NCBI RefSeq assembly: GCF_031679605.1
Contig: NZ_CP117522.1
Coordinates: 9,486,001-9,550,000 of the forward strand
DNA from: Streptomyces luomodiensis
Lineage (GTDB): Bacteria; Actinomycetota; Actinomycetes; Streptomycetales; Streptomycetaceae
Length of the DNA stretch: 64,000 bases
Direction of reading: 5' to 3'
Shown here: positions 1-64,000 of the stretch, one piece after another
Numbering within the stretch: the first letter of the stretch is position 1
How the letters are laid out: every line of letters starts with the position of its first letter
Position numbers and translations under genes: made by a program
The notes under the pieces: generated by a model
The model's input: only the letters and a program-made list of their open reading frames with translations
Told to the model about the DNA's origin: nothing
Database searches by the model: none

Positions 1-1698
1 GCCGGCCTGGTGGCGCCCCAGCTCCTGGGGCGACTGGTCCAGAACGCCGGGAACGACCCGGACTCCATCACCCCGGCCGTGCTGCTGATCTGCGGGGCCG
101 TCGTCGCGCAGTCGTTCTTCACCTGGCTGGCGATCCCCGCCTCGCTGCGGCTGGCCGAGAAGGTTCTCGCCGACCTGCGCGAGGAGTTCATCGACCGGGT
201 GCTCGAACTGCCCCCGCACACCGTGGAGAAGGAGGGGACCGGCGAACTGGTCACCCGCACCACCCGGGACGTCGACGTGCTGGCGACCACCGTCCGCCTC
301 GCCGTCCCCGACACGCTGGTGGCCTTCTCCACGGTCCTGCTCACCCTCGGCGCCGTCGTCCTGACCTCCCCCGTCCTCGTCCTGCCCTGCCTGGTGGCCG
401 TCCCGGTGCTGTGGATCTCCACCCGCTGGTACCTGCGCCGGGCCCGCGCCGGGTATCTGCGGGCCGGCGCCTCCTACGCGCGGCTCACCGGCGGACTCGG
501 CGAGACCGTCGACGGCGCCCGCACCGTCGACGCGCTGCGACTGGGTCCGCACCGGCTGCGCAGGGTCGCGGAGGACATCGCCGAGTCCTACGCGGCGGAA
601 CGCCGCACCCTGTACCTGCGCAGCGTCTACCTGCCCATCGCGGACACCGCGTACATGCTGCCCCTGGTGGCGACCCTGCTGATCGGCGGGCTGCTCCACC
701 TCGACGGCCGTGTGGACCTCGCGGCCGTGACCGCGGTCAGTCTGTATGCGCAGCAGATCATCGGGCCGGTGGACCGGCTGCTGTTCTGGATGGACGAACT
801 CCAGGTGGGCGGAGCGTCGTTCGCGCGCATCCTCGGTGTGCACGAGGCCGCGGGGGAACGGCGGCCGGAGAGCGGCACACCGGCCTCGCAGGACACCGGC
901 GAGACGGACATCGTCCTCAAGGGCGTACGGCACGCCTACCGAGCGGGCCAGGACGTCCTGCACGGCATCGACCTGGCCGTGGCACCCGGTGAGCGGGTCG
1001 CCGTCGTCGGTCCGTCCGGTGCGGGCAAGAGCACGCTGGGCCGGCTGCTCGCCGGGGTCCACGCGCCGAGGACGGGCAGCGTGTCCATCGGCGGCACCGA
1101 CCTGCGCGACCTCCCCCTGGACCAACTCCGCGGCAGCATCGTCCTCGTCACCCAGGAGCACCACGTCTTCCGGGGCACCCTCCGCGACAACCTCCTCATC
1201 GCCCGCCCCGCCGCCGACGACGACGCACTGCGGACGGCTCTGACCGCCGTCGGCGCCTGGGAGTGGGCCGCCGGACTCGGACTGGACGCCGAGGTCGGCT
1301 CGGGCGCCCACGCCCTCACCCCGGGCCAGGCCCAGCACCTCGCACTCGCCCGGCTGGTCCTCGCCGACCCGCGGGCCGTCGTCCTGGACGAGGCGACCTC
1401 CCTCCTGACGCCGCACACCGCCCGCCGCCTCGAGCGGTCGCTGGCCACGGTGCTGGAGGGCCGCACCGTCGTCGCGATGGCCCACCGCCTGCACACGGCG
1501 CACGACGCGGACCGGGTCGTGGTCATGGAGGACGGCCGCATCACGGAGGACGGCAGCCACGACGACCTGGTGCGACGCGGGGGTGCCTACGCGCGCCTGT
1601 GGCACTCCTGGCACGGGGACCGGCATCCGCCCAGGGCGGAAGCGGAGGGCGCACCGGTGCCGGAGACCCGAAACCGGACGACACGCCCCGGCGGCTGA
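1..1698 (+). CDS. ABC exporter, fused permease/ATPase (5' end outside window)
   Basis: Reading frame 1 is open from base 1, so the gene begins upstream; a GTG at base 10 is only an internal codon. What remains (about 565 aa) starts near the end of the first membrane helix (APQLLGRLV) and continues through the transmembrane domain to about residue 270, then a nucleotide-binding domain with Walker A GPSGAGKST, Q-loop VTQEHHVF, Walker B AVVLDEATS and H-loop AMAHRLH. The signature loop reads LTPGQ instead of LSGGQ, typical of one half of a heterodimeric exporter, so a partner gene probably lies upstream. It precedes the NRPS genes by 86 bp on the same strand. Export of, or self-resistance to, the cluster's peptide is inferred from position only. 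Confidence 0.9.
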   Translation, partial: AGLVAPQLLGRLVQNAGNDPDSITPAVLLICGAVVAQSFFTWLAIPASLRLAEKVLADLREEFIDRVLELPPHTVEKEGTGELVTRTTRDVDVLATTVRLAVPDTLVAFSTVLLTLGAVVLTSPVLVLPCLVAVPVLWISTRWYLRRARAGYLRAGASYARLTGGLGETVDGARTVDALRLGPHRLRRVAEDIAESYAAERRTLYLRSVYLPIADTAYMLPLVATLLIGGLLHLDGRVDLAAVTAVSLYAQQIIGPVDRLLFWMDELQVGGASFARILGVHEAAGERRPESGTPASQDTGETDIVLKGVRHAYRAGQDVLHGIDLAVAPGERVAVVGPSGAGKSTLGRLLAGVHAPRTGSVSIGGTDLRDLPLDQLRGSIVLVTQEHHVFRGTLRDNLLIARPAADDDALRTALTAVGAWEWAAGLGLDAEVGSGAHALTPGQAQHLALARLVLADPRAVVLDEATSLLTPHTARRLERSLATVLEGRTVVAMAHRLHTAHDADRVVVMEDGRITEDGSHDDLVRRGGAYARLWHSWHGDRHPPRAEAEGAPVPETRNRTTRPGG

Positions 1699-1784
1699 GC
1701 CCGCGGCGGCGCGCCGCTCCCCGGATGCTCCCGTCCAGGCCAACGGATCACGCACCACCCCCATGCGGAAGTGAGGCTGAGATC

Positions 1785-4274
1785 ATGCACGGCACCGATC
1801 CCGGCGGCCATGGCCGGGAGCATCCGGACGGCGATGCGGCTGGGCCCTGGCTCGCGACCGACCGGCACCGCTTCAACGCCCGGGAGCACACCCCCGACAG
1901 CGTGACCAGGACGCTCACCCCGGACACCGTCCGACGCCTGGCTGAGGGGAGCACCGCCGCGGACGTCCCCGGCCCGGTCACCCTCCTCACGGCCTGGACG
2001 GCCGTCCTCCACCGCCACACCCAGCAGCGCGACCTGCTCATCGGGCTGGACCCGGCGTCCTTCACGGACGCGGCCGCCCCGGCCGGAAACACACCGGACG
2101 CGGCCACCGTCCCGCTGCGCGTCCGGTTACGGCCCGACGCCGCCTTCGCCGACGAACGCGCCCGGATACACACCGCCGTCACCGAAGCCCTGGCCCGCGA
2201 CCCCGGCGGCACCCCCGCCACGGACCCCCGCGCGGTGGCCGGCCGCGCTCCCGCGCCCTCCCTCCGGCACGGCACCTGGGACGTCGCGCTCACCCTGGAC
2301 AGCGGCCCGGTCCACACCCACCTGACCCTGCACTACAACGCGAGCCTGTTCACCCGGGCCACGGCCCAATGGATCCTCGGGCACTGCGCGACCCTGCTCA
2401 CCGCGGCCGTGGCCACCCCCGGAACCCCGGTGCGCGAACTGCCCGTCCAGGACGAACCGGCGCCCGCCCCCTGGCGGTTGCCCGTCCCCGACGGCTACCG
2501 TCCACCCGAGCCCGCCCGCCGCGGCGAAGGACTCGTCGACCGCTTCCGCCGCACCGCGGCCGCCCACCCCGCCCGACTCGCGGTCACCGGCCCCCAGGGC
2601 AGCCTGACCTACGCGGAACTGGACCGGGTCAGCGACACCGTGGCCCGCCGTCTGCGCCGCACGGCCGGTCCCGGCGACCGGGTGGCCCTGCTGTACGGAC
2701 ATGACGTGGGCGCGGTCGCCGCGATCTGGGCGGTGCTCAAGACCGGCGCCGCCTACGTCCCCCTCGACCCACGCCAGCCGGACGGACGGCTCACCCGACT
2801 GCTCACCGACGCCGACTGCACCACGCTCGTCTGCGACCCCGCCCTCGCCGACCGGGCCGGGAGCCTGGCACGCGGCGCCCGGACCGTCCCGGCCGATCCC
2901 TTCGACATCGCCGTGACGTCCCCGGCCCCGCCCGAGGCGCCGACCCCCGGCGACCCGGACGCGCCCGCCTATCTGCTGCACACCTCCGGATCCACCGGCC
3001 GCCCCAAAGCGGTCGTGCAGAGCCACGCCAACGTGCTCGCCCACACCCTCGCCTACGCGGACCGGCTGCGCATCGGCCCGCGCGACCACATCCCGCTGCT
3101 GGCCCGCTACACCTTCGACGCCGCCGTGATGGACCTGTACGCGGCCCTCCTCACCGGCGCCACCCTGCACGTCGAGGACCCGGTGGCGACAGCCCCCGAA
3201 CTGCGCGAGCGGCTGAGGCGCGCCGCCACGACCGTCCTGCACACGACCCCCACCCTCTTCCGGCACCTCGTGGGCGACCTGCCGGAGGAAGGCGGACCGG
3301 ACCCGGCCTTCGCCTCGGTACGCGCGGTCGTCCTCGGCGGTGAGGAGGCCGGCCAGCACGACCTGCGCCGCTTCCTCGCCGCCTTCGGCCGCAACGCCGC
3401 CCTGGTGAACGGGCTCGGCCCCACCGAGTGCACGCTCATCGCCCAGTACCTGGCGGGCGCGACCGACCTCGGCGGGACGGCACTTCCCGTAGGCCACCCC
3501 GTCGAGGGCATCTCCCTGCGCCTCCTCGACGAGGAGGGCCGCGGCACCGAACTCCTCGGCGAACTGGAGGTGCGCGGCGAGCGGGTGGCCCACGGCTACT
3601 GGAACGAGCCGGACGCCACGGCCGCGGCCTTCGGCACCGGTGCGGACGGCACCCGCCACTACCGCACCGGTGATCTGGCCCGCCGCCGCGCCGACGGCGC
3701 CCTGGTCTTCGCCGGACGCAAGGACCGGCAGATCAAACTGCGCGGACACCGGATCGAACCCGGGGAGATCGAGGCCGCGCTGCGCTCCCACCCCACCGTC
3801 GCCGAGGCCGTGGTGGCGGTCGACACCCGCGCCCCGGCCCCCCGGCTGGTCGGCTACGTCACCCCCGCCACCGGATTCCCACCGGACACCGGGGAACTGC
3901 TCGCCTACCTCGCCCGGACCCTGCCCGACCACGCGGTGCCCTGGCGGATCGTCGCCCTCGACCGGCTGCCGCTCGGCCCGACCGGCAAGGTCGACCGCGC
4001 CCGGCTGCCCGCCCCCGGGGAACTGCCCTCCGACGCGGCGGCCGCACCCACCACCCCGCTGGAGCGCACGGTGGCCCAGCTGTGGTGCCGGGTCCTCGGC
4101 ACCGACTCCGCCGACCTGCACGGCAACTTCATGGCGGCGGGCGGAGACTCGGTGCGGCTGCTGACCCTGCTGGGCGATGTCCGGCGCGAACTCGACGCGG
4201 AGGTGCCCCTGTTGGAGTTCCTCGCCGCCCCGACCATCGACACCCTGGTCAAGCTGATCGAACGGGAGACCTGA
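1785..4274 (+). CDS. NRPS: partial condensation domain - adenylation - PCP (829 aa)
   Basis: The ATG at 1785 is chosen because GAGG lies 8 nt upstream; the frame is open further upstream but overlaps the ABC gene. Residues about 20-225 resemble only the C-terminal half of a condensation domain and contain no HHxxxDG. Residues about 240-735 form a complete adenylation domain: HTSGSTGRPK near 398, FDAAVMD (Asp235 equivalent, so an alpha-amino acid is likely), GPTE, YRTGDL and the catalytic Lys in GPTGKVDR. A PCP follows with GGDS near residue 788. My by-eye ten-residue code reads D-A-M-H-V-G-G-L-I(-K); I cannot assign a substrate. Codon 115 is TTA (2127-2129), so translation may depend on the bldA tRNA. 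The stop overlaps the next start as TGATG, so the two genes are translationally coupled. Confidence 0.93.
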   Translation: MHGTDPGGHGREHPDGDAAGPWLATDRHRFNAREHTPDSVTRTLTPDTVRRLAEGSTAADVPGPVTLLTAWTAVLHRHTQQRDLLIGLDPASFTDAAAPAGNTPDAATVPLRVRLRPDAAFADERARIHTAVTEALARDPGGTPATDPRAVAGRAPAPSLRHGTWDVALTLDSGPVHTHLTLHYNASLFTRATAQWILGHCATLLTAAVATPGTPVRELPVQDEPAPAPWRLPVPDGYRPPEPARRGEGLVDRFRRTAAAHPARLAVTGPQGSLTYAELDRVSDTVARRLRRTAGPGDRVALLYGHDVGAVAAIWAVLKTGAAYVPLDPRQPDGRLTRLLTDADCTTLVCDPALADRAGSLARGARTVPADPFDIAVTSPAPPEAPTPGDPDAPAYLLHTSGSTGRPKAVVQSHANVLAHTLAYADRLRIGPRDHIPLLARYTFDAAVMDLYAALLTGATLHVEDPVATAPELRERLRRAATTVLHTTPTLFRHLVGDLPEEGGPDPAFASVRAVVLGGEEAGQHDLRRFLAAFGRNAALVNGLGPTECTLIAQYLAGATDLGGTALPVGHPVEGISLRLLDEEGRGTELLGELEVRGERVAHGYWNEPDATAAAFGTGADGTRHYRTGDLARRRADGALVFAGRKDRQIKLRGHRIEPGEIEAALRSHPTVAEAVVAVDTRAPAPRLVGYVTPATGFPPDTGELLAYLARTLPDHAVPWRIVALDRLPLGPTGKVDRARLPAPGELPSDAAAAPTTPLERTVAQLWCRVLGTDSADLHGNFMAAGGDSVRLLTLLGDVRRELDAEVPLLEFLAAPTIDTLVKLIERET

Positions 4275-5656
4275 TGCTGATCCTGCCCGCCGACCGCGCC
4301 AAGGCCCCCGCGTCCGGCACCGGACACCCCCGCGCCGCCCGGATCCTCATCGGCAACGACTTCAGCGAGGACGTACGGACCGACCGGGGCTGGACCGGCT
4401 GGTGGGTCCAGCGCCTGGTGTGGTTCGCGGAACCGGGCGACATCCTGGTCCTGCCGGTCCGCCCGGAGGAGGCGTTCGTGGAGTACGTCACCTCCCTCAC
4501 CGGCACCCCACCGGACTCCCTCACCATCGTCGTCCCGCCCGCGCACGCCGGCAGCGAGGGGACCCTCTCCCCGGGCCGGCTCGCCGACCCCCGGTTCGCG
4601 CGGATGCTCGATGAGGCCATCGGGGAGCGGGAGGTGACCCAGGTGTCGGCGCTGTGGCCGGACACCGCCGTCGCACGGCTCGCCCGCACCCTCGGCGCCA
4701 CCGGGGCGACCCCCGGGCACGGCTTCATCGACCAGGCCGGCGGTGTGATGGTCAACAGCAAGTCCGCGTTCCGCACCATCGCGGCGGGCGCCGGAGTGCC
4801 GCTGCCGCCGGGAGCCGTCGGCATCAGCCCGGAGGCGGCGGAGGAGTCGGTGTGGGAACTCCTCACGGGCGGCCCCGTGGTGGTCAAGCACGACTTCCTC
4901 TCCGGCGGGCGTGGTAACGAGATCCTCACCAGGGGCGAGCCGTTCCGGCCCATCGGCGCCCGGCGCGTGGTGCGCGTCTCCAGCCGCGAGGAGGTGCGTT
5001 CCTACCTGGGACAGCAGTGGGAGTGGCTGACGGCGGGCGGCCGCGGCCGGCCCGTCGTGGAGCGGTACGTCCGCGACAGCTCGGCCTTCTTCGTGGAGTT
5101 CCTCGTCACCGACGACGGTGTACGGCTCACCGGACACGGGGAACTTTTGTCCGCGCCCTACGCCGTGGGCCAGATCATGCCGTCGCAGGGACTGGAACCG
5201 GAGGTACTGGAGCGCATCGTCGACGGGGGACGGCGGCTGGCGCAGGCGCTGCACGCCATCGGCTACCGGGGAATCCTGGGTCCGGACACCATCGTGACGC
5301 CCGAGCGGGACGTTCTGTTCACGGAGTACAACGGCCGCGTCACCGGCTCCACGCACATCTACGGCCGGATCGGGGCGCTCGTCGTGGGCGAGGGCTTCGG
5401 CCGGGACCGGGTGATCCTGGAGCGGGTGTGGCCGGAGGGCTGGTCCACCCCGTCCTTCCCGGCCACCCGGGAGGCGCTGGAGAAGGCCGGACTCGGCTAC
5501 GACCCGGTCACCCGGACCGGCGTGGTGCTCACCAACGCGTTCGACGGCACCAACGGTGTCATGTACTGCGTGGTGGCCGAGGACCTGACCGCCGCCTGGG
5601 CCCGCGACCGCGCACTGGAGCCCCTGTTCGCCGCCGGGAGCCGGCAGCCGGCCTGA
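4274..5656 (+). CDS. PGM1-type ATP-grasp peptide ligase (460 aa)
   Basis: Start ATG shares one base with the upstream NRPS stop (TGATG) and has GGGAG 5 nt upstream. The layout fits the preATP-grasp/ATP-grasp family of peptide ligases typified by pheganomycin PGM1: an N-terminal preATP-grasp Rossmann part (RILIGNDFSEDV), a central ATP-grasp with NSKSAFR and VVVKHDFLSGGRGN, and a late metal-binding strand FTEYNGRVTGS supplying Glu/Asn/Arg. Family members activate a carboxylate as acyl phosphate and join it to an amine, giving an amide bond. Its place inside an NRPS operon, right after a module lacking a full condensation domain, suggests it makes one amide bond of the product off-template. Family assignment is from motif memory; substrates are unknown. 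Confidence 0.85.
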   Translation: MLILPADRAKAPASGTGHPRAARILIGNDFSEDVRTDRGWTGWWVQRLVWFAEPGDILVLPVRPEEAFVEYVTSLTGTPPDSLTIVVPPAHAGSEGTLSPGRLADPRFARMLDEAIGEREVTQVSALWPDTAVARLARTLGATGATPGHGFIDQAGGVMVNSKSAFRTIAAGAGVPLPPGAVGISPEAAEESVWELLTGGPVVVKHDFLSGGRGNEILTRGEPFRPIGARRVVRVSSREEVRSYLGQQWEWLTAGGRGRPVVERYVRDSSAFFVEFLVTDDGVRLTGHGELLSAPYAVGQIMPSQGLEPEVLERIVDGGRRLAQALHAIGYRGILGPDTIVTPERDVLFTEYNGRVTGSTHIYGRIGALVVGEGFGRDRVILERVWPEGWSTPSFPATREALEKAGLGYDPVTRTGVVLTNAFDGTNGVMYCVVAEDLTAAWARDRALEPLFAAGSRQPA

Positions 5657-5725
5657 ACACCGGCCACCGCACCAGAACTACCCGCAGCCAGTACCCGACC
5701 CCCAGCAGAGAGTGAGGCACGCACG

Positions 5726-5965
5726 ATGTCGGACCTGAAGGTCACGTTGGCGGATCTGTGGCGGGAACTCCTCAAGATCGAGGAGGTGACGGAGGACACG
5801 GACTTCTTCGACGCCGGCGGCACCTCGATCGTGGCCGTGTACCTGGCAGCCGAGATCCAGGAGAGGTTCGGGGCGGCGGTGGACGCCGTCGATGTGGTGA
5901 CGTACCCCCGCTTCGCCGACCTCTCGGGGCTGGTCGAAGAGAAGCTGGCCGGCACCGCGCTCTGA
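5726..5965 (+). CDS. Free-standing peptidyl/acyl carrier protein (79 aa)
   Basis: The protein is the length of one carrier domain. The phosphopantetheine site is DAGGTSIV, with the modified Ser at about residue 35, and the helices before and after match carrier folds (TDFFDAGG, then LAAEIQERFG). GTGAGG precedes the ATG by about 8 nt. It ends the + strand half of the cluster, 85 bp before the convergent NRPS genes. It could be loaded in trans by the A-PCP-C or A-PCP proteins or hold an intermediate for the ATP-grasp ligase or a tailoring step; the sequence does not decide. No phosphopantetheinyl transferase is present in the window. Confidence 0.88.
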   Translation: MSDLKVTLADLWRELLKIEEVTEDTDFFDAGGTSIVAVYLAAEIQERFGAAVDAVDVVTYPRFADLSGLVEEKLAGTAL

Positions 5966-6003
5966 CCGCGCCTGCCCCGGCGACCGGCCCCCGGCCCCGC
6001 CGC

Positions 6004-6020
6004 CCCCGCGACCAGCGGGG
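6004..6020. terminator. Small GC hairpin between convergent NRPS operons
   Basis: CCCCGC and GCGGGG form a 6-bp stem around a 5-nt loop in the 84-bp gap between two converging transcription units. There is no T-tract, which is common for Streptomyces terminators. It is a weak candidate for a bidirectional terminator. Confidence 0.35.
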
Positions 6021-6049
6021 CGACGGAGCCGAGGGCGTCCGTGCGGACC

Positions 6050-9000
6050 TCAGTCCAAGGCGGCCAGCTCCTCGACCGAGCACAGCACCTCGCCCGCCAG
6101 GGCGGCGGCCGTCGCGTCGTCAAGGCCGTCCACGCGCCATTGGGTGTTCAGCCGCCAGCCGCCGTGCACGTCCGGAACCGCCTCGACGGTCAGCTCGCGC
6201 GCCGTGGCGGGCGCCGGTACCCGCACCGACCGCACGGTCAGCCCAGGGGCGAACCGCCCGTGCGGCGGCCGCCGTTGGACCACGGACCACACCTGGAAGA
6301 ACGGATGCCGGTCCCGCGGTGGCGCGAGTCGCCGCACCAGCTCGTCGAACGGGACACGCCCGTGCGCCAGCCCCGTCACCACGGTCCGCGCGACCTGGTC
6401 GAGCAGCGTGGCGTCCGGCGCGTCGCGCGCACCGCGCACCGGGACCACCAGCGGATTGACGAAGTACCCCACGACCGGCTCCAGTTCGGGCGCGAACCGG
6501 CCGTCCGTCACCGTGCCCACCGTGACATCGGCGGCGTCGAAGGTCCGGGCGAGGCCCCGGCCGACCGCCGCGACCAGCCCCGCCACCGCGGGGCCGCCGC
6601 GCAGCGCGGACGCCCGGGTGAGGCGCTCCACCGTGTCCCGGGGCACATACCCGGCCGACTCGGCGGCGGGCGCCTCGCCCTCGCCGGTGGGCGCGGGCAG
6701 CACGGACGTCGGCAACTGGGCCAACTCCTGCTCCCAGAACGGCAGCTCCTCCTCGATGCGGCGGGGGAGGTGGCGGTGTTCCCAGCGTGCGTAGTCGGGA
6801 TAGCCGGGGGCCGGGGGCGGTCCGTCCTCCGGGGCGGACCCGGTGTGCCAGGAGTAGAACAGGCCGAGATCGCGCAGCAGCACCGACTCGGACCAGCCGT
6901 CGAAGGCGATGTGATGGAGGTGCAGGCACAACAGGTGCCGTGCCGGTCCCAGCTCACACAGCCGGGCCCGGATCGGCAGGTCCTCCTCCAGCCGGAACGG
7001 CAGCCGCCACCAGTCCTCGGTCACCGCCCGCGCGGCCTGTGCGGCCTCCGCGCCGACCGGGCGCGGCACCCGCTCCAGCGGGACCCGGACGAGGGCGGCC
7101 GGCCGGACGCGCTGCTCGGGCAGCTCGTCCCGCCAGGGGTGGACCGTGCGCAACACCGGGTGACGGACGACGACGTCGTGCAGCGCGCGGTGCAGGGCTT
7201 CGGTGTCCAGGGGGCCGTCGAGGACGTAGGCGAGTACGAGCGCGTTGTCCGCGGCCCCCGGCGCGGCCCCCTCCGCCATCCAGAACCGCTGCTGTGCGCG
7301 GGTCAGCGGCAGCGGGCCCGGGGCGGAGACCGGCTCCGGCTCCGGCTCCAGGGGAACGCCGGCGTCGGCGGGCGGGGCGGTCGCGCCGTGCCCGCGCAGC
7401 GCGGCCACCGAGCGCAGCCGGTAGACGTCCGCGACGGTGATCCGCGCGCGGAGCAGACGGCTGCTGCGGGCGGCGAGGCGGACCACGTCGAGGGAGGTCG
7501 CCCCGGCCGCGATGACGTCGTCGTCCTCCCCCAGCGCGGGAGCGCCGAGCAGCTGAGCCGCCGCCGTCAGCAGCCCCGGGACCTCTGGACCCGGACGGGC
7601 GGGCGCCGGACGGGCGGCCGTGAGCGTGTCGGTGATCAGGCGGGCCGCGGCGGCCCGGTCCGCCTTGCCGGTGGCGCCCAGCGGCAGCTGGGCGGTGTGG
7701 GTCAGCACGGCCGGGACCATCGCGTCCAGCAGCGTGCGCGCCGCGATGCTCCGCAACTCCTCGTCCGGCACCGGCGCACCGGACACCGTCGTGTAGAGGA
7801 CGGCCAGTCCGGGGCGGTCCGGAGCCGTCTCGGCCAGGACCGCGCAGCAGGACGCCACGTCCGGGTGGCGCTCCAGCACGGCCTCCACCTCGCCGGGCTC
7901 GACGCGGACCCCCCGGACCTTGAACTGCTGGTCGGCACGGCCCCGGTAGCGCAGCAGCCCGTCCGCGTCCCGGGTGGCGAGGTCGCCGGTGCGGTAGTGC
8001 CGCACACCGTCCAGGGTCACGAAGCGCCGCGCGGTCTCCTCGGCGTCGCCCAGGTAGCCGAGGGACAGTCCGTCACCACTGAGGGCGATCTCACCGTCCC
8101 CCGGGCCCGTACGGACCTCGCCCTCGGGGCCGAGCAGGACCACGCCGGTGCGGGGCACGGGGCGGCCGATGGGGATCTCGGTGCTGTCCGGGGCGACGTC
8201 GGACGACCGGACCGGATGACAGGTGGCGAAGATCGTGCTCTCCACGGGGCCGTAGCCGTTGACCAGCCGCAGCCGGGGAAAGCGATCGAGCAACTGGCGC
8301 GCGTGCCGCACGGAGACCCGCTCGCCGCCCACCAGCACCAGCCGTGCCGGCCCGACGAGCTCGGGGACCTCCTCCACGAGGACGTTGAACAACGAACTGG
8401 TCAGCCACAAGGTGTTGACGCCGTGGCCGAGGGCCCGCCGCAGCCCGTCGGCGTCCAGGGCGGGCGCGCCCCGGTCCAGCAGGACCGCGCTGCCGCCGTT
8501 CAGCAGCGGCCCCCACAGTTCGAGCGAGAAGGCGTCCCAGGGCTGCGGCGCGGCCTGGAGGAACACCGTGTCCGAGTCGAGCGGGATCTCCGGGCAGCCC
8601 ACCAGCGTGCGCACGGTGCCCCGGTGCGGGGACAGGACGCCCTTGGGACGGCCCGTCGAGCCGGAGGTGTAGAACACACACGCCGCCTGTGTGCCGTCGC
8701 TGTAGGGCGGCGGTGGCGGTCCGTCGGCCCCGGACACCAGGTCGGTCCAGGCGACCACCGGGGATCCGCCCACCTCCGTGCCCGGCCGGTCCCCGACGAC
8801 GAGGGGCGCTCCGCAGCGCCGTACCGCGTCCGCCGTGCGCTCATGCGGCCAGGCCGGGTCCATCGCGATGTAGGCGGCGCCCGCGGTCAGCACGCCGAGC
8901 AGCACGGCCACGAACTCGGGCGAACGGGCCATCAGCACGGGCACGTACCCGCCCGGACCGACGCCACGGGCCCGGAGCCCGGCGGCGACCGAGCCGGCCA

Positions 9001-9157
9001 GCCCGGTCAGCTCGCCGTACCGCAGCGTCTCCGCACCCTGCCGTACCGCGAGGGCCCCGGGGTCGCGCTCGGCGTGCCGGGCCACGACCCGTTCGATGCG
9101 CTCGCCGTGGACGTAGGGGGAGTTCTCGGCCGCGAGAGCGCGGGCAGGCGCGGTCAC
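6050..9157 (-). CDS. NRPS: adenylation - PCP - condensation (1035 aa)
   Basis: The start is GTG at 9157, overlapping the upstream stop as GTGA; the longer open frame would run into the upstream PCP. Residues about 15-515 are an adenylation domain (FYTSGSTGRPKGV near 162, WDAFSLELW, GYGPVE, YRTGDL, GATGKADR). The specificity residues I read are D-A-L-W-L-G-G-I-F, close to known valine-type codes such as DALWLGGTF. A PCP with GATS replacing GGHS sits near 550, and a full condensation domain with HHIAFDG near 747 ends the protein. A-PCP-C order means the terminal C domain joins this module's residue to an acceptor on another protein, plausibly the N-terminal PCP-C protein of the same operon. It is the last gene of the - strand operon. 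Confidence 0.93.
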   Translation of the reverse strand: MTAPARALAAENSPYVHGERIERVVARHAERDPGALAVRQGAETLRYGELTGLAGSVAAGLRARGVGPGGYVPVLMARSPEFVAVLLGVLTAGAAYIAMDPAWPHERTADAVRRCGAPLVVGDRPGTEVGGSPVVAWTDLVSGADGPPPPPYSDGTQAACVFYTSGSTGRPKGVLSPHRGTVRTLVGCPEIPLDSDTVFLQAAPQPWDAFSLELWGPLLNGGSAVLLDRGAPALDADGLRRALGHGVNTLWLTSSLFNVLVEEVPELVGPARLVLVGGERVSVRHARQLLDRFPRLRLVNGYGPVESTIFATCHPVRSSDVAPDSTEIPIGRPVPRTGVVLLGPEGEVRTGPGDGEIALSGDGLSLGYLGDAEETARRFVTLDGVRHYRTGDLATRDADGLLRYRGRADQQFKVRGVRVEPGEVEAVLERHPDVASCCAVLAETAPDRPGLAVLYTTVSGAPVPDEELRSIAARTLLDAMVPAVLTHTAQLPLGATGKADRAAAARLITDTLTAARPAPARPGPEVPGLLTAAAQLLGAPALGEDDDVIAAGATSLDVVRLAARSSRLLRARITVADVYRLRSVAALRGHGATAPPADAGVPLEPEPEPVSAPGPLPLTRAQQRFWMAEGAAPGAADNALVLAYVLDGPLDTEALHRALHDVVVRHPVLRTVHPWRDELPEQRVRPAALVRVPLERVPRPVGAEAAQAARAVTEDWWRLPFRLEEDLPIRARLCELGPARHLLCLHLHHIAFDGWSESVLLRDLGLFYSWHTGSAPEDGPPPAPGYPDYARWEHRHLPRRIEEELPFWEQELAQLPTSVLPAPTGEGEAPAAESAGYVPRDTVERLTRASALRGGPAVAGLVAAVGRGLARTFDAADVTVGTVTDGRFAPELEPVVGYFVNPLVVPVRGARDAPDATLLDQVARTVVTGLAHGRVPFDELVRRLAPPRDRHPFFQVWSVVQRRPPHGRFAPGLTVRSVRVPAPATARELTVEAVPDVHGGWRLNTQWRVDGLDDATAAALAGEVLCSVEELAALD

Positions 9158-10947
9158 CGTGCCGCGCCTTCGGTCGCGGTCGCGTCCACCAGCGCGGCCA
9201 GGTCGGCGAGGACGGACGTGCGGACCAGCGAACGGTATTCCAGGGTGACTCCCCGCTCCCGCTCGATGCGGCGCTGCATGCGGAAGGCGAGCAGCGAGTG
9301 GCCGCCGAGGGCGAAGAAGTCGTCCCGGACACCGACCTCCTCCACGCCGAGCAGGGACCGCCACAGCCCGACCAGATAGCGCTCGGTGTCTGTCGCCGGG
9401 GCGGCGTCCTGCTGGCCCGCTTCCCGGGTCAGCAGGGCGCGCAGGGCAGCCGTGTCGCGCTTGCCGTGGTGGGTGGCCGGGATCTCCGGCAGCACCACGA
9501 TACGGCTGGGGACCAGGTAGTGCGGCAGCCGCTCCCGGGCGAAGCCGAGGAGAGCGCTCACCGGAACGGGTTCGTCGAGCACGGCGAAGGCCACCAGATG
9601 GCGGTCCTCGCCCTCACCGGAGGCGAGGACGACCGCGTCGTGCACGAGCGGGTGGTGCCGCAGCGAGCGGGCCACCTCGGCGGGCTCCACGCGGTAGCCG
9701 CGGATCTTGACCTGATCGTCGGCCCGGCCCAGGAACTCCAGTACCCCGTCCGCTCGGCGGCGGGCCAGATCGCCGGTCCGGTAGAGGCGTCGGGGGCCGT
9801 CCGGGAGCGGGCTCGGCACGAACGCGCGGTCGGTGCGGTCCGGACGGCCGGGGACGGACAGATAGCCGCGGCCCACACCGGGCCCGCCGATGTGGATCTC
9901 GCCCGCCGCACCCGGCGGGACCGGCCGCCGGTCCGGGCCGAGCAGATGCACCGTCACCCCGTCCAGGGGACGCCCGATGGGAATGCTGTCCGCGCGGGTG
10001 TCGTCGAGGGTGACGCGGTGCGCGGTGCAGGCGGTGGTGGTCTCGGCCGGCCCGTACAGGTTGAACAGCTCCCCGCGGAACGCGCCCGACAGCAACCGCG
10101 CACAGGCGGCGGGCCGTAGGACATCCCCCCCGACGTGGAGGAGGCGCAGCGGCGCGAAGGCGTCCCGGTCCTCCCGCACCACCTGGTTGACGACCATGGT
10201 GGGCACCAGCATGGCGGTGATGCCGCGCCGCTCCAGCGCGGCCCGGAAGCCCGCCGCCAGCAGATCGGGCACCGGCGGCAGGACGACGACCTGCCCGCCG
10301 CGCGCCAGCGTCGCCCACGTCTCGAAGTGGAAGGCGTCGAACGACAGGCTGGAGATCTGCCCGGTGCGGTCCTCGGGCCGCAGCGGCGGAAGGGCCGGAT
10401 TCACGGCGAAGGAGACGATGTTGCGGTGTTCCAGGACGACCGCCTTGGGCGTGCCGGAGGATCCCGAGGTGAACAGCACACTGGCCGCGCCGTCCGGACG
10501 GGCCAGGTCGCCGGGGCCGGGTCCGGAGCCGTCCGCCGGTGGCACCGGCAGCTCCAGGGTGTCCAGGGGGAGGCCACCGAGTGCCGCGCCCGGACCCGGC
10601 CGGGTGAGGACGATCCGCACGCCGCTGTGCGTCAGCATCAGATCGCGGCGGGCGTCCGGGTAGCGGGTGTCGACGGCCACATAGGCGGCGCCCGCTTTGA
10701 GGATCCCGAGGATCGCGGCGAAAACCTCGACACCGCGGTCGAGATGGAGCCCGACCCGGTCCTCGGGCCGCACCCCGCGGGCCCGCAGCGCGGAGGCGAT
10801 GTCATCGGAGCGGGCGTCCAACTCGGCGTAGGTGAACGAGGCGTGGTCGTCGGTCACGGCGGTCAGGTGCGGGAAGCGGCTGACGCTGCGGGCGAAGAGC
10901 CCGGTCAGGGTGGTCGGGTCCAGGGCGGGGCGGGGCGTGCTCGGCAT
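9154..10947 (-). CDS. NRPS: adenylation - PCP (597 aa)
   Basis: A two-domain loading-type or stand-alone module. The adenylation domain (about 10-500) shows LFTSGSSGTPKAV, SFDAFHFE, NLYGPAE, YRTGDLARR and the final Lys in HHGKRD, which departs from the usual TGK. The PCP (about 520-590) has LGGHSLL. My specificity read is D-A-F-M-H-G-L-T-A, which I cannot match to a known substrate; Asp235 indicates an amino acid. No condensation domain is attached, so it must start a chain or load a carrier in trans, for example the N-terminal PCP of the 1404-aa protein. It overlaps the downstream gene by 4 bp and lies 27 bp from the thioesterase-like gene. Confidence 0.92.
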   Translation of the reverse strand: MPSTPRPALDPTTLTGLFARSVSRFPHLTAVTDDHASFTYAELDARSDDIASALRARGVRPEDRVGLHLDRGVEVFAAILGILKAGAAYVAVDTRYPDARRDLMLTHSGVRIVLTRPGPGAALGGLPLDTLELPVPPADGSGPGPGDLARPDGAASVLFTSGSSGTPKAVVLEHRNIVSFAVNPALPPLRPEDRTGQISSLSFDAFHFETWATLARGGQVVVLPPVPDLLAAGFRAALERRGITAMLVPTMVVNQVVREDRDAFAPLRLLHVGGDVLRPAACARLLSGAFRGELFNLYGPAETTTACTAHRVTLDDTRADSIPIGRPLDGVTVHLLGPDRRPVPPGAAGEIHIGGPGVGRGYLSVPGRPDRTDRAFVPSPLPDGPRRLYRTGDLARRRADGVLEFLGRADDQVKIRGYRVEPAEVARSLRHHPLVHDAVVLASGEGEDRHLVAFAVLDEPVPVSALLGFARERLPHYLVPSRIVVLPEIPATHHGKRDTAALRALLTREAGQQDAAPATDTERYLVGLWRSLLGVEEVGVRDDFFALGGHSLLAFRMQRRIERERGVTLEYRSLVRTSVLADLAALVDATATEGAAR

Positions 10948-10974
10948 CGTGGTCTCCCGGTGGGGGCGGGTGTG

Positions 10975-11754
10975 TCAGCGTCCGGTGGTGTCGCGCAGGA
11001 AGGCGAGAACGGTCTCCCGGGCCCGCGCGGTGCCCGGCAGTCCGGCGCGGTCGGCGTCGACGGCCTCCGTGCGGGTGGCCGCACTGCCCGGCCAGTCCGC
11101 GCGGAACGGGTGGTCGCGGGAGACCAGGTGCAGCACCTCGCCGCCCCACGCGGGGGCGGTGCAGTTGTGCGCGGCGACGAGATGGGTGAGCCAGGCGACG
11201 TAGTGGTCCACCACGGGTGCGGCGGCCTCTTTAAGTTCCCGCTCCTCCGCTCCGTCCTCGGCGAGGGTCTCCATGACCCGGCGCAGCATCGCGTCGCGGA
11301 GCGTGGCGATGACGTACGACGGCCGGTCGCGCAGGGTGCCGGGGTCGAGAAGCGCCTCCAGTGTGCCAGGCCCCGGCAGGGGCCCGCCCGCGCCGGCGCC
11401 GAAGACCTCGAACACCGCCCGGCACTCCTCCGCCACGGACGCGGCGGTGCAGGGCGTGCTGTCGACGAGGACCACCGGGAGGACCACCCCGTGGTCCGCG
11501 GCGAGCCGTCCCGCCACCTCCTGCGCGAGGTGCCCCGCCATGCAGTAGCCGAGGATCCCGGCCAGCCGGTCCGGTTCGGCGCCGGACGCCTTGATGAGCG
11601 CCGCGGTGTGGGGACCGGCGTCCGGCTCGTCCGGGCTGCGGAGCTGGATCGGGTACCGCACATCGAAGCCGTGCTCCTCGAGGCGCAGGTCGAGAAGGCG
11701 TCCGGAGTCGCGCCTGCCGGGATAGTCGATCGCGATGAGCTGGCGGTCTGCCAT
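10975..11754 (-). CDS. Thioesterase-like alpha/beta hydrolase with Cys nucleophile (259 aa)
   Basis: The fold pattern and position are those of a type II or stand-alone NRPS thioesterase, but the nucleophile elbow is GYCMAG (Cys71) rather than GxSxG. The C-terminal segment where a GGH motif is expected reads DADRAGLPG, so I see no catalytic His at that place. In known NRPS thioesterase domains, Cys in place of Ser accompanies beta-lactone or beta-lactam forming release (obafluorin and sulfazecin systems), and loss of His would argue for an altered or non-hydrolytic role. It sits between the T-C-A-T-TE and A-PCP genes (57 and 27 bp gaps). Function is inferred; an editing role is the conservative alternative. 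Confidence 0.8.
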   Translation of the reverse strand: MADRQLIAIDYPGRRDSGRLLDLRLEEHGFDVRYPIQLRSPDEPDAGPHTAALIKASGAEPDRLAGILGYCMAGHLAQEVAGRLAADHGVVLPVVLVDSTPCTAASVAEECRAVFEVFGAGAGGPLPGPGTLEALLDPGTLRDRPSYVIATLRDAMLRRVMETLAEDGAEERELKEAAAPVVDHYVAWLTHLVAAHNCTAPAWGGEVLHLVSRDHPFRADWPGSAATRTEAVDADRAGLPGTARARETVLAFLRDTTGR

Positions 11755-11811
11755 CGGAGGGGAACCTTCCGTCGGCGCGGCGGCCGGGCGCGCCGCGCGG
11801 GGGCACGGGGG

Positions 11812-14800
11812 TCAGCCGGTCGCCCGCAGCCGGGCGGACAACAGGCGCAGGAGCGCGCCGGCCTGGGCGCGCAGGTAGAAGTGGCCGCCGGGGAACGTCT
11901 CGAAGGTCACGGGCGCGGAGCTGAGTTCGGCCCAGGCGGCCGTCCGCTCCGGGTCGAGGGTCGGGTCGTCGCGACCGGTGCACACCGTGACCGGCACGGT
12001 GAGCGGGGGCCGCGGCGGACAGGTGTAGGTCTCGGTCACCGCCGCGTCCGCCCGCAGCACCGGCAGCAGTGTCTGGAGCAGCTCGGGGGAGTCGAGCACG
12101 TCCGGCGGTGTGCCGTCGAGGCCGCGCAGGGCGCTGCGCAGGGCCTCGTCATCCAGGGTGTGGGCGGGCCGTGCGGGCAGGGCGCGACGGTGCGGGGCGT
12201 CGAGGCCGGAGACGAACAGGGCCTGCGGCCGGTGTCCGCGAGCGGTGAGCGCGTGGCTCAGCTCGAACGCGAGCAGGGCTCCCATGCTGTGCCCGAAGAG
12301 CCCGAAGGGCCGGTCGGCGAACGCGGGCAGGACGTCGGCCAGTTCCTCCGCGAGTTCCCGCGCGTCGTGGCGGGCCGGTTCCCTGAGACGGGCCTCCCGG
12401 CCCGGAAGGTGGACCGGGACCACCTCGACGTCCGCCGGGGCGAGCGCCCGCCAGTCACGGTAGGCGGAGGCGCCCCCGCCGGCGTGCGGCAGGCAGAACA
12501 GCAGCGGCCCCCGCCCGCCCGACGGTTCCGCCGTACCGAACCACCGCTGGACCGGGGTCCGCACCGGCGCGTGCGCGGGTGCGGACCCCGTGCCGGTGAG
12601 CGCGGCGCGGAGCCCTTCGGGAGTGGGCCGCTCGAACAGGACGCGCAGCGGCAGCGCGACGCCGAACGCGGCGCGCACCCGGGCGACCAGCCGGGTGGCG
12701 AGCAGCGAATGGCCGCCCAGGGCGAAGAAGTCGTCGTACCGGCCCACCCGAGGAAGGTCCAGCAGCTCCGCGAACAAGGCGCACAGCCGCGTCTCCTCGG
12801 CATCCCGCGGCGGGACGTAACTGTCACCCTCCGGCACCGGCGCGGGCGGCAGCGCGGCGCGGTCCACCTTGCCGTTGGCCGACAGCGGCAAGGCGTCGAG
12901 CGGGACGACGGCGGCGGGCACCATGGCGGACGGCAGCCGCCCGGCCAGCGCCGACCGCACGGCGTGCGGGTCGACCTCACCCGCCACGTACGCCACCAGC
13001 CGGGCCCCGCCCGGCCCGGAGCGGTCCGCGACCACCACCGCGTCCCGCACCCCGCTCAGGGTGCGTACGGCCGCCTCGACCTCGCCCGGCTCGATCCGCT
13101 GCCCACGGATCTTGACCTGGTGGTCACGGCGGCCGAGGAACTCCAACTGCCCGTCCCGCAGATACCGCACGACATCGCCGGTGCGGTACATCCGGGCACC
13201 CGGCACGTCATGGAACGGGTCGGGCGGGAACGCGGCGGCGGTACGCCGGGGATCGCCGAGGTAGCCCAGTCCCACCCCCATCCCCCCGACGTACAGCTCG
13301 CCCGGCACACCCACCGGGACCGGTTCGCACTCCTCGTCGAGGACGTAGAGCCGGGTGTTGCGCAGCGGCCGTCCGATCGGCACCCGGGCCCCGGCGAGCG
13401 GGGTGTCCTGGGCCAGGACGGCCTGAGCGACGTCGTCGGAACATTCGGCCGGACCGTAGGCGTTGACCAGCGGCACCCCGGGGAAGCGGGCGAACCAGCG
13501 CCTGCACAGATCCGGTGGCAGCGCCTCCCCGGTCACCATGAGCCGGCGCAGCCGGTTCGGATCCGGCGCGGAACCGAGGACGTCCCAGGCGTCGAGCGCG
13601 GCCCGCAGCAGCGACGGCACGACCTCCAGGAAGGTCGCCCCCTCCCGGGCGGCGGTCTCGAACAACTCCACCGGATCGGAGGCGATCGCGTCCGCCACCA
13701 CCAGGCTGCGGCCACCCACCACGAAGGCCACGAGGGTCTGCCAGACGGACACGTCGAAGGCCAGCCCCGCGTTCTGGACGACGGTGTCGGCCGCCGTCAG
13801 GTCCAACTCCTCGATCTCGGCGAGGAGATGGTTGTGCATCCCGAGCCGGTGGACGACGGCGCCCTTGGGCACCCCGGTGGAGCCGGAGGTGTGGATGACG
13901 TAGGCGGGGCTGTCGCCGTCGAACGCCGTCGGAGGCGGGTCCCCGGCCGGTGCGTGGGCCGGGTAGGGGCTGACGACGGTCAGTGGCCGTTCCGCCGCCT
14001 CGACGAGCCGGTGCGCCCGTGCGGTCGCGGCGGGTTCGGCCACGAGGAAGCGGGCGCCGCTGCGGGAGGCGATCCCGGCGGCCCGCGGCAACGGCATCGC
14101 CACATCCACCGGAACGAACGCCGCGCCCGTCGCGAGGATGCCGAGCACGGCCGTCGTCACGGCCGCACCGCGATCGCCGAGGACGAGCACCAGGTCGCCG
14201 GGCCCCACCCCGCGTCCCACGAGATCCCGGCGCAGTGCGTCGGCGCGCTGCCACAACCGGCGGTAGGTCAGGGACGTCGTCCGGTCCGTCAGGGCGACGG
14301 CGTCCGGAGTGACCTCGGCGAAGTGGCGCAGCCGCGTCACGACATCGGCGGTGGTGTTCTCGCGGTCGGTGGCGTTCCAGGTGACGAGCAGCTTCTCGCG
14401 ATCCGCTGCCGGGACGCGCAGCAGGGTGGACAGCCGGGCCCCGGGCCGGTGTGCGGCGCCCTCGCACAGGTGGAGGTACTCGTCGAGGACGGCCCGCGCG
14501 GTCTCCGGGTCGAAGAGATCGGTGGCGTACTCCAGGACCACCTCCAGGCCGTCACCCTCCGCCACGGTCAGCGTGAGATCGAATTTGGCGCTGCCGGACT
14601 CCAGCGTGAGGAGTTCCACGGTGAGGTCCCCCAGCCGGGTGGGGGGCGGAGGGGTGTTCTGGAGGGTGAACATGGCCTGGAAGAGCGGGTTCCGGGACAG
14701 GTCGCGTTCCGGTGCGAGCACCTCCACCAGCCGCTCGAAGGGCACATCTTGATGGTCGAAGGCGGCGAGGGCGGTGCGCGACACCTGGGTGAGCAGCCCG

Positions 14801-16026
14801 CGGTAGGTGCCGTCGTCCGGCAGCCGCACCGGTAACGGCAGCGTGTTGACGAAGAACCCGATCAGGTCCTCGGCCTCCGCGCGGCCGCGGTTGGCCACGG
14901 GCACCCCGATCACGGCGGAATCCTGACCGGAGCGGCGCATCAGAACCGCTCCGAAGGCGGCGTACAGGGCACTGAAGAGCGTGGTCCCCTCGGCGCGGGC
15001 GAGGGTGCGCAGCCGCTGTGCGGTCTCCGGGTCGATCCGCCCGTGCAACTGGGCGCCGCTGCCGCTCGCGGTGGCCGGGCGCGGCCGGTCGGTGGGCAGG
15101 TCGAGCGCCGAGGGCAGGTCGGCCAGGGCCGAGGTCCAGTGGGCGAGCTGGTCGTCCAGCGCGCCGTCCTTCAGCCAGGCCGTCTGCCAGGCGGCGTAGT
15201 CCGCGTACTGGATGGGCAGTGGCTTCTGGGGCTCGCCGGTGTAGGCGGCGTGGAGGTCGCGGATCAGCACGCTGACGGACCAGCCGTCGAAGACGATGTG
15301 GTGCGTGCAGATCGCCAGCAGGTGCTCGTCCTCGGACAGCCGGGTGAGGGTCGCCCGGACGAGCGGGCCGTCCCGCAGATCGAAGGGTTCCCTGGCGTCG
15401 GCCGCGGCCCGTTCCAGGGCCGCCCGCTCCGGGGCCTCCCCGGGGCCGGGCCGCACCTGGTCGAACCGGATGCGGGGCTTCTCGGCGGCCCGCGCCACCG
15501 GCTGCCCGTCCCGTTCCTCGAACCGGGTGCGCAGCACTTCATGCCGTTCCCCCACCGCGGTCAGCGCGGAGCGGAGCCGGCCCGGGTCCAGCGGCCCGCG
15601 CAGCCGCAGGGCGATCGGCACGTTGTACGACGGGTTGTCCGACTCCAGCTGGTCGAGGAGCCACATGCGTTCCTGGGCGTGGGAGAGCGGGAGCTCACCG
15701 GTGCGCTCGACCGGGACGATCGGGGGCACCGCGGGCCGCTGTTCGGGAAGGAGAGCACTGAGCGTGCGTGCAGTGGGGCGCTCGAAGACCGCGCGCATCG
15801 GGAGTTCGGTGCCCAGGCGGGCCCTGATCCTGGTGACCAGCCGGGTGGCGAGCAGGGAATGGCCACCGAGGGCGAAGAAGTCGTCGTCCGGCCCGACCGA
15901 CGGGACGCCCAGCAGCTCCGCCATGAGCGCCGCCACCTGCTGCTCCCCAGGGAGGCGGGACCCGGGCGGGGCGGGTAACCCCGCCCCGTTGCGCGGCCCG
16001 GTGGCGGAGGGCGTGGTGGAACTCAT
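11812..16026 (-). CDS. NRPS termination protein: PCP - condensation - adenylation - PCP - thioesterase (1404 aa)
   Basis: The ATG at 16026 has GGAG 7 nt upstream; the frame is open to 16116 but that extension is low-complexity and non-conserved. Order: PCP (LGGHSLL, Ser near 53), full condensation domain with HHIVFDG near 242, adenylation domain about 545-1040 (HTSGSTGVPKGA, FDVSVWQ, AYGPAE, YRTGDVVR, SANGKVDR), second PCP near 1105, and thioesterase with GHSMG near 1243 and GGHFYL near 1379. The thioesterase starts FCLPHAGGGAS and looks like a type II enzyme fused in cis. Specificity residues read D-V-W-E-M-T-A-D-D; the Glu and paired Asp suggest a cationic residue, resembling published diaminobutyrate-type codes. 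First gene of the - strand operon; it likely takes the chain from another protein on its first PCP and releases the product. Confidence 0.94.
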   Translation of the reverse strand: MSSTTPSATGPRNGAGLPAPPGSRLPGEQQVAALMAELLGVPSVGPDDDFFALGGHSLLATRLVTRIRARLGTELPMRAVFERPTARTLSALLPEQRPAVPPIVPVERTGELPLSHAQERMWLLDQLESDNPSYNVPIALRLRGPLDPGRLRSALTAVGERHEVLRTRFEERDGQPVARAAEKPRIRFDQVRPGPGEAPERAALERAAADAREPFDLRDGPLVRATLTRLSEDEHLLAICTHHIVFDGWSVSVLIRDLHAAYTGEPQKPLPIQYADYAAWQTAWLKDGALDDQLAHWTSALADLPSALDLPTDRPRPATASGSGAQLHGRIDPETAQRLRTLARAEGTTLFSALYAAFGAVLMRRSGQDSAVIGVPVANRGRAEAEDLIGFFVNTLPLPVRLPDDGTYRGLLTQVSRTALAAFDHQDVPFERLVEVLAPERDLSRNPLFQAMFTLQNTPPPPTRLGDLTVELLTLESGSAKFDLTLTVAEGDGLEVVLEYATDLFDPETARAVLDEYLHLCEGAAHRPGARLSTLLRVPAADREKLLVTWNATDRENTTADVVTRLRHFAEVTPDAVALTDRTTSLTYRRLWQRADALRRDLVGRGVGPGDLVLVLGDRGAAVTTAVLGILATGAAFVPVDVAMPLPRAAGIASRSGARFLVAEPAATARAHRLVEAAERPLTVVSPYPAHAPAGDPPPTAFDGDSPAYVIHTSGSTGVPKGAVVHRLGMHNHLLAEIEELDLTAADTVVQNAGLAFDVSVWQTLVAFVVGGRSLVVADAIASDPVELFETAAREGATFLEVVPSLLRAALDAWDVLGSAPDPNRLRRLMVTGEALPPDLCRRWFARFPGVPLVNAYGPAECSDDVAQAVLAQDTPLAGARVPIGRPLRNTRLYVLDEECEPVPVGVPGELYVGGMGVGLGYLGDPRRTAAAFPPDPFHDVPGARMYRTGDVVRYLRDGQLEFLGRRDHQVKIRGQRIEPGEVEAAVRTLSGVRDAVVVADRSGPGGARLVAYVAGEVDPHAVRSALAGRLPSAMVPAAVVPLDALPLSANGKVDRAALPPAPVPEGDSYVPPRDAEETRLCALFAELLDLPRVGRYDDFFALGGHSLLATRLVARVRAAFGVALPLRVLFERPTPEGLRAALTGTGSAPAHAPVRTPVQRWFGTAEPSGGRGPLLFCLPHAGGGASAYRDWRALAPADVEVVPVHLPGREARLREPARHDARELAEELADVLPAFADRPFGLFGHSMGALLAFELSHALTARGHRPQALFVSGLDAPHRRALPARPAHTLDDEALRSALRGLDGTPPDVLDSPELLQTLLPVLRADAAVTETYTCPPRPPLTVPVTVCTGRDDPTLDPERTAAWAELSSAPVTFETFPGGHFYLRAQAGALLRLLSARLRATG

Positions 16027-16495
16027 GGGGCGGCTCCATGGGAAGGCTGGGCAGGCGGCATGGCGAACCGGCCTGAAGGCGGGCAGGCGAAACACAGGCG
16101 CGCGCGGTGAGAACACGAGTCAGCGGGGGAAGCGTGACCTACACGTCGCCGACGCCTCTAGGAACGCGTGCGGCGGGCGCGCTCACGGAGCGCGATACGA
16201 CCTCGGGGGAGCGGGCGGGCGTCCGGTCCGTCAACAGCTTCCGTGGTCCGGACAGCGGACTGCCTCGGTGGAAAAGCGGTGGACACGGGGGAAAGGCCCG
16301 ACTCGCATGTTCCTCCCGACCTCGCTGATGGAAGACGTACGAACAATCGGCCGATCGCGGTCGACGGCGGTGCTGTGTCGCACACCTCCTTCATATATAC
16401 AACGAACTCCCTTGCCATAAACGGCACTTATGAGATCTCTCATGCCGCCACGGAACTGCTTGATGCGTGGTGTGGCGTGTGTTAGCCGATCACAT
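16027..16495. other. Intergenic region divergent between NRPS and nitrogen operons
   Basis: No convincing gene. It must carry the promoter of the leftward NRPS operon. The stretch 16385-16445 is notably A+T-rich for this genome and contains GAGATCTC (16430s) inside a wider CGGCA...TGCCG pair. An inverted repeat GTGTTA-N12-TAACAC lies at 16479-16502. CACATG occurs at 16491 and again at 16511. Small ORFs here have no family resemblance. Confidence 0.5.
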
Positions 16496-16533
16496 GTAAC
16501 ACCGCGGGAACACATGATAAAAGCCGCAGAAAC
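16496..16533 (+). promoter_or_regulatory. Candidate GlnR box upstream of biuret/allophanate operon
   Basis: Four 5-mers at an exact 11-bp period: GTAAC, GGAAC, TAAAA, GAAAC, each separated by 6 nt. The actinobacterial GlnR consensus is gTnAC-n6-GaAAC repeated; the first and fourth match fully and the second 4 of 5, while the third is poor. The box spans roughly -61 to -24 relative to the predicted leaderless start at 16557, a position suited to activation. Nitrogen control fits the operon's inferred function. GlnR binding is an inference. Confidence 0.5.
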
Positions 16534-16543
16534 GACGGTCCTC

Positions 16544-16549
16544 TAGCGT
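16544..16549 (+). promoter_or_regulatory. -10 element (TAGCGT) of a probable leaderless promoter
   Basis: TAGCGT fits the Streptomyces TAnnnT pattern and lies 7 nt before the ATG at 16557, which would place the transcription start at or next to the start codon. No good -35 is visible; the possible GlnR box covers that position. There is no ribosome binding site before this ATG, consistent with a leaderless message. Confidence 0.4.
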
Positions 16550-16556
16550 TCCCGCC

Positions 16557-17294
16557 ATGGACGCACCCGTGCATACACGTATGTCGACACAGCCGACCGG
16601 GGAACCGGCGCCGAACCGAGCCGTGCGCAATCGGCGCGAGGAAACGTATACCGAGCTGCGCGGCATGCTGCTGCGGGGCGAGTTCGGCATGCGCGGCCGA
16701 CTGGTCGAACTGCACCTGGCGCAGCGTCTCGGTGTGTCCCGGACCCCGGTCCGAGAGGCGCTGGTCCGGCTGGTCGCCGACGGGCTGGTGCAGCGCCTGC
16801 CGGACGGCTTCTACACCGCCCGGCCGAACCTCCCCGAGCTGCGCGACCTGTACGAACTGCGGATCACCGTGGAACTGCGGGGCATCACCCGCGCCCTGGA
16901 GTCCGACGCGGTGGTGCACGACGCCGCACTCCTGGAACCGCTGCGGGACCGCTGGCGTGCGCTGCGCTCCGACATGCCCGCACCCGACCCCGGATTCGTG
17001 CTGGAGGACGAGGATTTCCACCGCACGCTGCTCCGCTCGTCGGGTAACCGGCAGCTGACCGAGACGCTGGAATCCGTCACCACCCGGATCCGCCCCGTGC
17101 GGATGTACGACTACCTCACCGAGGACCGCATCGAGCGGACCGTCACCGAGCACCTCGACATCGTCGAGCACGTCCTCGCCCACCGGCTGCCCGAAGCGCT
17201 CACCGCGCTGCGCCGCCATGTGGGCGAATCCCTCGACGTCGTCGAGAAACGCGCCGCGCACGCGATCGCGCAGATGGCCCTCCACCAGGGCTGA
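16557..17294 (+). CDS. GntR-family (FadR/FCD) transcriptional regulator (245 aa)
   Basis: An N-terminal winged helix (about 28-95) contains the GntR signature LAQRLGVSRTPVREAL. The C-terminal FCD ligand domain has the spaced acidic/His metal-site residues DEDFHRTLL, EHLDIVEHV and LRRHVGESLD. It heads the permease-hydrolase-allophanate hydrolase operon, 60 bp ahead of the permease, and probably controls it in response to a pathway metabolite bound in the FCD pocket. ATG at 16557 is used; a second in-frame ATG about 8 codons later could also serve. Confidence 0.92.
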   Translation: MDAPVHTRMSTQPTGEPAPNRAVRNRREETYTELRGMLLRGEFGMRGRLVELHLAQRLGVSRTPVREALVRLVADGLVQRLPDGFYTARPNLPELRDLYELRITVELRGITRALESDAVVHDAALLEPLRDRWRALRSDMPAPDPGFVLEDEDFHRTLLRSSGNRQLTETLESVTTRIRPVRMYDYLTEDRIERTVTEHLDIVEHVLAHRLPEALTALRRHVGESLDVVEKRAAHAIAQMALHQG

Positions 17295-17354
17295 CCACAG
17301 GGCTGAACACCCCTTTCGCACCCCCGTTCCCGCCCCCGCCGTCAGGAGCTCCCC

Positions 17355-18752
17355 ATGACGCCGTCCCCGACCCCCGACACCCCACCGCTGACCGATATAT
17401 CGGCTGAAACACCGACACCCGACCCGGGACCCGGCTCCCGACCACGGCTTCAGGACGAGTTCGAGGACCGCCCGGTGCCGCCCGAGCACCGCCGGCCGCT
17501 GCTGTCGGTGTCCTCCGTCTGGTTCGGCTTCCCCATGGTGCTGACCAACGCCGTCTTCGGCGGCGTCATCGTCTTCAACCTCGGCTTCGCCCGCGGCATG
17601 CTGGCGATCCTCGTCGGCTGTCTCGTCCTGGGCGGCTACGTCGGGGCACTCAGCTACCTCGCGGGCCGTACCGGCAACACCTTCGCCCGGATCGCCGCGG
17701 TCACCTTCGGACCCCGCGGCGCCACCCTCGTCTCCGGGTTCCTGGCGACCGTCGTCATCGGCTGGTTCGCCTTCCAGGTCGGCCTCACCGGCTCCACCCT
17801 GCACGCCGCGCTCGGCTGGCCCGTACCGGCCACCGTGCTGCTCGCCGGCGTGCTGTACGTGGCTCTCGCCTACGCCGGTATCCGCGCGCTGGCCGTCATC
17901 GGGTGGATCGCGGCCCCTTTGTACGTGGTGCTCGGCATCGTGGCCATCGTGCTGGCCCTGCGCGAGACCAGCGTGTCGGACGTGCTGTCGTACGACGGTC
18001 ACGCCCCGGCCGGGGGTGCGCTGGCGTTCGGCGCCTGCGTCACCATGGTCATCGCCGGGTTCATCGACTCGGGCACCATGACCGCGGACTTCACCCGCTG
18101 GTCGAAGAACGGCCGCGAGGCCGTCCTCGCCTCGCTCACCGCCTTCCCGCTGGCCAATCTCGTGGCGCTGATCGTCGGTGCCGTGGTGGTCGGCGCCGGC
18201 GCGGCCGCGGCGCCCGCATCGGCCGGCGGTGACTTCCTCGGCCTGCTGACCGGCCAGGGCGGTGTGCTCACCGCCGCGGCCGTCGCCTTCGTCTTCGTCA
18301 ACCTCGGCTCCGTCTCCGCGCACTGCCTCTACAACGCGGCGGTCGGCTGGGGGCAGTTGACGGGCGCCGCCATGCGACGTCTGGTGCTCGTCATCGGGAC
18401 GCTCGGCCTGGCGGTGGCTCTCGCCGGGGTCTGGGAGCACTTCGAGACCTGGCTCACCCTGCTGGGTGTCTTCGTCCCGCCCATCGGCGCGGTGATCATC
18501 ACCGATCAGCTGGTGCGCCGGCGCACCGCGGCCGCCCGTCCGGCCGGTGCCCGGCTGCGGGCCGTGCCCCTGATCGCCTGGGCGGGCGGCGCCGCCCTGG
18601 CCACGGTCGTGCACTACGAGGGGCCCCAGTACTGCGACGCCATCACCGGCATGGTCGCCGCCGCTCTGCTCCACCTCGCCCTGGAGCGCCCGCCCCGGGA
18701 CGCGGCCCCCGCCCCGGCATCCGCACCCGTACCCGCCTCCGAGAGGAACTGA
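17355..18752 (+). CDS. NCS1-family permease, cytosine permease-like (465 aa)
   Basis: After a Pro/Thr-rich N-terminal tail of about 50 residues there are about 12 hydrophobic segments, in the CodB-like branch of nucleobase:cation symporter-1. The conserved opening VWFGFPMVLTNAVFGG and central GFIDSGTMTADFTRW region support this family. Located between a regulator and biuret/allophanate hydrolases, it plausibly imports a urea-derived or nucleobase-like nitrogen compound such as biuret, cyanurate or a pyrimidine; the substrate cannot be read from sequence. SHORT gap: 3 bp to the next start, with GAGAGG near the stop serving as that gene's ribosome binding site. Confidence 0.88.
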   Translation: MTPSPTPDTPPLTDISAETPTPDPGPGSRPRLQDEFEDRPVPPEHRRPLLSVSSVWFGFPMVLTNAVFGGVIVFNLGFARGMLAILVGCLVLGGYVGALSYLAGRTGNTFARIAAVTFGPRGATLVSGFLATVVIGWFAFQVGLTGSTLHAALGWPVPATVLLAGVLYVALAYAGIRALAVIGWIAAPLYVVLGIVAIVLALRETSVSDVLSYDGHAPAGGALAFGACVTMVIAGFIDSGTMTADFTRWSKNGREAVLASLTAFPLANLVALIVGAVVVGAGAAAAPASAGGDFLGLLTGQGGVLTAAAVAFVFVNLGSVSAHCLYNAAVGWGQLTGAAMRRLVLVIGTLGLAVALAGVWEHFETWLTLLGVFVPPIGAVIITDQLVRRRTAAARPAGARLRAVPLIAWAGGAALATVVHYEGPQYCDAITGMVAAALLHLALERPPRDAAPAPASAPVPASERN

Positions 18753-18755
18753 CTC

Positions 18756-19442
18756 GTGGCCACCGTCAACGCGACTCCGTACACCTGGCCCTACGACGGC
18801 GACGTGGCCGTCGACCGCACCGCCGTGCTGTGCATCGACTGGCAGACCGACTTCTGCGGCCCCGGCGGCTACGTCGACGCCATGGGCTACGACATATCCC
18901 TCACCCGCGCGGGACTCGAACCCACCGCGCGCGTACTGGCCGCCGCCCGCGAGGCCGGCATGACCGTGATCCACACCCGTGAAGGGCACCGCCCCGACCT
19001 GTCCGACCTCCCGGCCAACAAACGCTGGCGCTCGGCTCGTATGGGCGCGGAGATCGGTTCCGAAGGTCCATGCGGCCGGATCCTGGTGCGCGGCGAGCCC
19101 GGCTGGCGGATCGTGCCCGAAGTGGCTCCCGAACCCGGTGAGCCGATCATCGACAAGCCCGGCAAGGGCTCCTTCTACGCGACCGACCTCGACCTGCTGC
19201 TGCGGACCCGTGGCATCACCCACCTGGTACTGACCGGCATCACCACCGACGTCTGCGTCCACACCACGATGCGCGAGGCCAACGACCGCGGCTACGAGTG
19301 CCTGCTGCTCTCCGACTGCACGGGCGCCACCGAACGCGGCAACCACGAGGCCGCGCTGAACATGATCAGCATGCAGGGCGGCATCTTCGGCGCCGTCGCC
19401 ACCAGCGACCAGTGGCTCGCGGCCCTGAAGGAGACCGCGTGA
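18756..19442 (+). CDS. biuH: Cysteine hydrolase, biuret amidohydrolase-like (228 aa)
   Basis: Isochorismatase-like fold with the Asp-Lys-Cys triad of this cysteine hydrolase family: Asp in CIDWQTDFC, Lys in DKPGKGSFYATDL and Cys in GITTDVCVHTT, followed by the cis-peptide region. The N-terminal block GPGGYVDAMGYDISL is like biuret hydrolases. Biuret hydrolases yield allophanate and ammonia, and the next gene, overlapping by GTGA, is an allophanate hydrolase, so the pairing strongly suggests this reaction. Ureidoacrylate or N-carbamoyl amide hydrolysis is the alternative. GTG start with GAGAGG about 9 nt upstream. Confidence 0.82.
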   Translation: MATVNATPYTWPYDGDVAVDRTAVLCIDWQTDFCGPGGYVDAMGYDISLTRAGLEPTARVLAAAREAGMTVIHTREGHRPDLSDLPANKRWRSARMGAEIGSEGPCGRILVRGEPGWRIVPEVAPEPGEPIIDKPGKGSFYATDLDLLLRTRGITHLVLTGITTDVCVHTTMREANDRGYECLLLSDCTGATERGNHEAALNMISMQGGIFGAVATSDQWLAALKETA

Positions 19443-21235
19443 ACGGCACGTCCACGGCACGCGTACGGCAGGCACTGGCGCGGCTCGCCGAGGGGGAGCG
19501 GCCCGAGGCGTGGATCACGCTACGGCCCGAGGCGGAGCTGCTGGCCGAGGCGGCCCGTGTGGACGCCCGTACCGCGGCAGGCGAGGAACTTCCGCTCGCC
19601 GGTCAGGTCTTCGCCGTCAAGGACAACATCGACGTCGCGGGCCTGCCCACCACGGCCGGCTGCCCCGGCTACGCCTACCGGCCACGGTCCTCCGCCCCCG
19701 CGGTCGCGCGGCTGACCGAAGCCGGGGCCATCGCCCTGGGCAAGACCAACCTCGACCAGTTCGCCACCGGACTCGTCGGGACCCGCAGCCCGTACGGAGC
19801 GGTGCGCGCGGCGCACGACCCGGAGCGGGTCAGCGGCGGCTCCAGCTCGGGATCCGCGGTCGTCGTCGCCCTGGGGATCGTCGACTTCGCGCTCGGCACC
19901 GACACCGCGGGCTCCGGGCGGGTACCGGCCGCGTTCCAGGGGATCGTCGGTCTCAAGCCCACCCTCGGGCTCGTCCCGACCGAGGGCGTGGTGCCCGCCG
20001 CCCGGCCCTTCGACTGCGTCACCGTCCTCGCCCCCGGCCTGCCCGCCGCGGAGAGGGTCGCCGCCGTCATGGCCGGCCACGGACCCGGCACCCCCTCGAC
20101 CCGTGACTGGCCTGCCGACGCGCCGCTCGCCGCACCGCCCCGGCCCCGCGTCGCCGTGCCCGACGAGGCCGGCCTCGTCGCCATGAGCCCCGCCTGGCGG
20201 GCCGCGTTCACCGCCGCCACACAGCGGCTGCAGGCCGCCGGAGCCGAATTGGTCACCGTCGACATCGCCCCGTTCCTCCAGGCCGCCGAGCTGCTGTACG
20301 GCGGAGGGTTCGCCGCCGAACGGCACGCCGCGGTCGGCGAGTTCATCGCCCGCGGCACAGACGATCTCGACCCCAGCGTGCGCCGCATCGTCCAGGACGC
20401 CGGCCGCATACCCGCCCACCGCTACGCCGCCGACCGCGCCCGGCTGGAGCGGCTCACCCATCAGGCCATGGCGCTGCTCGACGGATGCGCCGCACTGCTG
20501 CTGCCCACCGCGCCGGAACACCCGACACTCGCCGAGGTGGCGGCCGACCCGATCGGGGTCAACAACCGCCTCGGCACCTACACCAATTTCGTCAATCTCA
20601 TGGACCTCTCGGCGGTCGCCGTGCCCGCCGGCAGCGTGGCCGGCGGGCCGTTCGGCGTCACCGTCATCGCCAGGGCGTTCGCCGACCGGGTCGCCGCGGA
20701 CATCGCGGCCCTGATCACCCCCGCCCCGGACGGCTCCGACGCGGTGACCGGCCCGGACACGGCGCCGGTCGCCGCCTGGGGCCCGCCCGGACTGCCCCTG
20801 GCCGTCTTCGGCGCCCACCTGTCCGGACAGCCGCTCAACCCCCAACTGACCGCCTACGGTGCGCGGTTGGCCGGCCCGGTGCGCACGGCGCCGCGCTACC
20901 GCATGGCCGCCCTGCCGGGCAGCCCCCCGCGTCCCGGCCTGCTGCGGGTGCCCGACGGGGAGGAAGGCCGCTCCGTCACCGGCGAGCTGTGGGCGCTGCC
21001 CGCCGCCGCGCTCGGCCGGTTCCTCGCCGCCCTGCCGGAGCCCATGACACTGGGCCGGGTCCTGCTCGACGACGGCCGCTCCGTCACCGGCTTCCTGTGC
21101 GAGTCGTACGCCGTCCTGGACGCGCCGGACATCACCGCGCACGGGGACTGGCGCAGCTACCTGAACCGTGAACGAGCCTCCGGGGCGAACCGGACGCGGA
21201 CTGCTCCTGGTCATGTTGGCGCCGTGGACCGGTAG
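19439..21235 (+). CDS. atzF: Allophanate hydrolase (598 aa)
   Basis: GTG start at 19439 overlaps the previous stop (GTGA) with AAGGAG 6 nt upstream. The amidase-signature domain (about 1-445) carries the Ser-cisSer-Lys triad: Lys in FAVKDNIDVAG, the SGGSSSGSA loop, and DTAGSGRVPA. The DVAGLPTTAGCPGYAY block is characteristic of allophanate hydrolases. A separate C-terminal domain (about 480-590, LAVFGAHLSGQPLN ... GFLCESYAV) matches the small gamma-glutamylcyclotransferase-like domain found in AtzF-type enzymes. The reaction is allophanate to two ammonia and two carbon dioxide in the cytoplasm, completing biuret or urea breakdown started by the upstream enzyme. Confidence 0.92.
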   Translation: MNGTSTARVRQALARLAEGERPEAWITLRPEAELLAEAARVDARTAAGEELPLAGQVFAVKDNIDVAGLPTTAGCPGYAYRPRSSAPAVARLTEAGAIALGKTNLDQFATGLVGTRSPYGAVRAAHDPERVSGGSSSGSAVVVALGIVDFALGTDTAGSGRVPAAFQGIVGLKPTLGLVPTEGVVPAARPFDCVTVLAPGLPAAERVAAVMAGHGPGTPSTRDWPADAPLAAPPRPRVAVPDEAGLVAMSPAWRAAFTAATQRLQAAGAELVTVDIAPFLQAAELLYGGGFAAERHAAVGEFIARGTDDLDPSVRRIVQDAGRIPAHRYAADRARLERLTHQAMALLDGCAALLLPTAPEHPTLAEVAADPIGVNNRLGTYTNFVNLMDLSAVAVPAGSVAGGPFGVTVIARAFADRVAADIAALITPAPDGSDAVTGPDTAPVAAWGPPGLPLAVFGAHLSGQPLNPQLTAYGARLAGPVRTAPRYRMAALPGSPPRPGLLRVPDGEEGRSVTGELWALPAAALGRFLAALPEPMTLGRVLLDDGRSVTGFLCESYAVLDAPDITAHGDWRSYLNRERASGANRTRTAPGHVGAVDR

Positions 21236-21726
21236 GCCGCACCGGTGGTCAGTTCTACCGCCGGATTGCCGCGCCACTGCGCGTGCGCGGTCACATCGGG
21301 CCGATTGAGGTATCCGTCGGTGAGCCCGATCCCGCCAATCGCGATCTCCCCCGTCATGCCCGGCGGCAGGACCGTGTCCCGTTCCGGATCGAGGACGGCG
21401 ACCGAGTACGTCGGCAGCGGCACACCGATCGTCACCGGACGGTCAGGGGCCAGGGGACTCCAGGTTGCCGTAACGGTCGCCTCGGTCGGGCCGTAGACGT
21501 TGAGGAACCGCCGGCCGGGCCGGTGCCAGCGGACAACGAGATCCTGCGGGCACGTTTCCCCGGACACCAGCGGGAAACGCAGCTCGGATGTGCTGTCGTC
21601 CAGCGTCGTCAGCAGGGTGGGAACGCAGCACAGGGCCGAGATGTCCCGTTCCCGCAGGAACGTGTCCAGCTCGGGACCGAGCAGGCTGGGTCCTCCGGGC
21701 CTGGGCACCACCGTGGCACCGGCCAT
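21211..21726 (-). pseudogene. Adenylation-domain fragment (NRPS relic)
   Basis: A 171-codon frame on the - strand matches only the middle of an adenylation domain: PTLLTTLDD, SGETCPQDL, LNVYGPTEATVTATW, GEIAIGGIGLTDGYL and a degraded YRTGD-like end (YRSTAPT). There is no A3 P-loop, no catalytic Lys and no carrier domain; an in-frame TAG lies just upstream of the Met, and its 3' end runs into the allophanate hydrolase 3' end. The wording of the GPTE region resembles single-module poly-amino-acid synthetase adenylation domains more than the intact NRPSs in this window. It is best read as a remnant left by deletion or recombination. The 190 bp upstream (to 21918) has nothing recognisable. Confidence 0.75.
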
Positions 21727-21918
21727 CCAGAACTACGCGGTCGTCGCACCCGGGCCGTCCCCGAACGGGTGCTGTTCCCCCCGGCGTTGTCCTCGCCCTG
21801 CTGACCGCCGCCACCTGGGCCTTCACCGCCGGTACCCGGGATGTGCGCTGGGCCGGGCGGGTGATGTTCGCCCTCACGCCGCCGCCCGGCCGGCCCACCA
21901 CGCGAACATACTGGCCAC

Positions 21919-24408
21919 ATGCCCGAACAGAGGGATATCTCCCCTATTATTCACCAAATCTGGAATGACAAGGACGTACCGCCGAAGTGTCAGGCGTGGG
22001 TTGAATCCTGGCGTCGGCACCACCCCGAGTGGGAGTACCGGCTGTGGACGCAGGTGGAGTGCCGCGCCCTGCTCGCCGAGCACTATCGGTGGTTCCTGCC
22101 GATCTATGACCGGTACCCCGAGGGGGCGATGCGAGCCGACGCCAGCCGGTACTTCATCCTCGACCGTTTCGGCGGGGTGTACGTGGATCTGGACCTCGAG
22201 TGTCTGCGCCCTGTGGACGCGCTGCTCGCGGGCCAGGAGCTGGTGGTCGGCCTCGAACCGCAGGAGCACGCCCAGCTGCTGTCGGCTCACCGGAGCGGTC
22301 TGCCGCGCCTGGTGGGGACCGGGTTCCTGGCCTCGCGGCCGGGCCATCCCTTCCTGGCCCATGTGCACCGGCAGCTGGTCGGCAGTCATACCCACCCCGG
22401 TTCGCTGGACGCCACCGGTACGTTCATGCTCACCCGGGCGATCGACCGGGCTCCCGAGGACTGCCGGATCACCGTCCTGGGGGCGAAGACGTTGTATCCG
22501 CTGTTGAGCCCGGTGGCCGCCGAGCTGTTCGGCGACCGGCCCGTCGACCGCGACCACGCCTACGCCGTGCACCACTGGGCGGACAGCTGGGGCCAGGACG
22601 CCCCGTCACCCGCGCAGTCCATGGCCGGACGCCAGATCCCGTTCTGGACCAGCCAGGACCTGCGGCCCCGCGCCAGGGGAGGGCTCGACCTGGACCCGCA
22701 GCGCGAGCGCTGGGCCTCGGGAGCCCCCGCGCCGACCGTGTCCTGCCTGATGGTGACCAAGGACCGGCTGCCATGGGCCAGGCGCGCCGTGCGCTGCTTC
22801 CTGGCCCAGACCTATCCGAGCGTGGAGCTGGTCGTGGTGGACGACAGTGCCGACGGCGCGCTGGAGGACCACGTACGCGCCCTGGCCGACCCACGCATCC
22901 GCTTCCGGCGGCTGCCGCCGGAGGGGCGCACGCTGGGCGAGCTGCGCAACATCGCGGTGGACCTGGCCACCGGGCCGTATGTGTGCCAGTGGGACGACGA
23001 TGACCTGTACGACCCGGAGCGGGTGGAGGTGCAGATGGCGGCGCTGCTGGGACTGGACGCCACGGCGTGCTTCCTGGCCCGGGAGCGGCTGTGGTGGCCG
23101 AAGCGGCGCCTGCTCGCGGTCTCCGGTGCGCGGGTGTGGGAGGGGTCCATGGTCTGTGCGAAGGAGGTGCTTCCGCGCTACCCGGCGCAGCGGCGCGGCG
23201 AGGACTCCCCGGTCGCGGAGGCGGTGCTGCGCGCCGGGCGGGTGGTCTCCGTGGACGCGCCCGAGCTGTACACCTACGTCTACCACGGGACCAACACCTT
23301 CGATGAACCCCACTTCGCCGGGCTCTTCGACGCGGCGACCCATGTGTGGGTTCCGGGCCCCGCCTATGCGGGCCACCTGAGGGCCATGGCGGCCCGGCTG
23401 CCCCTCGATCCGGCGGACCTGGTCCGGGCGGAGCGGCCGGTCACGACCCCGGCCCCGGAGACGGCTCCGAACGCGGCGGGGGACGTGCCACGCCCCCTCC
23501 CGCACGCCAGACGACCCGCTCCCGAGGTGGCCAAGCCCGCTCCGGCTCCTGCTCCCGCGGCCGAGCGCCCTTCCGTCCTGGTCCTCACGCCCGTCAAGGA
23601 TGCCGTCGCCTTCCTGCCCCGCTACCTGGAGAACCTGCGTGCCCTGGACTATCCCCGCGACGCGGTCTCCGTCGGTCTGCTGGAGGGGGACAGCCATGAC
23701 GGGACCTGGGAGGCCCTGAAGGACGCGCTGCCCGTGCTGGAGGCGGAGTTCCGGCGGGTCACCCTCGTACGGCGGCACTTCGGCTTCCAGTTGACCGGGC
23801 CGCGCTGGGAGCCGGCCGCCCAGCGGCAGCGGCGGTCGGTGCTGGCCAGGTCCCGCAACCAGCTGTTGTCGCGGGCGTTGGGGGAGGAGGAGTGGGTGCT
23901 GTGGCTCGATGTCGATGTGACCGACTATCCGCCCGATCTCATCCAGCGGCTGCTGGGTGCCCGCGAGGAGATCGTCGTTCCGCACTGCGTCGCCGAGCCC
24001 GGCGGGCCGACCTTCGACCTGAACACCTTCGTCCTGCACCCGAACGCCGACACGTTGGACTGGAGCCGGTGGCTGCGCGACGGGATCCTCCAGCCGCCCA
24101 GGGGATTCGGCCGGAGCTATCTCGAGGAACTGCGCGGCCACGCGAGGGTGCGCGTGGACGGGGTCGGCGGTACGGCCCTGCTGGTGCACGCCCATCTGCA
24201 CCGCGACGGGCTGGTGTTCCCGACCGTCCCCTATCGCGAACTCATCGAGACCGAGGGGCTGGCCGCGCTGGCCCGGGACATGGGTGTGGAGTGCTGGGCG
24301 CTGCCCGGGGTGGAGGTGGTGCATCCCCGCCACTGGGGCGGCGGCCCGCTGAGCCGGACAGGTGAAGCGGGTCTTGGCGCCGAAGCCCAGGTGCGTGGTG
24401 ATCGTTAG
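21919..24408 (+). CDS. Three-domain glycosyltransferase: GT32-like - GT2 - Anp1-like (829 aa)
   Basis: Residues about 8-210 are a Gly_transf_sug/GT32-type domain (IIHQIWND, GGVYVDLDLE with the DXD motif). Residues about 273-480 are a GT2 domain (VSCLMVTKDR, VVVDDS, QWDDDDLYDP). After a Pro/Ala-rich linker (about 490-550), residues about 558-800 resemble Anp1 mannosyltransferases (VLVLTPVKDAVAFLPRY, LLEGDSHDGTWEAL, WVLWLDVDVTDYPPDL). No membrane segments are seen, so it is probably cytoplasmic. ATG at 21919 has no clear ribosome binding site; CATACT 6 nt upstream could be a -10 of a leaderless message. It heads a small operon with a secreted protein and another GT2. The acceptor is unknown. 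Confidence 0.88.
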   Translation: MPEQRDISPIIHQIWNDKDVPPKCQAWVESWRRHHPEWEYRLWTQVECRALLAEHYRWFLPIYDRYPEGAMRADASRYFILDRFGGVYVDLDLECLRPVDALLAGQELVVGLEPQEHAQLLSAHRSGLPRLVGTGFLASRPGHPFLAHVHRQLVGSHTHPGSLDATGTFMLTRAIDRAPEDCRITVLGAKTLYPLLSPVAAELFGDRPVDRDHAYAVHHWADSWGQDAPSPAQSMAGRQIPFWTSQDLRPRARGGLDLDPQRERWASGAPAPTVSCLMVTKDRLPWARRAVRCFLAQTYPSVELVVVDDSADGALEDHVRALADPRIRFRRLPPEGRTLGELRNIAVDLATGPYVCQWDDDDLYDPERVEVQMAALLGLDATACFLARERLWWPKRRLLAVSGARVWEGSMVCAKEVLPRYPAQRRGEDSPVAEAVLRAGRVVSVDAPELYTYVYHGTNTFDEPHFAGLFDAATHVWVPGPAYAGHLRAMAARLPLDPADLVRAERPVTTPAPETAPNAAGDVPRPLPHARRPAPEVAKPAPAPAPAAERPSVLVLTPVKDAVAFLPRYLENLRALDYPRDAVSVGLLEGDSHDGTWEALKDALPVLEAEFRRVTLVRRHFGFQLTGPRWEPAAQRQRRSVLARSRNQLLSRALGEEEWVLWLDVDVTDYPPDLIQRLLGAREEIVVPHCVAEPGGPTFDLNTFVLHPNADTLDWSRWLRDGILQPPRGFGRSYLEELRGHARVRVDGVGGTALLVHAHLHRDGLVFPTVPYRELIETEGLAALARDMGVECWALPGVEVVHPRHWGGGPLSRTGEAGLGAEAQVRGDR

Positions 24409-24456
24409 CCAGGTGCGTCCGGGGAGGTTCCGCGGAGCGCACACAAGGAGAATCGT

Positions 24457-24831
24457 ATGAACATCGGCAAAACAGCGGCGCTGGTGACCGCGGCGGCCGG
24501 CGCGGTGGTCTTCGGCGGGGCGGACGCCGGCGCACTGGGTCCGGACACCTCCTCCGTCGAGCAGACCAACGACTGCGAGGCGAGCGGCGCCGCCGGCATC
24601 GGCGGGGCGCCGGCGCAGCCGAACTGCGTCAACTTCGCGCAGATCTTCGGTGAGCCGCACGGTCTGACGCAGGTGAACCACTGTGATTCCAGCGGGGTCA
24701 CCAGCACCGCCAATGTGATCGTCACCGCCCCGGTCACCGAGGGTGCGCACTGCGCCAACATCGCCGTCTCCGCCAAGCCGTCGAAGTCCAGGGCCGACCA
24801 GCGCGGGGCGCACGGCGGCGGGCACCGATGA
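24457..24831 (+). CDS. Small secreted Cys-containing protein (124 aa)
   Basis: AGGAG precedes the ATG by 7 nt. The N-terminus has a signal-peptide pattern: MNIGK, a hydrophobic stretch and a GGADA/GA cleavage region near residue 24. The mature part carries four cysteines (in NDCEAS, PNCVNF, NHCDSS, AHCANI) spaced as two probable disulfides and ends in a basic His/Gly-rich tail. I do not recognise a family; it is not a chaplin or rodlin by motif. It is 48 bp after one glycosyltransferase and overlaps the next by ATGA, so it may be the substrate or a surface partner of these enzymes. Confidence 0.75.
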   Translation: MNIGKTAALVTAAAGAVVFGGADAGALGPDTSSVEQTNDCEASGAAGIGGAPAQPNCVNFAQIFGEPHGLTQVNHCDSSGVTSTANVIVTAPVTEGAHCANIAVSAKPSKSRADQRGAHGGGHR

Positions 24832-25811
24832 CCTCGGCACCCGCCGGCCCGGAACGCGGCCCCCTGGAGGCTGGCCTCCCGGGGGCCGCGGCGGCGCGGG
24901 AGCCGGTGGTCTCGGTGGTCATCCCCTGCTACGACTACGGTCACTATCTGCCGCAGGCTGTCGAGAGCGTGCTGGCCCAGACCTATGCGGACTGGGAGCT
25001 CATCGTGGTCGACGACGGCAGCACCGACGACACCGCCGCGGTGGCCCGGTCGCTGATCGCCGCCCACCCCGGGCGGCGCATCCGGCTGCTGCGGCAGGCC
25101 AACGCCGGGGTCTCGGCCGCGCGGAACGCGGGCATCGCCGCCGCCACCGGCCGCTACGTCCTGCCGCTGGACGCCGACGACGTGATCGCCCCCACGATGC
25201 TGGAGCTCACGGTCGCGGTGCTGGAGCAGAACCCCGGCATCGCCATCGTCTCCACCGACGTGTCCGTCTTCACCGACGACGACCTGCCCGCGCAGGTGCT
25301 GCGGCTTCCGGACTACGACCGGGACCTGCTGCTGCGGCGGCTGATCATGTTCTACTGCTCGCTCTACCGCCGCGAGGTGTGGCAGACGGTGGGCGGTTAC
25401 GTCGAGGACATGCGCGCCGGGGAGGACTGGGACTTCTGGATTGCCTGCGCCGAACATGGCTTCACGGCTCATCACATTCCCCAACCGCTGTTCGGGGCGC
25501 GCAACAAGGACGACGGACTGCATGTGGAGGCGGCCCAGAACGACCTGGCCGCCCGAGCCAGGATCGTGGCCAACCACCCGGGGATGTTCAAGCCGGTCAC
25601 CCGGGCCTGGGCTCGGGCCCTGCTCGCCCAGGACGAGCCGGAGGCCCTGGCCGATGACCGCGTGCCGGACGACATCCTCACCCGGGCCGCGGACATGGAC
25701 ACGTTCCTGCGGGTTGTCATGCGGCTCCAGCGCACCGCTCGACTGCAGCACCGTCATATCCAACGGCTGGAGGAGGCCCTGGCCGGGCGCGGCGAGCCCG
25801 TGCCCGCCTGA
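24828..25811 (+). CDS. GT2 family glycosyltransferase (327 aa)
   Basis: A single GT-A domain (about 28-240): VVSVVIPCYDYGHYL, VVDDGSTDDT, AGVSAARNAGI, and the metal-binding LDADD near 122; GEDWDFW corresponds to the ED acceptor-side motif. The C-terminal 80 residues are helical and charged, without membrane segments. Its start overlaps the secreted-protein stop (ATGA), so the two are co-translated. Sugar donor and acceptor are not readable. It ends 37 bp from the convergent SpoIIE-type gene. Confidence 0.9.
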   Translation: MTSAPAGPERGPLEAGLPGAAAAREPVVSVVIPCYDYGHYLPQAVESVLAQTYADWELIVVDDGSTDDTAAVARSLIAAHPGRRIRLLRQANAGVSAARNAGIAAATGRYVLPLDADDVIAPTMLELTVAVLEQNPGIAIVSTDVSVFTDDDLPAQVLRLPDYDRDLLLRRLIMFYCSLYRREVWQTVGGYVEDMRAGEDWDFWIACAEHGFTAHHIPQPLFGARNKDDGLHVEAAQNDLAARARIVANHPGMFKPVTRAWARALLAQDEPEALADDRVPDDILTRAADMDTFLRVVMRLQRTARLQHRHIQRLEEALAGRGEPVPA

Positions 25812-25848
25812 ACGCCGCCTGGCCCGGCAAGAGCGCGGACTCCCTCGG

Positions 25849-28272
25849 TCATGGTGAGGTGAGGTGCGCGGTGGTCGAGCCCGCGGGGAGGGGCTGTTCC
25901 GCCCAGATGGTCTTTCCGGATCGGCTGTAGCGGCTGCCCCAGCGGGTGGTGAGCTGGGCCACGAGGAACAGGCCGCGGCCGCCTTCGTCGGTCCAGCGGG
26001 CTCGGCGCAGGCGTGGCTGGGTGTTGCTGGGGTCGGTGACCTCGCAGATGAGCACCTGGTCGCGGATGAGCCGGAGTCCGACCGGGCCGCCGGCATAGCG
26101 GATGGCGTTGGTGACCAGTTCGCTGACGATGAGTTCGGTGGTGAAGGTCAGGTCGTCCAGTCCCCAGGCGGCCAGCTGTCGGACGGTGGCTCCTCGGGCG
26201 TCGGCCACGATGGTGGGATTCGCGGGGAACTCCCAGCTCGCGGTGTGCTCCGGTGGGATCGCGCGGGTGCGGGCGAGGAGCAGGGCGATGTCGTCGCGGG
26301 GCGGGGGGTCGGCGGCGTCGGCCAGGAGGTGGCGGCCGAGCTCCGCCAGCGGGCGAGCGGGGCGGCACAGGGCGGCGAGACGGTCGGTCAGCAGGCGCAG
26401 TCCGCCCTCGAGGTCGTGGCGGCCGCGGTCGATCAGGGCATTGGTGTACAGGGCGAGAACGCTGTCGGGGACCAGGTCGAGGGTGATGGTTTCGAAGGGC
26501 ATGCCGCCGACGCCCAGTGGCGGACCGGGGGAGATGTCGAGGGTCCGGACCGTGCCGTCGGGCCGGACCAGTACGGGCGGGGGATGGCCGGCGCTGGCCA
26601 GGGTGCAGTGGCGGGCGATGGGGTCGTAGACGGCGTACAGACACGTGGCGCCGAAGGCGTCCTGATGTTCGGGGGCGGACTCGCCGGCGAGCCGCTGGAC
26701 GAGGTCGTCGAGGTGGGTGAGGAGCTCCTCGGGCTCCAGCTCCAGGTCGGCCAGGGTCTGCACGGCGGTGCGCAGGCGGCCCATGGTGGCGGTGGCGGGC
26801 AGGCCGTGGCCGACGACATCGCCGACGACCAGGGCGGTGCGCAACGACGGCAGCGGGATGACGTCGAACCAGTCGCCGCTGATCTCGGCCCCTCCGCCGG
26901 CGGGCAGGTACAGGCCCGCGGTCTCGGCTGCTGGGGTGTCGGTGCCGGCGCGGGGGAGGAGGCGTTGTTGCAGCGCGACGGCCGCACGGTGTTCGCGGGT
27001 GTAGCGACGGGCGGTGTCCACGCTCAGCGCGGCCCTGGACGCGATCTCCGCCAGCAGGTCCGCGTCCTCATCGGCGAAGGGCTCGGTCCGCTCGGTACGC
27101 CAGACCGCGACCGTGCCGAGCATCAGGCCGCGGGCGGCCAGGGGAGCCAACGCGACCGAATGCCCGCGCTCGGGTATGAGCAGCGGGATCAAGTCCGGGG
27201 TGCTTTCGTACGTGGCGATCGCGCTGGCTCGGTCGGGCAGGATGAAGGCCTCACCGCTCTGGAGGGTGCGCAGGCCGGGCCAGTCCATGATGTGCGGAAC
27301 CGTCGCACCTGGCTGGAGCATCGCGGCGGGCCAGGGACCGGTGGCCGAGGCCACGGCGGCCCGGCGCAGGTGCAGCTCGCCTCCGCCGAGGAACTTGGGC
27401 GGCTCGTCGCCGTTGAGCACCGCCTCGGCCAGGTTCACCCACGCCAGGTCGCCGAGGGCGGGGACGAGGACGTCCACCAGGTCCTGGGCGGTGCGCCGCA
27501 CATCGAGGGAGCGGCCGATGCTGACCGAGGCCTGGTGAGACAGCTCCAGGTGGCGGCGGACGCGCTGCCGCTCGGTGGCGTCGGTGCTGAGCGCGGCCAC
27601 GCCGACCGGGTGTCCCTGGGTGTCCTCCAGCCGGACAGCGGACAGCGAGACGAACCGCTGACGCTCGCGGGCCCGCGGCGAGCGCATGGGCTGCTCCTGC
27701 TCGACCAGCGGAACGCCGGTGGCCAGCACCTGGCGCAGCACCGTCTCCGCGGTCTCGGCGTCCGGCGCGGCGGTCGCCTGCGCCGGTCGGTCGCCTGGGG
27801 ACAGGGCGGGACCGTCGTGCCCGTCAGGCGTGATGTTGGTCCGCACCGACCGCAGGTCCGCGTCGTAGATGCCGATCCCGATCCGGTCCTGGGCGAGGAG
27901 GGCCCGCAAGAGGGCGGCACCCTGTTCCCAGTCGGTCACGTGGCGAGTGGGCGCGGCCAGGACGAGGAGGTGGGAGGAGACCTCCATCGGGAGCGTCCGG
28001 AAGGCGACCTCGACCATGCCGCCGGAGCGGTGTCGCAGCAGGGCCCGTCCCGCCGTCGGCATCGCGTTCCCAGCGGCCTCGGCCCGGCACCCGGACTCCT
28101 CGGCGAGCAGGTGCCCGACCGGGTGGCCGCACACCTCCGCGGCTGGTCGGTCCAGCAGTTCCGCGGCCGCGCGGGACCACCACAGCACGGCGCCCTGGGC
28201 GTCGAGGACAGCCGCCGCGATGGTGTTGAGCAAGGAGAACCCTGCATCGGTGTGATCGGTGAAGGCGTTCAT
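25849..28272 (-). CDS. PAS-GAF-SpoIIE phosphatase with C-terminal HATPase (807 aa)
   Basis: ATG at 28272 follows GGAGGCAGGGCAGG; a GTG six codons earlier is possible. Domains: PAS-like about 8-110 and 125-235, GAF about 250-420, PP2C-type SpoIIE phosphatase about 440-650 (GDWFDVIPL, VVGDVVGHGLPA, SAGHPPPV, RDDIALLL), and an RsbW-like HATPase about 680-800 with N-box ELVTNAIRYAG and G-box DEGGRGLFLV. Such proteins both phosphorylate and dephosphorylate anti-sigma-factor antagonists, controlling alternative sigma factors. It is monocistronic and divergent from the TetR gene, with no antagonist or sigma gene nearby. Cytoplasmic; sensed signal unknown. Confidence 0.9.
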   Translation of the reverse strand: MNAFTDHTDAGFSLLNTIAAAVLDAQGAVLWWSRAAAELLDRPAAEVCGHPVGHLLAEESGCRAEAAGNAMPTAGRALLRHRSGGMVEVAFRTLPMEVSSHLLVLAAPTRHVTDWEQGAALLRALLAQDRIGIGIYDADLRSVRTNITPDGHDGPALSPGDRPAQATAAPDAETAETVLRQVLATGVPLVEQEQPMRSPRARERQRFVSLSAVRLEDTQGHPVGVAALSTDATERQRVRRHLELSHQASVSIGRSLDVRRTAQDLVDVLVPALGDLAWVNLAEAVLNGDEPPKFLGGGELHLRRAAVASATGPWPAAMLQPGATVPHIMDWPGLRTLQSGEAFILPDRASAIATYESTPDLIPLLIPERGHSVALAPLAARGLMLGTVAVWRTERTEPFADEDADLLAEIASRAALSVDTARRYTREHRAAVALQQRLLPRAGTDTPAAETAGLYLPAGGGAEISGDWFDVIPLPSLRTALVVGDVVGHGLPATATMGRLRTAVQTLADLELEPEELLTHLDDLVQRLAGESAPEHQDAFGATCLYAVYDPIARHCTLASAGHPPPVLVRPDGTVRTLDISPGPPLGVGGMPFETITLDLVPDSVLALYTNALIDRGRHDLEGGLRLLTDRLAALCRPARPLAELGRHLLADAADPPPRDDIALLLARTRAIPPEHTASWEFPANPTIVADARGATVRQLAAWGLDDLTFTTELIVSELVTNAIRYAGGPVGLRLIRDQVLICEVTDPSNTQPRLRRARWTDEGGRGLFLVAQLTTRWGSRYSRSGKTIWAEQPLPAGSTTAHLTSP

Positions 28273-28412
28273 CCTGCCCTGCCTCCTCACCTGGCGGGTC
28301 CCATGTCTCAGTATGGGGTGATTCAGGCAGGTCCGAGCGAGGCCACGGCGGCATCACCGGGAGCCGCCGGCTCCGTGGGGCCGCTGGTGCGCCGGGGTCG
28401 GCGGCGTCCGCC

Positions 28413-28418
28413 TATGAT
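28413..28418 (+). promoter_or_regulatory. -10 element (TATGAT) of a leaderless promoter for the TetR gene
   Basis: TATGAT is a near-consensus -10 ending 6 nt before the ATG at 28425, putting the transcription start at the initiation codon. There is no purine-rich ribosome binding site in the intervening CCGG sequence. A clear -35 is not visible. The CGACA-N3-TGTCG operator found at the two target promoters is absent here, so simple autorepression through that site is not evident. Confidence 0.5.
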
Positions 28419-28424
28419 TGCCGG

Positions 28425-29087
28425 ATGGACAACAAGGCGTCGAGTGAATCGACTGGTCTGCTCTCGGTGCGCGAGGAACAGCGGCGGATGACACGCCGGC
28501 GCATCGCCACCGCCGCGCGGCACGTCTTCGAGGAACGTGGCTACGGGCAGGCGTCGATCGGTGACATCACCAAGGCGGCGAAGGTCAACAGGGCGACCTT
28601 CTACCTGCATTTCGCGAACAAGGCCGAGGTCTTCAACGAGGTCTACCAGGCCGTCCGGCAGCTTCAGAGCGCTCGCCACTGGGCGCTCCTCGGCCGTGCG
28701 CTCGCCGAGGGGACGGCGGTGTCGGTGCGGCAGTGGCTCGATCAGGCGCTCGTCTGGTGGGAGGACCAGGCGCCGTTGTTGCCGGCCATTCACGAGGCCA
28801 TGGCGAGTGACCTCGAGGTCGCGGCCAGGTGGAAGGACCAGCTTGATCAGTTGGCCGGTGAGCTGGACGAATATCTCGCCGGATTCCCCGAGGACCGCCG
28901 AGAGGGGCAGCGGCTGCGCGTCGAACTCCTCATGGTGCAGCTCGATCAGCTCTGTTTCCGGGCCATCGTGCAGAAGGTCTTCGTGATCGAGCGGGAGGCG
29001 CTGCTGGACGTGGTGACCGGGCTTTGGGTCGACGCGCTCGGCCTTCAGGGCGTGGGCCGGACGCCTGTCGATCGATCATCAGCATGA
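28425..29087 (+). CDS. TetR-family regulator of the catabolic island (220 aa)
   Basis: The N-terminal helix-turn-helix is classic TetR: RRRIATAARHVFEERGYGQASI followed at once by GDITKAAKVNRATFYLHF. The C-terminal ligand-binding region (about 75-205) is helical and diverse. The gene lies immediately upstream of the first of two promoters that share a CGACA-N3-TGTCG operator; an ATCAT-N4-ATGAT repeat (29075-29088) covers its own stop codon. It is the obvious candidate repressor for the transporter and hydantoinase operons, released by a pathway acyl-CoA or substrate; that link is inferred from position and operator sharing. Confidence 0.92.
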   Translation: MDNKASSESTGLLSVREEQRRMTRRRIATAARHVFEERGYGQASIGDITKAAKVNRATFYLHFANKAEVFNEVYQAVRQLQSARHWALLGRALAEGTAVSVRQWLDQALVWWEDQAPLLPAIHEAMASDLEVAARWKDQLDQLAGELDEYLAGFPEDRREGQRLRVELLMVQLDQLCFRAIVQKVFVIEREALLDVVTGLWVDALGLQGVGRTPVDRSSA

Positions 29088-29090
29088 TGC

Positions 29091-29119
29091 TTGACTCGAC
29101 AGGGTGTCGTTCTTAATCT
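29091..29119 (+). promoter_or_regulatory. Promoter with embedded TetR-type operator (transporter operon)
   Basis: -35 TTGACT (29091-29096), 17-bp spacer, -10 TAATCT (29114-29119). The spacer contains a perfect inverted repeat CGACA-GGG-TGTCG (29097-29109). The identical architecture occurs at 32072-32100. A repressor bound here would block RNA polymerase directly. The resulting message would have a leader of about 165 nt before the MFS start. Confidence 0.75.
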
Positions 29120-29293
29120 CCATGCAAGACCTCAGTCACTCCGGCTTCATCGACGAGTGCCCAGGTCAGGTGGACGGCTGTAGCTCCTGCGCAGACCGGC
29201 TCACCTCCGGCATCGGCGGTCGGCGCGTCGTCAGGGAAGGGGTATCGCCACGTCGGTCTCGGCCTTCACGTCACAGACGACTTGGGAGCCCGC

Positions 29294-30646
29294 ATGTCCT
29301 CCATTCCCCATGCCGCTACCCCGCCTCCAGCCCTGATGCGGCGCGTGACCTTCGCGGCGGCCGTCGGCAACACCGTCGAGACCTATGACTATGCGGCCTA
29401 CGGGTTCTTGACCGTCCTGATAGCCGAGCTGTTCTTTCCCGGCTCCCAGCCGGGCGTCGCCCTTCTGTCGGCGTTCGCGGCCTTCGGCGTCGCATTCGTG
29501 GTGCGACCGCTCGGCTCGCTGCTGTTCGGATCGATCGCGGACCGGTTCGGGCGCAAGCCTTCGCTCGTGGCGACCTTGGTCCTGATGGCCGGCGCCACCA
29601 CGCTCATCGGCCTGCTGCCCACGGCGGCATCCATCGGCGTGTGGGCGCCGGCCCTGCTGGTGGTGTGCCGTTTGATACAAGGGCTCGCCGCCGGTGGTGA
29701 GTACGGCACCGCGATGACCTACGCCGCGGAGTTCACCCCCCGGCGCAAGCGTGGTGCGATGACCAGCCGCGTGCAGATCGGGAGTGTGGTCAGCCTGCTG
29801 TTGGCCGCGGGGGTCGTCCTGCTCCTGAGCGCGTCGCTGTCCCCTCAGGCGATGGCTTCCTGGGGATGGCGGATTCCGTTCCTGCTCGCACTGCCGCTCG
29901 GGCTCGTCGGGCTCTACATCCGCGCCCGGCTCGAAGAATCACCGGAGTTCCGCGCCCTCGAGCGACAGGGGCGGATCCCGTCCTCGCCCGCCAAGGAGTC
30001 GTTCACGAAGCACTGGTCGCTCATCGCCCTGGTCTTCGGTGTCGCCGCGCTCCAGCAGATCGGCTACTACATCGCCTTCACCTACGCCCAGTCCTACATC
30101 ATCCAGCTCGGCTTCACACCGGCACAGGCCACCCTGGCCACGGTCATCAGCATCGCCGTGGCCGTGGTGCTCGTCGCGGTCGGCGGGCCGCTGTCCGACC
30201 GGTGGGGGCGGTGGCCGATGCTCTTCGGGCTCTCCGCCGCGATGCTGGTGCTCGCGTACCCCCTCCTCGCGGCCCTGTCGTCGGCGACGAGTCTCGGCAC
30301 GGTGATCCTGACGACCGTGCTGCTCGGCGTGGTGCCCGCGCTGTACACCTCGGTCGCGCCCGCCACCTACATCGAGATCGTCCCGGCCCGGGTCCGGGCC
30401 ACGGTCTTCGCGGTGGGCTTCGCCCTGGCGGCGGCCCTGCTCGGCGGCCCCGCGCTGTACGTCAGCCAGTCCTTGGTGCGGATGACCGGCGACAACCGGT
30501 CGCCGGCGCTGTTCCTCATGTTCGGGGCACTGCTGAGCCTGGCGGCGGCCGTGGTCGTGCGGCGGCGGCATCCGGAAGTCCTCACGCCGGACCTGCCGGC
30601 CCACGTCGCCGACGTACCCGGCGCGCGGTCGACCGAGGGAGTCTGA
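29294..30646 (+). CDS. MFS transporter, metabolite:H+ symporter (MHS) type (450 aa)
   Basis: ATG at 29294 has GGGAG 5 nt upstream; an in-frame TTG four codons earlier is less likely. Twelve predicted membrane segments. The opening GNTVETYDYAAYGFL, the loop-2 motif GSIADRFGRKPSL and RLIQGLAAGGEYG are typical of the MHS subfamily (alpha-ketoglutarate, shikimate, proline/betaine permeases). It is the first gene behind the TetR-type operator and shares the transcript with the MmgE/PrpD gene, so it probably imports the carboxylic compound degraded by the island. Confidence 0.9.
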   Translation: MSSIPHAATPPPALMRRVTFAAAVGNTVETYDYAAYGFLTVLIAELFFPGSQPGVALLSAFAAFGVAFVVRPLGSLLFGSIADRFGRKPSLVATLVLMAGATTLIGLLPTAASIGVWAPALLVVCRLIQGLAAGGEYGTAMTYAAEFTPRRKRGAMTSRVQIGSVVSLLLAAGVVLLLSASLSPQAMASWGWRIPFLLALPLGLVGLYIRARLEESPEFRALERQGRIPSSPAKESFTKHWSLIALVFGVAALQQIGYYIAFTYAQSYIIQLGFTPAQATLATVISIAVAVVLVAVGGPLSDRWGRWPMLFGLSAAMLVLAYPLLAALSSATSLGTVILTTVLLGVVPALYTSVAPATYIEIVPARVRATVFAVGFALAAALLGGPALYVSQSLVRMTGDNRSPALFLMFGALLSLAAAVVVRRRHPEVLTPDLPAHVADVPGARSTEGV

Positions 30647-30648
30647 CC

Positions 30649-31974
30649 GTGTTCCTCGGCGAGCTCGCGGAGCAGCTCGGTGCCGCGGCGCCGCGGCTCA
30701 CCCCCGACCTGATCGACCAGGGCGGCACCTGCGTGCTCGATGCCCTCGCCTGCGCCTACGGCGGACGCGAGATGCCGTGGGTCGCCCAGGCACGGGCGGT
30801 CGCGGGCGCCGGTGGCGACAGCACGATCTGGGCGAGCGGCGGACGGCGGAGCGGGCTGGCGGACGCGGTGTTCGCCAACGCCGTCGGCTGCCACTCACTC
30901 CTGCACGAGGACACGCATGCCGAGAGCCGGGTGCATCCGGGCACCGTGGTGATACCCGCGGCACTCGCGATCGGGGAGCGGTTGGGCTCGCCCATGCTCG
31001 ACGTGCTGCGCGCGATCGTCATCGGGTACGAGGCGGTGGCTCAGGTCGCGGCCACGGTGCTGACCGACGACTTCGTGGCTCGCGGATGGCGGGCCAGCGG
31101 TGTGTTCGGCCCGTTCGGGGCCGCTGCCGCCACCGCCCACCTGCTCTGCCTGGACAGGACCACCACTGCCCACGCGCTGGCCATCGCGGCCAGCTCCGCC
31201 GCCGGCATCTGCCAGTGGGCGCGGGACGGGACCACGGAGGTCTTCTTCCAGAACGCGAACGCCTGCCGCGCGGGGCTCGTGGCGGCCCTTCTGGCCCGCG
31301 AAGGTGCGACGGGGGCCGCGTCGGCGGTCGAGGGAACGCTGGGCCTCCAGCAGGCCTTCGGCGGAACCCGGGACGGCGCAGGGAAGCCGGAGGTCCGGCT
31401 GGACCGGATGGCGGTCTCGGCGACCTTCTTCAAGGCCCACCCCTCGTGCGCCCTCACCCAAGAGGCCATCGACGCCGCACAGCGGCTCGCCGAACGGCGG
31501 ATCGACCCGGACGCGGTCGTCGAGGCGACGATTCACACCTCCGGCGCGGCGGCGCGGTATCCCGGCTGCGACAACGGCACATCGCTGTCGACGACGATCT
31601 CCCGGCAGATGAGCCTTCAGTTCGCGGTCGCCGCCGCGCTGACCGACGGCGCCCTGCGCCCAGCCCGGTACACCGGGCCACCGGACCCCGGCCTCGTGGC
31701 GCTGGCCAAGCGCATCTCGGTGGCCGTCGATCCAGTGGCCGATCGCGCCTATCCGCGGCGCAGGGACGCGCGGGTGACGGTCCGGCTGGCCGACGGCCGC
31801 ACCGTGTCGGCGACCAACCGCGACACCGTGAACCTGAGCGCGGTCCGTGTGGTCGAGAAGTTCCACACCTACGCGGCAGCGGTGCTCGGCGACGACGCGA
31901 CGGCGATCGTCCGGGCAGTGCGTGACCCCGGATCCTGCCCGGACGTCGCGGTCTTCCTGGCCCGCCTGCGCTGA
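30649..31974 (+). CDS. MmgE/PrpD family protein (441 aa)
   Basis: GTG at 30649, 2 bp after the MFS stop, has GAGGGA 8 nt upstream. Family features include DALACAYGG, the HEDTHAESRVHPGTVVIPAALAI block (split here by its own length), WRASGVFGPFGAAAA and FFKAHPSC. Known members are 2-methylcitrate dehydratase, cis-aconitate decarboxylase and an iminodisuccinate epimerase, so the chemistry is dehydration, decarboxylation or epimerisation of a carboxylic acid. Co-transcription with a carboxylate transporter suggests it acts early in the pathway. A perfect palindrome follows it as a terminator. Confidence 0.85.
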   Translation: MFLGELAEQLGAAAPRLTPDLIDQGGTCVLDALACAYGGREMPWVAQARAVAGAGGDSTIWASGGRRSGLADAVFANAVGCHSLLHEDTHAESRVHPGTVVIPAALAIGERLGSPMLDVLRAIVIGYEAVAQVAATVLTDDFVARGWRASGVFGPFGAAAATAHLLCLDRTTTAHALAIAASSAAGICQWARDGTTEVFFQNANACRAGLVAALLAREGATGAASAVEGTLGLQQAFGGTRDGAGKPEVRLDRMAVSATFFKAHPSCALTQEAIDAAQRLAERRIDPDAVVEATIHTSGAAARYPGCDNGTSLSTTISRQMSLQFAVAAALTDGALRPARYTGPPDPGLVALAKRISVAVDPVADRAYPRRRDARVTVRLADGRTVSATNRDTVNLSAVRVVEKFHTYAAAVLGDDATAIVRAVRDPGSCPDVAVFLARLR

Positions 31975-31987
31975 ACCCCGCCCCGGA

Positions 31988-32015
31988 ACGGGTGGTCGCG
32001 GCCGCGACCACCCGT
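31988..32015. terminator. 28-bp perfect palindrome after the MmgE/PrpD gene
   Basis: The half-site ACGGGTGGTCGCGG is followed directly by its exact complement, giving a very stable GC-rich hairpin with a short central loop 13 bp past the stop codon. No T-tract follows. It separates the transporter unit from the second operator-bearing promoter 56 bp downstream, so intrinsic termination is the likely role. Confidence 0.7.
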
Positions 32016-32071
32016 GCCCTGGCCTGCCCGCATCGCGGCAGATCCGGCCAGTAAAAACGACAACTCGTTGC

Positions 32072-32100
32072 TTGACTCGACACTATGTCGTCTCTAATGT
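32072..32100 (+). promoter_or_regulatory. Second promoter with the same TetR-type operator (hydantoinase operon)
   Basis: -35 TTGACT (32072-32077), 17-bp spacer, -10 TAATGT (32095-32100). The inverted repeat CGACA-CTA-TGTCG (32078-32090) sits in the same register as in 29091-29119; arms are identical while the central 3 bp differ, as expected for a conserved protein-binding site rather than simple duplication. It drives the 22-kb catabolic operon. Confidence 0.75.
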
Positions 32101-32157
32101 CGAGCTCACTCGGAGCGCAGTCCCACGCCGCGCACCGACCAGGGAAGGACAAAGACG

Positions 32158-34260
32158 TTGCATTCCTCGGTCACGTTCCAGATCGGCTGCGACATCGGTG
32201 GCACGTTCACCGACGTCGCGGCGCTTTCCTCAACCGGGCTGTCCTATGCGGACAAGGCCGACACCACGCACGACGATCTCGCGGCCGGACTCCTCGCGGC
32301 GCTGGAGAATCTCGCCAACCGGATCGGGATGCCACTGCCCGAGGTGCTCGGCGCGACCACGCGCTTCGTCAACGGCACCACCGTGGTCACCAACTCGGTC
32401 GCCGAACTCCGCGGGGCCACGGTCGGCCTGATCACCACACAGGGCTTCGGGGACAACCTGCTCATCGCCCGTTCGGCCCGCAATGCCCACCGAGACCACC
32501 ACAAGCAGCTGAGCATCCCGCAGATCGTCGCCCGGGAACACGTGGTCGAGGTCACCGAGCGCGTGGACCGCAAGGGCCGGGTGATCGTCGCCTTGTCCGA
32601 GGCGGAGGCACGGCGCGCCATCGGCACGCTGGTAGGCGCAGGGGTCGACTCGATCGCCGTCTCCCTGTTGTGGAGCTTCGCGAACCCCGCTCACGAGGAG
32701 CTGCTCGCCTCGATCGTCGAAGCGGAGTACCCGGAACTGTTCCTGAGCGTCTCATCCCGCCTGCACCCCGTCATCCGGGAGTACGAGCGGACGATGACCA
32801 CGGTGCTCAACTCCTTCACCGGCATCCGGGTGGCGGAGTACACGAGCCGGATCGAGCACGAACTCGCCGCCCGCGGGCTGCGTGTGCCGGTCGCCTTCAT
32901 GCAAGGCTTCGGCGGGACGCTGTCCGCGGCGGAGGCCCGCCAGCGGCCCATCACGCTCATCGACTCCGGCCCCGCAGGCGGGGTGATGGGGGCGCGGGCA
33001 CTGGCCACCCGGCTCGGCCTGAGCGACATCGTGACCGCCGACATGGGCGGCACCTCCTTCGACGTCTCGGTAGTGCGGGACGCCACCCCCCAGGTCACCC
33101 GGCGGGTGATGCTGGGCGAGCGCTTCCTCACCGCCCTGTCCAAGATCGACGTGATGCCGATCGGCACCGGCGGCGGCAGCATCGCGTGGCTCGACGCGCG
33201 GGGGGTGCCCCAAGTGGGCCCGCGCAGCGCGGGAGCCGAACCCGGCCCGATCTGCTACGGCAAGGGCGGTACCCGGCCCACCGTCACCGACGCGTCCGCC
33301 GTTCTGGGACTCCTCGACTCGAAGTCCTTCCTGGACGGCCGCAGGGCCCTCGACGTCGACGGCGCCCGGGAGGCGCTGGCCCGCGAGATCGGCGAGCCGC
33401 TCGGAATCGACGCGGTGCGGGCCGCGGCGGATGTGCATCGGATGGTGATCGCGGACATGGGCAACGCCGTCCGCGCGGTCACGGTCGAACGAGGCCACGA
33501 TCCCCGCCGATTCGCCATGGTGGCCTTCGGCGGCGCGCTGGGCCTGTTCGCCGCCGACATCGCCCGCGCGGTCGGCATCGGCAAGGTGGTGATTCCGGCC
33601 GACGCCGCCGTCTTCTCCGCCCGCGGCCTGCTCGCGAGCGACGACGTTCGCACCCGAGCCCGCTCGGCCATGTGGCAGGGCGGCGACGCCGGCGCGGTGG
33701 TCCGTGCCCTGCGCGAGCTCGACGACGAACTGGTCGCGGCGCTGCGTGCGGCCGGCTACCCGGACGACCGCATCGAGGTGCGGTGGGAGGGGGAGTTCAA
33801 GTTCGCGGGCCAGCAGTGGGAGCTGCGCCTCCCCATCCCGCGCCGCGACGATCTCGGCGAGGCGGATCTGGCCGCGATCCAGGCCGGGTTCCCCACGCGC
33901 TACGAGGAGGAATACGGCACCGGAACCGCATGGGTGGGCAGTCCGGTCGTGCTGATGTCGGTCCGTGTCACCGCCACCGGCCGGCTGGAAACCATCGAGA
34001 CCGTCCCCGCGGAGCCGGAGACCGGCATCCAGGTCACACCGATCGGCCGCAGGCGCATCCACCGTCCCACCGGCCAAGAGGTCGACGTCCACGACGCGCT
34101 GCGGCTGCCCACGGGGGCCCGGGTGTCCGGCCCCGCGCTGATCGAGCACCCGCTGACCACCATCCAGCTCCCGGCCGGCTGGGACCTGCGGGTCGACGGC
34201 TGGCGGAACTACCTGCTCACCGACACCCAGCCCACCACCACCGGGGAGAGCGCGGCATGA
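32158..34260 (+). CDS. hyuA: Hydantoinase/oxoprolinase subunit A family (700 aa)
   Basis: TTG start with GGAAGG 9 nt upstream, 57 bp after the predicted -10. HyuA signatures: CDIGGTFTDVAAL (ATPase-type phosphate loop), NGTTVVTNSVAEL, DSGPAGGVMGA, ADMGGTSFDVSVV and GTGGGSIAW. Length is usual for the A subunit. With HyuB (ATGA overlap) it would form an ATP-dependent amidohydrolase of the hydantoin/5-oxoproline/caprolactam group or a carboxylase of the acetone/acetophenone group. First gene of the operon; the substrate is not determined. Confidence 0.9.
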   Translation: MHSSVTFQIGCDIGGTFTDVAALSSTGLSYADKADTTHDDLAAGLLAALENLANRIGMPLPEVLGATTRFVNGTTVVTNSVAELRGATVGLITTQGFGDNLLIARSARNAHRDHHKQLSIPQIVAREHVVEVTERVDRKGRVIVALSEAEARRAIGTLVGAGVDSIAVSLLWSFANPAHEELLASIVEAEYPELFLSVSSRLHPVIREYERTMTTVLNSFTGIRVAEYTSRIEHELAARGLRVPVAFMQGFGGTLSAAEARQRPITLIDSGPAGGVMGARALATRLGLSDIVTADMGGTSFDVSVVRDATPQVTRRVMLGERFLTALSKIDVMPIGTGGGSIAWLDARGVPQVGPRSAGAEPGPICYGKGGTRPTVTDASAVLGLLDSKSFLDGRRALDVDGAREALAREIGEPLGIDAVRAAADVHRMVIADMGNAVRAVTVERGHDPRRFAMVAFGGALGLFAADIARAVGIGKVVIPADAAVFSARGLLASDDVRTRARSAMWQGGDAGAVVRALRELDDELVAALRAAGYPDDRIEVRWEGEFKFAGQQWELRLPIPRRDDLGEADLAAIQAGFPTRYEEEYGTGTAWVGSPVVLMSVRVTATGRLETIETVPAEPETGIQVTPIGRRRIHRPTGQEVDVHDALRLPTGARVSGPALIEHPLTTIQLPAGWDLRVDGWRNYLLTDTQPTTTGESAA

Positions 34261-36293
34261 CCCTCACCAACCAGACCCGGCTCGACCCGGTGGACGTCGA
34301 CATCCTCGCCAAGGCGCTGGACAACGTCGCCGCCGAGATGGGCGTGGTGATGATGCGCGCCTCCGGCAGCCCCGCCATCGCGGAGGCAGTCGACTTCTCC
34401 ACCTTCATCGCCGACGCCGATGGCGACATCATCAGTTACGCCGGCTACATCACCATGTACCTCGGCGCCGCGCGCCAGGCCGTGCGGCACATCCTCGCCA
34501 CCTACCCGCGCTCGGAGATCCGCGCGGGGGACATGTTCCTGTGCAACGACCCCTTCACCACCGGCAATGCCCACGCCGTCGACGTGGGTGTGGTGCGACC
34601 GATCTTCGCCGGCGACGAGCTGATGGCCTGGTGCTGGGCCGAGGCACATGTGAACGACTTCGGCGGGTTCGCGCCGGGCGGGATGAACCCGATCGCGACC
34701 GAGGCCTATGGCGAGGCGCTGCGGCTCCCCGGCGTCAAGATCGTCGACCAGGGTCGCATCGTCGAGGACATATGGCGGATCATCGAAACCAACATCCGCG
34801 TCCCCGAACTGGTCCTCAACGACATCCGCTGCTTCATCGCCGCCTGCCACCGCTGCGACGAGCGGCTCCAGGCGCTGATCGGGCAATACGGCGCCGCGAC
34901 CTTCCGCACCTATGTCGAGGCGGCGAAGGACCTCGCCGAACAGGCCGTCCGCCGCCGCATCGCGGATCTGCCCAACGGGACCTACGCCGCAGAGGAGTTC
35001 GCCGAACACAACGGCCACACCGACGAGCTCTACCCGGTCCGGTGCACGCTCACGGTCACCGACGACTCGCTGCGGTTCGACCTGACCGAATCCGCGCCGC
35101 AGACCGACGGCTTCATCAACGTCAGCGCCGCGACCACACTGGGCGCGGTCGTATCCCCGCTGCTGATCACCCTGCTCCCGGACCTGCCCATCAACCAGGG
35201 CACGCTGCGGCCGATCGAGGTCGTCACCCAACCGGGCACCATCTGCGACGCCCGGATGCCGGCGCCGATGGGCGCCGGGCACATCGAGACCGGCTTCCGG
35301 ATCGGCAAGGTGGTCACCAGGCTGCTCGCCGACCTCCAGGCCGGCAGCGACAACGCCTTCGTGCGCGAGCACGTGATGGCGCCGTGGCAGGACTCCTGGA
35401 GCGCGAGCTTCTTCTACGCCCCTGACGAGGACGGCCGGCTGGTGCCGTTCCCGGACATGAACGGCGGTGGCAGCGGGGCCGGCGCGCAGGCCGTCGCCGA
35501 CGGCATGGACGTCAGTGGCGTGCTCGCGCAGCCACAGAACAGCATCCCCGACATCGAGATCAACGAGCTGGCCTACCCGGTCCTGTACCTGTGGCGCAGG
35601 CTCAATCCGAACTCCGGCGGACCCGGCCGCACACGCGGCGGCGCGGGCATCGACCTCGCGTTCATGCCCTGGTACACGCCCGGTGGCCAAGAACACGTGA
35701 TGGCGGCGTGCTGGCAGGTCCCGCCGGCCGGCGTCTTCGGTGGTTACCCCGGCTCGACCAGCGGCTCCTCGCTGGTGGCCGGCGCCCGCGCGGACGAAGC
35801 ACTCGCCCAGGGCCGCGTCCCGCGCTCCGTCGACGACCTGGCCGCACCACCACAACCCTTGCAGGGCAAGCAGTTCGGGCTGTCGGTGGGCCCCGGGGAC
35901 GTTGTCGTCCTGCGGGTCGGAGGCGGGGGCGGACACGGCGACCCGATCGAGCGCGACCCCGCTCTCGTGGCGGCGGACGTGCGATCCGGGGCGGTCACCG
36001 TCGATGCCGCCCGTGTCTCCTACGGCGTCGTGCTCGACGCGGAAGGGCACCCCGATCGCGGCGCGACCAGCGCCGAGCGCGAGCGGATCCGCCAGGACCG
36101 CAGGGGCTGGGCCCGCGAGGGCGGGCTGGCCGTGCGCCGAAGCGAGGCCCATGAACGGCTGCGCGAGCGCGGGCAGTGGTGCCAGGCGCGACCGGGAGTC
36201 CGGCTCGTCGAGTACGCCGACCCTCGCACCGGAGCACTGGTTCGCGCGGATGTGGTCGTCCACCCGGACGGCGACCACGAAGGACTCCGATGA
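34257..36293 (+). CDS. hyuB: Hydantoinase/oxoprolinase subunit B family (678 aa)
   Basis: Overlaps hyuA by ATGA. HyuB signatures: DFSTFIADADGDIIS, GDMFLCNDPFTTGNAHAVDV, AEAHVNDFGG, GAGHIETGFRIG and the Gly-rich GGGGGHGDPIERDP near residue 560. The C-terminal extension of about 100 residues is charged and somewhat longer than minimal homologues. It is the partner of HyuA; the complex likely opens an amide/imide ring or carboxylates a ketone with ATP hydrolysis. Confidence 0.9.
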   Translation: MTLTNQTRLDPVDVDILAKALDNVAAEMGVVMMRASGSPAIAEAVDFSTFIADADGDIISYAGYITMYLGAARQAVRHILATYPRSEIRAGDMFLCNDPFTTGNAHAVDVGVVRPIFAGDELMAWCWAEAHVNDFGGFAPGGMNPIATEAYGEALRLPGVKIVDQGRIVEDIWRIIETNIRVPELVLNDIRCFIAACHRCDERLQALIGQYGAATFRTYVEAAKDLAEQAVRRRIADLPNGTYAAEEFAEHNGHTDELYPVRCTLTVTDDSLRFDLTESAPQTDGFINVSAATTLGAVVSPLLITLLPDLPINQGTLRPIEVVTQPGTICDARMPAPMGAGHIETGFRIGKVVTRLLADLQAGSDNAFVREHVMAPWQDSWSASFFYAPDEDGRLVPFPDMNGGGSGAGAQAVADGMDVSGVLAQPQNSIPDIEINELAYPVLYLWRRLNPNSGGPGRTRGGAGIDLAFMPWYTPGGQEHVMAACWQVPPAGVFGGYPGSTSGSSLVAGARADEALAQGRVPRSVDDLAAPPQPLQGKQFGLSVGPGDVVVLRVGGGGGHGDPIERDPALVAADVRSGAVTVDAARVSYGVVLDAEGHPDRGATSAERERIRQDRRGWAREGGLAVRRSEAHERLRERGQWCQARPGVRLVEYADPRTGALVRADVVVHPDGDHEGLR

Positions 36294-37912
36294 CCGGCAT
36301 CGACGACGCGAGGACGGACATGAGCACTGCGACCGACATGGACGCCGGCCCGGCCGGTACGTTCCCCGCCGCACTGGTCGAGCTGGCGAACCGTTTCGGC
36401 GACCAGGAAGCCGTGGTGGCACCCGAGGGACGCATCACCTTCGCCGAGTTCGTCCGCCGCTGTGACGAGCTGGCCGGCGCCTTCGCGGCCGCCGGGCTTC
36501 AGCCGGGGGACCGGGTCGGCATCCTGCTGCCCAACGGGCTGCGGTGGCTGGTGACGATGCTCGGCGCCCAGCGGGCCGGACTGGTCGCGGTCCCGATCAA
36601 CACCTGGTACCGCTCCGGCGAGCTGGCGCACCTGTTGGGCACCGCCGGGCTGCGGCTGGTCGTGACCGACGCGTATGTGTTCGGCAAGGACATGCTCGCC
36701 GAACTCGGCGCGGCGGGTTACCCCGAGGTCTTCGCACCCGGGCCGCGCGCAGAGGGCTATCTGGGCGCGCTGATCTGGCCCGCGGCGCAGACGTTCCCGC
36801 CCGCCGCCGTGCCCGGCCCGGCCCCTGCGCACACCGCCGCGCCGGACGACATCGCGATGATCCTCTACACCAGCGGCAGCACGGCACTGCCCAAACCCGT
36901 CCCGCTCGAGCACGGCAAGCTCCTGCGCAACGGCCGGGCCATGGGCGAGCGCATGCACCTGCGGCCCGGCGACCGGCTCTGGTTCGCCATGCCGCTGTTC
37001 TTCGGTTACGGCGCCTGCAACGCGCTTCCGGTGGCGCTCACCCACGGGGTGACCCTGTGCATCCAGGAGAAGGTCGAAGGAGACAAGGCCCTCGAATTCA
37101 TCGAGCGCGAGCGCTGCACCGTCTCCTACGGACTGGCGACGGCGGTCCGGGCGCTGCTCGACGCACCGAGTTTCGGCAGTCGGGAGATTTCGTCGCTGCG
37201 CACCGGTCCGGTGGGCTTCAACGCCGAGGACAAGCGCCTCGCGATCGAGGGACTCGGCATCTCCGAGGCATGCGCCGCCTACGGGCTCACGGAGTCCTAC
37301 GGCTTCGTGACGATGACCGACGCCCACGACCCCCTCGAGATCAAGCTGCACACCCAGGGCACCGTGCTGCCGACCCAGCGGATCCGCGTCGTCGACGCCG
37401 CGGGCGCCGTATGCCCGCCGGGCGTCACCGGTGAGATCGAGGTCCGGGGGTGCGTGATCGACGGATACCTCGGCTCGGCGGAGATCAACGCCGGTACCCG
37501 CTCGGCGGACGGCTGGTTCCGCACCGGCGACCTCGGCTCGATCGACGCGGACGGCCGGCTCGCGTTCGGCGGCCGGTGGAAGGAGATGCTCAAGATCAAG
37601 GGCATCAACGTGGCGCCGCTGGAGATCGAGGGCATCCTCTCCGGTCACGCCGGCGTCGACCAGGTCCACGTCGTCGGACTGGCCACGCCGGAAGGCGACC
37701 AGGAGATGGCCTGCGTCGTGGTCCCGAAGACCGGTTGGCCGGCCGACGAGGCCCAGCTCGTCCACGAGTTGACCGAGTACATCCGCGGCCGCGCCGCCAG
37801 CTACAAGGTGCCCACCCGGTTCGTGGTGATGGACGCGCGATCGGTGCCGCAGACCCACACCGGCAAGGTCAGCAAGCTCAAGCTGCGCGAGATGCTCGAG
37901 GCCGCCCGATGA
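36290..37912 (+). CDS. Acyl-CoA ligase, AMP-forming (540 aa)
   Basis: ATGA overlap with hyuB. ANL-superfamily motifs: YTSGSTALPKPV (the usual TGxPKG is ALPKP), YGLTESYGF, WFRTGDLGSID, and the final catalytic Lys in QTHTGKVSKLKL. The pattern RWKEMLKIKGINVAPLEIE resembles benzoate/cyclohexanecarboxylate-CoA ligases. It should activate a carboxylic acid as CoA thioester with ATP, feeding the acyl-CoA dehydrogenase, hydratase and thiolase-like enzymes of the operon. Substrate not deducible. Confidence 0.88.
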   Translation: MTGIDDARTDMSTATDMDAGPAGTFPAALVELANRFGDQEAVVAPEGRITFAEFVRRCDELAGAFAAAGLQPGDRVGILLPNGLRWLVTMLGAQRAGLVAVPINTWYRSGELAHLLGTAGLRLVVTDAYVFGKDMLAELGAAGYPEVFAPGPRAEGYLGALIWPAAQTFPPAAVPGPAPAHTAAPDDIAMILYTSGSTALPKPVPLEHGKLLRNGRAMGERMHLRPGDRLWFAMPLFFGYGACNALPVALTHGVTLCIQEKVEGDKALEFIERERCTVSYGLATAVRALLDAPSFGSREISSLRTGPVGFNAEDKRLAIEGLGISEACAAYGLTESYGFVTMTDAHDPLEIKLHTQGTVLPTQRIRVVDAAGAVCPPGVTGEIEVRGCVIDGYLGSAEINAGTRSADGWFRTGDLGSIDADGRLAFGGRWKEMLKIKGINVAPLEIEGILSGHAGVDQVHVVGLATPEGDQEMACVVVPKTGWPADEAQLVHELTEYIRGRAASYKVPTRFVVMDARSVPQTHTGKVSKLKLREMLEAAR

Positions 37913-38889
37913 CCCGGACCACCATGCCCACCGGCCGGCTCCGGCGCACCCCGGCCTTCACCGACCTGCCCACCCTGCCCGGCCGCGACGAGCACCACGC
38001 CTGGGACGTATGGGGCCGCGACGACGAGATCGGGACGCTCAACCTGATCGGACCCGAGCAGCGTCTCGCCGCCGCCCAAGCCGTCCGGACCGGCGACATG
38101 ATCTCGCTGGCGCTTCCCCTGAACGAGCCCGATCCCGGTCTGTTCGACGAGCGGGCCCGCTACCGCCACCTCGTCGAGGACACCGCCGCGGGACACGACG
38201 ACAAGCTCGACGACTTCTACCTCCAGTCCTCCTCGCAATGGGACGGGCTGCGTCACATCAAGGCCGGCCGGCACGGCTACTGGGGCGGCAGGCAGGAGGA
38301 GGACCTCGCCACCACCGGCGTTCTGGGCATCGACCGGTGGGCCGACCACGGCTTCGGCGGCCGAGGCGTCCTGGTCGACGTCGCGGCCCACCTCGCGTCG
38401 CGCGGCACACCGCTCGTCCCCGACCAGCCGGTCGAGATCACCACGGCCATGCTCGACGAAGCCGCCGCGGCACAGGGCACCACGTTCCGCTCCGGGGACA
38501 TCCTCGTGGTCCGGACCGGGTGGACCGAGTGGTACCGGGCGTTGCCGCCGGCGCACCGCGCACGCCTGCGCGGCACCATCGGCGCCGGTTTCGCCTGCCC
38601 CGGCCTGGAGTCCTCGAAGAACACCGCGGGCTACCTGTGGGACCACGAGTTCGCCGCGGTCGCCGTGGACAACGTCGGCGTCGAGGTGTTCCCCGTCGAA
38701 CGCGCCAAGGGCTTCCTGCACCGGCGGCTCATCGCCCTCCAGGGCATGCCGCTGGGAGAGCTGTGGCACCTCCGCCGCCTCGCCGAGGTGTGCGCCGCCC
38801 GCGGGCGTTACGACTTCCTGCTCGTCTCCGGCGTCCTGCCGCTGCCGCGCGGGGTCGGCAGCCCCGCCAACGCCTACGCGATCGTCTGA
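37909..38889 (+). CDS. Cyclase-family metal-dependent hydrolase (326 aa)
   Basis: Overlaps the ligase by ATGA. It belongs to the putative cyclase/kynurenine-formamidase-like fold in the branch with SSSQWDGLRHI in place of the canonical HxGTHxD. Other conserved stretches are NLIGPEQR, GRGVLVDVAAH and VVRTGWTEWY. Known relatives hydrolyse formamide, amide or ester/lactone bonds using a divalent metal. Within this operon it could open a ring or remove an amide; the exact reaction is unknown. Confidence 0.82.
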   Translation: MTRTTMPTGRLRRTPAFTDLPTLPGRDEHHAWDVWGRDDEIGTLNLIGPEQRLAAAQAVRTGDMISLALPLNEPDPGLFDERARYRHLVEDTAAGHDDKLDDFYLQSSSQWDGLRHIKAGRHGYWGGRQEEDLATTGVLGIDRWADHGFGGRGVLVDVAAHLASRGTPLVPDQPVEITTAMLDEAAAAQGTTFRSGDILVVRTGWTEWYRALPPAHRARLRGTIGAGFACPGLESSKNTAGYLWDHEFAAVAVDNVGVEVFPVERAKGFLHRRLIALQGMPLGELWHLRRLAEVCAARGRYDFLLVSGVLPLPRGVGSPANAYAIV

Positions 38890-38919
38890 CCCCGCGCGCC
38901 GCGCAAGAAAGGACACACC

Positions 38920-40092
38920 ATGCCCCTGGGGCCCCTGCGGCAGGTGGCCGTCGTCGGAATCGGGATGACCGAAGTGTCGCGCGTTTCGACACGCGGCGCC
39001 CTCGGCTTCGCGGCCGACGCCCTCCGGCTCGCCCTTGACGACGCCGGCCTGCGTGCCGAGGACGTCGACGGCCTGTTCACCAACGTCGGAAACCCGCTGG
39101 CCGTCGACTACGACCGGATGGCGGAGGCATTCGGACTGCGCATCCGCGCCGCCGTGCAGACCTGGAGCCACGGCCGATTCGTCGGCCCCGCCCTCCAGGC
39201 CGCCGTCCAGGCGGTAGCGCTCGGTACGGCCGACGTCGCCGCCTGCGTGGGCGGCGTGGCCTTCTCCGGGCTGGGCGTCGTCGGCGGTTCCGGCGACCTG
39301 GAGGGAACGCGCCAGGGCGGCGGGTCGCACGGCGAACTGCCGCACTACGGGATGACGGCACCCGGCGCCGGTGCGGCGATGGCGTTCCGCCGGTACTGCG
39401 CCCGCTACGGGTACGACCCCGAGCTGATCTCGGCCGTCCCGATCGCCTTCCGCCGCCACGCCCGGCGGAACGCGAACGCGCAGATGACCAAGGCTCTCGA
39501 GCGCGCGGACTACGCGGCACAGCCGTACGTGGTCGAGCCGTTGCGCCGCCCCGACTTCGCGCTGCTCAGCGACGGTGGCGGCTGTGTGCTCGTGACCACG
39601 GTCGAGCGGGCACGGGACCTGCGGCAGCCCGCGGTCGTCATCGGCGGCATGCAGGGTCTGCGCGCCGGCCGTGACGAGTTCATCTTCGCCCCGCCCGGAC
39701 TGGGGGTCTTCTCCCAGGGCGACACCCGCCGTGCCGAGGACAACCCGGTCTATGCCATGGCCGGGCTGACCGGGCCCGGCGACGTCGACTCGCTCCAGCT
39801 CTATGACGCCTTCTCGCCCAACGTCGTGTTCGTCCTGGAGCGCTTCGGCTTCACCGGGGAGGGCGAGGCGCTCGAGTGGCTCCAGAACGGCCGCATCGAG
39901 CTCGGCGGCGACCTGCCGACCAACACCGCGGGCGGCCTGTTGTCCGAGGCCCACATCTGCGGGTGGGGGCACATGATCGAGGCCACCCGGCAGATCCGCG
40001 GCCAGGCCGGAGCGCGGCAGGTGGCGGACTGCGAAGTCGTCCAGTGGGCGACCCCGTTCGGAGACTCGCTCATCTTCCAGAAGGACCGGTGA
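38920..40092 (+). CDS. Thiolase-like protein, SCP2/Ltp-type (390 aa)
   Basis: Thiolase fold: VAVVGIGMTEVSR at the N-terminus, LALDDAGLRAEDVDGL, LLSDGGGCVLV, LYDAFSPNVVFVLE and the C-terminal HICGWGH block. At the place of the usual nucleophile (CASG) it reads TWSHGRF, so the catalytic Cys appears absent. It is followed immediately by a DUF35 protein. Thiolase-like/DUF35 pairs include the Ltp2-ChsH2 steroid side-chain retro-aldolase, so a retro-aldol rather than thiolytic C-C cleavage is plausible. AAGAAAGGA lies before the ATG. Confidence 0.85.
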   Translation: MPLGPLRQVAVVGIGMTEVSRVSTRGALGFAADALRLALDDAGLRAEDVDGLFTNVGNPLAVDYDRMAEAFGLRIRAAVQTWSHGRFVGPALQAAVQAVALGTADVAACVGGVAFSGLGVVGGSGDLEGTRQGGGSHGELPHYGMTAPGAGAAMAFRRYCARYGYDPELISAVPIAFRRHARRNANAQMTKALERADYAAQPYVVEPLRRPDFALLSDGGGCVLVTTVERARDLRQPAVVIGGMQGLRAGRDEFIFAPPGLGVFSQGDTRRAEDNPVYAMAGLTGPGDVDSLQLYDAFSPNVVFVLERFGFTGEGEALEWLQNGRIELGGDLPTNTAGGLLSEAHICGWGHMIEATRQIRGQAGARQVADCEVVQWATPFGDSLIFQKDR

Positions 40093-40097
40093 CCGCG

Positions 40098-40499
40098 ATG
40101 ACCAACCCACGACCGCTTCCCGCACGGTACCCCGAGGACGTCGAACACCTCGACGGCGCGGCCCGCGGCGAACTCCGCATCCCGGTCTGCCACTCCTGCG
40201 CCCAGGAGTTCTGGCCGCCAGGACCGGTGTGCCCCCGCGACTTCACCACCGACGTCGGCTGGGTGACCGACCCCGGCACCGGGCGCGTCAACAGCTGGGT
40301 GCGCTTCCACAAGCGATACTTCGCCGGCGACGAGGTGCCCTACACCGTGGTCCAGGTCCGGCTCGACAGCGGCCCGAACCTGACCACCACCTGGACCGGC
40401 CCCGCCGATCCCGTGATCGGCGAGCCAGTGGCGGTGTCCTTCCGCGAGGCCGGCGCGTCGGTCTTCCTCCCGGAGTTCGGGCCCGGAGGCCAGGCGTGA
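40098..40499 (+). CDS. DUF35 OB-fold/zinc-ribbon partner protein (133 aa)
   Basis: An N-terminal rubredoxin-like zinc ribbon (CHSCAQEFWPPGPVCP; CxxC plus a third Cys, the fourth position being Asp) precedes an OB-fold (VNSWVRFHKRYF ... VPYTVVQVRLDSG). ATG at 40098 is used; GTG at 40089, overlapping the thiolase stop, is equally possible. DUF35 proteins bind acyl-CoA and complex with thiolase-like enzymes, which fits its neighbour. Overlaps the LLM gene by GTGA. Confidence 0.88.
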   Translation: MTNPRPLPARYPEDVEHLDGAARGELRIPVCHSCAQEFWPPGPVCPRDFTTDVGWVTDPGTGRVNSWVRFHKRYFAGDEVPYTVVQVRLDSGPNLTTTWTGPADPVIGEPVAVSFREAGASVFLPEFGPGGQA

Positions 40500-41431
40500 C
40501 CGCCGCCCGGGAGCTCGCGGCCCGGATCGGACCGGTGGGGGTGTGGCCGGCCGTGCTCGGGGAGGTCCCGGCCGCGCGGGCCGCGGCCGCCGCCGCGGAG
40601 ATCGAGGACCTCGGATACGGCGCCCTGTGGATCGGCGAATCCCCGGCGCACAAGGAGGTCTTCACGCACAGCGCGCTCCTGCTCGGCGCCACCTCACGGA
40701 TCACCGTGGCCACCGGGGTCGCCACCATCGGGGCACGGGACGCGACCGCCACCGACGCCGCGGCGCAGACACTGGGCGAGGCCTTCCCGGACCGGTTTGT
40801 GCTGGGGCTGGGCGCCGGCCACGCCGAGGCCGGACGCGGACGAGGACACGACCGGCCCCTCACCGCCCTGCGGGAGTACCTCGACGCGCTCGACACCCGC
40901 CCGTATCGCGGACCACGCCCAGCCCGGCCCGTGCCCCGTGTCCTGGCGGCTCTGCGGCCGCGGATGCAGGAGCTGGCCCGCGACCGGACCAGTGGCGCGC
41001 ACTCGTTCTTCGTCCCGCCGTCCCACACCGCGGCGGCGCGGGAACGGCTCGGTCCCGACCCCCTGCTCGCCCCCGAGCAGGCCGTGGTCGTCGACCCGGA
41101 CCCCGGACGGGCCCGCGCCATCGCGCGTGCGCACGTCGCGACCCGGCTCGCCCTGCGCAACTACGTGAACCACGTGCGCGCCCTCGGGTTCGGCGACGAC
41201 GACCTCGTCGGCAGCGGCAGCGATCGCCTCGTCGACGCGCTGGTCGCCTGGGGCGACCCCGAGACCGTCGCCGCCCGCGTCCGGGAGCACCTCGACGCCG
41301 GAGCCGACCACGTGGCGATCCACCCCCTCACCGCCGCGCCCGCGCAGGGGCTGGCGCCGGTCCTCGACCAGCTGCGTGCCCTCACGCCCGCCCTGCCCCT
41401 GACGACGGTCCTCCCTGGATCCGCCCGCTGA
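40496..41431 (+). CDS. LLM-class F420/FMN-dependent oxidoreductase (311 aa)
   Basis: Luciferase-like TIM-barrel pattern: IGPVGVWPAVL, EDLGYGALWIGES, SRITVATGVATIGARD, and FVLGLGAGHAE. The latter and ARDATATDAAAQTL are typical of actinobacterial F420-dependent family members. GTG start overlaps the DUF35 stop (GTGA). It probably oxidises or reduces a pathway intermediate with a deazaflavin or flavin cofactor. A second, deleted LLM relic occurs at 52201-52356. Confidence 0.87.
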   Translation: MTAARELAARIGPVGVWPAVLGEVPAARAAAAAAEIEDLGYGALWIGESPAHKEVFTHSALLLGATSRITVATGVATIGARDATATDAAAQTLGEAFPDRFVLGLGAGHAEAGRGRGHDRPLTALREYLDALDTRPYRGPRPARPVPRVLAALRPRMQELARDRTSGAHSFFVPPSHTAAARERLGPDPLLAPEQAVVVDPDPGRARAIARAHVATRLALRNYVNHVRALGFGDDDLVGSGSDRLVDALVAWGDPETVAARVREHLDAGADHVAIHPLTAAPAQGLAPVLDQLRALTPALPLTTVLPGSAR

Positions 41432-41462
41432 CGGCTGCCGTCCCCGACGAAGGAACCACCAC

Positions 41463-44400
41463 ATGAACGAGCCCGCCCCGCGCCTCAGTCCCGAGGACCG
41501 CTACCTCGTGACCGAGGGGCTCATCCACCTGACCGGTGTGCAGGCCCTGGCCCGGCTCCCGATCGACGTCCGCAGGTCCGACCGCCGGGCCGGGCTGAGG
41601 ACCGCGGCGTTCGTCTCCGGCTACGAGGGATCACCCCTTGGCGGCTACGACCTCGAGCTGGGCAGGCAGACCGATCTGCTGGCCGAGCACGACGTCGTGT
41701 TCCGGCCCGGCGTCAACGAGGAGCTGGCCGCGACGGCGGTCCAGGGCGCGCAGTTGGCCGCGGCGTCGGCCGACCGGCGCGTCGACGGGGTCACCGGCTA
41801 CTGGTACGGCAAGTCCCCGGGCCTCGACCGGGCCTCGGACGCGTTGCGGCACAACAACCTGATGGGCACCCACCCCGCCGGTGGTGCACTGGCCCTCGTC
41901 GGGGACGATCCGTCGGCGAAGTCCTCCACGGTGCCCGGCAGTTCCGAGCTGCTGCTCGCCGACCTGGGCATGCCGACGCTCTGCCCCGCCGACCCGCAGG
42001 AGGTGCTCGACCTGGGGCTGCACGCCGTCGCACTGTCCCGGGCGTGCGGTCTGTGGGTCGGCTTCAAAATCGCCACCAACGTCGCGGACGGCACCGGCAC
42101 CGCGCGGGTGCACCCCGATCGCATCCGGCCCGTGGCCCCGGATCTCATCGTCGACGGGCAGCCGTTCGCCCACGAGATGACCGCCAGGATGCTGCAACCG
42201 GATCTCGGCCGGCTCGAGCGCAGTCGCGACGGGGCCCGGCTCGAGATCGCCCGGCGCTACGCCGCGGTCAACGGGCTGAACACGATGGTCGGCGCGGGGG
42301 CCGGCGACCGCTTGGGGATCGTCGCGCCGGGCAAGACCTTCCACGACCTTCGCCAGGCGCTGCGCATCCTCGGCCTGGACGACGCCGAGCTGGCCCGCCG
42401 GGGCGTCCGGCTGTTGCATCTGGCGATGGTGCATCCGCTCGAACCGGACGTGATCGGCCGTTTCGCCGCCGGAGTGCGCGAGATCATCGTCGTGGAGGAG
42501 AAACGGTCCTTCGTGGAGGCCGCCCTCAAGGACCTGCTGTACGGTCGTCCGGACGCGCCAGTGGTCAGCGGCAAGCGCGGGCCGGACGGCGCCGCCCTCA
42601 TCCCGGCCGACGGCGAGCTGGACCCGGATCGCATCGCGGCGGCCCTCGCCGTCCGGCTCCGTGCGCACGGCGGCTTCCCCTCCGTCGAGGCGTGGGTGGC
42701 GGACCGGCGATCGCCGCGGCGGCGAGTCCTGCTGCCCCTTGCCACCCGCACGCCGTACTTCTGCTCGGGCTGCCCGCACAACTCCTCGACCAAGGCACCC
42801 GAAGGGTCGCTGGTCGGCGCCGGCATCGGCTGCCACAGCCTCGTGCTGATGATGGATCCCGGGCAGACCGGCGACATCACCGGGCTGACGCAGATGGGCG
42901 GCGAGGGCGCGCAGTGGGTGGGCATGGCGCCCTTCCTGTCCAGGGACCACCTGCTGCAGAACCTCGGCGACGGCACCTTCCACCACTCGGGCAGCCTGGC
43001 CGTGCGCGCGGCCGTGGCCGCCGGGGTGAACATCACCTACAAGCTGCTGTACAACTCGGCGGTCGCGATGACGGGCGGGCAGCAGCCCGCGGGTGTGCTG
43101 ACGATCCCGCAGATCACCCACGCCATGCGGGCCGAGGGCGTGCGCCAGATCATCGTCACCACCGAGGACCCACGCCGCTACCGCCGTGCCCGGCTCGCGC
43201 CGGGGGTGCGGGTCTGGCACCGTGACCGGCTCACGGAGGCGCAGCAGACACTCGCTCGCACCGAGGGTGTCACCCTGCTGATCCACGACCAGGAGTGTGC
43301 GACGGAGCTGCGCCGCAAGCGCAAGCGCGGGCTGGCCCCGGACCCCGTCCAACGGGTGGTCATCAACGAGCGCGTCTGCGAGGGCTGCGGCGACTGCGGC
43401 GAGAAGTCGAACTGCCTGTCGGTCCAGCCGGTCCCCACCGAGTTCGGCCGCAAGACCCGCATCGACCAGTCGTCGTGCAACAAGGACTTCTCCTGCCTCG
43501 CCGGGGACTGCCCGTCCTTCCTCACGGTGGTGCCGTCCAAGGGGCGGGCGACGCGGCCGGTCGCCGACCCGATCCCAGCTGGGCTGCCCAAGCCCGCGTG
43601 GGTGTTCTCGGCCGAGCGGTTCACCGTGCGGGTGACGGGGGTCGGCGGCTCGGGAGTGGTCACCCTGTCGCAGATCCTCGGCAGCGCGGCGACCATCGCC
43701 GGCCTGCCCGTCCGCTCGCTCGACCAGACCGGACTCGCGCAGAAGGGCGGCGCCGTCGTCTCCGACATCAAGATCGGTCAGGCCCACGCCAACAAGGCGG
43801 CCGAGCGAGAGTGCGATCTCTACCTCGGCGCCGATGTGCTCGTCGCCGCCGATCAGCGATACCTCGCCGTCGCCGATCCGCGCCGCACCGTCGCCGTGGT
43901 CTCGACCTCACGCGTGCCCACCGGCGCGATGGTCACCGACACCAGCGTCGGCTTCCCCGACGAGGACGCGCTGCTCGGCCGCATCCGGGAGGCGACCGAC
44001 GCCACGGCGATGACCGCCCTCAACGCCCGTGAACTCTCCGAGACGCTGTTCGGCCAGGACCAGTACGCCAACCTCCTGCTGACCGGTGTGGCCTACCAGC
44101 TGGGCGCGCTGCCGATCCCGGACTCCGCGATCGAGGAGGCGATCACCCTCAACGGGACCAAGGCGGAGACCAACGTGCAGGCGTTCCGCCGCGGCCGGCA
44201 GTTCGTGGCCGACCGCCCCGCCCTGGAAGCCACGCTGCGCTCCCTGCGCGGCGAGCCCGCACCACCGCCACCGCTCGACTCCACCGCGCGGGAGCTGCTG
44301 GCCAGGGTCGGCGCCGCCGAGGACACCGAACTCGCCCGGCTGCTGAGAATCCGCGTACCGGACCTGATCGCCTACCAGAACGCCGGCTACGCCCGCCGCT

Positions 44401-44984
44401 ACGTCGAGAACGTCGAGCGCGTGCGCCAGGCCGAGGCCGTCGCCGTGCCGGGCGCGACGGCACTGGCCGAAGCGGTCGCCCACAACCTCTACAAGCTCAT
44501 GGCCTACAAGGACGAGTACGAGGTCGCCCGGCTCTCCCTCGACCGCGCGAACGAGCGGGCCATCCGCGCTCGGTTCGGCGAGGACGCCCGCATCTCCTAC
44601 CGGCTGCACCCACCGGTTCTGCGCGCGCTGGGCATGCGCCGCAAGCTGGAGCTCGGCCCCTGGTTCCGTCCGGCCTTCCGCGCCTTGGTGGCAGCCCGGC
44701 GGCTCCGCGGCACGCGGCTGGATCCGTTCGGCCGTGCCGGGATACGCCGCCTGGAACGCGAGCTGATCGCCGAGTACGAAGGCGTGATCACCGAGCTCGC
44801 CCGGTCCCTGCGATCGGACACCCACGCGCTCGCGGTCGAGACGGCGCAACTGCCGGACTTGGTCCGTGGCTATGAGGGCGTCAAACTCAGGACGGTCGCC
44901 CAGTACCGCTCCGCGCTCGAGGAGCGGATGACTCGACTCCGCGCCACGGGCGTCCCCGCCGTCGAGGGTGGTGAGCCATGCTGA
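41463..44984 (+). CDS. Indolepyruvate:ferredoxin oxidoreductase-type fused enzyme (1173 aa)
   Basis: A single chain combining alpha and beta functions of 2-oxoacid:ferredoxin oxidoreductases. N-terminal pyrimidine/TPP-type domains (SGYEGSPLGGYD, NEELAATAVQGAQ), a TPP-binding region with CSGCPHNSSTK and GIGCHS, a Cys-rich Fe-S stretch around 640-680 (CEGCGDCGEKSNCL, then C-x4-C-x4-C), and a C-terminal gamma domain (VTGVGGSGVVTLSQIL). Family members convert aryl- or branched-chain pyruvates to acyl-CoA, carbon dioxide and reduced ferredoxin. ATG preceded by GAAGGAAC. Its presence suggests a 2-oxoacid intermediate. Confidence 0.9.
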   Translation: MNEPAPRLSPEDRYLVTEGLIHLTGVQALARLPIDVRRSDRRAGLRTAAFVSGYEGSPLGGYDLELGRQTDLLAEHDVVFRPGVNEELAATAVQGAQLAAASADRRVDGVTGYWYGKSPGLDRASDALRHNNLMGTHPAGGALALVGDDPSAKSSTVPGSSELLLADLGMPTLCPADPQEVLDLGLHAVALSRACGLWVGFKIATNVADGTGTARVHPDRIRPVAPDLIVDGQPFAHEMTARMLQPDLGRLERSRDGARLEIARRYAAVNGLNTMVGAGAGDRLGIVAPGKTFHDLRQALRILGLDDAELARRGVRLLHLAMVHPLEPDVIGRFAAGVREIIVVEEKRSFVEAALKDLLYGRPDAPVVSGKRGPDGAALIPADGELDPDRIAAALAVRLRAHGGFPSVEAWVADRRSPRRRVLLPLATRTPYFCSGCPHNSSTKAPEGSLVGAGIGCHSLVLMMDPGQTGDITGLTQMGGEGAQWVGMAPFLSRDHLLQNLGDGTFHHSGSLAVRAAVAAGVNITYKLLYNSAVAMTGGQQPAGVLTIPQITHAMRAEGVRQIIVTTEDPRRYRRARLAPGVRVWHRDRLTEAQQTLARTEGVTLLIHDQECATELRRKRKRGLAPDPVQRVVINERVCEGCGDCGEKSNCLSVQPVPTEFGRKTRIDQSSCNKDFSCLAGDCPSFLTVVPSKGRATRPVADPIPAGLPKPAWVFSAERFTVRVTGVGGSGVVTLSQILGSAATIAGLPVRSLDQTGLAQKGGAVVSDIKIGQAHANKAAERECDLYLGADVLVAADQRYLAVADPRRTVAVVSTSRVPTGAMVTDTSVGFPDEDALLGRIREATDATAMTALNARELSETLFGQDQYANLLLTGVAYQLGALPIPDSAIEEAITLNGTKAETNVQAFRRGRQFVADRPALEATLRSLRGEPAPPPPLDSTARELLARVGAAEDTELARLLRIRVPDLIAYQNAGYARRYVENVERVRQAEAVAVPGATALAEAVAHNLYKLMAYKDEYEVARLSLDRANERAIRARFGEDARISYRLHPPVLRALGMRRKLELGPWFRPAFRALVAARRLRGTRLDPFGRAGIRRLERELIAEYEGVITELARSLRSDTHALAVETAQLPDLVRGYEGVKLRTVAQYRSALEERMTRLRATGVPAVEGGEPC

Positions 44985-46375
44985 GCGCGCACGTGGTCCA
45001 GGACCTGCGCCGGACACTGCCCGCCGGCCGGGTGCTGGAGGATCCCGGCATCGTCGCCGGCTACCTGCGCGACGAGGCCGTGTGGGCACCGCACGGTGAG
45101 CCGGTGGCGGTGGTGCGCCCGCACAGTGCCGAGGAGGTCAGGCAGGTGGTGCGCGCGTGCCTGCGGCATCGCGTACCCGTGGTGCCACGGGGCGCGGGCA
45201 CCGGTCTGTCGGGCGGCGCCAACGCGGTCGACGGCGGGATCGTGCTCTCCACCGAGCAGATGACCGCCATCCGGGAGATCGACGCCACCGAGCGGCTCGC
45301 CGTCGTCGAGCCCGGCGTGGTCAACGACGACCTGCGCGCCGCCTGCGCGGAACAAGGGCTGTGGTATCCGCCGGACCCGTCGAGCGCGCCCTGGTCGACC
45401 ATCGGCGGCAACGTCGCCACCAACGCCGGCGGGCTGTGCTGCGTCAAGTACGGGGTGACCCGCGACTACGTACTCGGCATCCAGGTCGTCACCGGCACCG
45501 GGGAGCTCGTCCGACTCGGCCGCCGCACCGCCAAGGGGGTCGCCGGCTACGACCTCGCCGGGCTGATGGTCGGCTCCGAGGGAACCCTCGGCATCGTCAC
45601 CGAGGTGACCGTGCGACTGCGCCCCGCGCGGGAGCCCGAACGCACGGTCGCCGGCTATTTCGGCTCTCTCACCGACGCGGGGCGCGCTGTCGCCGCCGTC
45701 GGCGCCGCCGGGATCACGCCGTCGGCGCTCGAGCTGATCGACCGCCACACCCTCGCCGCGGTCGACGCCTGGAAGAACATGGGGCTGTCGGCAGAGGCTG
45801 ACGTCGTGCTGCTCGGCCGGACCGACGCGCCGGGCGAGGCGGGTGACCACGAGGCCGAGACCATGCTGGCCTGCTTCACCGGCGCCGGCGCCACCTGGGC
45901 GGTCGCGTCGTCCGACGCCGAGGAGGCCGACGCCCTGTTCGCGGCACGACGGCTGGCGTACCCGGCACTCGAACGCATCGGGCCGGTGCTGACCGAGGAC
46001 GTCTGCGTGCCCCGCGCCGCGGTTCCGGACATGCTCGGCCGGATCGAGCGCGTCGGACAGCGGCACGACGTCCTCATCGCCAACGTCGCCCACGCCGGCG
46101 ATGGCAACCTGCATCCGCTGCTCATCGTCCCCGCCGACGACACCGTGGCACGGACCAGGGCGGAGGCCGCGTTCGAGGAGATCCTCGACGACGCGCTCGC
46201 ACTGGGGGGCACCGTCACCGGCGAACACGGCGTGGGACTGCTGAAACGAGCCGGGCTCGAGCGGGAACTGCCGCCGCCGGTGCTGGCCCTCCAGGCCGCG
46301 GTGAAACAGGCGCTCGATCCGCACGGAATCCTCAACCCGGGCAAGGTGATCGCTCCATGCGCGCCGCGGTTCTGA
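44978..46375 (+). CDS. FAD-linked oxidase, GlcD/D-lactate dehydrogenase type (465 aa)
   Basis: Overlaps the upstream gene by 7 bp. The FAD_binding_4 domain shows PRGAGTGLSGGANAVDGG and GGNVATNAGGLCCVKYG; the C-terminal FAD-oxidase domain has NVAHAGDGNLHP, TGEHGVGLLKR and the end HGILNPGKV. It should oxidise a 2-hydroxy acid to a 2-oxo acid, which could be the substrate of the neighbouring ferredoxin oxidoreductase. Full length for the family. Confidence 0.9.
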   Translation: MLSAHVVQDLRRTLPAGRVLEDPGIVAGYLRDEAVWAPHGEPVAVVRPHSAEEVRQVVRACLRHRVPVVPRGAGTGLSGGANAVDGGIVLSTEQMTAIREIDATERLAVVEPGVVNDDLRAACAEQGLWYPPDPSSAPWSTIGGNVATNAGGLCCVKYGVTRDYVLGIQVVTGTGELVRLGRRTAKGVAGYDLAGLMVGSEGTLGIVTEVTVRLRPAREPERTVAGYFGSLTDAGRAVAAVGAAGITPSALELIDRHTLAAVDAWKNMGLSAEADVVLLGRTDAPGEAGDHEAETMLACFTGAGATWAVASSDAEEADALFAARRLAYPALERIGPVLTEDVCVPRAAVPDMLGRIERVGQRHDVLIANVAHAGDGNLHPLLIVPADDTVARTRAEAAFEEILDDALALGGTVTGEHGVGLLKRAGLERELPPPVLALQAAVKQALDPHGILNPGKVIAPCAPRF

Positions 46376-47400
46376 CGCGTCCGGGCGGACCCGGCGCCGT
46401 CACCGTCATCGACGTCCCACGGCCGAGTCCCGCGGCCGACGAAGTCCTTGTCGAGGTCGCGGCCTGCGGCGTCTGCGGGCACGACCAGGCCGATCGCACG
46501 GGCCTGTTGACGGTCCCGCTCCCGGCCGTGCTCGGCCACGAGGTCGCCGGCACCGTTGTCGAGGCCGGACCTGCCGTGCGGCGCTTCGCCGTCGGCGACC
46601 CGGTCGCCACCAAGCAGTTCAGCACCTGTGGGTACTGCGGCCCGTGTACGAGTGGCGAGGAGTTGCGGTGCGCGCAGCGGTCGTTCACCTACGGCGGGTT
46701 CGCCGAGTACGTCGTGCTGCGCGAGTCGGCCCTGCTGGCGGTGCCGCCGGGGGTGCCCCTCGCGGAGGCCGCCGTCGTGGCGTGCGCGGTGGGAACCGGT
46801 CTCCAGGCGCTGCGCCGCATCGCGCGGGTGCGGGCCGGCGAGACGGTGCTCGTCACCGGTGCGGGCGGCGGCCTGGGCCTGCACGCGGTGCAGGTCGCCC
46901 GTGCGCTCGGCGCCCGCGTCGTCGCCCTCACCGGCGACGTCGGCAAGGCCGGACGGCTGCGCTCCCTCGGCGCCGGCCATGTGCTGACGATGGGCGACCA
47001 GACATGGCAGGACGTGCTCGACGCCACCGAGGGGCACGGCGCTGACGTCGTGTTGGACAACACCGGTCACCCGGCTGTCTTCCGGCAGGCCTTCCGCGCG
47101 CTCGCGCACGCCGGGCGTTACGTCCTGACCGGTCAGGTCGGCGGTGAGCCGTTGCGGGTGCATCCGGCCTTCGTGTTCGCGAAGGAGGCCGTCATCACCG
47201 GCTCCGGTTCCACGTCGATGTCGACCTTCTCCGACGCCATGGACATGGTCGCCGATGCCCGGGTGAGGCCCGTCCTGGCCGCTTACCCGCTCGACGACGC
47301 GGTCCGGGCCTTCACCGATCTCGACGAGCGCCGGGTAGTCGGCCGTGCCGTCCTCGTCCCCGGCGCACACGCGCCGCACGAGAACCGAGGAGAGCAATGA
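46357..47400 (+). CDS. Zinc-dependent alcohol dehydrogenase, MDR family (347 aa)
   Basis: Catalytic zinc ligands in ACGVCGHD and LGHEVAG; structural zinc by four Cys in CGYCGPCTSGEELRC; Rossmann motif TGAGGGLGLHAVQVA. It overlaps the FAD oxidase by 19 bp and the next gene by ATGA. It probably interconverts an alcohol and aldehyde, which would supply the aldehyde dehydrogenase two genes downstream. Confidence 0.9.
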   Translation: MRAAVLTRPGGPGAVTVIDVPRPSPAADEVLVEVAACGVCGHDQADRTGLLTVPLPAVLGHEVAGTVVEAGPAVRRFAVGDPVATKQFSTCGYCGPCTSGEELRCAQRSFTYGGFAEYVVLRESALLAVPPGVPLAEAAVVACAVGTGLQALRRIARVRAGETVLVTGAGGGLGLHAVQVARALGARVVALTGDVGKAGRLRSLGAGHVLTMGDQTWQDVLDATEGHGADVVLDNTGHPAVFRQAFRALAHAGRYVLTGQVGGEPLRVHPAFVFAKEAVITGSGSTSMSTFSDAMDMVADARVRPVLAAYPLDDAVRAFTDLDERRVVGRAVLVPGAHAPHENRGEQ

Positions 47401-47804
47401 CCACGAGCAGCCCGCTGCGCGCCGCCGCCGTCGGGGTCGGGACGACCACGTTCGGCCGGCTGCCCGGCCTGTCCGCCGACGACCTGGGCGGCTGGGCACC
47501 GCGCGAGGCCCTGGCCGACGCCGGGCTCACCGCCGGGACCGCGCTCGCCGCCGGCCAGTGCCGCACGGTCGCGCTCGTCCATGGCAACGATGGAGCCCCC
47601 CACACGGCCTACCTGCCCGAACCGGCGCCGCAACCGCCTTACACCGTCGCGGTCGTCCAACTGGCCGAGGGGCCGGAGCTGATCACCAACATCGTGGGGG
47701 CCGAGCCCGCGGAGCTGAGCATCGGCATGCCGGTGGAGCCGGTTTTCGGCCCCGATGACGCGGCCGAGGTGCGCTTTCGGCCGGTACGGAAGGAGCACCG
47801 GTGA
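47397..47804 (+). pseudogene. Chimeric relic: thiolase N-terminus joined to DUF35 C-terminus (135 aa)
   Basis: Residues 1-45 are the start of a thiolase-like protein (AAAVGVGTTTFGRLPG ... REALADAGL). Residues about 78-120 are the distal OB-fold of a DUF35 protein (PYTVAVVQLAEGPELITNIVG ending in GMPVEP). The roughly 350 thiolase residues and the zinc ribbon expected between are missing, but the frame is intact. The ATGA and GTGA overlaps with both neighbours are preserved, as if an ancestral thiolase-DUF35 gene pair, like that at 38920-40499, collapsed by one in-frame deletion. A thiolase or DUF35 activity is unlikely; expression of a small acyl-binding protein cannot be excluded. Confidence 0.75.
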
Positions 47805-49039
47805 GTCGTCCCCTGGACGGTTTGCACGTCGTGGAGTGTGCCAGTTTCGTCGCCGGGCCCACCGGCGGCATGACCTTGGCCCAGATGGGTGCGGACGTGA
47901 TCCGCATCGACCCGATCGGTGGCGGCAGCGACCACCGGCGCTGGCCGGTGGCGCCCACCGGAGAGAGCTACTACTGGGCGTCGCTGAACAAGGGCAAGCG
48001 CTCGGTCGCGGTCGACATGCGCGGCGACGAGGGCCGGGAGCTGGTCCTCGCCTTGGCGGCCGCGCCCGGACCCGACCGCGGCGTGCTGATCGACAACGTC
48101 GTCGGGCGACGGTGGATGGCACACGAGCGGCTGGCCGAACGCCGGCCCGACCTCATCCACCTCCGCCTACAGGGCCACCCCGACGGCCGGCCGGCGGTCG
48201 ACTACACGGTCAACGCGGAGGTCGGCGTCCCAGGGATCACCGGGGGCGAGGACTGGGCCGGCCCGGTGAACCACGTCCTGCCCGCATGGGACCTCATCGC
48301 GGGCCTGAGCGTCGCTACGGGGGTCCTCGCCGCCCTGCACCAGCGGGCGCGCACCGGTCGTGGCTCCTACATCGAGCTGGCCCTGTCCGACGTGGCGCTC
48401 GCCGGGGTCGCGAACCTCGGCTGGCTGTCCGAGGCCGCCGACCGGCAGGGGGAGCGCCCCCGGCAGGGCAACCACGTCTACGGCAGCTTCGGCGTCGATT
48501 TCACCTGCCGGGACGGCGAGCGCGTGATGGTCGTGGCGCTCACCGAGGGCCAGTGGCGGGCGCTCCAGACGGTGACCGGAACCGCCGAGGTCTTCACCGC
48601 GCTCGAAACCGCGTTGCGGGCGAACCTCGCCGACGAGTCCGAGCGGTACCGGCTGCGCGAGACCATCGCCGCGGTCATCCGGCCGTGGTTCGCCGCTCGA
48701 GACCTGGCCCAGGCCGGCAAGGAGCTCGACACCGCCCGTGTCCTGTGGGGCCGCTACCGGGGTATGGCCGACGTCGTCGGTGACCACCGCAGGGAGGCCC
48801 ACGCCGTGCTCGCCGATGTCGAGCTGCCGTGCGGACGGCCGGCCATCACCGCGCGGTCGCCACTGCGGTTCGACGGCGACCACGGTCCCGCGGGGGAGTG
48901 CCCGGCGCTCGGCCGCGACACCGAGACCGTCCTGGCCGAGGTCCTCGGCCTGACCGCCGCCGAGATCGGCGGCCTGTACGACCGGCGGGTCATCGGTCCG
49001 CCGGGCAACCTGACGAACCCACACCTGGAGGCAGGATGA
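47801..49039 (+). CDS. CaiB/BaiF class III CoA transferase, Mct-like (412 aa)
   Basis: GTG start overlaps the previous stop (GTGA) with AAGGAG 6 nt upstream. Class III CoA-transferase pattern: LHVVECASFVAGPTGGMTLAQMGADVIR, LNKGKRSVAVDMR, and the Asp in LPAWDLIAG. The DPIGGGSDHRRWP stretch is, as I recall, typical of the group annotated 2-methylfumaryl-CoA isomerase (mesaconyl-CoA C1-C4 transferase); that subfamily call is tentative. It would move CoA between carboxylates, activating or isomerising a pathway acid. Confidence 0.85.
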   Translation: MSRPLDGLHVVECASFVAGPTGGMTLAQMGADVIRIDPIGGGSDHRRWPVAPTGESYYWASLNKGKRSVAVDMRGDEGRELVLALAAAPGPDRGVLIDNVVGRRWMAHERLAERRPDLIHLRLQGHPDGRPAVDYTVNAEVGVPGITGGEDWAGPVNHVLPAWDLIAGLSVATGVLAALHQRARTGRGSYIELALSDVALAGVANLGWLSEAADRQGERPRQGNHVYGSFGVDFTCRDGERVMVVALTEGQWRALQTVTGTAEVFTALETALRANLADESERYRLRETIAAVIRPWFAARDLAQAGKELDTARVLWGRYRGMADVVGDHRREAHAVLADVELPCGRPAITARSPLRFDGDHGPAGECPALGRDTETVLAEVLGLTAAEIGGLYDRRVIGPPGNLTNPHLEAG

Positions 49040-50514
49040 CCGTCACCTCGGAGTCGAGGACCGAGCTCGACCGGACGCGCTTCTTCATCGACGGCGAGTG
49101 GGTCGCGCCGCGGGGAACCGAGACCCACGTGGCGCTGGAGGCGGCCACCGAGACCCCGCTGGGCGTCGCGTCCCTGGGCACGGACGCGGACATCGACGCC
49201 GCTGTCCGGGCCGCCCGCCGCGCCCTCGACGAGGGTCCGTGGGGCCGGACCACCGCCGCCGAACGGGCGGCGGTCATGCGCCGGTTCGCCGACGCGCTGG
49301 CTGCCCGCGCCGACGGCACCGCGATGCTGGTCAGCCGCGAGAACGGGATGCCGATCGGGCTGTCGAACGCCTTCAACGGCGCCGCCCCCGCCGGGTTGCT
49401 GCACCTGTACGCCGATGTGATCGAGACGCTGCCGCTGGAGGACGTGCGGCCCAGCCCGTCCGGTTCCACCGTGGTCCGCCGGGAGCCTGTCGGGGTCGTC
49501 GGAGCGATCACCCCATGGAACTACCCGCAGGTCCTCGCGATGATGAAGATCGCCCCGGCGCTTGCCGCGGGCTGCACCGTCGTGCTCAAGCCCGCCCCGG
49601 AAACCGCACTCGACGGGTACGTCCTGGGTGATGCCGCCGCCGAAGCCGGGCTGCCGCCCGGCGTGCTGAACATCGTGCTCGCCGGCCGGGAGGCGGGCGC
49701 CGCGCTCGTGTCACACCCGCTGGTGGACAAGATCGCCTTTACCGGGTCGACCGCGGCCGGCCGGCTCATCGGCGCCGAGTGCGGGCGGCTGATCCGCCGC
49801 TGTACTTTGGAACTGGGCGGCAAGTCCGCGGCCATCGTGCTCGACGACGCCGACCTCGCCACCTTCGTCGCCGGGCTCGGCGACGCGTCCTTCCAGAACA
49901 ACGGCCAGACCTGCACCGTCCAGTCGCGGATCCTGGCACCTCGCTCACGCTACGAGGAGGTCGTCGAGGCCGTCGCGCAGTTCGCCCGCGGCATGACGGT
50001 CGGCGATCCTCTCGACCCGGCCGTCACCTGCGGACCCATGGCCAGCAAGGCGCAGCTCGACCGCGTCCTCGGCTACATCGACCTCGGCCGCGGGTCGAGC
50101 GCCCGGCTCGTGGCCGGCGGCGGCCGCCCCGCCGACCTGTCCCGCGGCTGGTTCGTCGAGCCCACCGTCTTCGCCGACGTCGACAACTCCGAACGGATCG
50201 CCCAAGAGGAGATCTTCGGCCCGGTCATCACCGTCACTCCCTATGACGGCGACGACGAGGCGGTCCGGCTCGCCAATGACAGTGAGTACGGACTCGGTGG
50301 TTCGGTCTGGACCTCGGACGAGGAACGCGGCCTCGCCGTCGCACGGCGCGTTCGCACCGGCACGATCGGCGTGAACTACTACCTGCAGGACCTCGGCGCG
50401 CCGTTCGGCGGTGTGAAGAGCAGCGGTATCGGCCGCGAGCTCGGGCCCGAGGCACTCGACAACTACCTCGAGTTCAAGTCGATCTACGCGAGCGCGGATC
50501 AACTCGGGCGTTGA
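49036..50514 (+). CDS. NAD(P)-dependent aldehyde dehydrogenase (492 aa)
   Basis: ATGA overlap with the CoA transferase; GGAGGCAGG lies just before. ALDH motifs: ITPWNYPQ, FTGSTAAGRLIG (cofactor loop), ELGGKSAAIVLDDAD (general-base Glu), NNGQTCTVQSR (nucleophilic Cys), EEIFGPVITV. Length is normal. It would oxidise an aldehyde, perhaps from the alcohol dehydrogenase, to the acid. A strong palindrome follows its stop. Confidence 0.92.
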   Translation: MTVTSESRTELDRTRFFIDGEWVAPRGTETHVALEAATETPLGVASLGTDADIDAAVRAARRALDEGPWGRTTAAERAAVMRRFADALAARADGTAMLVSRENGMPIGLSNAFNGAAPAGLLHLYADVIETLPLEDVRPSPSGSTVVRREPVGVVGAITPWNYPQVLAMMKIAPALAAGCTVVLKPAPETALDGYVLGDAAAEAGLPPGVLNIVLAGREAGAALVSHPLVDKIAFTGSTAAGRLIGAECGRLIRRCTLELGGKSAAIVLDDADLATFVAGLGDASFQNNGQTCTVQSRILAPRSRYEEVVEAVAQFARGMTVGDPLDPAVTCGPMASKAQLDRVLGYIDLGRGSSARLVAGGGRPADLSRGWFVEPTVFADVDNSERIAQEEIFGPVITVTPYDGDDEAVRLANDSEYGLGGSVWTSDEERGLAVARRVRTGTIGVNYYLQDLGAPFGGVKSSGIGRELGPEALDNYLEFKSIYASADQLGR

Positions 50515-50523
50515 GCCCTCGCC

Positions 50524-50551
50524 TCCGGGGGCCGCGATCGCGGCCCCCGGA
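50524..50551. terminator. 28-bp perfect palindrome between aldehyde dehydrogenase and lipoprotein genes
   Basis: TCCGGGGGCCGCGA is followed by its exact complement, forming a very stable hairpin 9 bp after the aldehyde dehydrogenase stop. It lies inside the 64-bp gap before the next gene, whose ribosome binding site GGAGG follows at 50566. There is no T-tract. It may end the main transcript, reduce read-through into the last five genes, or protect the upstream message from 3' decay. Confidence 0.6.
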
Positions 50552-50578
50552 AGCCCGACCCCTGCGGAGGACAGAACC

Positions 50579-52204
50579 GTGCGCATCCCTCGACGTATGA
50601 CGACCGCTGCGATCATCATCGCCTCACTTGCCCTGACGACCTCCTGCGCGACCGCGACCGCGACCAGCAGCGGCACCACCGGCTACCGGGTCAAGCGCAT
50701 CGTCGCCGGAACCGCGCTGCACACCGTCAACGGCCTGGCCCTCGCGCCCGACGGCAGCCTCCTCGCCGCGAGCCTCGCGAGCGAAACCGTCTCCACGATC
50801 GACCCCGCCACCGGGAAGGCCGGTGCCCTCGTGGCCCAGCCGCACGGCCGGTCCGACGATCTCGTCGTAACACCCTCGGGAGAGATCCTCTGGACCGACC
50901 CGCTGGCCGGCGCGGTGAAAAAACGCGACCGCGACGGCCGGATCCGGACGGTCGCGCAGAACCTTCCCGGCGTCAACTCCATCGCCTTCGACCGGTCCCG
51001 GAAACGCCTGTTCGTCGGGCAGACCTTCTTCGCCGACGGTCTGTGGGAGATCGATCCGAAAGGCATCGCCGCGCCCCGGCTCGTCGCGCGTGACCTCGGC
51101 TGGCTCAACGCCTTCGCGTTCGGCCCGGACGGGATGATCTACGGTCCGCTCGGAAAACGCGGTGAGGTGGTGCGCATCGACCCGCACACGGGCGCGACCA
51201 GCACCGTCGCCACCGGATTCCGCCAGCCGGTCTCGGTCCGGTTCGATTCCCACGACCGCCTCTACACCCTCGACGGAGCCACGGGACAGCTCATCCGAGT
51301 CGACCTCGCGACCGGCGCGAAGGAAACGGTCGCCGTACTGCCCGCGGCCGCCGACAACATGGTCATCGACCGGCGGGACCACGCCTACGTGAGCAACATG
51401 GCCGACAGCAGCGTCGTCCGAGTCGACCTCACCACCGGGGCCGGCCGGGCACTGACCAAGAGCCCGCTCGCTTTCCCCCAGGACATCGCATCCGAGGGGA
51501 ACACGCTCTACATCGCCGACAGCACAGCCCTGCGGAGGGTGGACCCGCGCACCGGAAAGGTCAACGAAATCGCCCGGCGGCTGAGTTCGGAACTACAGTT
51601 TCCCTCCGGGATCAGCGCCACCAAGCGGCATCTCGTTCTGACGTCGGAACTGATCGGCACAGTCCAGGTGGTCGACCGCACCACCGGTGAGCCGGTCCGC
51701 GCGGTCGACGGGCTCGACAAGCCCGCGGACGCCGTAGAGCTGGGGGACGGCAGCCTCGTGGTCTCCGAGCCCGCAACCGGCCGCCTGCTCCACATCGTCG
51801 GCACCACGCCCCGTCCGCTGGCCGAAAACCTCGGCGCCCCGACCGGTCTCGTCCTCACCCGGGACGGCGACCTGCTGGTCACCGACACGACCGGGGGCCG
51901 ACTGCTCAAGATCGACCCGAAGTCCGGAGCGGTCACGGAGATCGCCAGAGGGCTCGGCACGCCACGAGCGGTCGCCGTCGCACCCGACGGAGCTCTCGTC
52001 GTCCTGGACACCGCCGCGGGCCAGGTGCTCTCGGTGAACGCACACGACGGGCAGCATCGGGTCCTCGCCGCCGGCCTCGCGGTCGGCCACCTGAGGCAGC
52101 CTTACGCGCGATCCGGGGGACTGGCGATCGGACCTGACGGGACGATGTACGTCACCGCGGACCGGAAGAATTCCGTCTACGCGATCCGGCGGACGGGACG
52201 ATGA
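50579..52204 (+). CDS. Secreted beta-propeller lipoprotein (SMP-30/NHL-like, 541 aa)
   Basis: GTG start with GGAGG 8 nt upstream. The N-terminus has a basic start (MRIPRR), a hydrophobic stretch and a lipobox ending LTTSC, so the mature protein is probably lipid-anchored at Cys23 outside the membrane. The rest is repeated blades (for example GLALAPDGSLLAA, AFAFGPDGMIYGP, GLVLTRDGDLLVTD, GLAIGPDGTMYVT), matching a 6-bladed SMP-30/NHL-type propeller plus extra blades. A binding or lactonase-like role outside the cell is possible. ATGA overlap with the next small ORF. Confidence 0.85.
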   Translation: MRIPRRMTTAAIIIASLALTTSCATATATSSGTTGYRVKRIVAGTALHTVNGLALAPDGSLLAASLASETVSTIDPATGKAGALVAQPHGRSDDLVVTPSGEILWTDPLAGAVKKRDRDGRIRTVAQNLPGVNSIAFDRSRKRLFVGQTFFADGLWEIDPKGIAAPRLVARDLGWLNAFAFGPDGMIYGPLGKRGEVVRIDPHTGATSTVATGFRQPVSVRFDSHDRLYTLDGATGQLIRVDLATGAKETVAVLPAAADNMVIDRRDHAYVSNMADSSVVRVDLTTGAGRALTKSPLAFPQDIASEGNTLYIADSTALRRVDPRTGKVNEIARRLSSELQFPSGISATKRHLVLTSELIGTVQVVDRTTGEPVRAVDGLDKPADAVELGDGSLVVSEPATGRLLHIVGTTPRPLAENLGAPTGLVLTRDGDLLVTDTTGGRLLKIDPKSGAVTEIARGLGTPRAVAVAPDGALVVLDTAAGQVLSVNAHDGQHRVLAAGLAVGHLRQPYARSGGLAIGPDGTMYVTADRKNSVYAIRRTGR

Positions 52205-52356
52205 ACCCGCGCCCCTTCCGATTCGGTGTCAACCTGCTCGGCCTCCCGGCACCGTTCCCAGCGCTGGTCTCGGCGGCCGAGGCCACCGCCCGCCCCATCA
52301 CGGTGCCGGAACCGGCCAGGCGCGATTTCGCCCGTGTCATGGCATTGCTGAGTTAG
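52201..52356 (+). pseudogene. Internally deleted LLM oxidoreductase relic (51 aa)
   Basis: An intact 51-codon frame starts with ATGA overlap at the lipoprotein stop. It opens RPFRFGVNL, as LLM F420-dependent proteins do, and ends ITVPEPARRDFARVMALL, resembling the last strand and helix of the same family. The approximately 250 residues between are missing. Start, stop and spacing to the acyl-CoA dehydrogenase (14 bp, carrying its AAGGAG) remain. This looks like an in-frame deletion, the second such case in the operon. Confidence 0.6.
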
Positions 52357-52370
52357 TCAAGGAGTCGAAC

Positions 52371-53567
52371 ATGGCCCGTCTGGCCCGGACCGCCGGTCTC
52401 ACCACCGTGCAGTCCGAAATGCTGTCCACCGTCCGGTCGTTCGTGGACAAGGAGATCATTCCGTATGCGCAGCAACTGGAGCATGCCGATGCCTACCCGG
52501 CCGACATTGTCGAGGGCATGAAGGAGATGGGCCTGTTCGGCCTGACCATCCCCGAGGAGTACGGCGGACTGGGAGAGTCGCTGCTGACCTATGCCCTGGT
52601 GGTCGAGGAGATCGCGCGCGGGTGGATGAGCGTGTCGGGCGTGATCAATACGCATTTCATCGTGGCGCACATGATCTCCCGGCATGGCACACCGGAGCAG
52701 AAGCGGAAGTATCTTCCGAAGATGGCGGCCGGCGAGATCCGCGGCTCGTTCTCCATGTCCGAACCCGACCTGGGATCCGACGTGGCCGCGATCAAGACCA
52801 GGGCCCGGCGCGACGGTAGCGATTACCTCATCGACGGGACGAAGATGTGGCTGACCAACGGTGGCACCTCGAACCTCATCGCGCTGCTGGCCAAGACCGA
52901 GGAAGGCGCGGAGAAGGCGCACCAGAACCTGACGGCGTTCCTGGTGGACAAGCCAGAGGGGTTCGGAGAGGTGGCGCCGGGGCTGACCATCCCGGGCAAG
53001 ATCGCCAAGATGGGCTACAAGGGCGTGGACACCACCGAGGCGGTGTTCGACGGGTTCCGCGTCCCCGCCACCCAGATTCTGGGGGAGACGCCGGGCAAGG
53101 GCTTCGCCTTCATGATGGACGGTGTCGAGGTCGGCCGGGTCAACGTGGCGGCGCGTGCGTGCGGTATCGCCATCCGGGCGTTCGAGCTGGCCATGGACTA
53201 CGCCCAGCAGCGCAAGACGTTCGGCAAGCCGATCGCGCAGCACCAGGCGATTGCCTTCAAGCTGGCCGAGATGGCGACCAAGGTCGAAGCGGCGCACCTG
53301 ATGATGGTCAACGCGGCGCGCCAGAAGGACACCGGCGAGCGCAACGACGTCGCGGCCGGCATGGCCAAGCTCATTGCCAGTGAGTACTGCGCCGAGGTCA
53401 CCCAGGAGGCCTTCCGTATCCACGGGGGCTACGGGTACTCGAAGGAGTATGAGATCGAGCGCCTCATGCGCGAGGCCCCGTTCCTGCTCATCGGCGAAGG
53501 CACCAGCGAGATCCAGAAGACCGTCATATGCCGCGGCCTGCTGCGGGAGTACCAGGCCAAGGGCTGA
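52371..53567 (+). CDS. Acyl-CoA dehydrogenase (398 aa)
   Basis: AAGGAG 6 nt before the ATG. FAD acyl-CoA dehydrogenase signatures: SMSEPDLGSDVAAIKT, WLTNGG, QQRKTFGKPI, IHGGYGYSKEYEIERLMREA and LLIGEGTSEIQ. It should introduce a 2,3-double bond into an acyl-CoA, giving a substrate for the HTD2/MaoC-like hydratase downstream. Codon use is slightly less GC-extreme than in the genes upstream. Confidence 0.93.
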   Translation: MARLARTAGLTTVQSEMLSTVRSFVDKEIIPYAQQLEHADAYPADIVEGMKEMGLFGLTIPEEYGGLGESLLTYALVVEEIARGWMSVSGVINTHFIVAHMISRHGTPEQKRKYLPKMAAGEIRGSFSMSEPDLGSDVAAIKTRARRDGSDYLIDGTKMWLTNGGTSNLIALLAKTEEGAEKAHQNLTAFLVDKPEGFGEVAPGLTIPGKIAKMGYKGVDTTEAVFDGFRVPATQILGETPGKGFAFMMDGVEVGRVNVAARACGIAIRAFELAMDYAQQRKTFGKPIAQHQAIAFKLAEMATKVEAAHLMMVNAARQKDTGERNDVAAGMAKLIASEYCAEVTQEAFRIHGGYGYSKEYEIERLMREAPFLLIGEGTSEIQKTVICRGLLREYQAKG

Positions 53568-53716
53568 ACGAGCGACACCGGGACCCGCACCCCCGGACCG
53601 AAAACATAACGCGGGCCGACCTGCCGCAGCCCATGCCGACCAGGCCATGTGCCATGTGATGTGCGGGGGACGACGCGGGAGAGGCGCGTCACCACCGATA
53701 TCGGGAGAAGCCATCC

Positions 53717-54586
53717 ATGCACATCGCTCAGAGCACGCTCGGTCCGTACGTGGAATCGTGGCGCCCCGGGGCGGTCACCGACGACGACGCCCTCCCAGTC
53801 GCCCCGGTGGCCGCCATGTCGGCTCTGCTGGACCAGCCCGAACCGGTCGCGGCGGCCGGCGACCCCCTGCCGCCGCTGTGGCACTGGCTGTACTTCCTGC
53901 ACTGGCCGGCACAGCGGGACCTGGGAGCCGACGGGCACCCTCGCCGCGGCCACTTCCTGCCGCCCATCCCTCACCGGCAGCGGATGTTCGCCGGAGGACG
54001 TTGCGAGATCTTCGAACCGCTGCGTGTCGGTGCGCCCGCCCAGCGCATCAGCAGCGTGAGCACGGTCGCGACCAAGCAGGGCACGACGGGGGAACTCCTG
54101 TTCGTCACGGTGCGCAGCGAGTACCTTCAGCAGGGCCGTACACGCGTGGTCGAGCAACAGGACATCGTCTACCGGTCGGGACGGAGCGCCGGGCAGCATC
54201 CGGCGGACCTCGACACCTCTCCCGCACCGGCGTCCGACGAGACCTGGCGGCTTCCGCTTCAGCCGGACCCCCCACTGCTGTTCCGCTTCAGCGCCCTGAC
54301 CGCGAATGCGCACCGCATCCACTACGACGCGCCGTACGCCCAGGGCGAGGAGGGCTACCCCGGCCTCGTCGTCCACGGCCCGCTCCTGGTACTGGCGATG
54401 CTGGAATTGGCACGGCGCAACGCCCCGTCCCGCCGCGTGCGCTCCGTGTCCTACCGGCTGCGGCGTCCCGCCTTCGCGGGCGAGCACCTGCTGGCCTCCG
54501 GCACACCGGCCGACGGACATGCCACCCTGCGCATCGCAACGCACCGCGAGCAGCGCCACGCCACGGCCGAGGTGACCTTCGCATGA
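53717..54586 (+). CDS. HTD2/MaoC-like hydratase, mesaconyl-C4-CoA hydratase type (289 aa)
   Basis: A double hot-dog protein of the fungal HTD2/bacterial FAS1-like dehydratase group. The N-terminal half has LWHWLYFLHWPAQRDLGADGH and RRMFAGG-like RMFAGGRCEIFEPL; the C-terminal half has the conserved FRFSALTANAHRIHYD and VVHGPLLVLAMLEL. Bacterial relatives include mesaconyl-C4-CoA hydratase of the 3-hydroxypropionate cycle. It would hydrate an enoyl-CoA. GGGAG lies upstream of the ATG; the 149-bp gap before it shows nothing else. Confidence 0.85.
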   Translation: MHIAQSTLGPYVESWRPGAVTDDDALPVAPVAAMSALLDQPEPVAAAGDPLPPLWHWLYFLHWPAQRDLGADGHPRRGHFLPPIPHRQRMFAGGRCEIFEPLRVGAPAQRISSVSTVATKQGTTGELLFVTVRSEYLQQGRTRVVEQQDIVYRSGRSAGQHPADLDTSPAPASDETWRLPLQPDPPLLFRFSALTANAHRIHYDAPYAQGEEGYPGLVVHGPLLVLAMLELARRNAPSRRVRSVSYRLRRPAFAGEHLLASGTPADGHATLRIATHREQRHATAEVTFA

Positions 54587-54705
54587 CCGGTTCCGCAGCC
54601 GGATCGAAACCGCCCGCGGCTTGCCGGCCGTACTCGGGCAGTGGCCGGACCGGTAGGTACACGGGCCCCGCGCCCGGCACCGAGCTGAAACACGCCGAAC
54701 GATGA
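54583..54705 (+). other. Unrecognised 40-codon ORF at operon end
   Basis: Starts with ATGA overlap on the hydratase stop and runs 40 codons (begins MTGSAAGSKPPA). It has no recognisable domain and is rich in Gly, Pro and Arg. The overlap is the operon's usual coupling, so it might be the start of a lost gene, but chance is equally likely. The convergent kinase gene ends 30 bp later. Confidence 0.2.
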
Positions 54706-54735
54706 GGCCGGGCCCGCGCCCCGGACTGCCTTTCC

Positions 54736-55698
54736 TCAGCCCAGCGCGTCCATCACGGCGGTGACATAGGCATCCAGCCGCTCCTCCACGGTGCGCGTCG
54801 TCAGCTCTGTCCTCCCTGCCTCCCGCCACGACCGCGACACCAACCGCACCTCTTCCGAGCACGCCAGCCCGTCCCGCACCTGCCAGTACAGCCGCTCGCG
54901 CGCGGCCGCGGCCAGCACCCCGCCGGCCTCCTCGTACGCCTCAGCGAACCGCAGACCCCACGCCGGGCCGTGCAGCAGCGCGAGATTGGTGGAGCAGTGC
55001 GCCACATCGAGATCCGCCGGGCCCCAGGAGGCCGCTGCCCAGTCGACGACGCCGGTGATCCGGGCACCTGCCGGCCTTGAGGGCTGCACGTCGAACAGCA
55101 CGTTGCCGGGTTGGAAGTCCCGGTGCAGGAATCGCCCTTCATAGGGTGGCGCGGGCTCGCGGATCACGTCGATCGCCGCGGTCCATACCGCTCTGTCGGC
55201 GCCCTGTGGAACCACGACGGTGTCGGCGGTCGTCAACGCCACATACTCCGGGGGCCGCACAGCGGGTCGCAGCGCGTGGATCGCCACGAGTTGACGGGCC
55301 AGCAGAGGAACGCGTGTCTCCAATCCCTCATCATCCAGGACCGTCCGGCCCGCCAGATGCGTCATCAGGAGCGACGGATACTCGCAATGCGCGGCGGTCG
55401 GATCCACCGCGACCAGTCCAGGAGCCGACACGCCGGTCCCCGCGAGCAGGGTCAGGGCGCCGGCCTCCCGGTTCAGCCCATCCTCGGCGTGCTCCACGTA
55501 GAACGGGTCGACGAAGCTCCGCAGCACCAGGTCACGGGTGCCTCCGTCCCGCATACCGATGGTCAGCCTCCGCATTTCGGCAGTCATGCCGCCGTGGAGC
55601 GCCTCGGCTTTGACGACCCGTTCACCGGCCTCCAGGTGCCGGTTCACCCAAGCCAGGGTCAACGGTCGGACAGCCGCCGCCTCATCGTGGTTGGTCAC
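54736..55698 (-). CDS. APH-type phosphotransferase (320 aa)
   Basis: GTG start with GAGG 7 nt upstream. Protein-kinase-like fold of the aminoglycoside phosphotransferase/homoserine kinase group: catalytic loop FLHRDFQPGNVLF (HxDxxxxN) and metal-binding VVDWAAASWGPADLD. The substrate is unknown; small-molecule hydroxyl phosphorylation or resistance are the family's usual roles. It follows the propeller gene on the - strand by 35 bp and probably shares its transcript. Confidence 0.88.
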   Translation of the reverse strand: MTNHDEAAAVRPLTLAWVNRHLEAGERVVKAEALHGGMTAEMRRLTIGMRDGGTRDLVLRSFVDPFYVEHAEDGLNREAGALTLLAGTGVSAPGLVAVDPTAAHCEYPSLLMTHLAGRTVLDDEGLETRVPLLARQLVAIHALRPAVRPPEYVALTTADTVVVPQGADRAVWTAAIDVIREPAPPYEGRFLHRDFQPGNVLFDVQPSRPAGARITGVVDWAAASWGPADLDVAHCSTNLALLHGPAWGLRFAEAYEEAGGVLAAAARERLYWQVRDGLACSEEVRLVSRSWREAGRTELTTRTVEERLDAYVTAVMDALG

Positions 55699-55733
55699 CG
55701 TGCGACCTCAACATTCCGCGAAGACTCATGAGT

Positions 55734-57092
55734 TCAGTGCTGGGCGAGCCTGAGACTGGCTGGTGGCTCGTCGGGCAGGCCGACGCGGAAGAGATGTATG
55801 TCGTCCTCGACGATGACCGCCAGCCGGGCGCCGTCGGGCGACCAGGCGAGGGACCGGGCACCGATCCCGGCCTGTGCGCGGTCCCTCGCCGGGCGCCGCA
55901 TGATGAGCTCACGGTCGGCGACCCGGTAGACGTCGGGTGTGCACGTCCGCTCATCGTTCCAGTCCTCCGTCGCCACGGCCAGGTACGCGCCGTCCGGGCT
56001 CGCCGCCAGCGAGTTCAGCCGGTCGCCCGGCACAGTGATGGTGTCCAGGACCCTGCCGGAGGCGGGCTCGATCACATGCACGTTCGCGTTGTGGGCTACG
56101 AACATCCGGGTCTCGTCCGCGCTGAACGCCACGCCCCGGACCCGGCCGGAGGTTTCGTCACCGAGCCGTACCGTGCGATCGGGCGAGGACTGCCCGGAGA
56201 CGAAGTCCACCCGGCCGCCGAGACCGTACTCGATCCGGAAGCAGCCGGTGCGCGAGCGTACGCGGCCTGGCTCCACCGGAACGTCGGTCTCGGTGTCGGC
56301 GTCGAGGTCATAGGCCCACGGGCGCACCTCGTCGTCCTCGTCCTCCTTGAGCGTGACCACATGCCGCCCGGGTACCCACATGATGTCCCGGCCGGCCGAG
56401 ACAGGTGACATGCGGAGCCGCTCGGACCGGTTGGGCGTGTCGTAAACGGCCAGTTCGCCGTCCTCGCTGGTGACAGCGAGAAAGCGGCCGTCGTCGGAGA
56501 AGGCCAGTGCCACGAGGGAGGCGGAATGGTCGGAGCCGGCGAACGGAGTGAGGACGGCATCCGGTTCCGTGAGATCCGGCACGTGCGGGGCATCCTCGGC
56601 GCGCAACCGGCGGGTTGGGTCCGGGTAATAGCCGGTCTCCCAGCTCAGGCCGGGCCGCAGATGCTCCAGCCAGCGTCGGTCGGTGACCTGGACCTCGTAA
56701 TCGGCCTGCACGAGAAGGCGCTCATCCGGCCAGCCGTCGTCCCGTTGGTGAATGCCCTCCTCCTGGAGGGTATCGATGTGCTCCCAGTCCCCTTCGGACA
56801 GCGGATGGTTGCGGACGGTGACACGTTCGACGCTGTCCACGAACCACCGGGTGTTCACGGCGAGCCAGCCGTCGTTCTCGGGCTCCCGCCAGGTGAGGAA
56901 ATCACCGAGTGAACCGCCGCCGTCGTCCGCGCTCTGCCACAGCAGCGACAGGAAGAAGCCGGGGTCGGCCGGCAGTTCGGCATGCCACCGGCGCTCGACG
57001 TCGTAGTCGACAACGAAGATCCGAAATCTCACACGCCGCCGCTCGGGGGCCGGGGCGAGCACTCGCACGCCGTAGAAGGGGTGGATGGACAA
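55734..57092 (-). CDS. WD40-like beta-propeller protein (452 aa)
   Basis: TTG at 57092 is the furthest start in frame. The N-terminal 170 residues (FRIFVVDYDVERRWHAELP...) form a separate unrecognised domain rich in Trp and acidic residues. From about residue 205 the protein has repeated blades such as LVALAFSDDGRFLAV, VAFSADETRMFVA, SLAASPDGAYLAV and SLAWSPDGARLAV. No signal peptide or membrane segment. Probably a cytoplasmic scaffold or immunity-like protein; function unknown. Confidence 0.75.
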   Translation of the reverse strand: MSIHPFYGVRVLAPAPERRRVRFRIFVVDYDVERRWHAELPADPGFFLSLLWQSADDGGGSLGDFLTWREPENDGWLAVNTRWFVDSVERVTVRNHPLSEGDWEHIDTLQEEGIHQRDDGWPDERLLVQADYEVQVTDRRWLEHLRPGLSWETGYYPDPTRRLRAEDAPHVPDLTEPDAVLTPFAGSDHSASLVALAFSDDGRFLAVTSEDGELAVYDTPNRSERLRMSPVSAGRDIMWVPGRHVVTLKEDEDDEVRPWAYDLDADTETDVPVEPGRVRSRTGCFRIEYGLGGRVDFVSGQSSPDRTVRLGDETSGRVRGVAFSADETRMFVAHNANVHVIEPASGRVLDTITVPGDRLNSLAASPDGAYLAVATEDWNDERTCTPDVYRVADRELIMRRPARDRAQAGIGARSLAWSPDGARLAVIVEDDIHLFRVGLPDEPPASLRLAQH

Positions 57093-57557
57093 AGGCTCTC
57101 TCTCGTCTCGAAACCAGAGGATGATCAGTGTGCGCCGACGTGTTTCAGGACTGCAAGGTCCACGCTTTCAGAAACGGTTTCTTCGTGTGGAGCAGCCCCG
57201 CACGCTCGTGACCGCGAGCCGCGACCACCGTGCGTGGGGCAGGCCCTGTCAGGTGTCTGTCGCTTCGTCCCTGTCGGTGCGAGCGCTGACCGAACGGCCG
57301 GCCGAACCGGCCGGAGCACTCGCACCCGAACCGCGCCGTATCCACCGCGACCAGATCAGGACCGTGGGGTCCATCGGCCCCGGCCGTGCGTGGCGGCGCA
57401 TCGCCGGAGGCACGAAGGGGTGAGGCAGAAACGCTGCGTGACCACGAGGCGGCGGAAGGCCAGGCAGCGGCCGCGTCTCGCGCGTTCGCTATGGGGCGGT
57501 ATGTGAAGCTCTGGTCTCGCATAGTGGTCGCACCTGGACCTGGGTACTGGTCAGCTT
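57093..57557. other. Long intergenic region upstream of gdhA
   Basis: Between the divergent propeller gene and gdhA I see no gene with family resemblance, although short ORFs exist on both strands. It must hold the leftward promoter of the propeller-kinase pair. Composition is slightly lower in GC toward 57500-57600. No inverted terminal repeats or transposase motifs are evident. Confidence 0.4.
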
Positions 57558-59046
<1,489 letters not shown>

Positions 59047-59073
59047 ACCCGGCAGGAACCGGGAAGGAGGGAG

Positions 59074-59110
59074 CCACGTGCGCAGGAAGGAGACGGTCCG
59101 GCGCACGTGG
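59074..59110. terminator. Hairpin between convergent gdhA and dgoD
   Basis: CCACGTGCGC pairs exactly with GCGCACGTGG across a 17-nt loop, in the 92-bp gap between convergent genes. A smaller CCCGG-N6-CCGGG hairpin (59048-59063) directly follows the gdhA stop. Together they probably stop transcription from both directions. Confidence 0.55.
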
Positions 59111-59138
59111 TCCATGAGCGGCTGGAGACCCGGTCACC

Positions 59139-60284
59139 TCACCACTCGGCGAAGCTTCCGTCGGGGTGGCGCCACACCGGGTTGCGCCAGGCCGGCGCCG
59201 AGGCGTCGGCCTGGCGTACGGCGGCCTCGTCCACGGTGATGCCGAGTCCGGGCAGGGTGGTGCGATGGGCGTGGCCGTCGGTGAAGCGGAACGGGGCCGG
59301 GTCGAGCACGTAGGACAGCAGGTCGGCGCTCTTGTTGTAGTGGATGCCGAGACTCTGCTCCTGGATCAGGAAGTTCGGGGTGGCGAACGCGACCTGGAGG
59401 CTGGCCGCGAGGGCGAGCGGGCCGAGCGGACAGTGCGGCGCGAGCAGCGCGCCGAAGGTCTCGGCGACCGCCGCGATGCGGTGCACCTCGGAGATGCCCC
59501 CGGCGTGCGAGAGATCGGGCTGTGCCACGGCGATACCGGCCTGGAACGCGGGCAGGAACTCGGCGCGGGAAAAGAGCCGTTCACCGGTGGCGATCGGGAC
59601 GGCCGTGGACTCCACGAGCCGTGGCAGCAGTGGCGTGTGCTCGGGCAGTACGGGCTCCTCGGCGAAGAGCGGGTGCAGGGGTGCGATCAGCTCCAGCACG
59701 CGGCGCGCGCCGGCGGGTGTGAACCTGCCGTGGAAGTCGATTGCCATGTCCCGGTCCGGACCCAGGGCCTCGCGGGCCGTCGCCGCGCGCTCCACCACGG
59801 CGGCGGTCTCGGCGGCCGTGGGCAGCGGGGAGGTACGCCCGGCGGCGTTCATCTTCACCGCGGTGAAACCGGCCTCGACCTGCGCGGCGATGTGGTCGGC
59901 CAGCTCCGCGGGCTCGTCCCCGCCGACCCAGGCGTAGACCCGTACCGCGTCGCGGACCGGGCCGCCCAGCAGCGCGTGCACCGGTACCCCGTACGCCTTG
60001 CCGGCGATGTCCCACAGCGCCTGGTCGAGTCCGGCGACGGCGCTGGAGAGGACCGGGCCGCCACGGTAGAACCCGCCCTTGGTGAGGACCTGCCAGTGAT
60101 CCTGGATGCGCAACGGGTCCTGACCGATCAGATACTCGGCAAGGGTGGCCACGGCCGTGCGCACCACCTCCGCCCGGCCCTCGACCACGGGCTCGCCCCA
60201 GCCGACGATGCCGTCGTCGGTCTCCACCCGGCAGAACAGCCAGCGGGGCGGCAGCCGGAACGTCTCGATGCGGGTGATCTTCAC
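59139..60284 (-). CDS. dgoD: D-galactonate dehydratase-like enolase-superfamily enzyme (381 aa)
   Basis: GTG at 60284 (VKITRIETFRLPPRW) matches the family's N-terminus and length; the open frame upstream is not conserved. Enolase-superfamily features: AVKMNAAG, metal ligands in AIDFHGRF, FAEEPV and GERLFSR, and a base/acid His pair in DFHGR and APHCPLG, as in galactonate dehydratase. It would convert D-galactonate to 2-keto-3-deoxygalactonate. No other dgo gene is nearby; a related sugar acid is possible. Divergent from the 5-oxoprolinase operon. Confidence 0.85.
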   Translation of the reverse strand: MKITRIETFRLPPRWLFCRVETDDGIVGWGEPVVEGRAEVVRTAVATLAEYLIGQDPLRIQDHWQVLTKGGFYRGGPVLSSAVAGLDQALWDIAGKAYGVPVHALLGGPVRDAVRVYAWVGGDEPAELADHIAAQVEAGFTAVKMNAAGRTSPLPTAAETAAVVERAATAREALGPDRDMAIDFHGRFTPAGARRVLELIAPLHPLFAEEPVLPEHTPLLPRLVESTAVPIATGERLFSRAEFLPAFQAGIAVAQPDLSHAGGISEVHRIAAVAETFGALLAPHCPLGPLALAASLQVAFATPNFLIQEQSLGIHYNKSADLLSYVLDPAPFRFTDGHAHRTTLPGLGITVDEAAVRQADASAPAWRNPVWRHPDGSFAEW

Positions 60285-60443
60285 GGGAGGGCCGGCCTTT
60301 CGTGAGGGGCTGAGGGAGCCAAGTCTCGTGACTTCCGGCGTGATTCCACACCCCCGTGTACGCACCCATCGCGAACCGCTATGCGGCCATGGGCCTTCCT
60401 GATGTGCGCTTCTTCTCCGGTCCCGCCCGCTCTAGCGTCTGGG

Positions 60444-60458
60444 CCAGACACGGTCTGG
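60444..60458. promoter_or_regulatory. Inverted repeat, candidate operator between dgoD and pxpA
   Basis: CCAGAC-ACG-GTCTGG is a perfect 6+6 inverted repeat with a 3-bp centre in the 202-bp divergent region, of the size used by GntR-family regulators. A TAnnnT element TAGCGT (60433-60438) lies 5 bp before it, so the repeat would sit over the start of the pxp transcript. The regulator is not identified in the window. Confidence 0.45.
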
Positions 60459-60486
60459 TGGTTTTCCAAAGGGAGGGAGCAGCACT

Positions 60487-61266
60487 GTGCCTGTTGTCGA
60501 TCTGGTCGCCGATCTCGGAGAGAGCTTCGGGGCCTACACCATGGGCAATGACGCCGAACTGCTGAAACTGCTGACGTCCGCGAACGTCGCCTGCGGATTC
60601 CACGCGGGCGACCCGCGGGTGATGGACACGACCGTACGGACCTGCGTGGAGCGCGGCGTCCGCATCGGCGCACACCCGAGCTTCCCCGACCTGGTGGGCT
60701 TCGGACGCCGGGCGATGGACCTGACCCCCGACGAGGTGCGCACCGACGTGCTGTACCAGATCGGGGCGCTGTCCGCGTTCACCCGCGCGCACGGCACCCG
60801 GATCGAGCACCTGGCTCCGCACGGGCGCCTGGGCAACCTCGTCGTCACCCGGCGCGACTACGCCGAGGCCGTCGCCGACGCCGTCGAGGCCTTCGACCCG
60901 TCACTGGTGATCCTGATGCAGGAGGGCGAGATGGCCGCCGTGGCCCGCGAACGCGGTCTGCGCATGGCCATGGTCGGCATCGCCGACCGCGCCTACGAGG
61001 ACGACGGCACTCTGGTGTCGCGGTCCGAGCCCGGCGCCGTGCTGCACGACCCGGACGAGGTCACCCGCCGGACCGTCCGCATGGTCACCGAGGGGCTGAT
61101 CACCAGCCGGAACGGCAAGGACATCGCGGTACGGACGGACTGCGTGCAGCTCCACGGCGACGGCCCGGCGGCCCTCCAGCTCGCGACCCGTATCCGTGAC
61201 GAACTTCAGGCCGCCGGCGTCCGGCTGGCGCCCCTGGACGAGGTACTGGGCGCGCCGGCCGCATGA
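60487..61266 (+). CDS. pxpA: 5-oxoprolinase subunit A (LamB/YcsF family, 259 aa)
   Basis: GTG start with GGGAGGGAG about 8 nt upstream. LamB/YcsF signatures: VDLVADLGESFGAYTMGND, ANVACGFHAGDPRVM, GVRIGAHPSFPD, HLAPHGRLGN and TDCVQLHGDGP. With PxpB and PxpC it cleaves 5-oxo-L-proline to glutamate with ATP. All three subunits are adjacent and overlapping here (ATGA then 8 bp). The glutamate formed connects to the gdhA and aminotransferase genes nearby. Confidence 0.93.
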   Translation: MPVVDLVADLGESFGAYTMGNDAELLKLLTSANVACGFHAGDPRVMDTTVRTCVERGVRIGAHPSFPDLVGFGRRAMDLTPDEVRTDVLYQIGALSAFTRAHGTRIEHLAPHGRLGNLVVTRRDYAEAVADAVEAFDPSLVILMQEGEMAAVARERGLRMAMVGIADRAYEDDGTLVSRSEPGAVLHDPDEVTRRTVRMVTEGLITSRNGKDIAVRTDCVQLHGDGPAALQLATRIRDELQAAGVRLAPLDEVLGAPAA

Positions 61267-61997
61267 CGGACACGCGCGCAGCGACGACGATGGCCATCTC
61301 GCTGTGCGGCGACGCCGCTGTGCGCGTCGCCGTCGACGGCGACGACACCGACCAGGTGTGGACGGCCGTGCACCGGCTCGCCGGATGGCTCAACCACGGC
61401 GGGATCCATCCCACGGTGACGGCCGTGCCCACCTACGACGCGGTGCTCGTGGAGTTCGACCCGTACTACACCACGGGTGAGGAGATCGCCTCGCTCATCC
61501 GCTCCTGGGACACCGCCGCCCCGGTCGGCGAAGGCGGCGCGGCCGGCGGCGTCATCGACGTGCCGGTGCTCTTCGGTGGCGAGGCCGGCCCCGACCTGGA
61601 GTGGGTGGCCGACGTGGTCGGCCACCCGGTGCCCAAGATCATCGACCTCGTGTGTGCCGGGGAACCTCTCATCCGCTGCCTGGGCGGCCCGGCGGCCTCG
61701 GCCATGATGGACGGACCCGACTTCGGCCTGCCCATTCCACGGCTGGCCACGCCCCGGCTGCGCGTGCCGCCCGGCGCGGTCTCCGTCGCCGGGCGCCAGA
61801 CGGTCATCGGGCCCGTCGCCGCTCCCAGCGGCTGGCGGCAGATCGGCCGCACCCCGCTGGACATCCTGCGCACCGACACCGACACCGACACCGTGGTCCC
61901 GTACCGGCCGGGGGACCGGGTGCGGTTCCTGCCCATCGACGAGACCGGCTACGCGGAGCTGCTCGGCACCCCGATGAGGTACCGCCACGATGACTGA
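61263..61997 (+). CDS. pxpB: 5-oxoprolinase subunit B (KipI family, 244 aa)
   Basis: Overlaps pxpA by ATGA. KipI/PxpB carboxyltransferase-domain features: GDAAVRVAV near the N-terminus, HPTVTAVPTYDAVLVEFDP, VLFGGEAGPDLEWVA, GRQTVIGPVAAPSGWRQIGRTP and FLPIDE near the end. It associates with PxpC. Length is normal. Confidence 0.92.
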   Translation: MTDTRAATTMAISLCGDAAVRVAVDGDDTDQVWTAVHRLAGWLNHGGIHPTVTAVPTYDAVLVEFDPYYTTGEEIASLIRSWDTAAPVGEGGAAGGVIDVPVLFGGEAGPDLEWVADVVGHPVPKIIDLVCAGEPLIRCLGGPAASAMMDGPDFGLPIPRLATPRLRVPPGAVSVAGRQTVIGPVAAPSGWRQIGRTPLDILRTDTDTDTVVPYRPGDRVRFLPIDETGYAELLGTPMRYRHDD

Positions 61998-62961
61998 CCG
62001 CCCCCAACTGTACGTCGACTCCGCCAGGGTGTGCGTCGTCACCGACCTCGGCCGGGTCGCGGGACCCGCGCGAGGACTCGCCGTCAACGGCGCCCTCGAC
62101 CAGTTCGCCGCCCGCGCCGCCAACGCCCTGGTCGGCAACGCGCCCACGGACCCGCTCATCGAGGCCACCGGCTTCGGGATCACCTTCCGGCCCAGCCACG
62201 ACGTCCTGCTGTCCGTCACCGGCGCGCCCGCCGAACCCGCCGTCGACGGCCGTGCCCACCCGGCCTGGACGCCGCTGTCGGTGCGCGCGGGCGAGACGGT
62301 GCGGGTCGGCATCTCCGACGCCGGACTGCGTGCCTACGTCGCCGTACACGGGTCCTTCGACGTGCCCCGGCTGATGGGGAGCTGCGCACCGGACTCGATG
62401 ATCGGGTTCGGGACCCAGGTCGCCTCCGGCACCGTGCTGCCGCTGCTGCGCTCCCACCCGCCGCTGGTCAACCGCCGCTTCGGTGCCACCGTGTTCCACT
62501 TCGGCATCCCCCGCGACGTCGGCCGGGTCTGCTCGGTCCTGGACGTGGTCGACGGGCCGGACGCCGCCGAGTTCGGGCCGGGGCTCCAGCGGCTGTACGA
62601 CTCCCCGTACACGGTCACCCCGCGCATCAACCATGTCGGGATGCGGGTCGCCGGACCCGTGCCCCGGCGGTCGGTCACCGGGGAGGTGCTCTCCCGCGGG
62701 GTGCCGATCGGCGCGGTCGAGGCCCCGACCGGTGACGAACTGCTCGTTCTGATGCGCGGCCGCGGCATCACCGCGGGATACCCGGTCCTCGCGGTGCTCA
62801 CCTCCCGTGCCCTGGACCACGCGGCGCAGCTCAGACCGGGCCAGACCATCCGCTTCCACCGCACGACCGCGTCCGCCGCCACCGCCGCCTACCTGGAGCG
62901 GCGCCGTCTGCTGGACCGCGTCGCCCTGCGCGCGCGCACGGCCTTCGCGGCACTCGTGTGA
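61990..62961 (+). CDS. pxpC: 5-oxoprolinase subunit C (KipA/biotin-dependent carboxyltransferase family, 323 aa)
   Basis: Overlaps pxpB by 8 bp. PxpC/KipA pattern: VVTDLGRVAGPARGLAVNGALD, ANALVGNAPTDPLIEAT, RAYVAVHGSFDVPRLMGS, HVGMRVAGP and RGITAGYPVLAVL. It completes the three-subunit 5-oxoprolinase. A GGAGAGAAGG ribosome binding site for the next gene follows the stop. Confidence 0.93.
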   Translation: MTDRPQLYVDSARVCVVTDLGRVAGPARGLAVNGALDQFAARAANALVGNAPTDPLIEATGFGITFRPSHDVLLSVTGAPAEPAVDGRAHPAWTPLSVRAGETVRVGISDAGLRAYVAVHGSFDVPRLMGSCAPDSMIGFGTQVASGTVLPLLRSHPPLVNRRFGATVFHFGIPRDVGRVCSVLDVVDGPDAAEFGPGLQRLYDSPYTVTPRINHVGMRVAGPVPRRSVTGEVLSRGVPIGAVEAPTGDELLVLMRGRGITAGYPVLAVLTSRALDHAAQLRPGQTIRFHRTTASAATAAYLERRRLLDRVALRARTAFAALV

Positions 62962-62981
62962 CCCACCCAAGGAGAGAAGGA

Positions 62982-64000
62982 ATGACGAACCCCACAACGC
63001 TCCGGGCGCCCGCGCCGGCCGAGCGCATGTCCCGTGTCAAGGAGTCACCGAGTTCCCGGGTCGCGGACCGGGTACGGGAGTTCCAGGCGGCGGGCCGCAA
63101 GGTGCTGCCGCTGACGATCGGCGAACCCGACTTCGACACCCCCGACCATGTGAAGGAAGCGGCCATAGCCGCGATCCGCGCCGGGGAGACCAAATACACC
63201 TCGGCCAACGGCACCCCCGCGTTGCAGAAGGCCATCACCGCCCGGCTGCTGAGGAAGACCGGGCAGTCCTACGCAGGGGACGAGATCTGCGTGGGCGGCG
63301 GCGCGAAACAGCTCATCTTCCTGGCCTTCATGGCCACTCTCGACGAAGGCGACGAGGTCATCGTCCCGGCCCCGTACTGGGTGTCGTATCCGGACATGGT
63401 CACGGTCAACGGCGGGCGGCCCGTCACCGTCGCCACCACGGCGGACGAGGGGTACAAGCTCACCCCGGACCAGCTCCGCGAGGCCATCACCGACCGGACC
63501 ACCTGGGTCGTGCTCAACACGCCCAACAACCCCACGGGCGCCGTCTACAGCGAGTCGGAGCTGCGCGGCCTCACCGATGTCGTCCGCGCCCACCCGCACG
63601 TCTCGATCCTCTGCGACGAGATCTACGACGAGATCAACTATGGCGCGCGACCGGTTCCCAGCGCGGTGACCGTCGCCCCCGACCTGCGGAGGAGGATCTT
63701 CCTCGTCAACGGTGTGTCGAAGGCGTACGCCATGACCGGATGGCGGATCGGCTACGGCGCGGGAGCGGCCGGGCTCTGCGCCGCCATCGGCACGCTCCAG
63801 TCGCAGAGTTCGTCCTGCCCGTCCTCCGTGAGCCAGGCCGCGGCGGTCGCGGCGCTCGACGGCGGGCGTGAGTTCATCGACCGCACCGTGGGCATCTACA
63901 CCGAGCGACGGGACCTCCTCGTCTCGGGCCTTGCCGCGATCGACGGACTGCGACCGACCGCCCCCGAGGGGGGCTTCTACGTCTGGGTCGACGCCTCCGC
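62982..64000 (+). CDS. Class I/II aminotransferase, aspartate aminotransferase-like (3' end outside window)
   Basis: ATG at 62982 follows GGAGAGAAGG; the frame is open to the window end (about 340 codons), so the C-terminus is missing. Fold-type I PLP features: LTIGEPDFDTP, GGGAKQLIFLA, VIVPAPYWVSYP, NTPNNPTG, CDEIYDEINYG and the PLP Lys in NGVSKAYAMTGWRIGY. It would move an amino group from an amino acid to a 2-oxo acid. Being 20 bp after pxpC, it may use glutamate from 5-oxoproline. Confidence 0.9.
   Translation, partial: MTNPTTLRAPAPAERMSRVKESPSSRVADRVREFQAAGRKVLPLTIGEPDFDTPDHVKEAAIAAIRAGETKYTSANGTPALQKAITARLLRKTGQSYAGDEICVGGGAKQLIFLAFMATLDEGDEVIVPAPYWVSYPDMVTVNGGRPVTVATTADEGYKLTPDQLREAITDRTTWVVLNTPNNPTGAVYSESELRGLTDVVRAHPHVSILCDEIYDEINYGARPVPSAVTVAPDLRRRIFLVNGVSKAYAMTGWRIGYGAGAAGLCAAIGTLQSQSSSCPSSVSQAAAVAALDGGREFIDRTVGIYTERRDLLVSGLAAIDGLRPTAPEGGFYVWVDAS

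What the first reader, a model, noticed from the sequence alone, without database searches (positions are those of the whole stretch)
1785..5965. PGM1-type ATP-grasp ligase embedded in an NRPS operon
The ligase gene is TGATG-coupled to an NRPS module and followed by a free carrier protein. PGM1-type ligases normally work off-template in pheganomycin-like pathways. Their tight coupling here suggests a hybrid logic where one amide bond is made by ATP-grasp chemistry and others by modular condensation. The order suggests the ligase substitutes for the missing condensation activity of the neighbouring module. I do not know a described cluster with exactly this gene set.
Basis: partly seen in the sequence, partly recalled or inferred. 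Interest (0 to 1): 0.75.

Follow-up and report, generated by a model that had tools for sequence, protein, structure and literature searches.

The report
Peptide ligase wired into modular synthetase
A soil bacterium carries a peptide-joining enzyme closely related to one that decorates a ribosome-made antibiotic, but here it is coupled to a carrier-protein assembly-line module in several related gene clusters, which suggests that the source of the peptide was swapped while the unusual aromatic cap was kept.

Summary
In detail: an NRPS protein (1785-4274), a PGM1-type ATP-grasp ligase (4274-5656, TGATG overlap) and a free carrier protein (5726-5965). The NRPS protein keeps only the C-terminal lobe of a condensation domain. 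Genes just upstream of the window (DpgA, DpgC, aminotransferase, P450, amidinotransferase, methyltransferase) mark a pheganomycin/resorcinomycin-type pathway to an amidino-dihydroxyphenylglycine cap. The ligase is 53% identical to PGM1. Pheganomycin-type clusters carry a small precursor-peptide gene beside the ligase; none was found in this clade. Instead the half-C-A-PCP gene overlaps the ligase gene in 7 of 7 clusters examined, its A pocket is nearly constant in 8 of 8, and these ligases form one supported clade. A ChlB3-like acyltransferase with a Cys/His/Asp triad goes with the adjacent pair. A second clade pairs a ligase with a degenerate A domain and intact carrier. Best reading: the ligase caps an amino acid held on a carrier, doing what the truncated condensation domain cannot; ligation on the carrier is inferred. 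I found no described cluster or product in open-licence papers.

The parts
1..1698 (+). ABC exporter half-transporter (second of two; begins at -116, upstream of the window); part of the shared pheganomycin-type gene set
   Evidence: ABC_membrane 95.5 bits and ABC_tran 90.3 bits; homologues in pheganomycin-type clusters
1785..4274 (+). half-C-A-PCP NRPS protein: C-terminal lobe of a condensation domain (about residues 30-225), A domain, PCP with GGDS serine
   Evidence: Pfam; half-C alignment and profile match; AlphaFold2 model with Foldseek hits to C domains; pocket letters DAMHVGGLIK
4272..4276 (+). TGATG stop/start overlap between the NRPS gene and the ligase gene
   Evidence: read directly; overlaps of 1, 1, 20, 7, 7 and 7 bases in six relatives, taking the start codon of the match
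4274..5656 (+). PGM1-type ATP-grasp peptide ligase, 460 aa
   Evidence: PF18604 + PF18105; 3wvq 456.8 bits; 52.7% identity to the 3wvq letters; K163, K205, E351, N353 among 85 columns invariant in 17 ligases
5726..5965 (+). free-standing peptidyl carrier protein, 79 aa
   Evidence: PP-binding 56.7 bits; GGTS serine in 7 of 7 (G000, G002, G003, G004, G005, G006, G541)
6050..9364 (-). NRPS protein A-PCP-C with intact HHIAFDG (longest ORF; the real start probably lies inside)
   Evidence: Pfam; motif; close homologue in G001 and G002 only among the compared clusters
9154..10947 (-). NRPS protein A-PCP
   Evidence: Pfam; close homologue in G001 and G002
10975..11754 (-). thioesterase/hydrolase-like protein, 259 aa; assignment by eye, no family match
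   Evidence: no Pfam or NCBIfam match at E 0.001; homologue in G001 and G002
11812..16116 (-). NRPS protein PCP-C-A-PCP-TE with intact HHIVFDG
   Evidence: Pfam; motif; 61.5% homologue in G002

Best explanation
This is the assembly core of a pheganomycin/resorcinomycin-type pathway in which the ribosomal precursor peptide has been replaced by an NRPS carrier system. Shown by sequence: genes for a dihydroxyphenylglycine-type cap (DpgA, DpgC, aminotransferase, P450, methyltransferase, amidinotransferase), a PGM1-type ligase with conserved ATP-grasp residues, a half-C-A-PCP protein whose gene overlaps the ligase gene, a free PCP and a Cys/His/Asp KASIII-like acyltransferase. Inferred: (1) the A domain loads one conserved amino acid X onto its PCP; (2) the ligase activates the free carboxylate of the amidino arylglycine cap with ATP and joins it to the amine of X while X sits on a carrier protein, so the ligase makes the bond that the truncated C domain cannot; (3) the ChlB3-like acyltransferase moves the chain between the module's PCP and the free PCP, or off it, where the FMN-type monooxygenase and small methyltransferase may act; (4) in this species the capped unit is extended by the NRPS proteins at 6050-16116 and released by the TE. 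Step 1 and the ligase chemistry are likely; ligation on the carrier (2) and the shuttle (3) are the least certain.
For: Cap genes: DpgA 628 bits (cut-off 425), DpgC 562 bits (cut-off 530), upstream of the window; amidinotransferase 164.8 bits to PDB 1bwd. The same set accompanies the ligase in G049, whose ligase is 96% identical to 3wvq and which has beside it a 38-codon gene with NVKDGPT and NVKDR stretches. Relatives of that gene lie beside the ligase in 5 clusters (G049, G009, G011; G342, G674) and in 0 of 8 half-C clusters (G000 over 104 kb, G002 over 21 kb, G003-G007 and G008a over 61 kb each); G541 has none in 60 kb. Half-C-associated ligases: 9 labelled rows, one change of the label, support 100/100, with 7 rows of unseen context inside the same clade. 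NRPS/ligase gene overlap in 7 of 7. A pocket DAMHVGG[LMV][IVA]K, eight of ten positions fixed in 8 of 8. Acyltransferase gene in 9 of 9 clusters with an A-PCP gene directly beside the ligase and enough flank, found in 0 of 15 others; C105/H253/D258 invariant in 8 of 8, same His-Asp spacing as ChlB3 His296/Asp301 (paper passages); top fold match ChlB3, E 3.7e-20. In G448a, G482a and G514 the A domain beside the ligase has lost core motifs while the PCP serine stays.
Against: No experiment and no known product. PGM1 itself was characterised with free peptides (recalled), and no ligase-carrier fusion was seen: the 120 homologues listed of 163 (length limit 0.55-1.75x) carry only ATP-grasp/PGM1 domains. 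In G007 and G008a the half-C-A-PCP gene lies about 5 kb from the ligase, without free PCP, acyltransferase or FMN monooxygenase. Cap genes are not universal in the clade: no amidinotransferase in 61 kb of G003 and G005; only a DpgA fragment and no DpgC or aminotransferase in G006; no P450 in G004; only part of DpgC in G541. Lack of the precursor gene is not special to the half-C clade: it was also not found in G008b, G010, G045, G062, G169 and G184, and the search sees only relatives of that one precursor. By sequence profile the acyltransferase ranks FabH 2ebd before ChlB3. The window's domain count does not close: cap plus four A-domain residues needs four bonds, but there are two full C domains and one ligase. 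Clusters of one clade are not independent. The A-domain substrate is unknown.
Confidence: 0.55

Rival explanations
1. The ligase caps a free amino acid or a peptide already released from the NRPS, as PGM1 caps ribosomal peptides; gene overlap reflects only co-regulation, and the half-C-A-PCP protein serves another step such as tailoring X.
For: PGM1 is the closest solved structure. The resorcinomycin producer S. roseoverticillatus (recalled) has a 52% relative, P0082, and resorcinomycin's partner is a single glycine (recalled). No ligase-carrier fusion among the 120 listed homologues. In G007/G008a the genes are about 5 kb apart.
Against: Overlap kept in 7 of 7 with differing lengths; near-constant A pocket although the other NRPS genes vary; intact PCP kept beside a degenerate A domain in the second clade.
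Confidence: 0.3
2. The free PCP is charged by the ligase itself: the ATP-grasp enzyme acylates the phosphopantetheine thiol with the cap, as recalled for BtrJ in butirosin biosynthesis, and a C domain then uses it as donor.
For: A free PCP gene follows the ligase in 6 clusters (G000, G004, G005, G006, G541 directly; G002 after one intervening reading frame). In the degenerate-A clade the adjacent PCP can hardly be charged by its own A domain.
Against: Untested; the acyltransferase offers another way to charge the PCP. My paper search for BtrJ gave only three listings, none opened.
Confidence: 0.12
3. The A domain loads the arylglycine cap itself, for tailoring on the carrier, and the ligase later joins the released cap to a peptide.
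For: His at pocket position 278 and Gly at 301 also occur in recalled Hpg/Dpg codes (not tested here). Four A domains with two full C domains plus one ligase would then close as a tetrapeptide.
Against: Pheganomycin-type loci carry the same cap genes without any match to this A-PCP in the fetched stretches (G049, G169, G184, G045).
Confidence: 0.1

Closest known systems
Pheganomycin pathway (PGM1, Streptomyces cirratus; Noike et al. 2015, recalled; seen only as cited in PMC8939145 and PMC13417212)
   Same: PGM1-type ligase and the same cap gene set: methyltransferase, two ABC genes, P450, aminotransferase, DpgC, DpgA, amidinotransferase
   Different: Pheganomycin-type loci carry a small precursor peptide gene beside the ligase and, in the fetched stretches of G049, G009, G011 and G674, no half-C-A-PCP, free PCP or acyltransferase homologue near it. 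PMC8939145 counts an NRPS gene in the pheganomycin cluster (passage); our NRPS queries found none in 60 kb of G049 at E 1e-5
Resorcinomycin ligase (P0082, listed as 'Amino acid ligase', Streptomyces roseoverticillatus)
   Same: PGM1-type ligase family, 52% identical to the window's
   Different: Joins the cap to a single glycine (recalled); outside the half-C clade on the tree; its gene surroundings were not seen
Biarylitide clusters with Pgm1 ligase homologues (PMC13417212, passages)
   Same: PGM1-type ligase recruited to another peptide-making system (47 clusters reported)
   Different: Partner there is a ribosomal precursor peptide, not an NRPS carrier module
AFC-BC11 assembly in Burkholderia (PMC12186527, passages)
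   Same: Dissociated NRPS with one free carrier protein and KASIII-like acyltransferases, two of them with a Cys/His/Asp triad, one shown to store peptidyl thioesters
   Different: No occurrence of 'ATP-grasp' in its text and no arylglycine cap
ChlB3, chlorothricin (PMC9573744, abstract and passages)
   Same: KASIII-like fold and Cys/His/Asp triad; moves an acyl group from one carrier to a free carrier
   Different: Works on 6-methylsalicylate in a polyketide pathway; 20-22% identity in the fold matches
Dapdiamide and butirosin pathways (recalled)
   Same: ATP-grasp amide ligases working alongside carrier proteins
   Different: Other ligase families: the only NCBIfam models our ligase matched, BesA (30.5 bits, cut-off 750) and LdmS (19.9 bits, cut-off 475), lie far below their cut-offs

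Membership tests
PGM1-type ATP-grasp peptide ligase | Pre-ATP-grasp domain PF18604 plus PGM1_C PF18105 over their cut-offs | tested here: met
   100.7 and 47.9 bits
PGM1-type ATP-grasp peptide ligase | Full-length similarity to the solved PGM1 | tested here: met
   456.8 bits over residues 23-454
PGM1-type ATP-grasp peptide ligase | Conserved ATP-grasp residues | tested here: met
   K163, K205, E351, N353 among 85 columns invariant in 17 ligases; their roles are assigned from general ATP-grasp knowledge, not tested
PGM1-type ATP-grasp peptide ligase | Joins an amidino arylglycine to the N-terminus of a peptide | not testable with these tools
   needs an enzyme assay
Pheganomycin-type cluster | Genes for the amidino dihydroxyphenylglycine cap | tested here: met
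   DpgA, DpgC over cut-off; amidinotransferase; aminotransferase, P450, methyltransferase homologous to those of G049
Pheganomycin-type cluster | Ribosomal precursor peptide gene with NVKD cores | tested here: not met
   no hit in 104 kb around the locus, while found in G049, G009 and G011 by the same search; a precursor of unrelated sequence would be missed
Complete NRPS C-A-PCP module | Condensation domain with HHxxxDG | tested here: not met
   only the C-terminal lobe; no HHxxxD before the A domain
Complete NRPS C-A-PCP module | A domain and PCP intact | tested here: met
   Pfam scores; GPTE, TGD and GGDS motifs; alignment
KASIII-like acyltransferase of ChlB3/CerJ type (L003:8749-9639) | Cys/His/Asp triad | tested here: met
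   C105, H253, D258 invariant in 8 of 8; spacing as in ChlB3
KASIII-like acyltransferase of ChlB3/CerJ type (L003:8749-9639) | Moves acyl groups between carrier proteins | not testable with these tools
   needs an assay; only a fold match to ChlB3

The most novel reading that the evidence does not exclude
A PGM1-type ATP-grasp ligase has replaced the condensation domain of an NRPS module: it acylates the amine of an aminoacyl thioester held on the neighbouring carrier protein, the remaining half condensation domain serves only as a structural platform, and a KASIII-like acyltransferase passes the capped unit to a free carrier. In another lineage of the family the A domain has decayed to a scaffold for the carrier. 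The same cap and ligase type are thus fed by ribosomal peptides in one branch and by carrier-bound amino acids in another.
Probability: 0.4. Interest if true: 0.75.

Novelty: new variant of a known kind. Interest (0 to 1): 0.6.

Why it matters
If true, one ligase family and one unusual aromatic cap can be fed by either ribosomal or nonribosomal peptide supply, and an ATP-grasp enzyme can stand in for a condensation domain on a carrier protein. That would give a simple two-protein system (A-PCP plus ligase) for attaching modified arylglycines to chosen amino acids, and it points to a family of uncharacterised natural products in Streptomyces and Kitasatospora. The degenerate-A lineage is a natural experiment on what the ligase needs from its partner.

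Tried and rejected
Fusion of ligase and PCP in G002: suggested by a 1344-aa open frame, rejected on reading it; the ligase ends with its own stop and the open stretch lies upstream. A hidden first half of the C domain: rejected, because only 86 bases separate the upstream ABC gene's stop (1698) from the NRPS start (1785), and no HHxxxD lies before the A domain in 9 of 9 open frames (one HHNVLE in G005 lies inside its A domain). A pheganomycin-like precursor in this cluster: not found. The large NRPS proteins as the ligase's conserved partner: rejected; but G005 has NRPS modules of 37-42% identity beside its ABC genes and G003 one of 34% about 25 kb away, and G448a, G482a and G514 also have NRPS matches of 41-43%. 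DpgD as a separate gene: no match over its cut-off in the whole genome. Substrate of the A domain from its ten pocket letters: no confident answer; the landmarks and comparison codes were recalled. Frequency of half-C elsewhere: the protein search scored only 7,995 candidates and returned three proteins, the query included, missing relatives that I had in hand, so I make no claim. Known product: searches listed no paper that I recognised as describing this gene set; I opened only PMC8939145, PMC13417212, PMC12186527 and PMC9573744, and the library lacks most subscription papers.

Rows left out: the tree holds 50 ligases (36 of the 55 loci, G448b, G482b, 3wvq, P0082 and ten more of the 120 proteins listed); G011 is not on it. 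The label counts on that tree ignore the 32 unlabelled rows, 7 of which lie inside the half-C clade. G002 (short contig) and G001 (flank not fetched) are left out of the acyltransferase count.
Full report
What is there. The window lies at 9,486,001-9,550,000 of a 10.04-Mb single-contig genome; near-identical loci (99%) are in Streptomyces sp. S465. Window 1785-4274 encodes an NRPS protein, 4274-5656 a ligase and 5726-5965 a free carrier protein, all on the plus strand, and the first two genes share TGATG at 4272-4276. The ligase matches the two Pfam domains of PGM1 over their cut-offs and the solved PGM1, 3wvq, with 456.8 bits over residues 23-454 of 460; identity to the 3wvq letters is 52.7%. 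K163, K205, E351 and N353 are among 85 columns invariant in 17 aligned ligases, so nothing suggests a dead enzyme.

The condensation domain is half. Pfam sees only positions 211-280 of the Condensation profile, just under its cut-off. A profile of eight half-C regions aligns with a profile of four C-domain proteins from its column 223 onward, which is residue 205 of the first of them, past its HHxxxD at residues 135-140 (probability 97.1, E 6.1e-11). No HHxxxD lies before the A domain in 9 of 9 open frames. An AlphaFold2 model of the region (mean pLDDT 75.9, with low-confidence ends) has NRPS condensation-type domains as its best fold matches (best E 2.0e-11). The upstream neighbour ends 86 bases before the gene, so no hidden first half is present.

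The surroundings decide what pathway this is. The cap genes sit just outside the window, upstream (locus L003; window position = L003 position minus 20000): DpgA (14294-15436, 628 bits, cut-off 425) and DpgC (12202-13824, 562 bits, cut-off 530), an aminotransferase, a P450 and a methyltransferase, and a 382-aa protein without family match that aligns with inosamine-phosphate amidinotransferase 1bwd (164.8 bits). Further upstream lie a KASIII-like protein, a small methyltransferase, an alkanesulfonate-monooxygenase-like flavin enzyme and a diaminobutyrate transaminase. This is the gene set that I would expect for an N-amidino dihydroxyphenylglycine cap as in pheganomycin and resorcinomycin (structures recalled; pheganomycin's cap and its gene types also in the passages).

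Comparison with pheganomycin. Genome G049 carries a ligase 96% identical to 3wvq with the same cap gene set, and next to it a 38-codon gene with NVKDGPT and NVKDR stretches. Relatives of that gene lie beside the ligase in G009 and G011 and in G342 and G674. None was found in 0 of 8 half-C clusters (G000 over 104 kb, G002 over 21 kb, six others over 61 kb each), nor in 60 kb of G541. It was also not found in six clusters without the half-C gene (G008b, G010, G045, G062, G169, G184), so its absence alone is not special, and precursors of other sequence would be missed. Still, where one branch has a gene for a ribosomal peptide beside the ligase, the other has an NRPS carrier module. One published passage counts an NRPS gene in the pheganomycin cluster (PMC8939145); our NRPS queries found none within 60 kb of G049. 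I could not reconcile this because the pheganomycin paper is not in the library.

The coupled pair is conserved. Of 55 ligase loci gathered and examined with about 1.5-kb flanks, 8 have the half-C-A-PCP gene directly upstream (two of them from one species), 3 have an A-PCP-like gene directly downstream, and 44 have neither; two of these 44 (L039, L081) have the half-C-A-PCP gene about 5 kb away. The 10 loci of 60% or more identity to our ligase are these 8 and 2. Over the phylum, 2 of 396 genomes had a ligase at E 1e-90, one of them the window's own, so the group is rare outside the family. The NRPS and ligase genes overlap in 7 of 7 clusters, by 1, 1, 1, 20, 7, 7 and 7 bases. On a tree of 50 ligases the nine half-C-associated ones need a single change of the label, support 100/100; so do the five precursor-associated rows (3wvq included) and the three degenerate-A ones; seven rows of unseen context lie inside the half-C clade. 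The ten pocket letters of the A domain read DAMHVGG[LMV][IVA]K in 8 of 8, and G541 agrees at the positions checked; positions were set on recalled landmarks.

What else travels with it. Of nine half-C clusters (G000, G002-G006, G541, G007, G008a), the MT2 methyltransferase and the two ABC genes are in 9 of 9, a free PCP in 7 of 9 (not G007, G008a), and the amidinotransferase in 7 of 9 (not G003, G005). Of the eight with enough flank (G002 left out), the KASIII-like gene, the flavin monooxygenase and the small methyltransferase are each in 6 of 8 (not G007, G008a); DpgA is complete in 7 of 8 (a fragment in G006), DpgC in 6 of 8 (partial in G541, none in G006), the aminotransferase in 7 of 8 (not G006) and the P450 at 60% or more in 7 of 8 (not G004). 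The large NRPS proteins at 6050-16116 have close homologues only in G001 and G002. In G541 and G004 their only matches are the half-C-A-PCP and free PCP genes; G006 has besides only 25-30% matches about 25 kb away; G005 has modules of 37-42% and G003 one of 34%. G004 and G006 instead have a C-domain-like protein and two L-amino-acid-ligase-type proteins (family scan on G004's copies), G005 the C-like protein and an ATP-grasp protein, and G007 and G008a IucA/IucC synthetases.

The acyltransferase. In 9 of 9 clusters with an A-PCP gene directly beside the ligase and enough flank, the KASIII-like gene is present (G000, G003, G004, G005, G006, G541, G448a, G482a, G514); it was found in 0 of 15 others (G007, G008a, G008b, G009, G010, G011, G045, G049, G062, G169, G184, G448b, G458, G482b, G674). 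These fall in few clades and the flanks differ (20-61 kb), so this is an association, not a probability. Its C105, H253 and D258 are invariant in 8 of 8, the spacing equals that of ChlB3's His296 and Asp301 (PMC9573744, passages), and its AlphaFold2 model (mean pLDDT 84.7) matches ChlB3 best (E 3.7e-20), closely followed by FabH enzymes; by sequence profile FabH 2ebd ranks first and ChlB3 second. ChlB3 moves an acyl group to a free carrier; AfcL, another such enzyme, stores peptidyl thioesters in a dissociated NRPS (PMC12186527, passages).

A second lineage. In G448a, G482a and G514 a PGM1-type ligase is followed by a protein whose A domain has lost the GPTE and RTGD regions and all or most of the ATP-site motif (G514 keeps an altered copy), while the PCP and its serine stay. 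No DpgA or DpgC was found in these 20-kb stretches. The carrier, rather than adenylation, thus seems to be what the ligase gene stays with.

Mechanism. I take the following as most likely. The A domain charges its PCP with one conserved amino acid; the ligase activates the cap's carboxylate with ATP and joins it to that amino acid's amine; the acyltransferase shifts the product or its precursor to the free PCP; in this species the NRPS proteins downstream extend and release it. The ligase chemistry follows from PGM1; ligation on a carrier is inference from the gene overlap, the constant pocket, the lost C lobe and the degenerate-A lineage. The main rival is that the ligase works on a free amino acid or released peptide. 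The domain count does not settle it: cap plus four A-domain residues would need four bonds, and two full C domains plus one ligase give three.

Verdict. It is a new variant of a known kind: a pheganomycin-type ligase and cap pathway joined to NRPS carriers. I recognised no description of such a cluster in the listings, which cover open-licence papers only.

Noticed in passing
L007 (G000:C1:5928000-5947000), ligase match at 9247-10458: A second, distant PGM1-type protein (31-33% identity; PGM1_C 32.2 bits) in the same genome, also among NRPS genes (A-PCP match at 4989-6731, a larger NRPS match at 15144-18884) with a P450-like match at 3652-4581.
   Followed up: partly
L104:10869-12350, L105:10518-12140, L106:9117-10778: Degenerate A domain with intact PCP directly beside a PGM1-type ligase, amidinotransferase and acyltransferase; two of these genomes (G448, G482) hold a second PGM1 locus with Dpg genes.
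   Followed up: partly
L011:11763-16261: Downstream of the free PCP in a Kitasatospora: a C-domain-like protein followed by two L-amino-acid-ligase-type ATP-grasp proteins.
   Followed up: partly
L014 and L015, about 11-21 kb, and L031: PGM1 plus half-C-A-PCP beside IucA/IucC synthetases, a diaminobutyrate transaminase, a PLP decarboxylase and a C-domain protein (scanned from one or other of the two genomes); looks like a siderophore-type cluster.
   Followed up: partly
L003:3639-4913: EctB-like diaminobutyrate transaminase (641 bits, cut-off 552) upstream of the cluster; may supply diaminobutyrate to the NRPS or belong to ectoine synthesis.
   Followed up: no
L009, about 11400-11950: Between ligase and PCP in G002 a reading frame that looks by eye like a flavin reductase, which would suit the FMN-type monooxygenase of these clusters.
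   Followed up: no
L019 with L035 (G011): The pheganomycin-type cluster of Streptomyces sp. I6 shows several cap and ligase genes in pieces, perhaps sequencing errors or decay.
   Followed up: no
L013 and L027 (G006, Kitasatospora humi): Half-C cluster with only a DpgA fragment and no DpgC or aminotransferase match in 61 kb; possibly a decayed or rewired cap pathway.
   Followed up: no
window 17355-21235: Cytosine/purine-type permease, isochorismatase-family protein and amidase with allophanate hydrolase C-terminal domain behind a GntR regulator; looks like a separate nitrogen-catabolism operon.
   Followed up: no
window 29282-50514: Catabolic gene block: transporter, MmgE/PrpD, hydantoinase B/oxoprolinase, acyl-CoA ligase, thiolase-like, pyruvate-ferredoxin-oxidoreductase-like with DUF6537, CoA-transferase, aldehyde dehydrogenase.
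   Followed up: no
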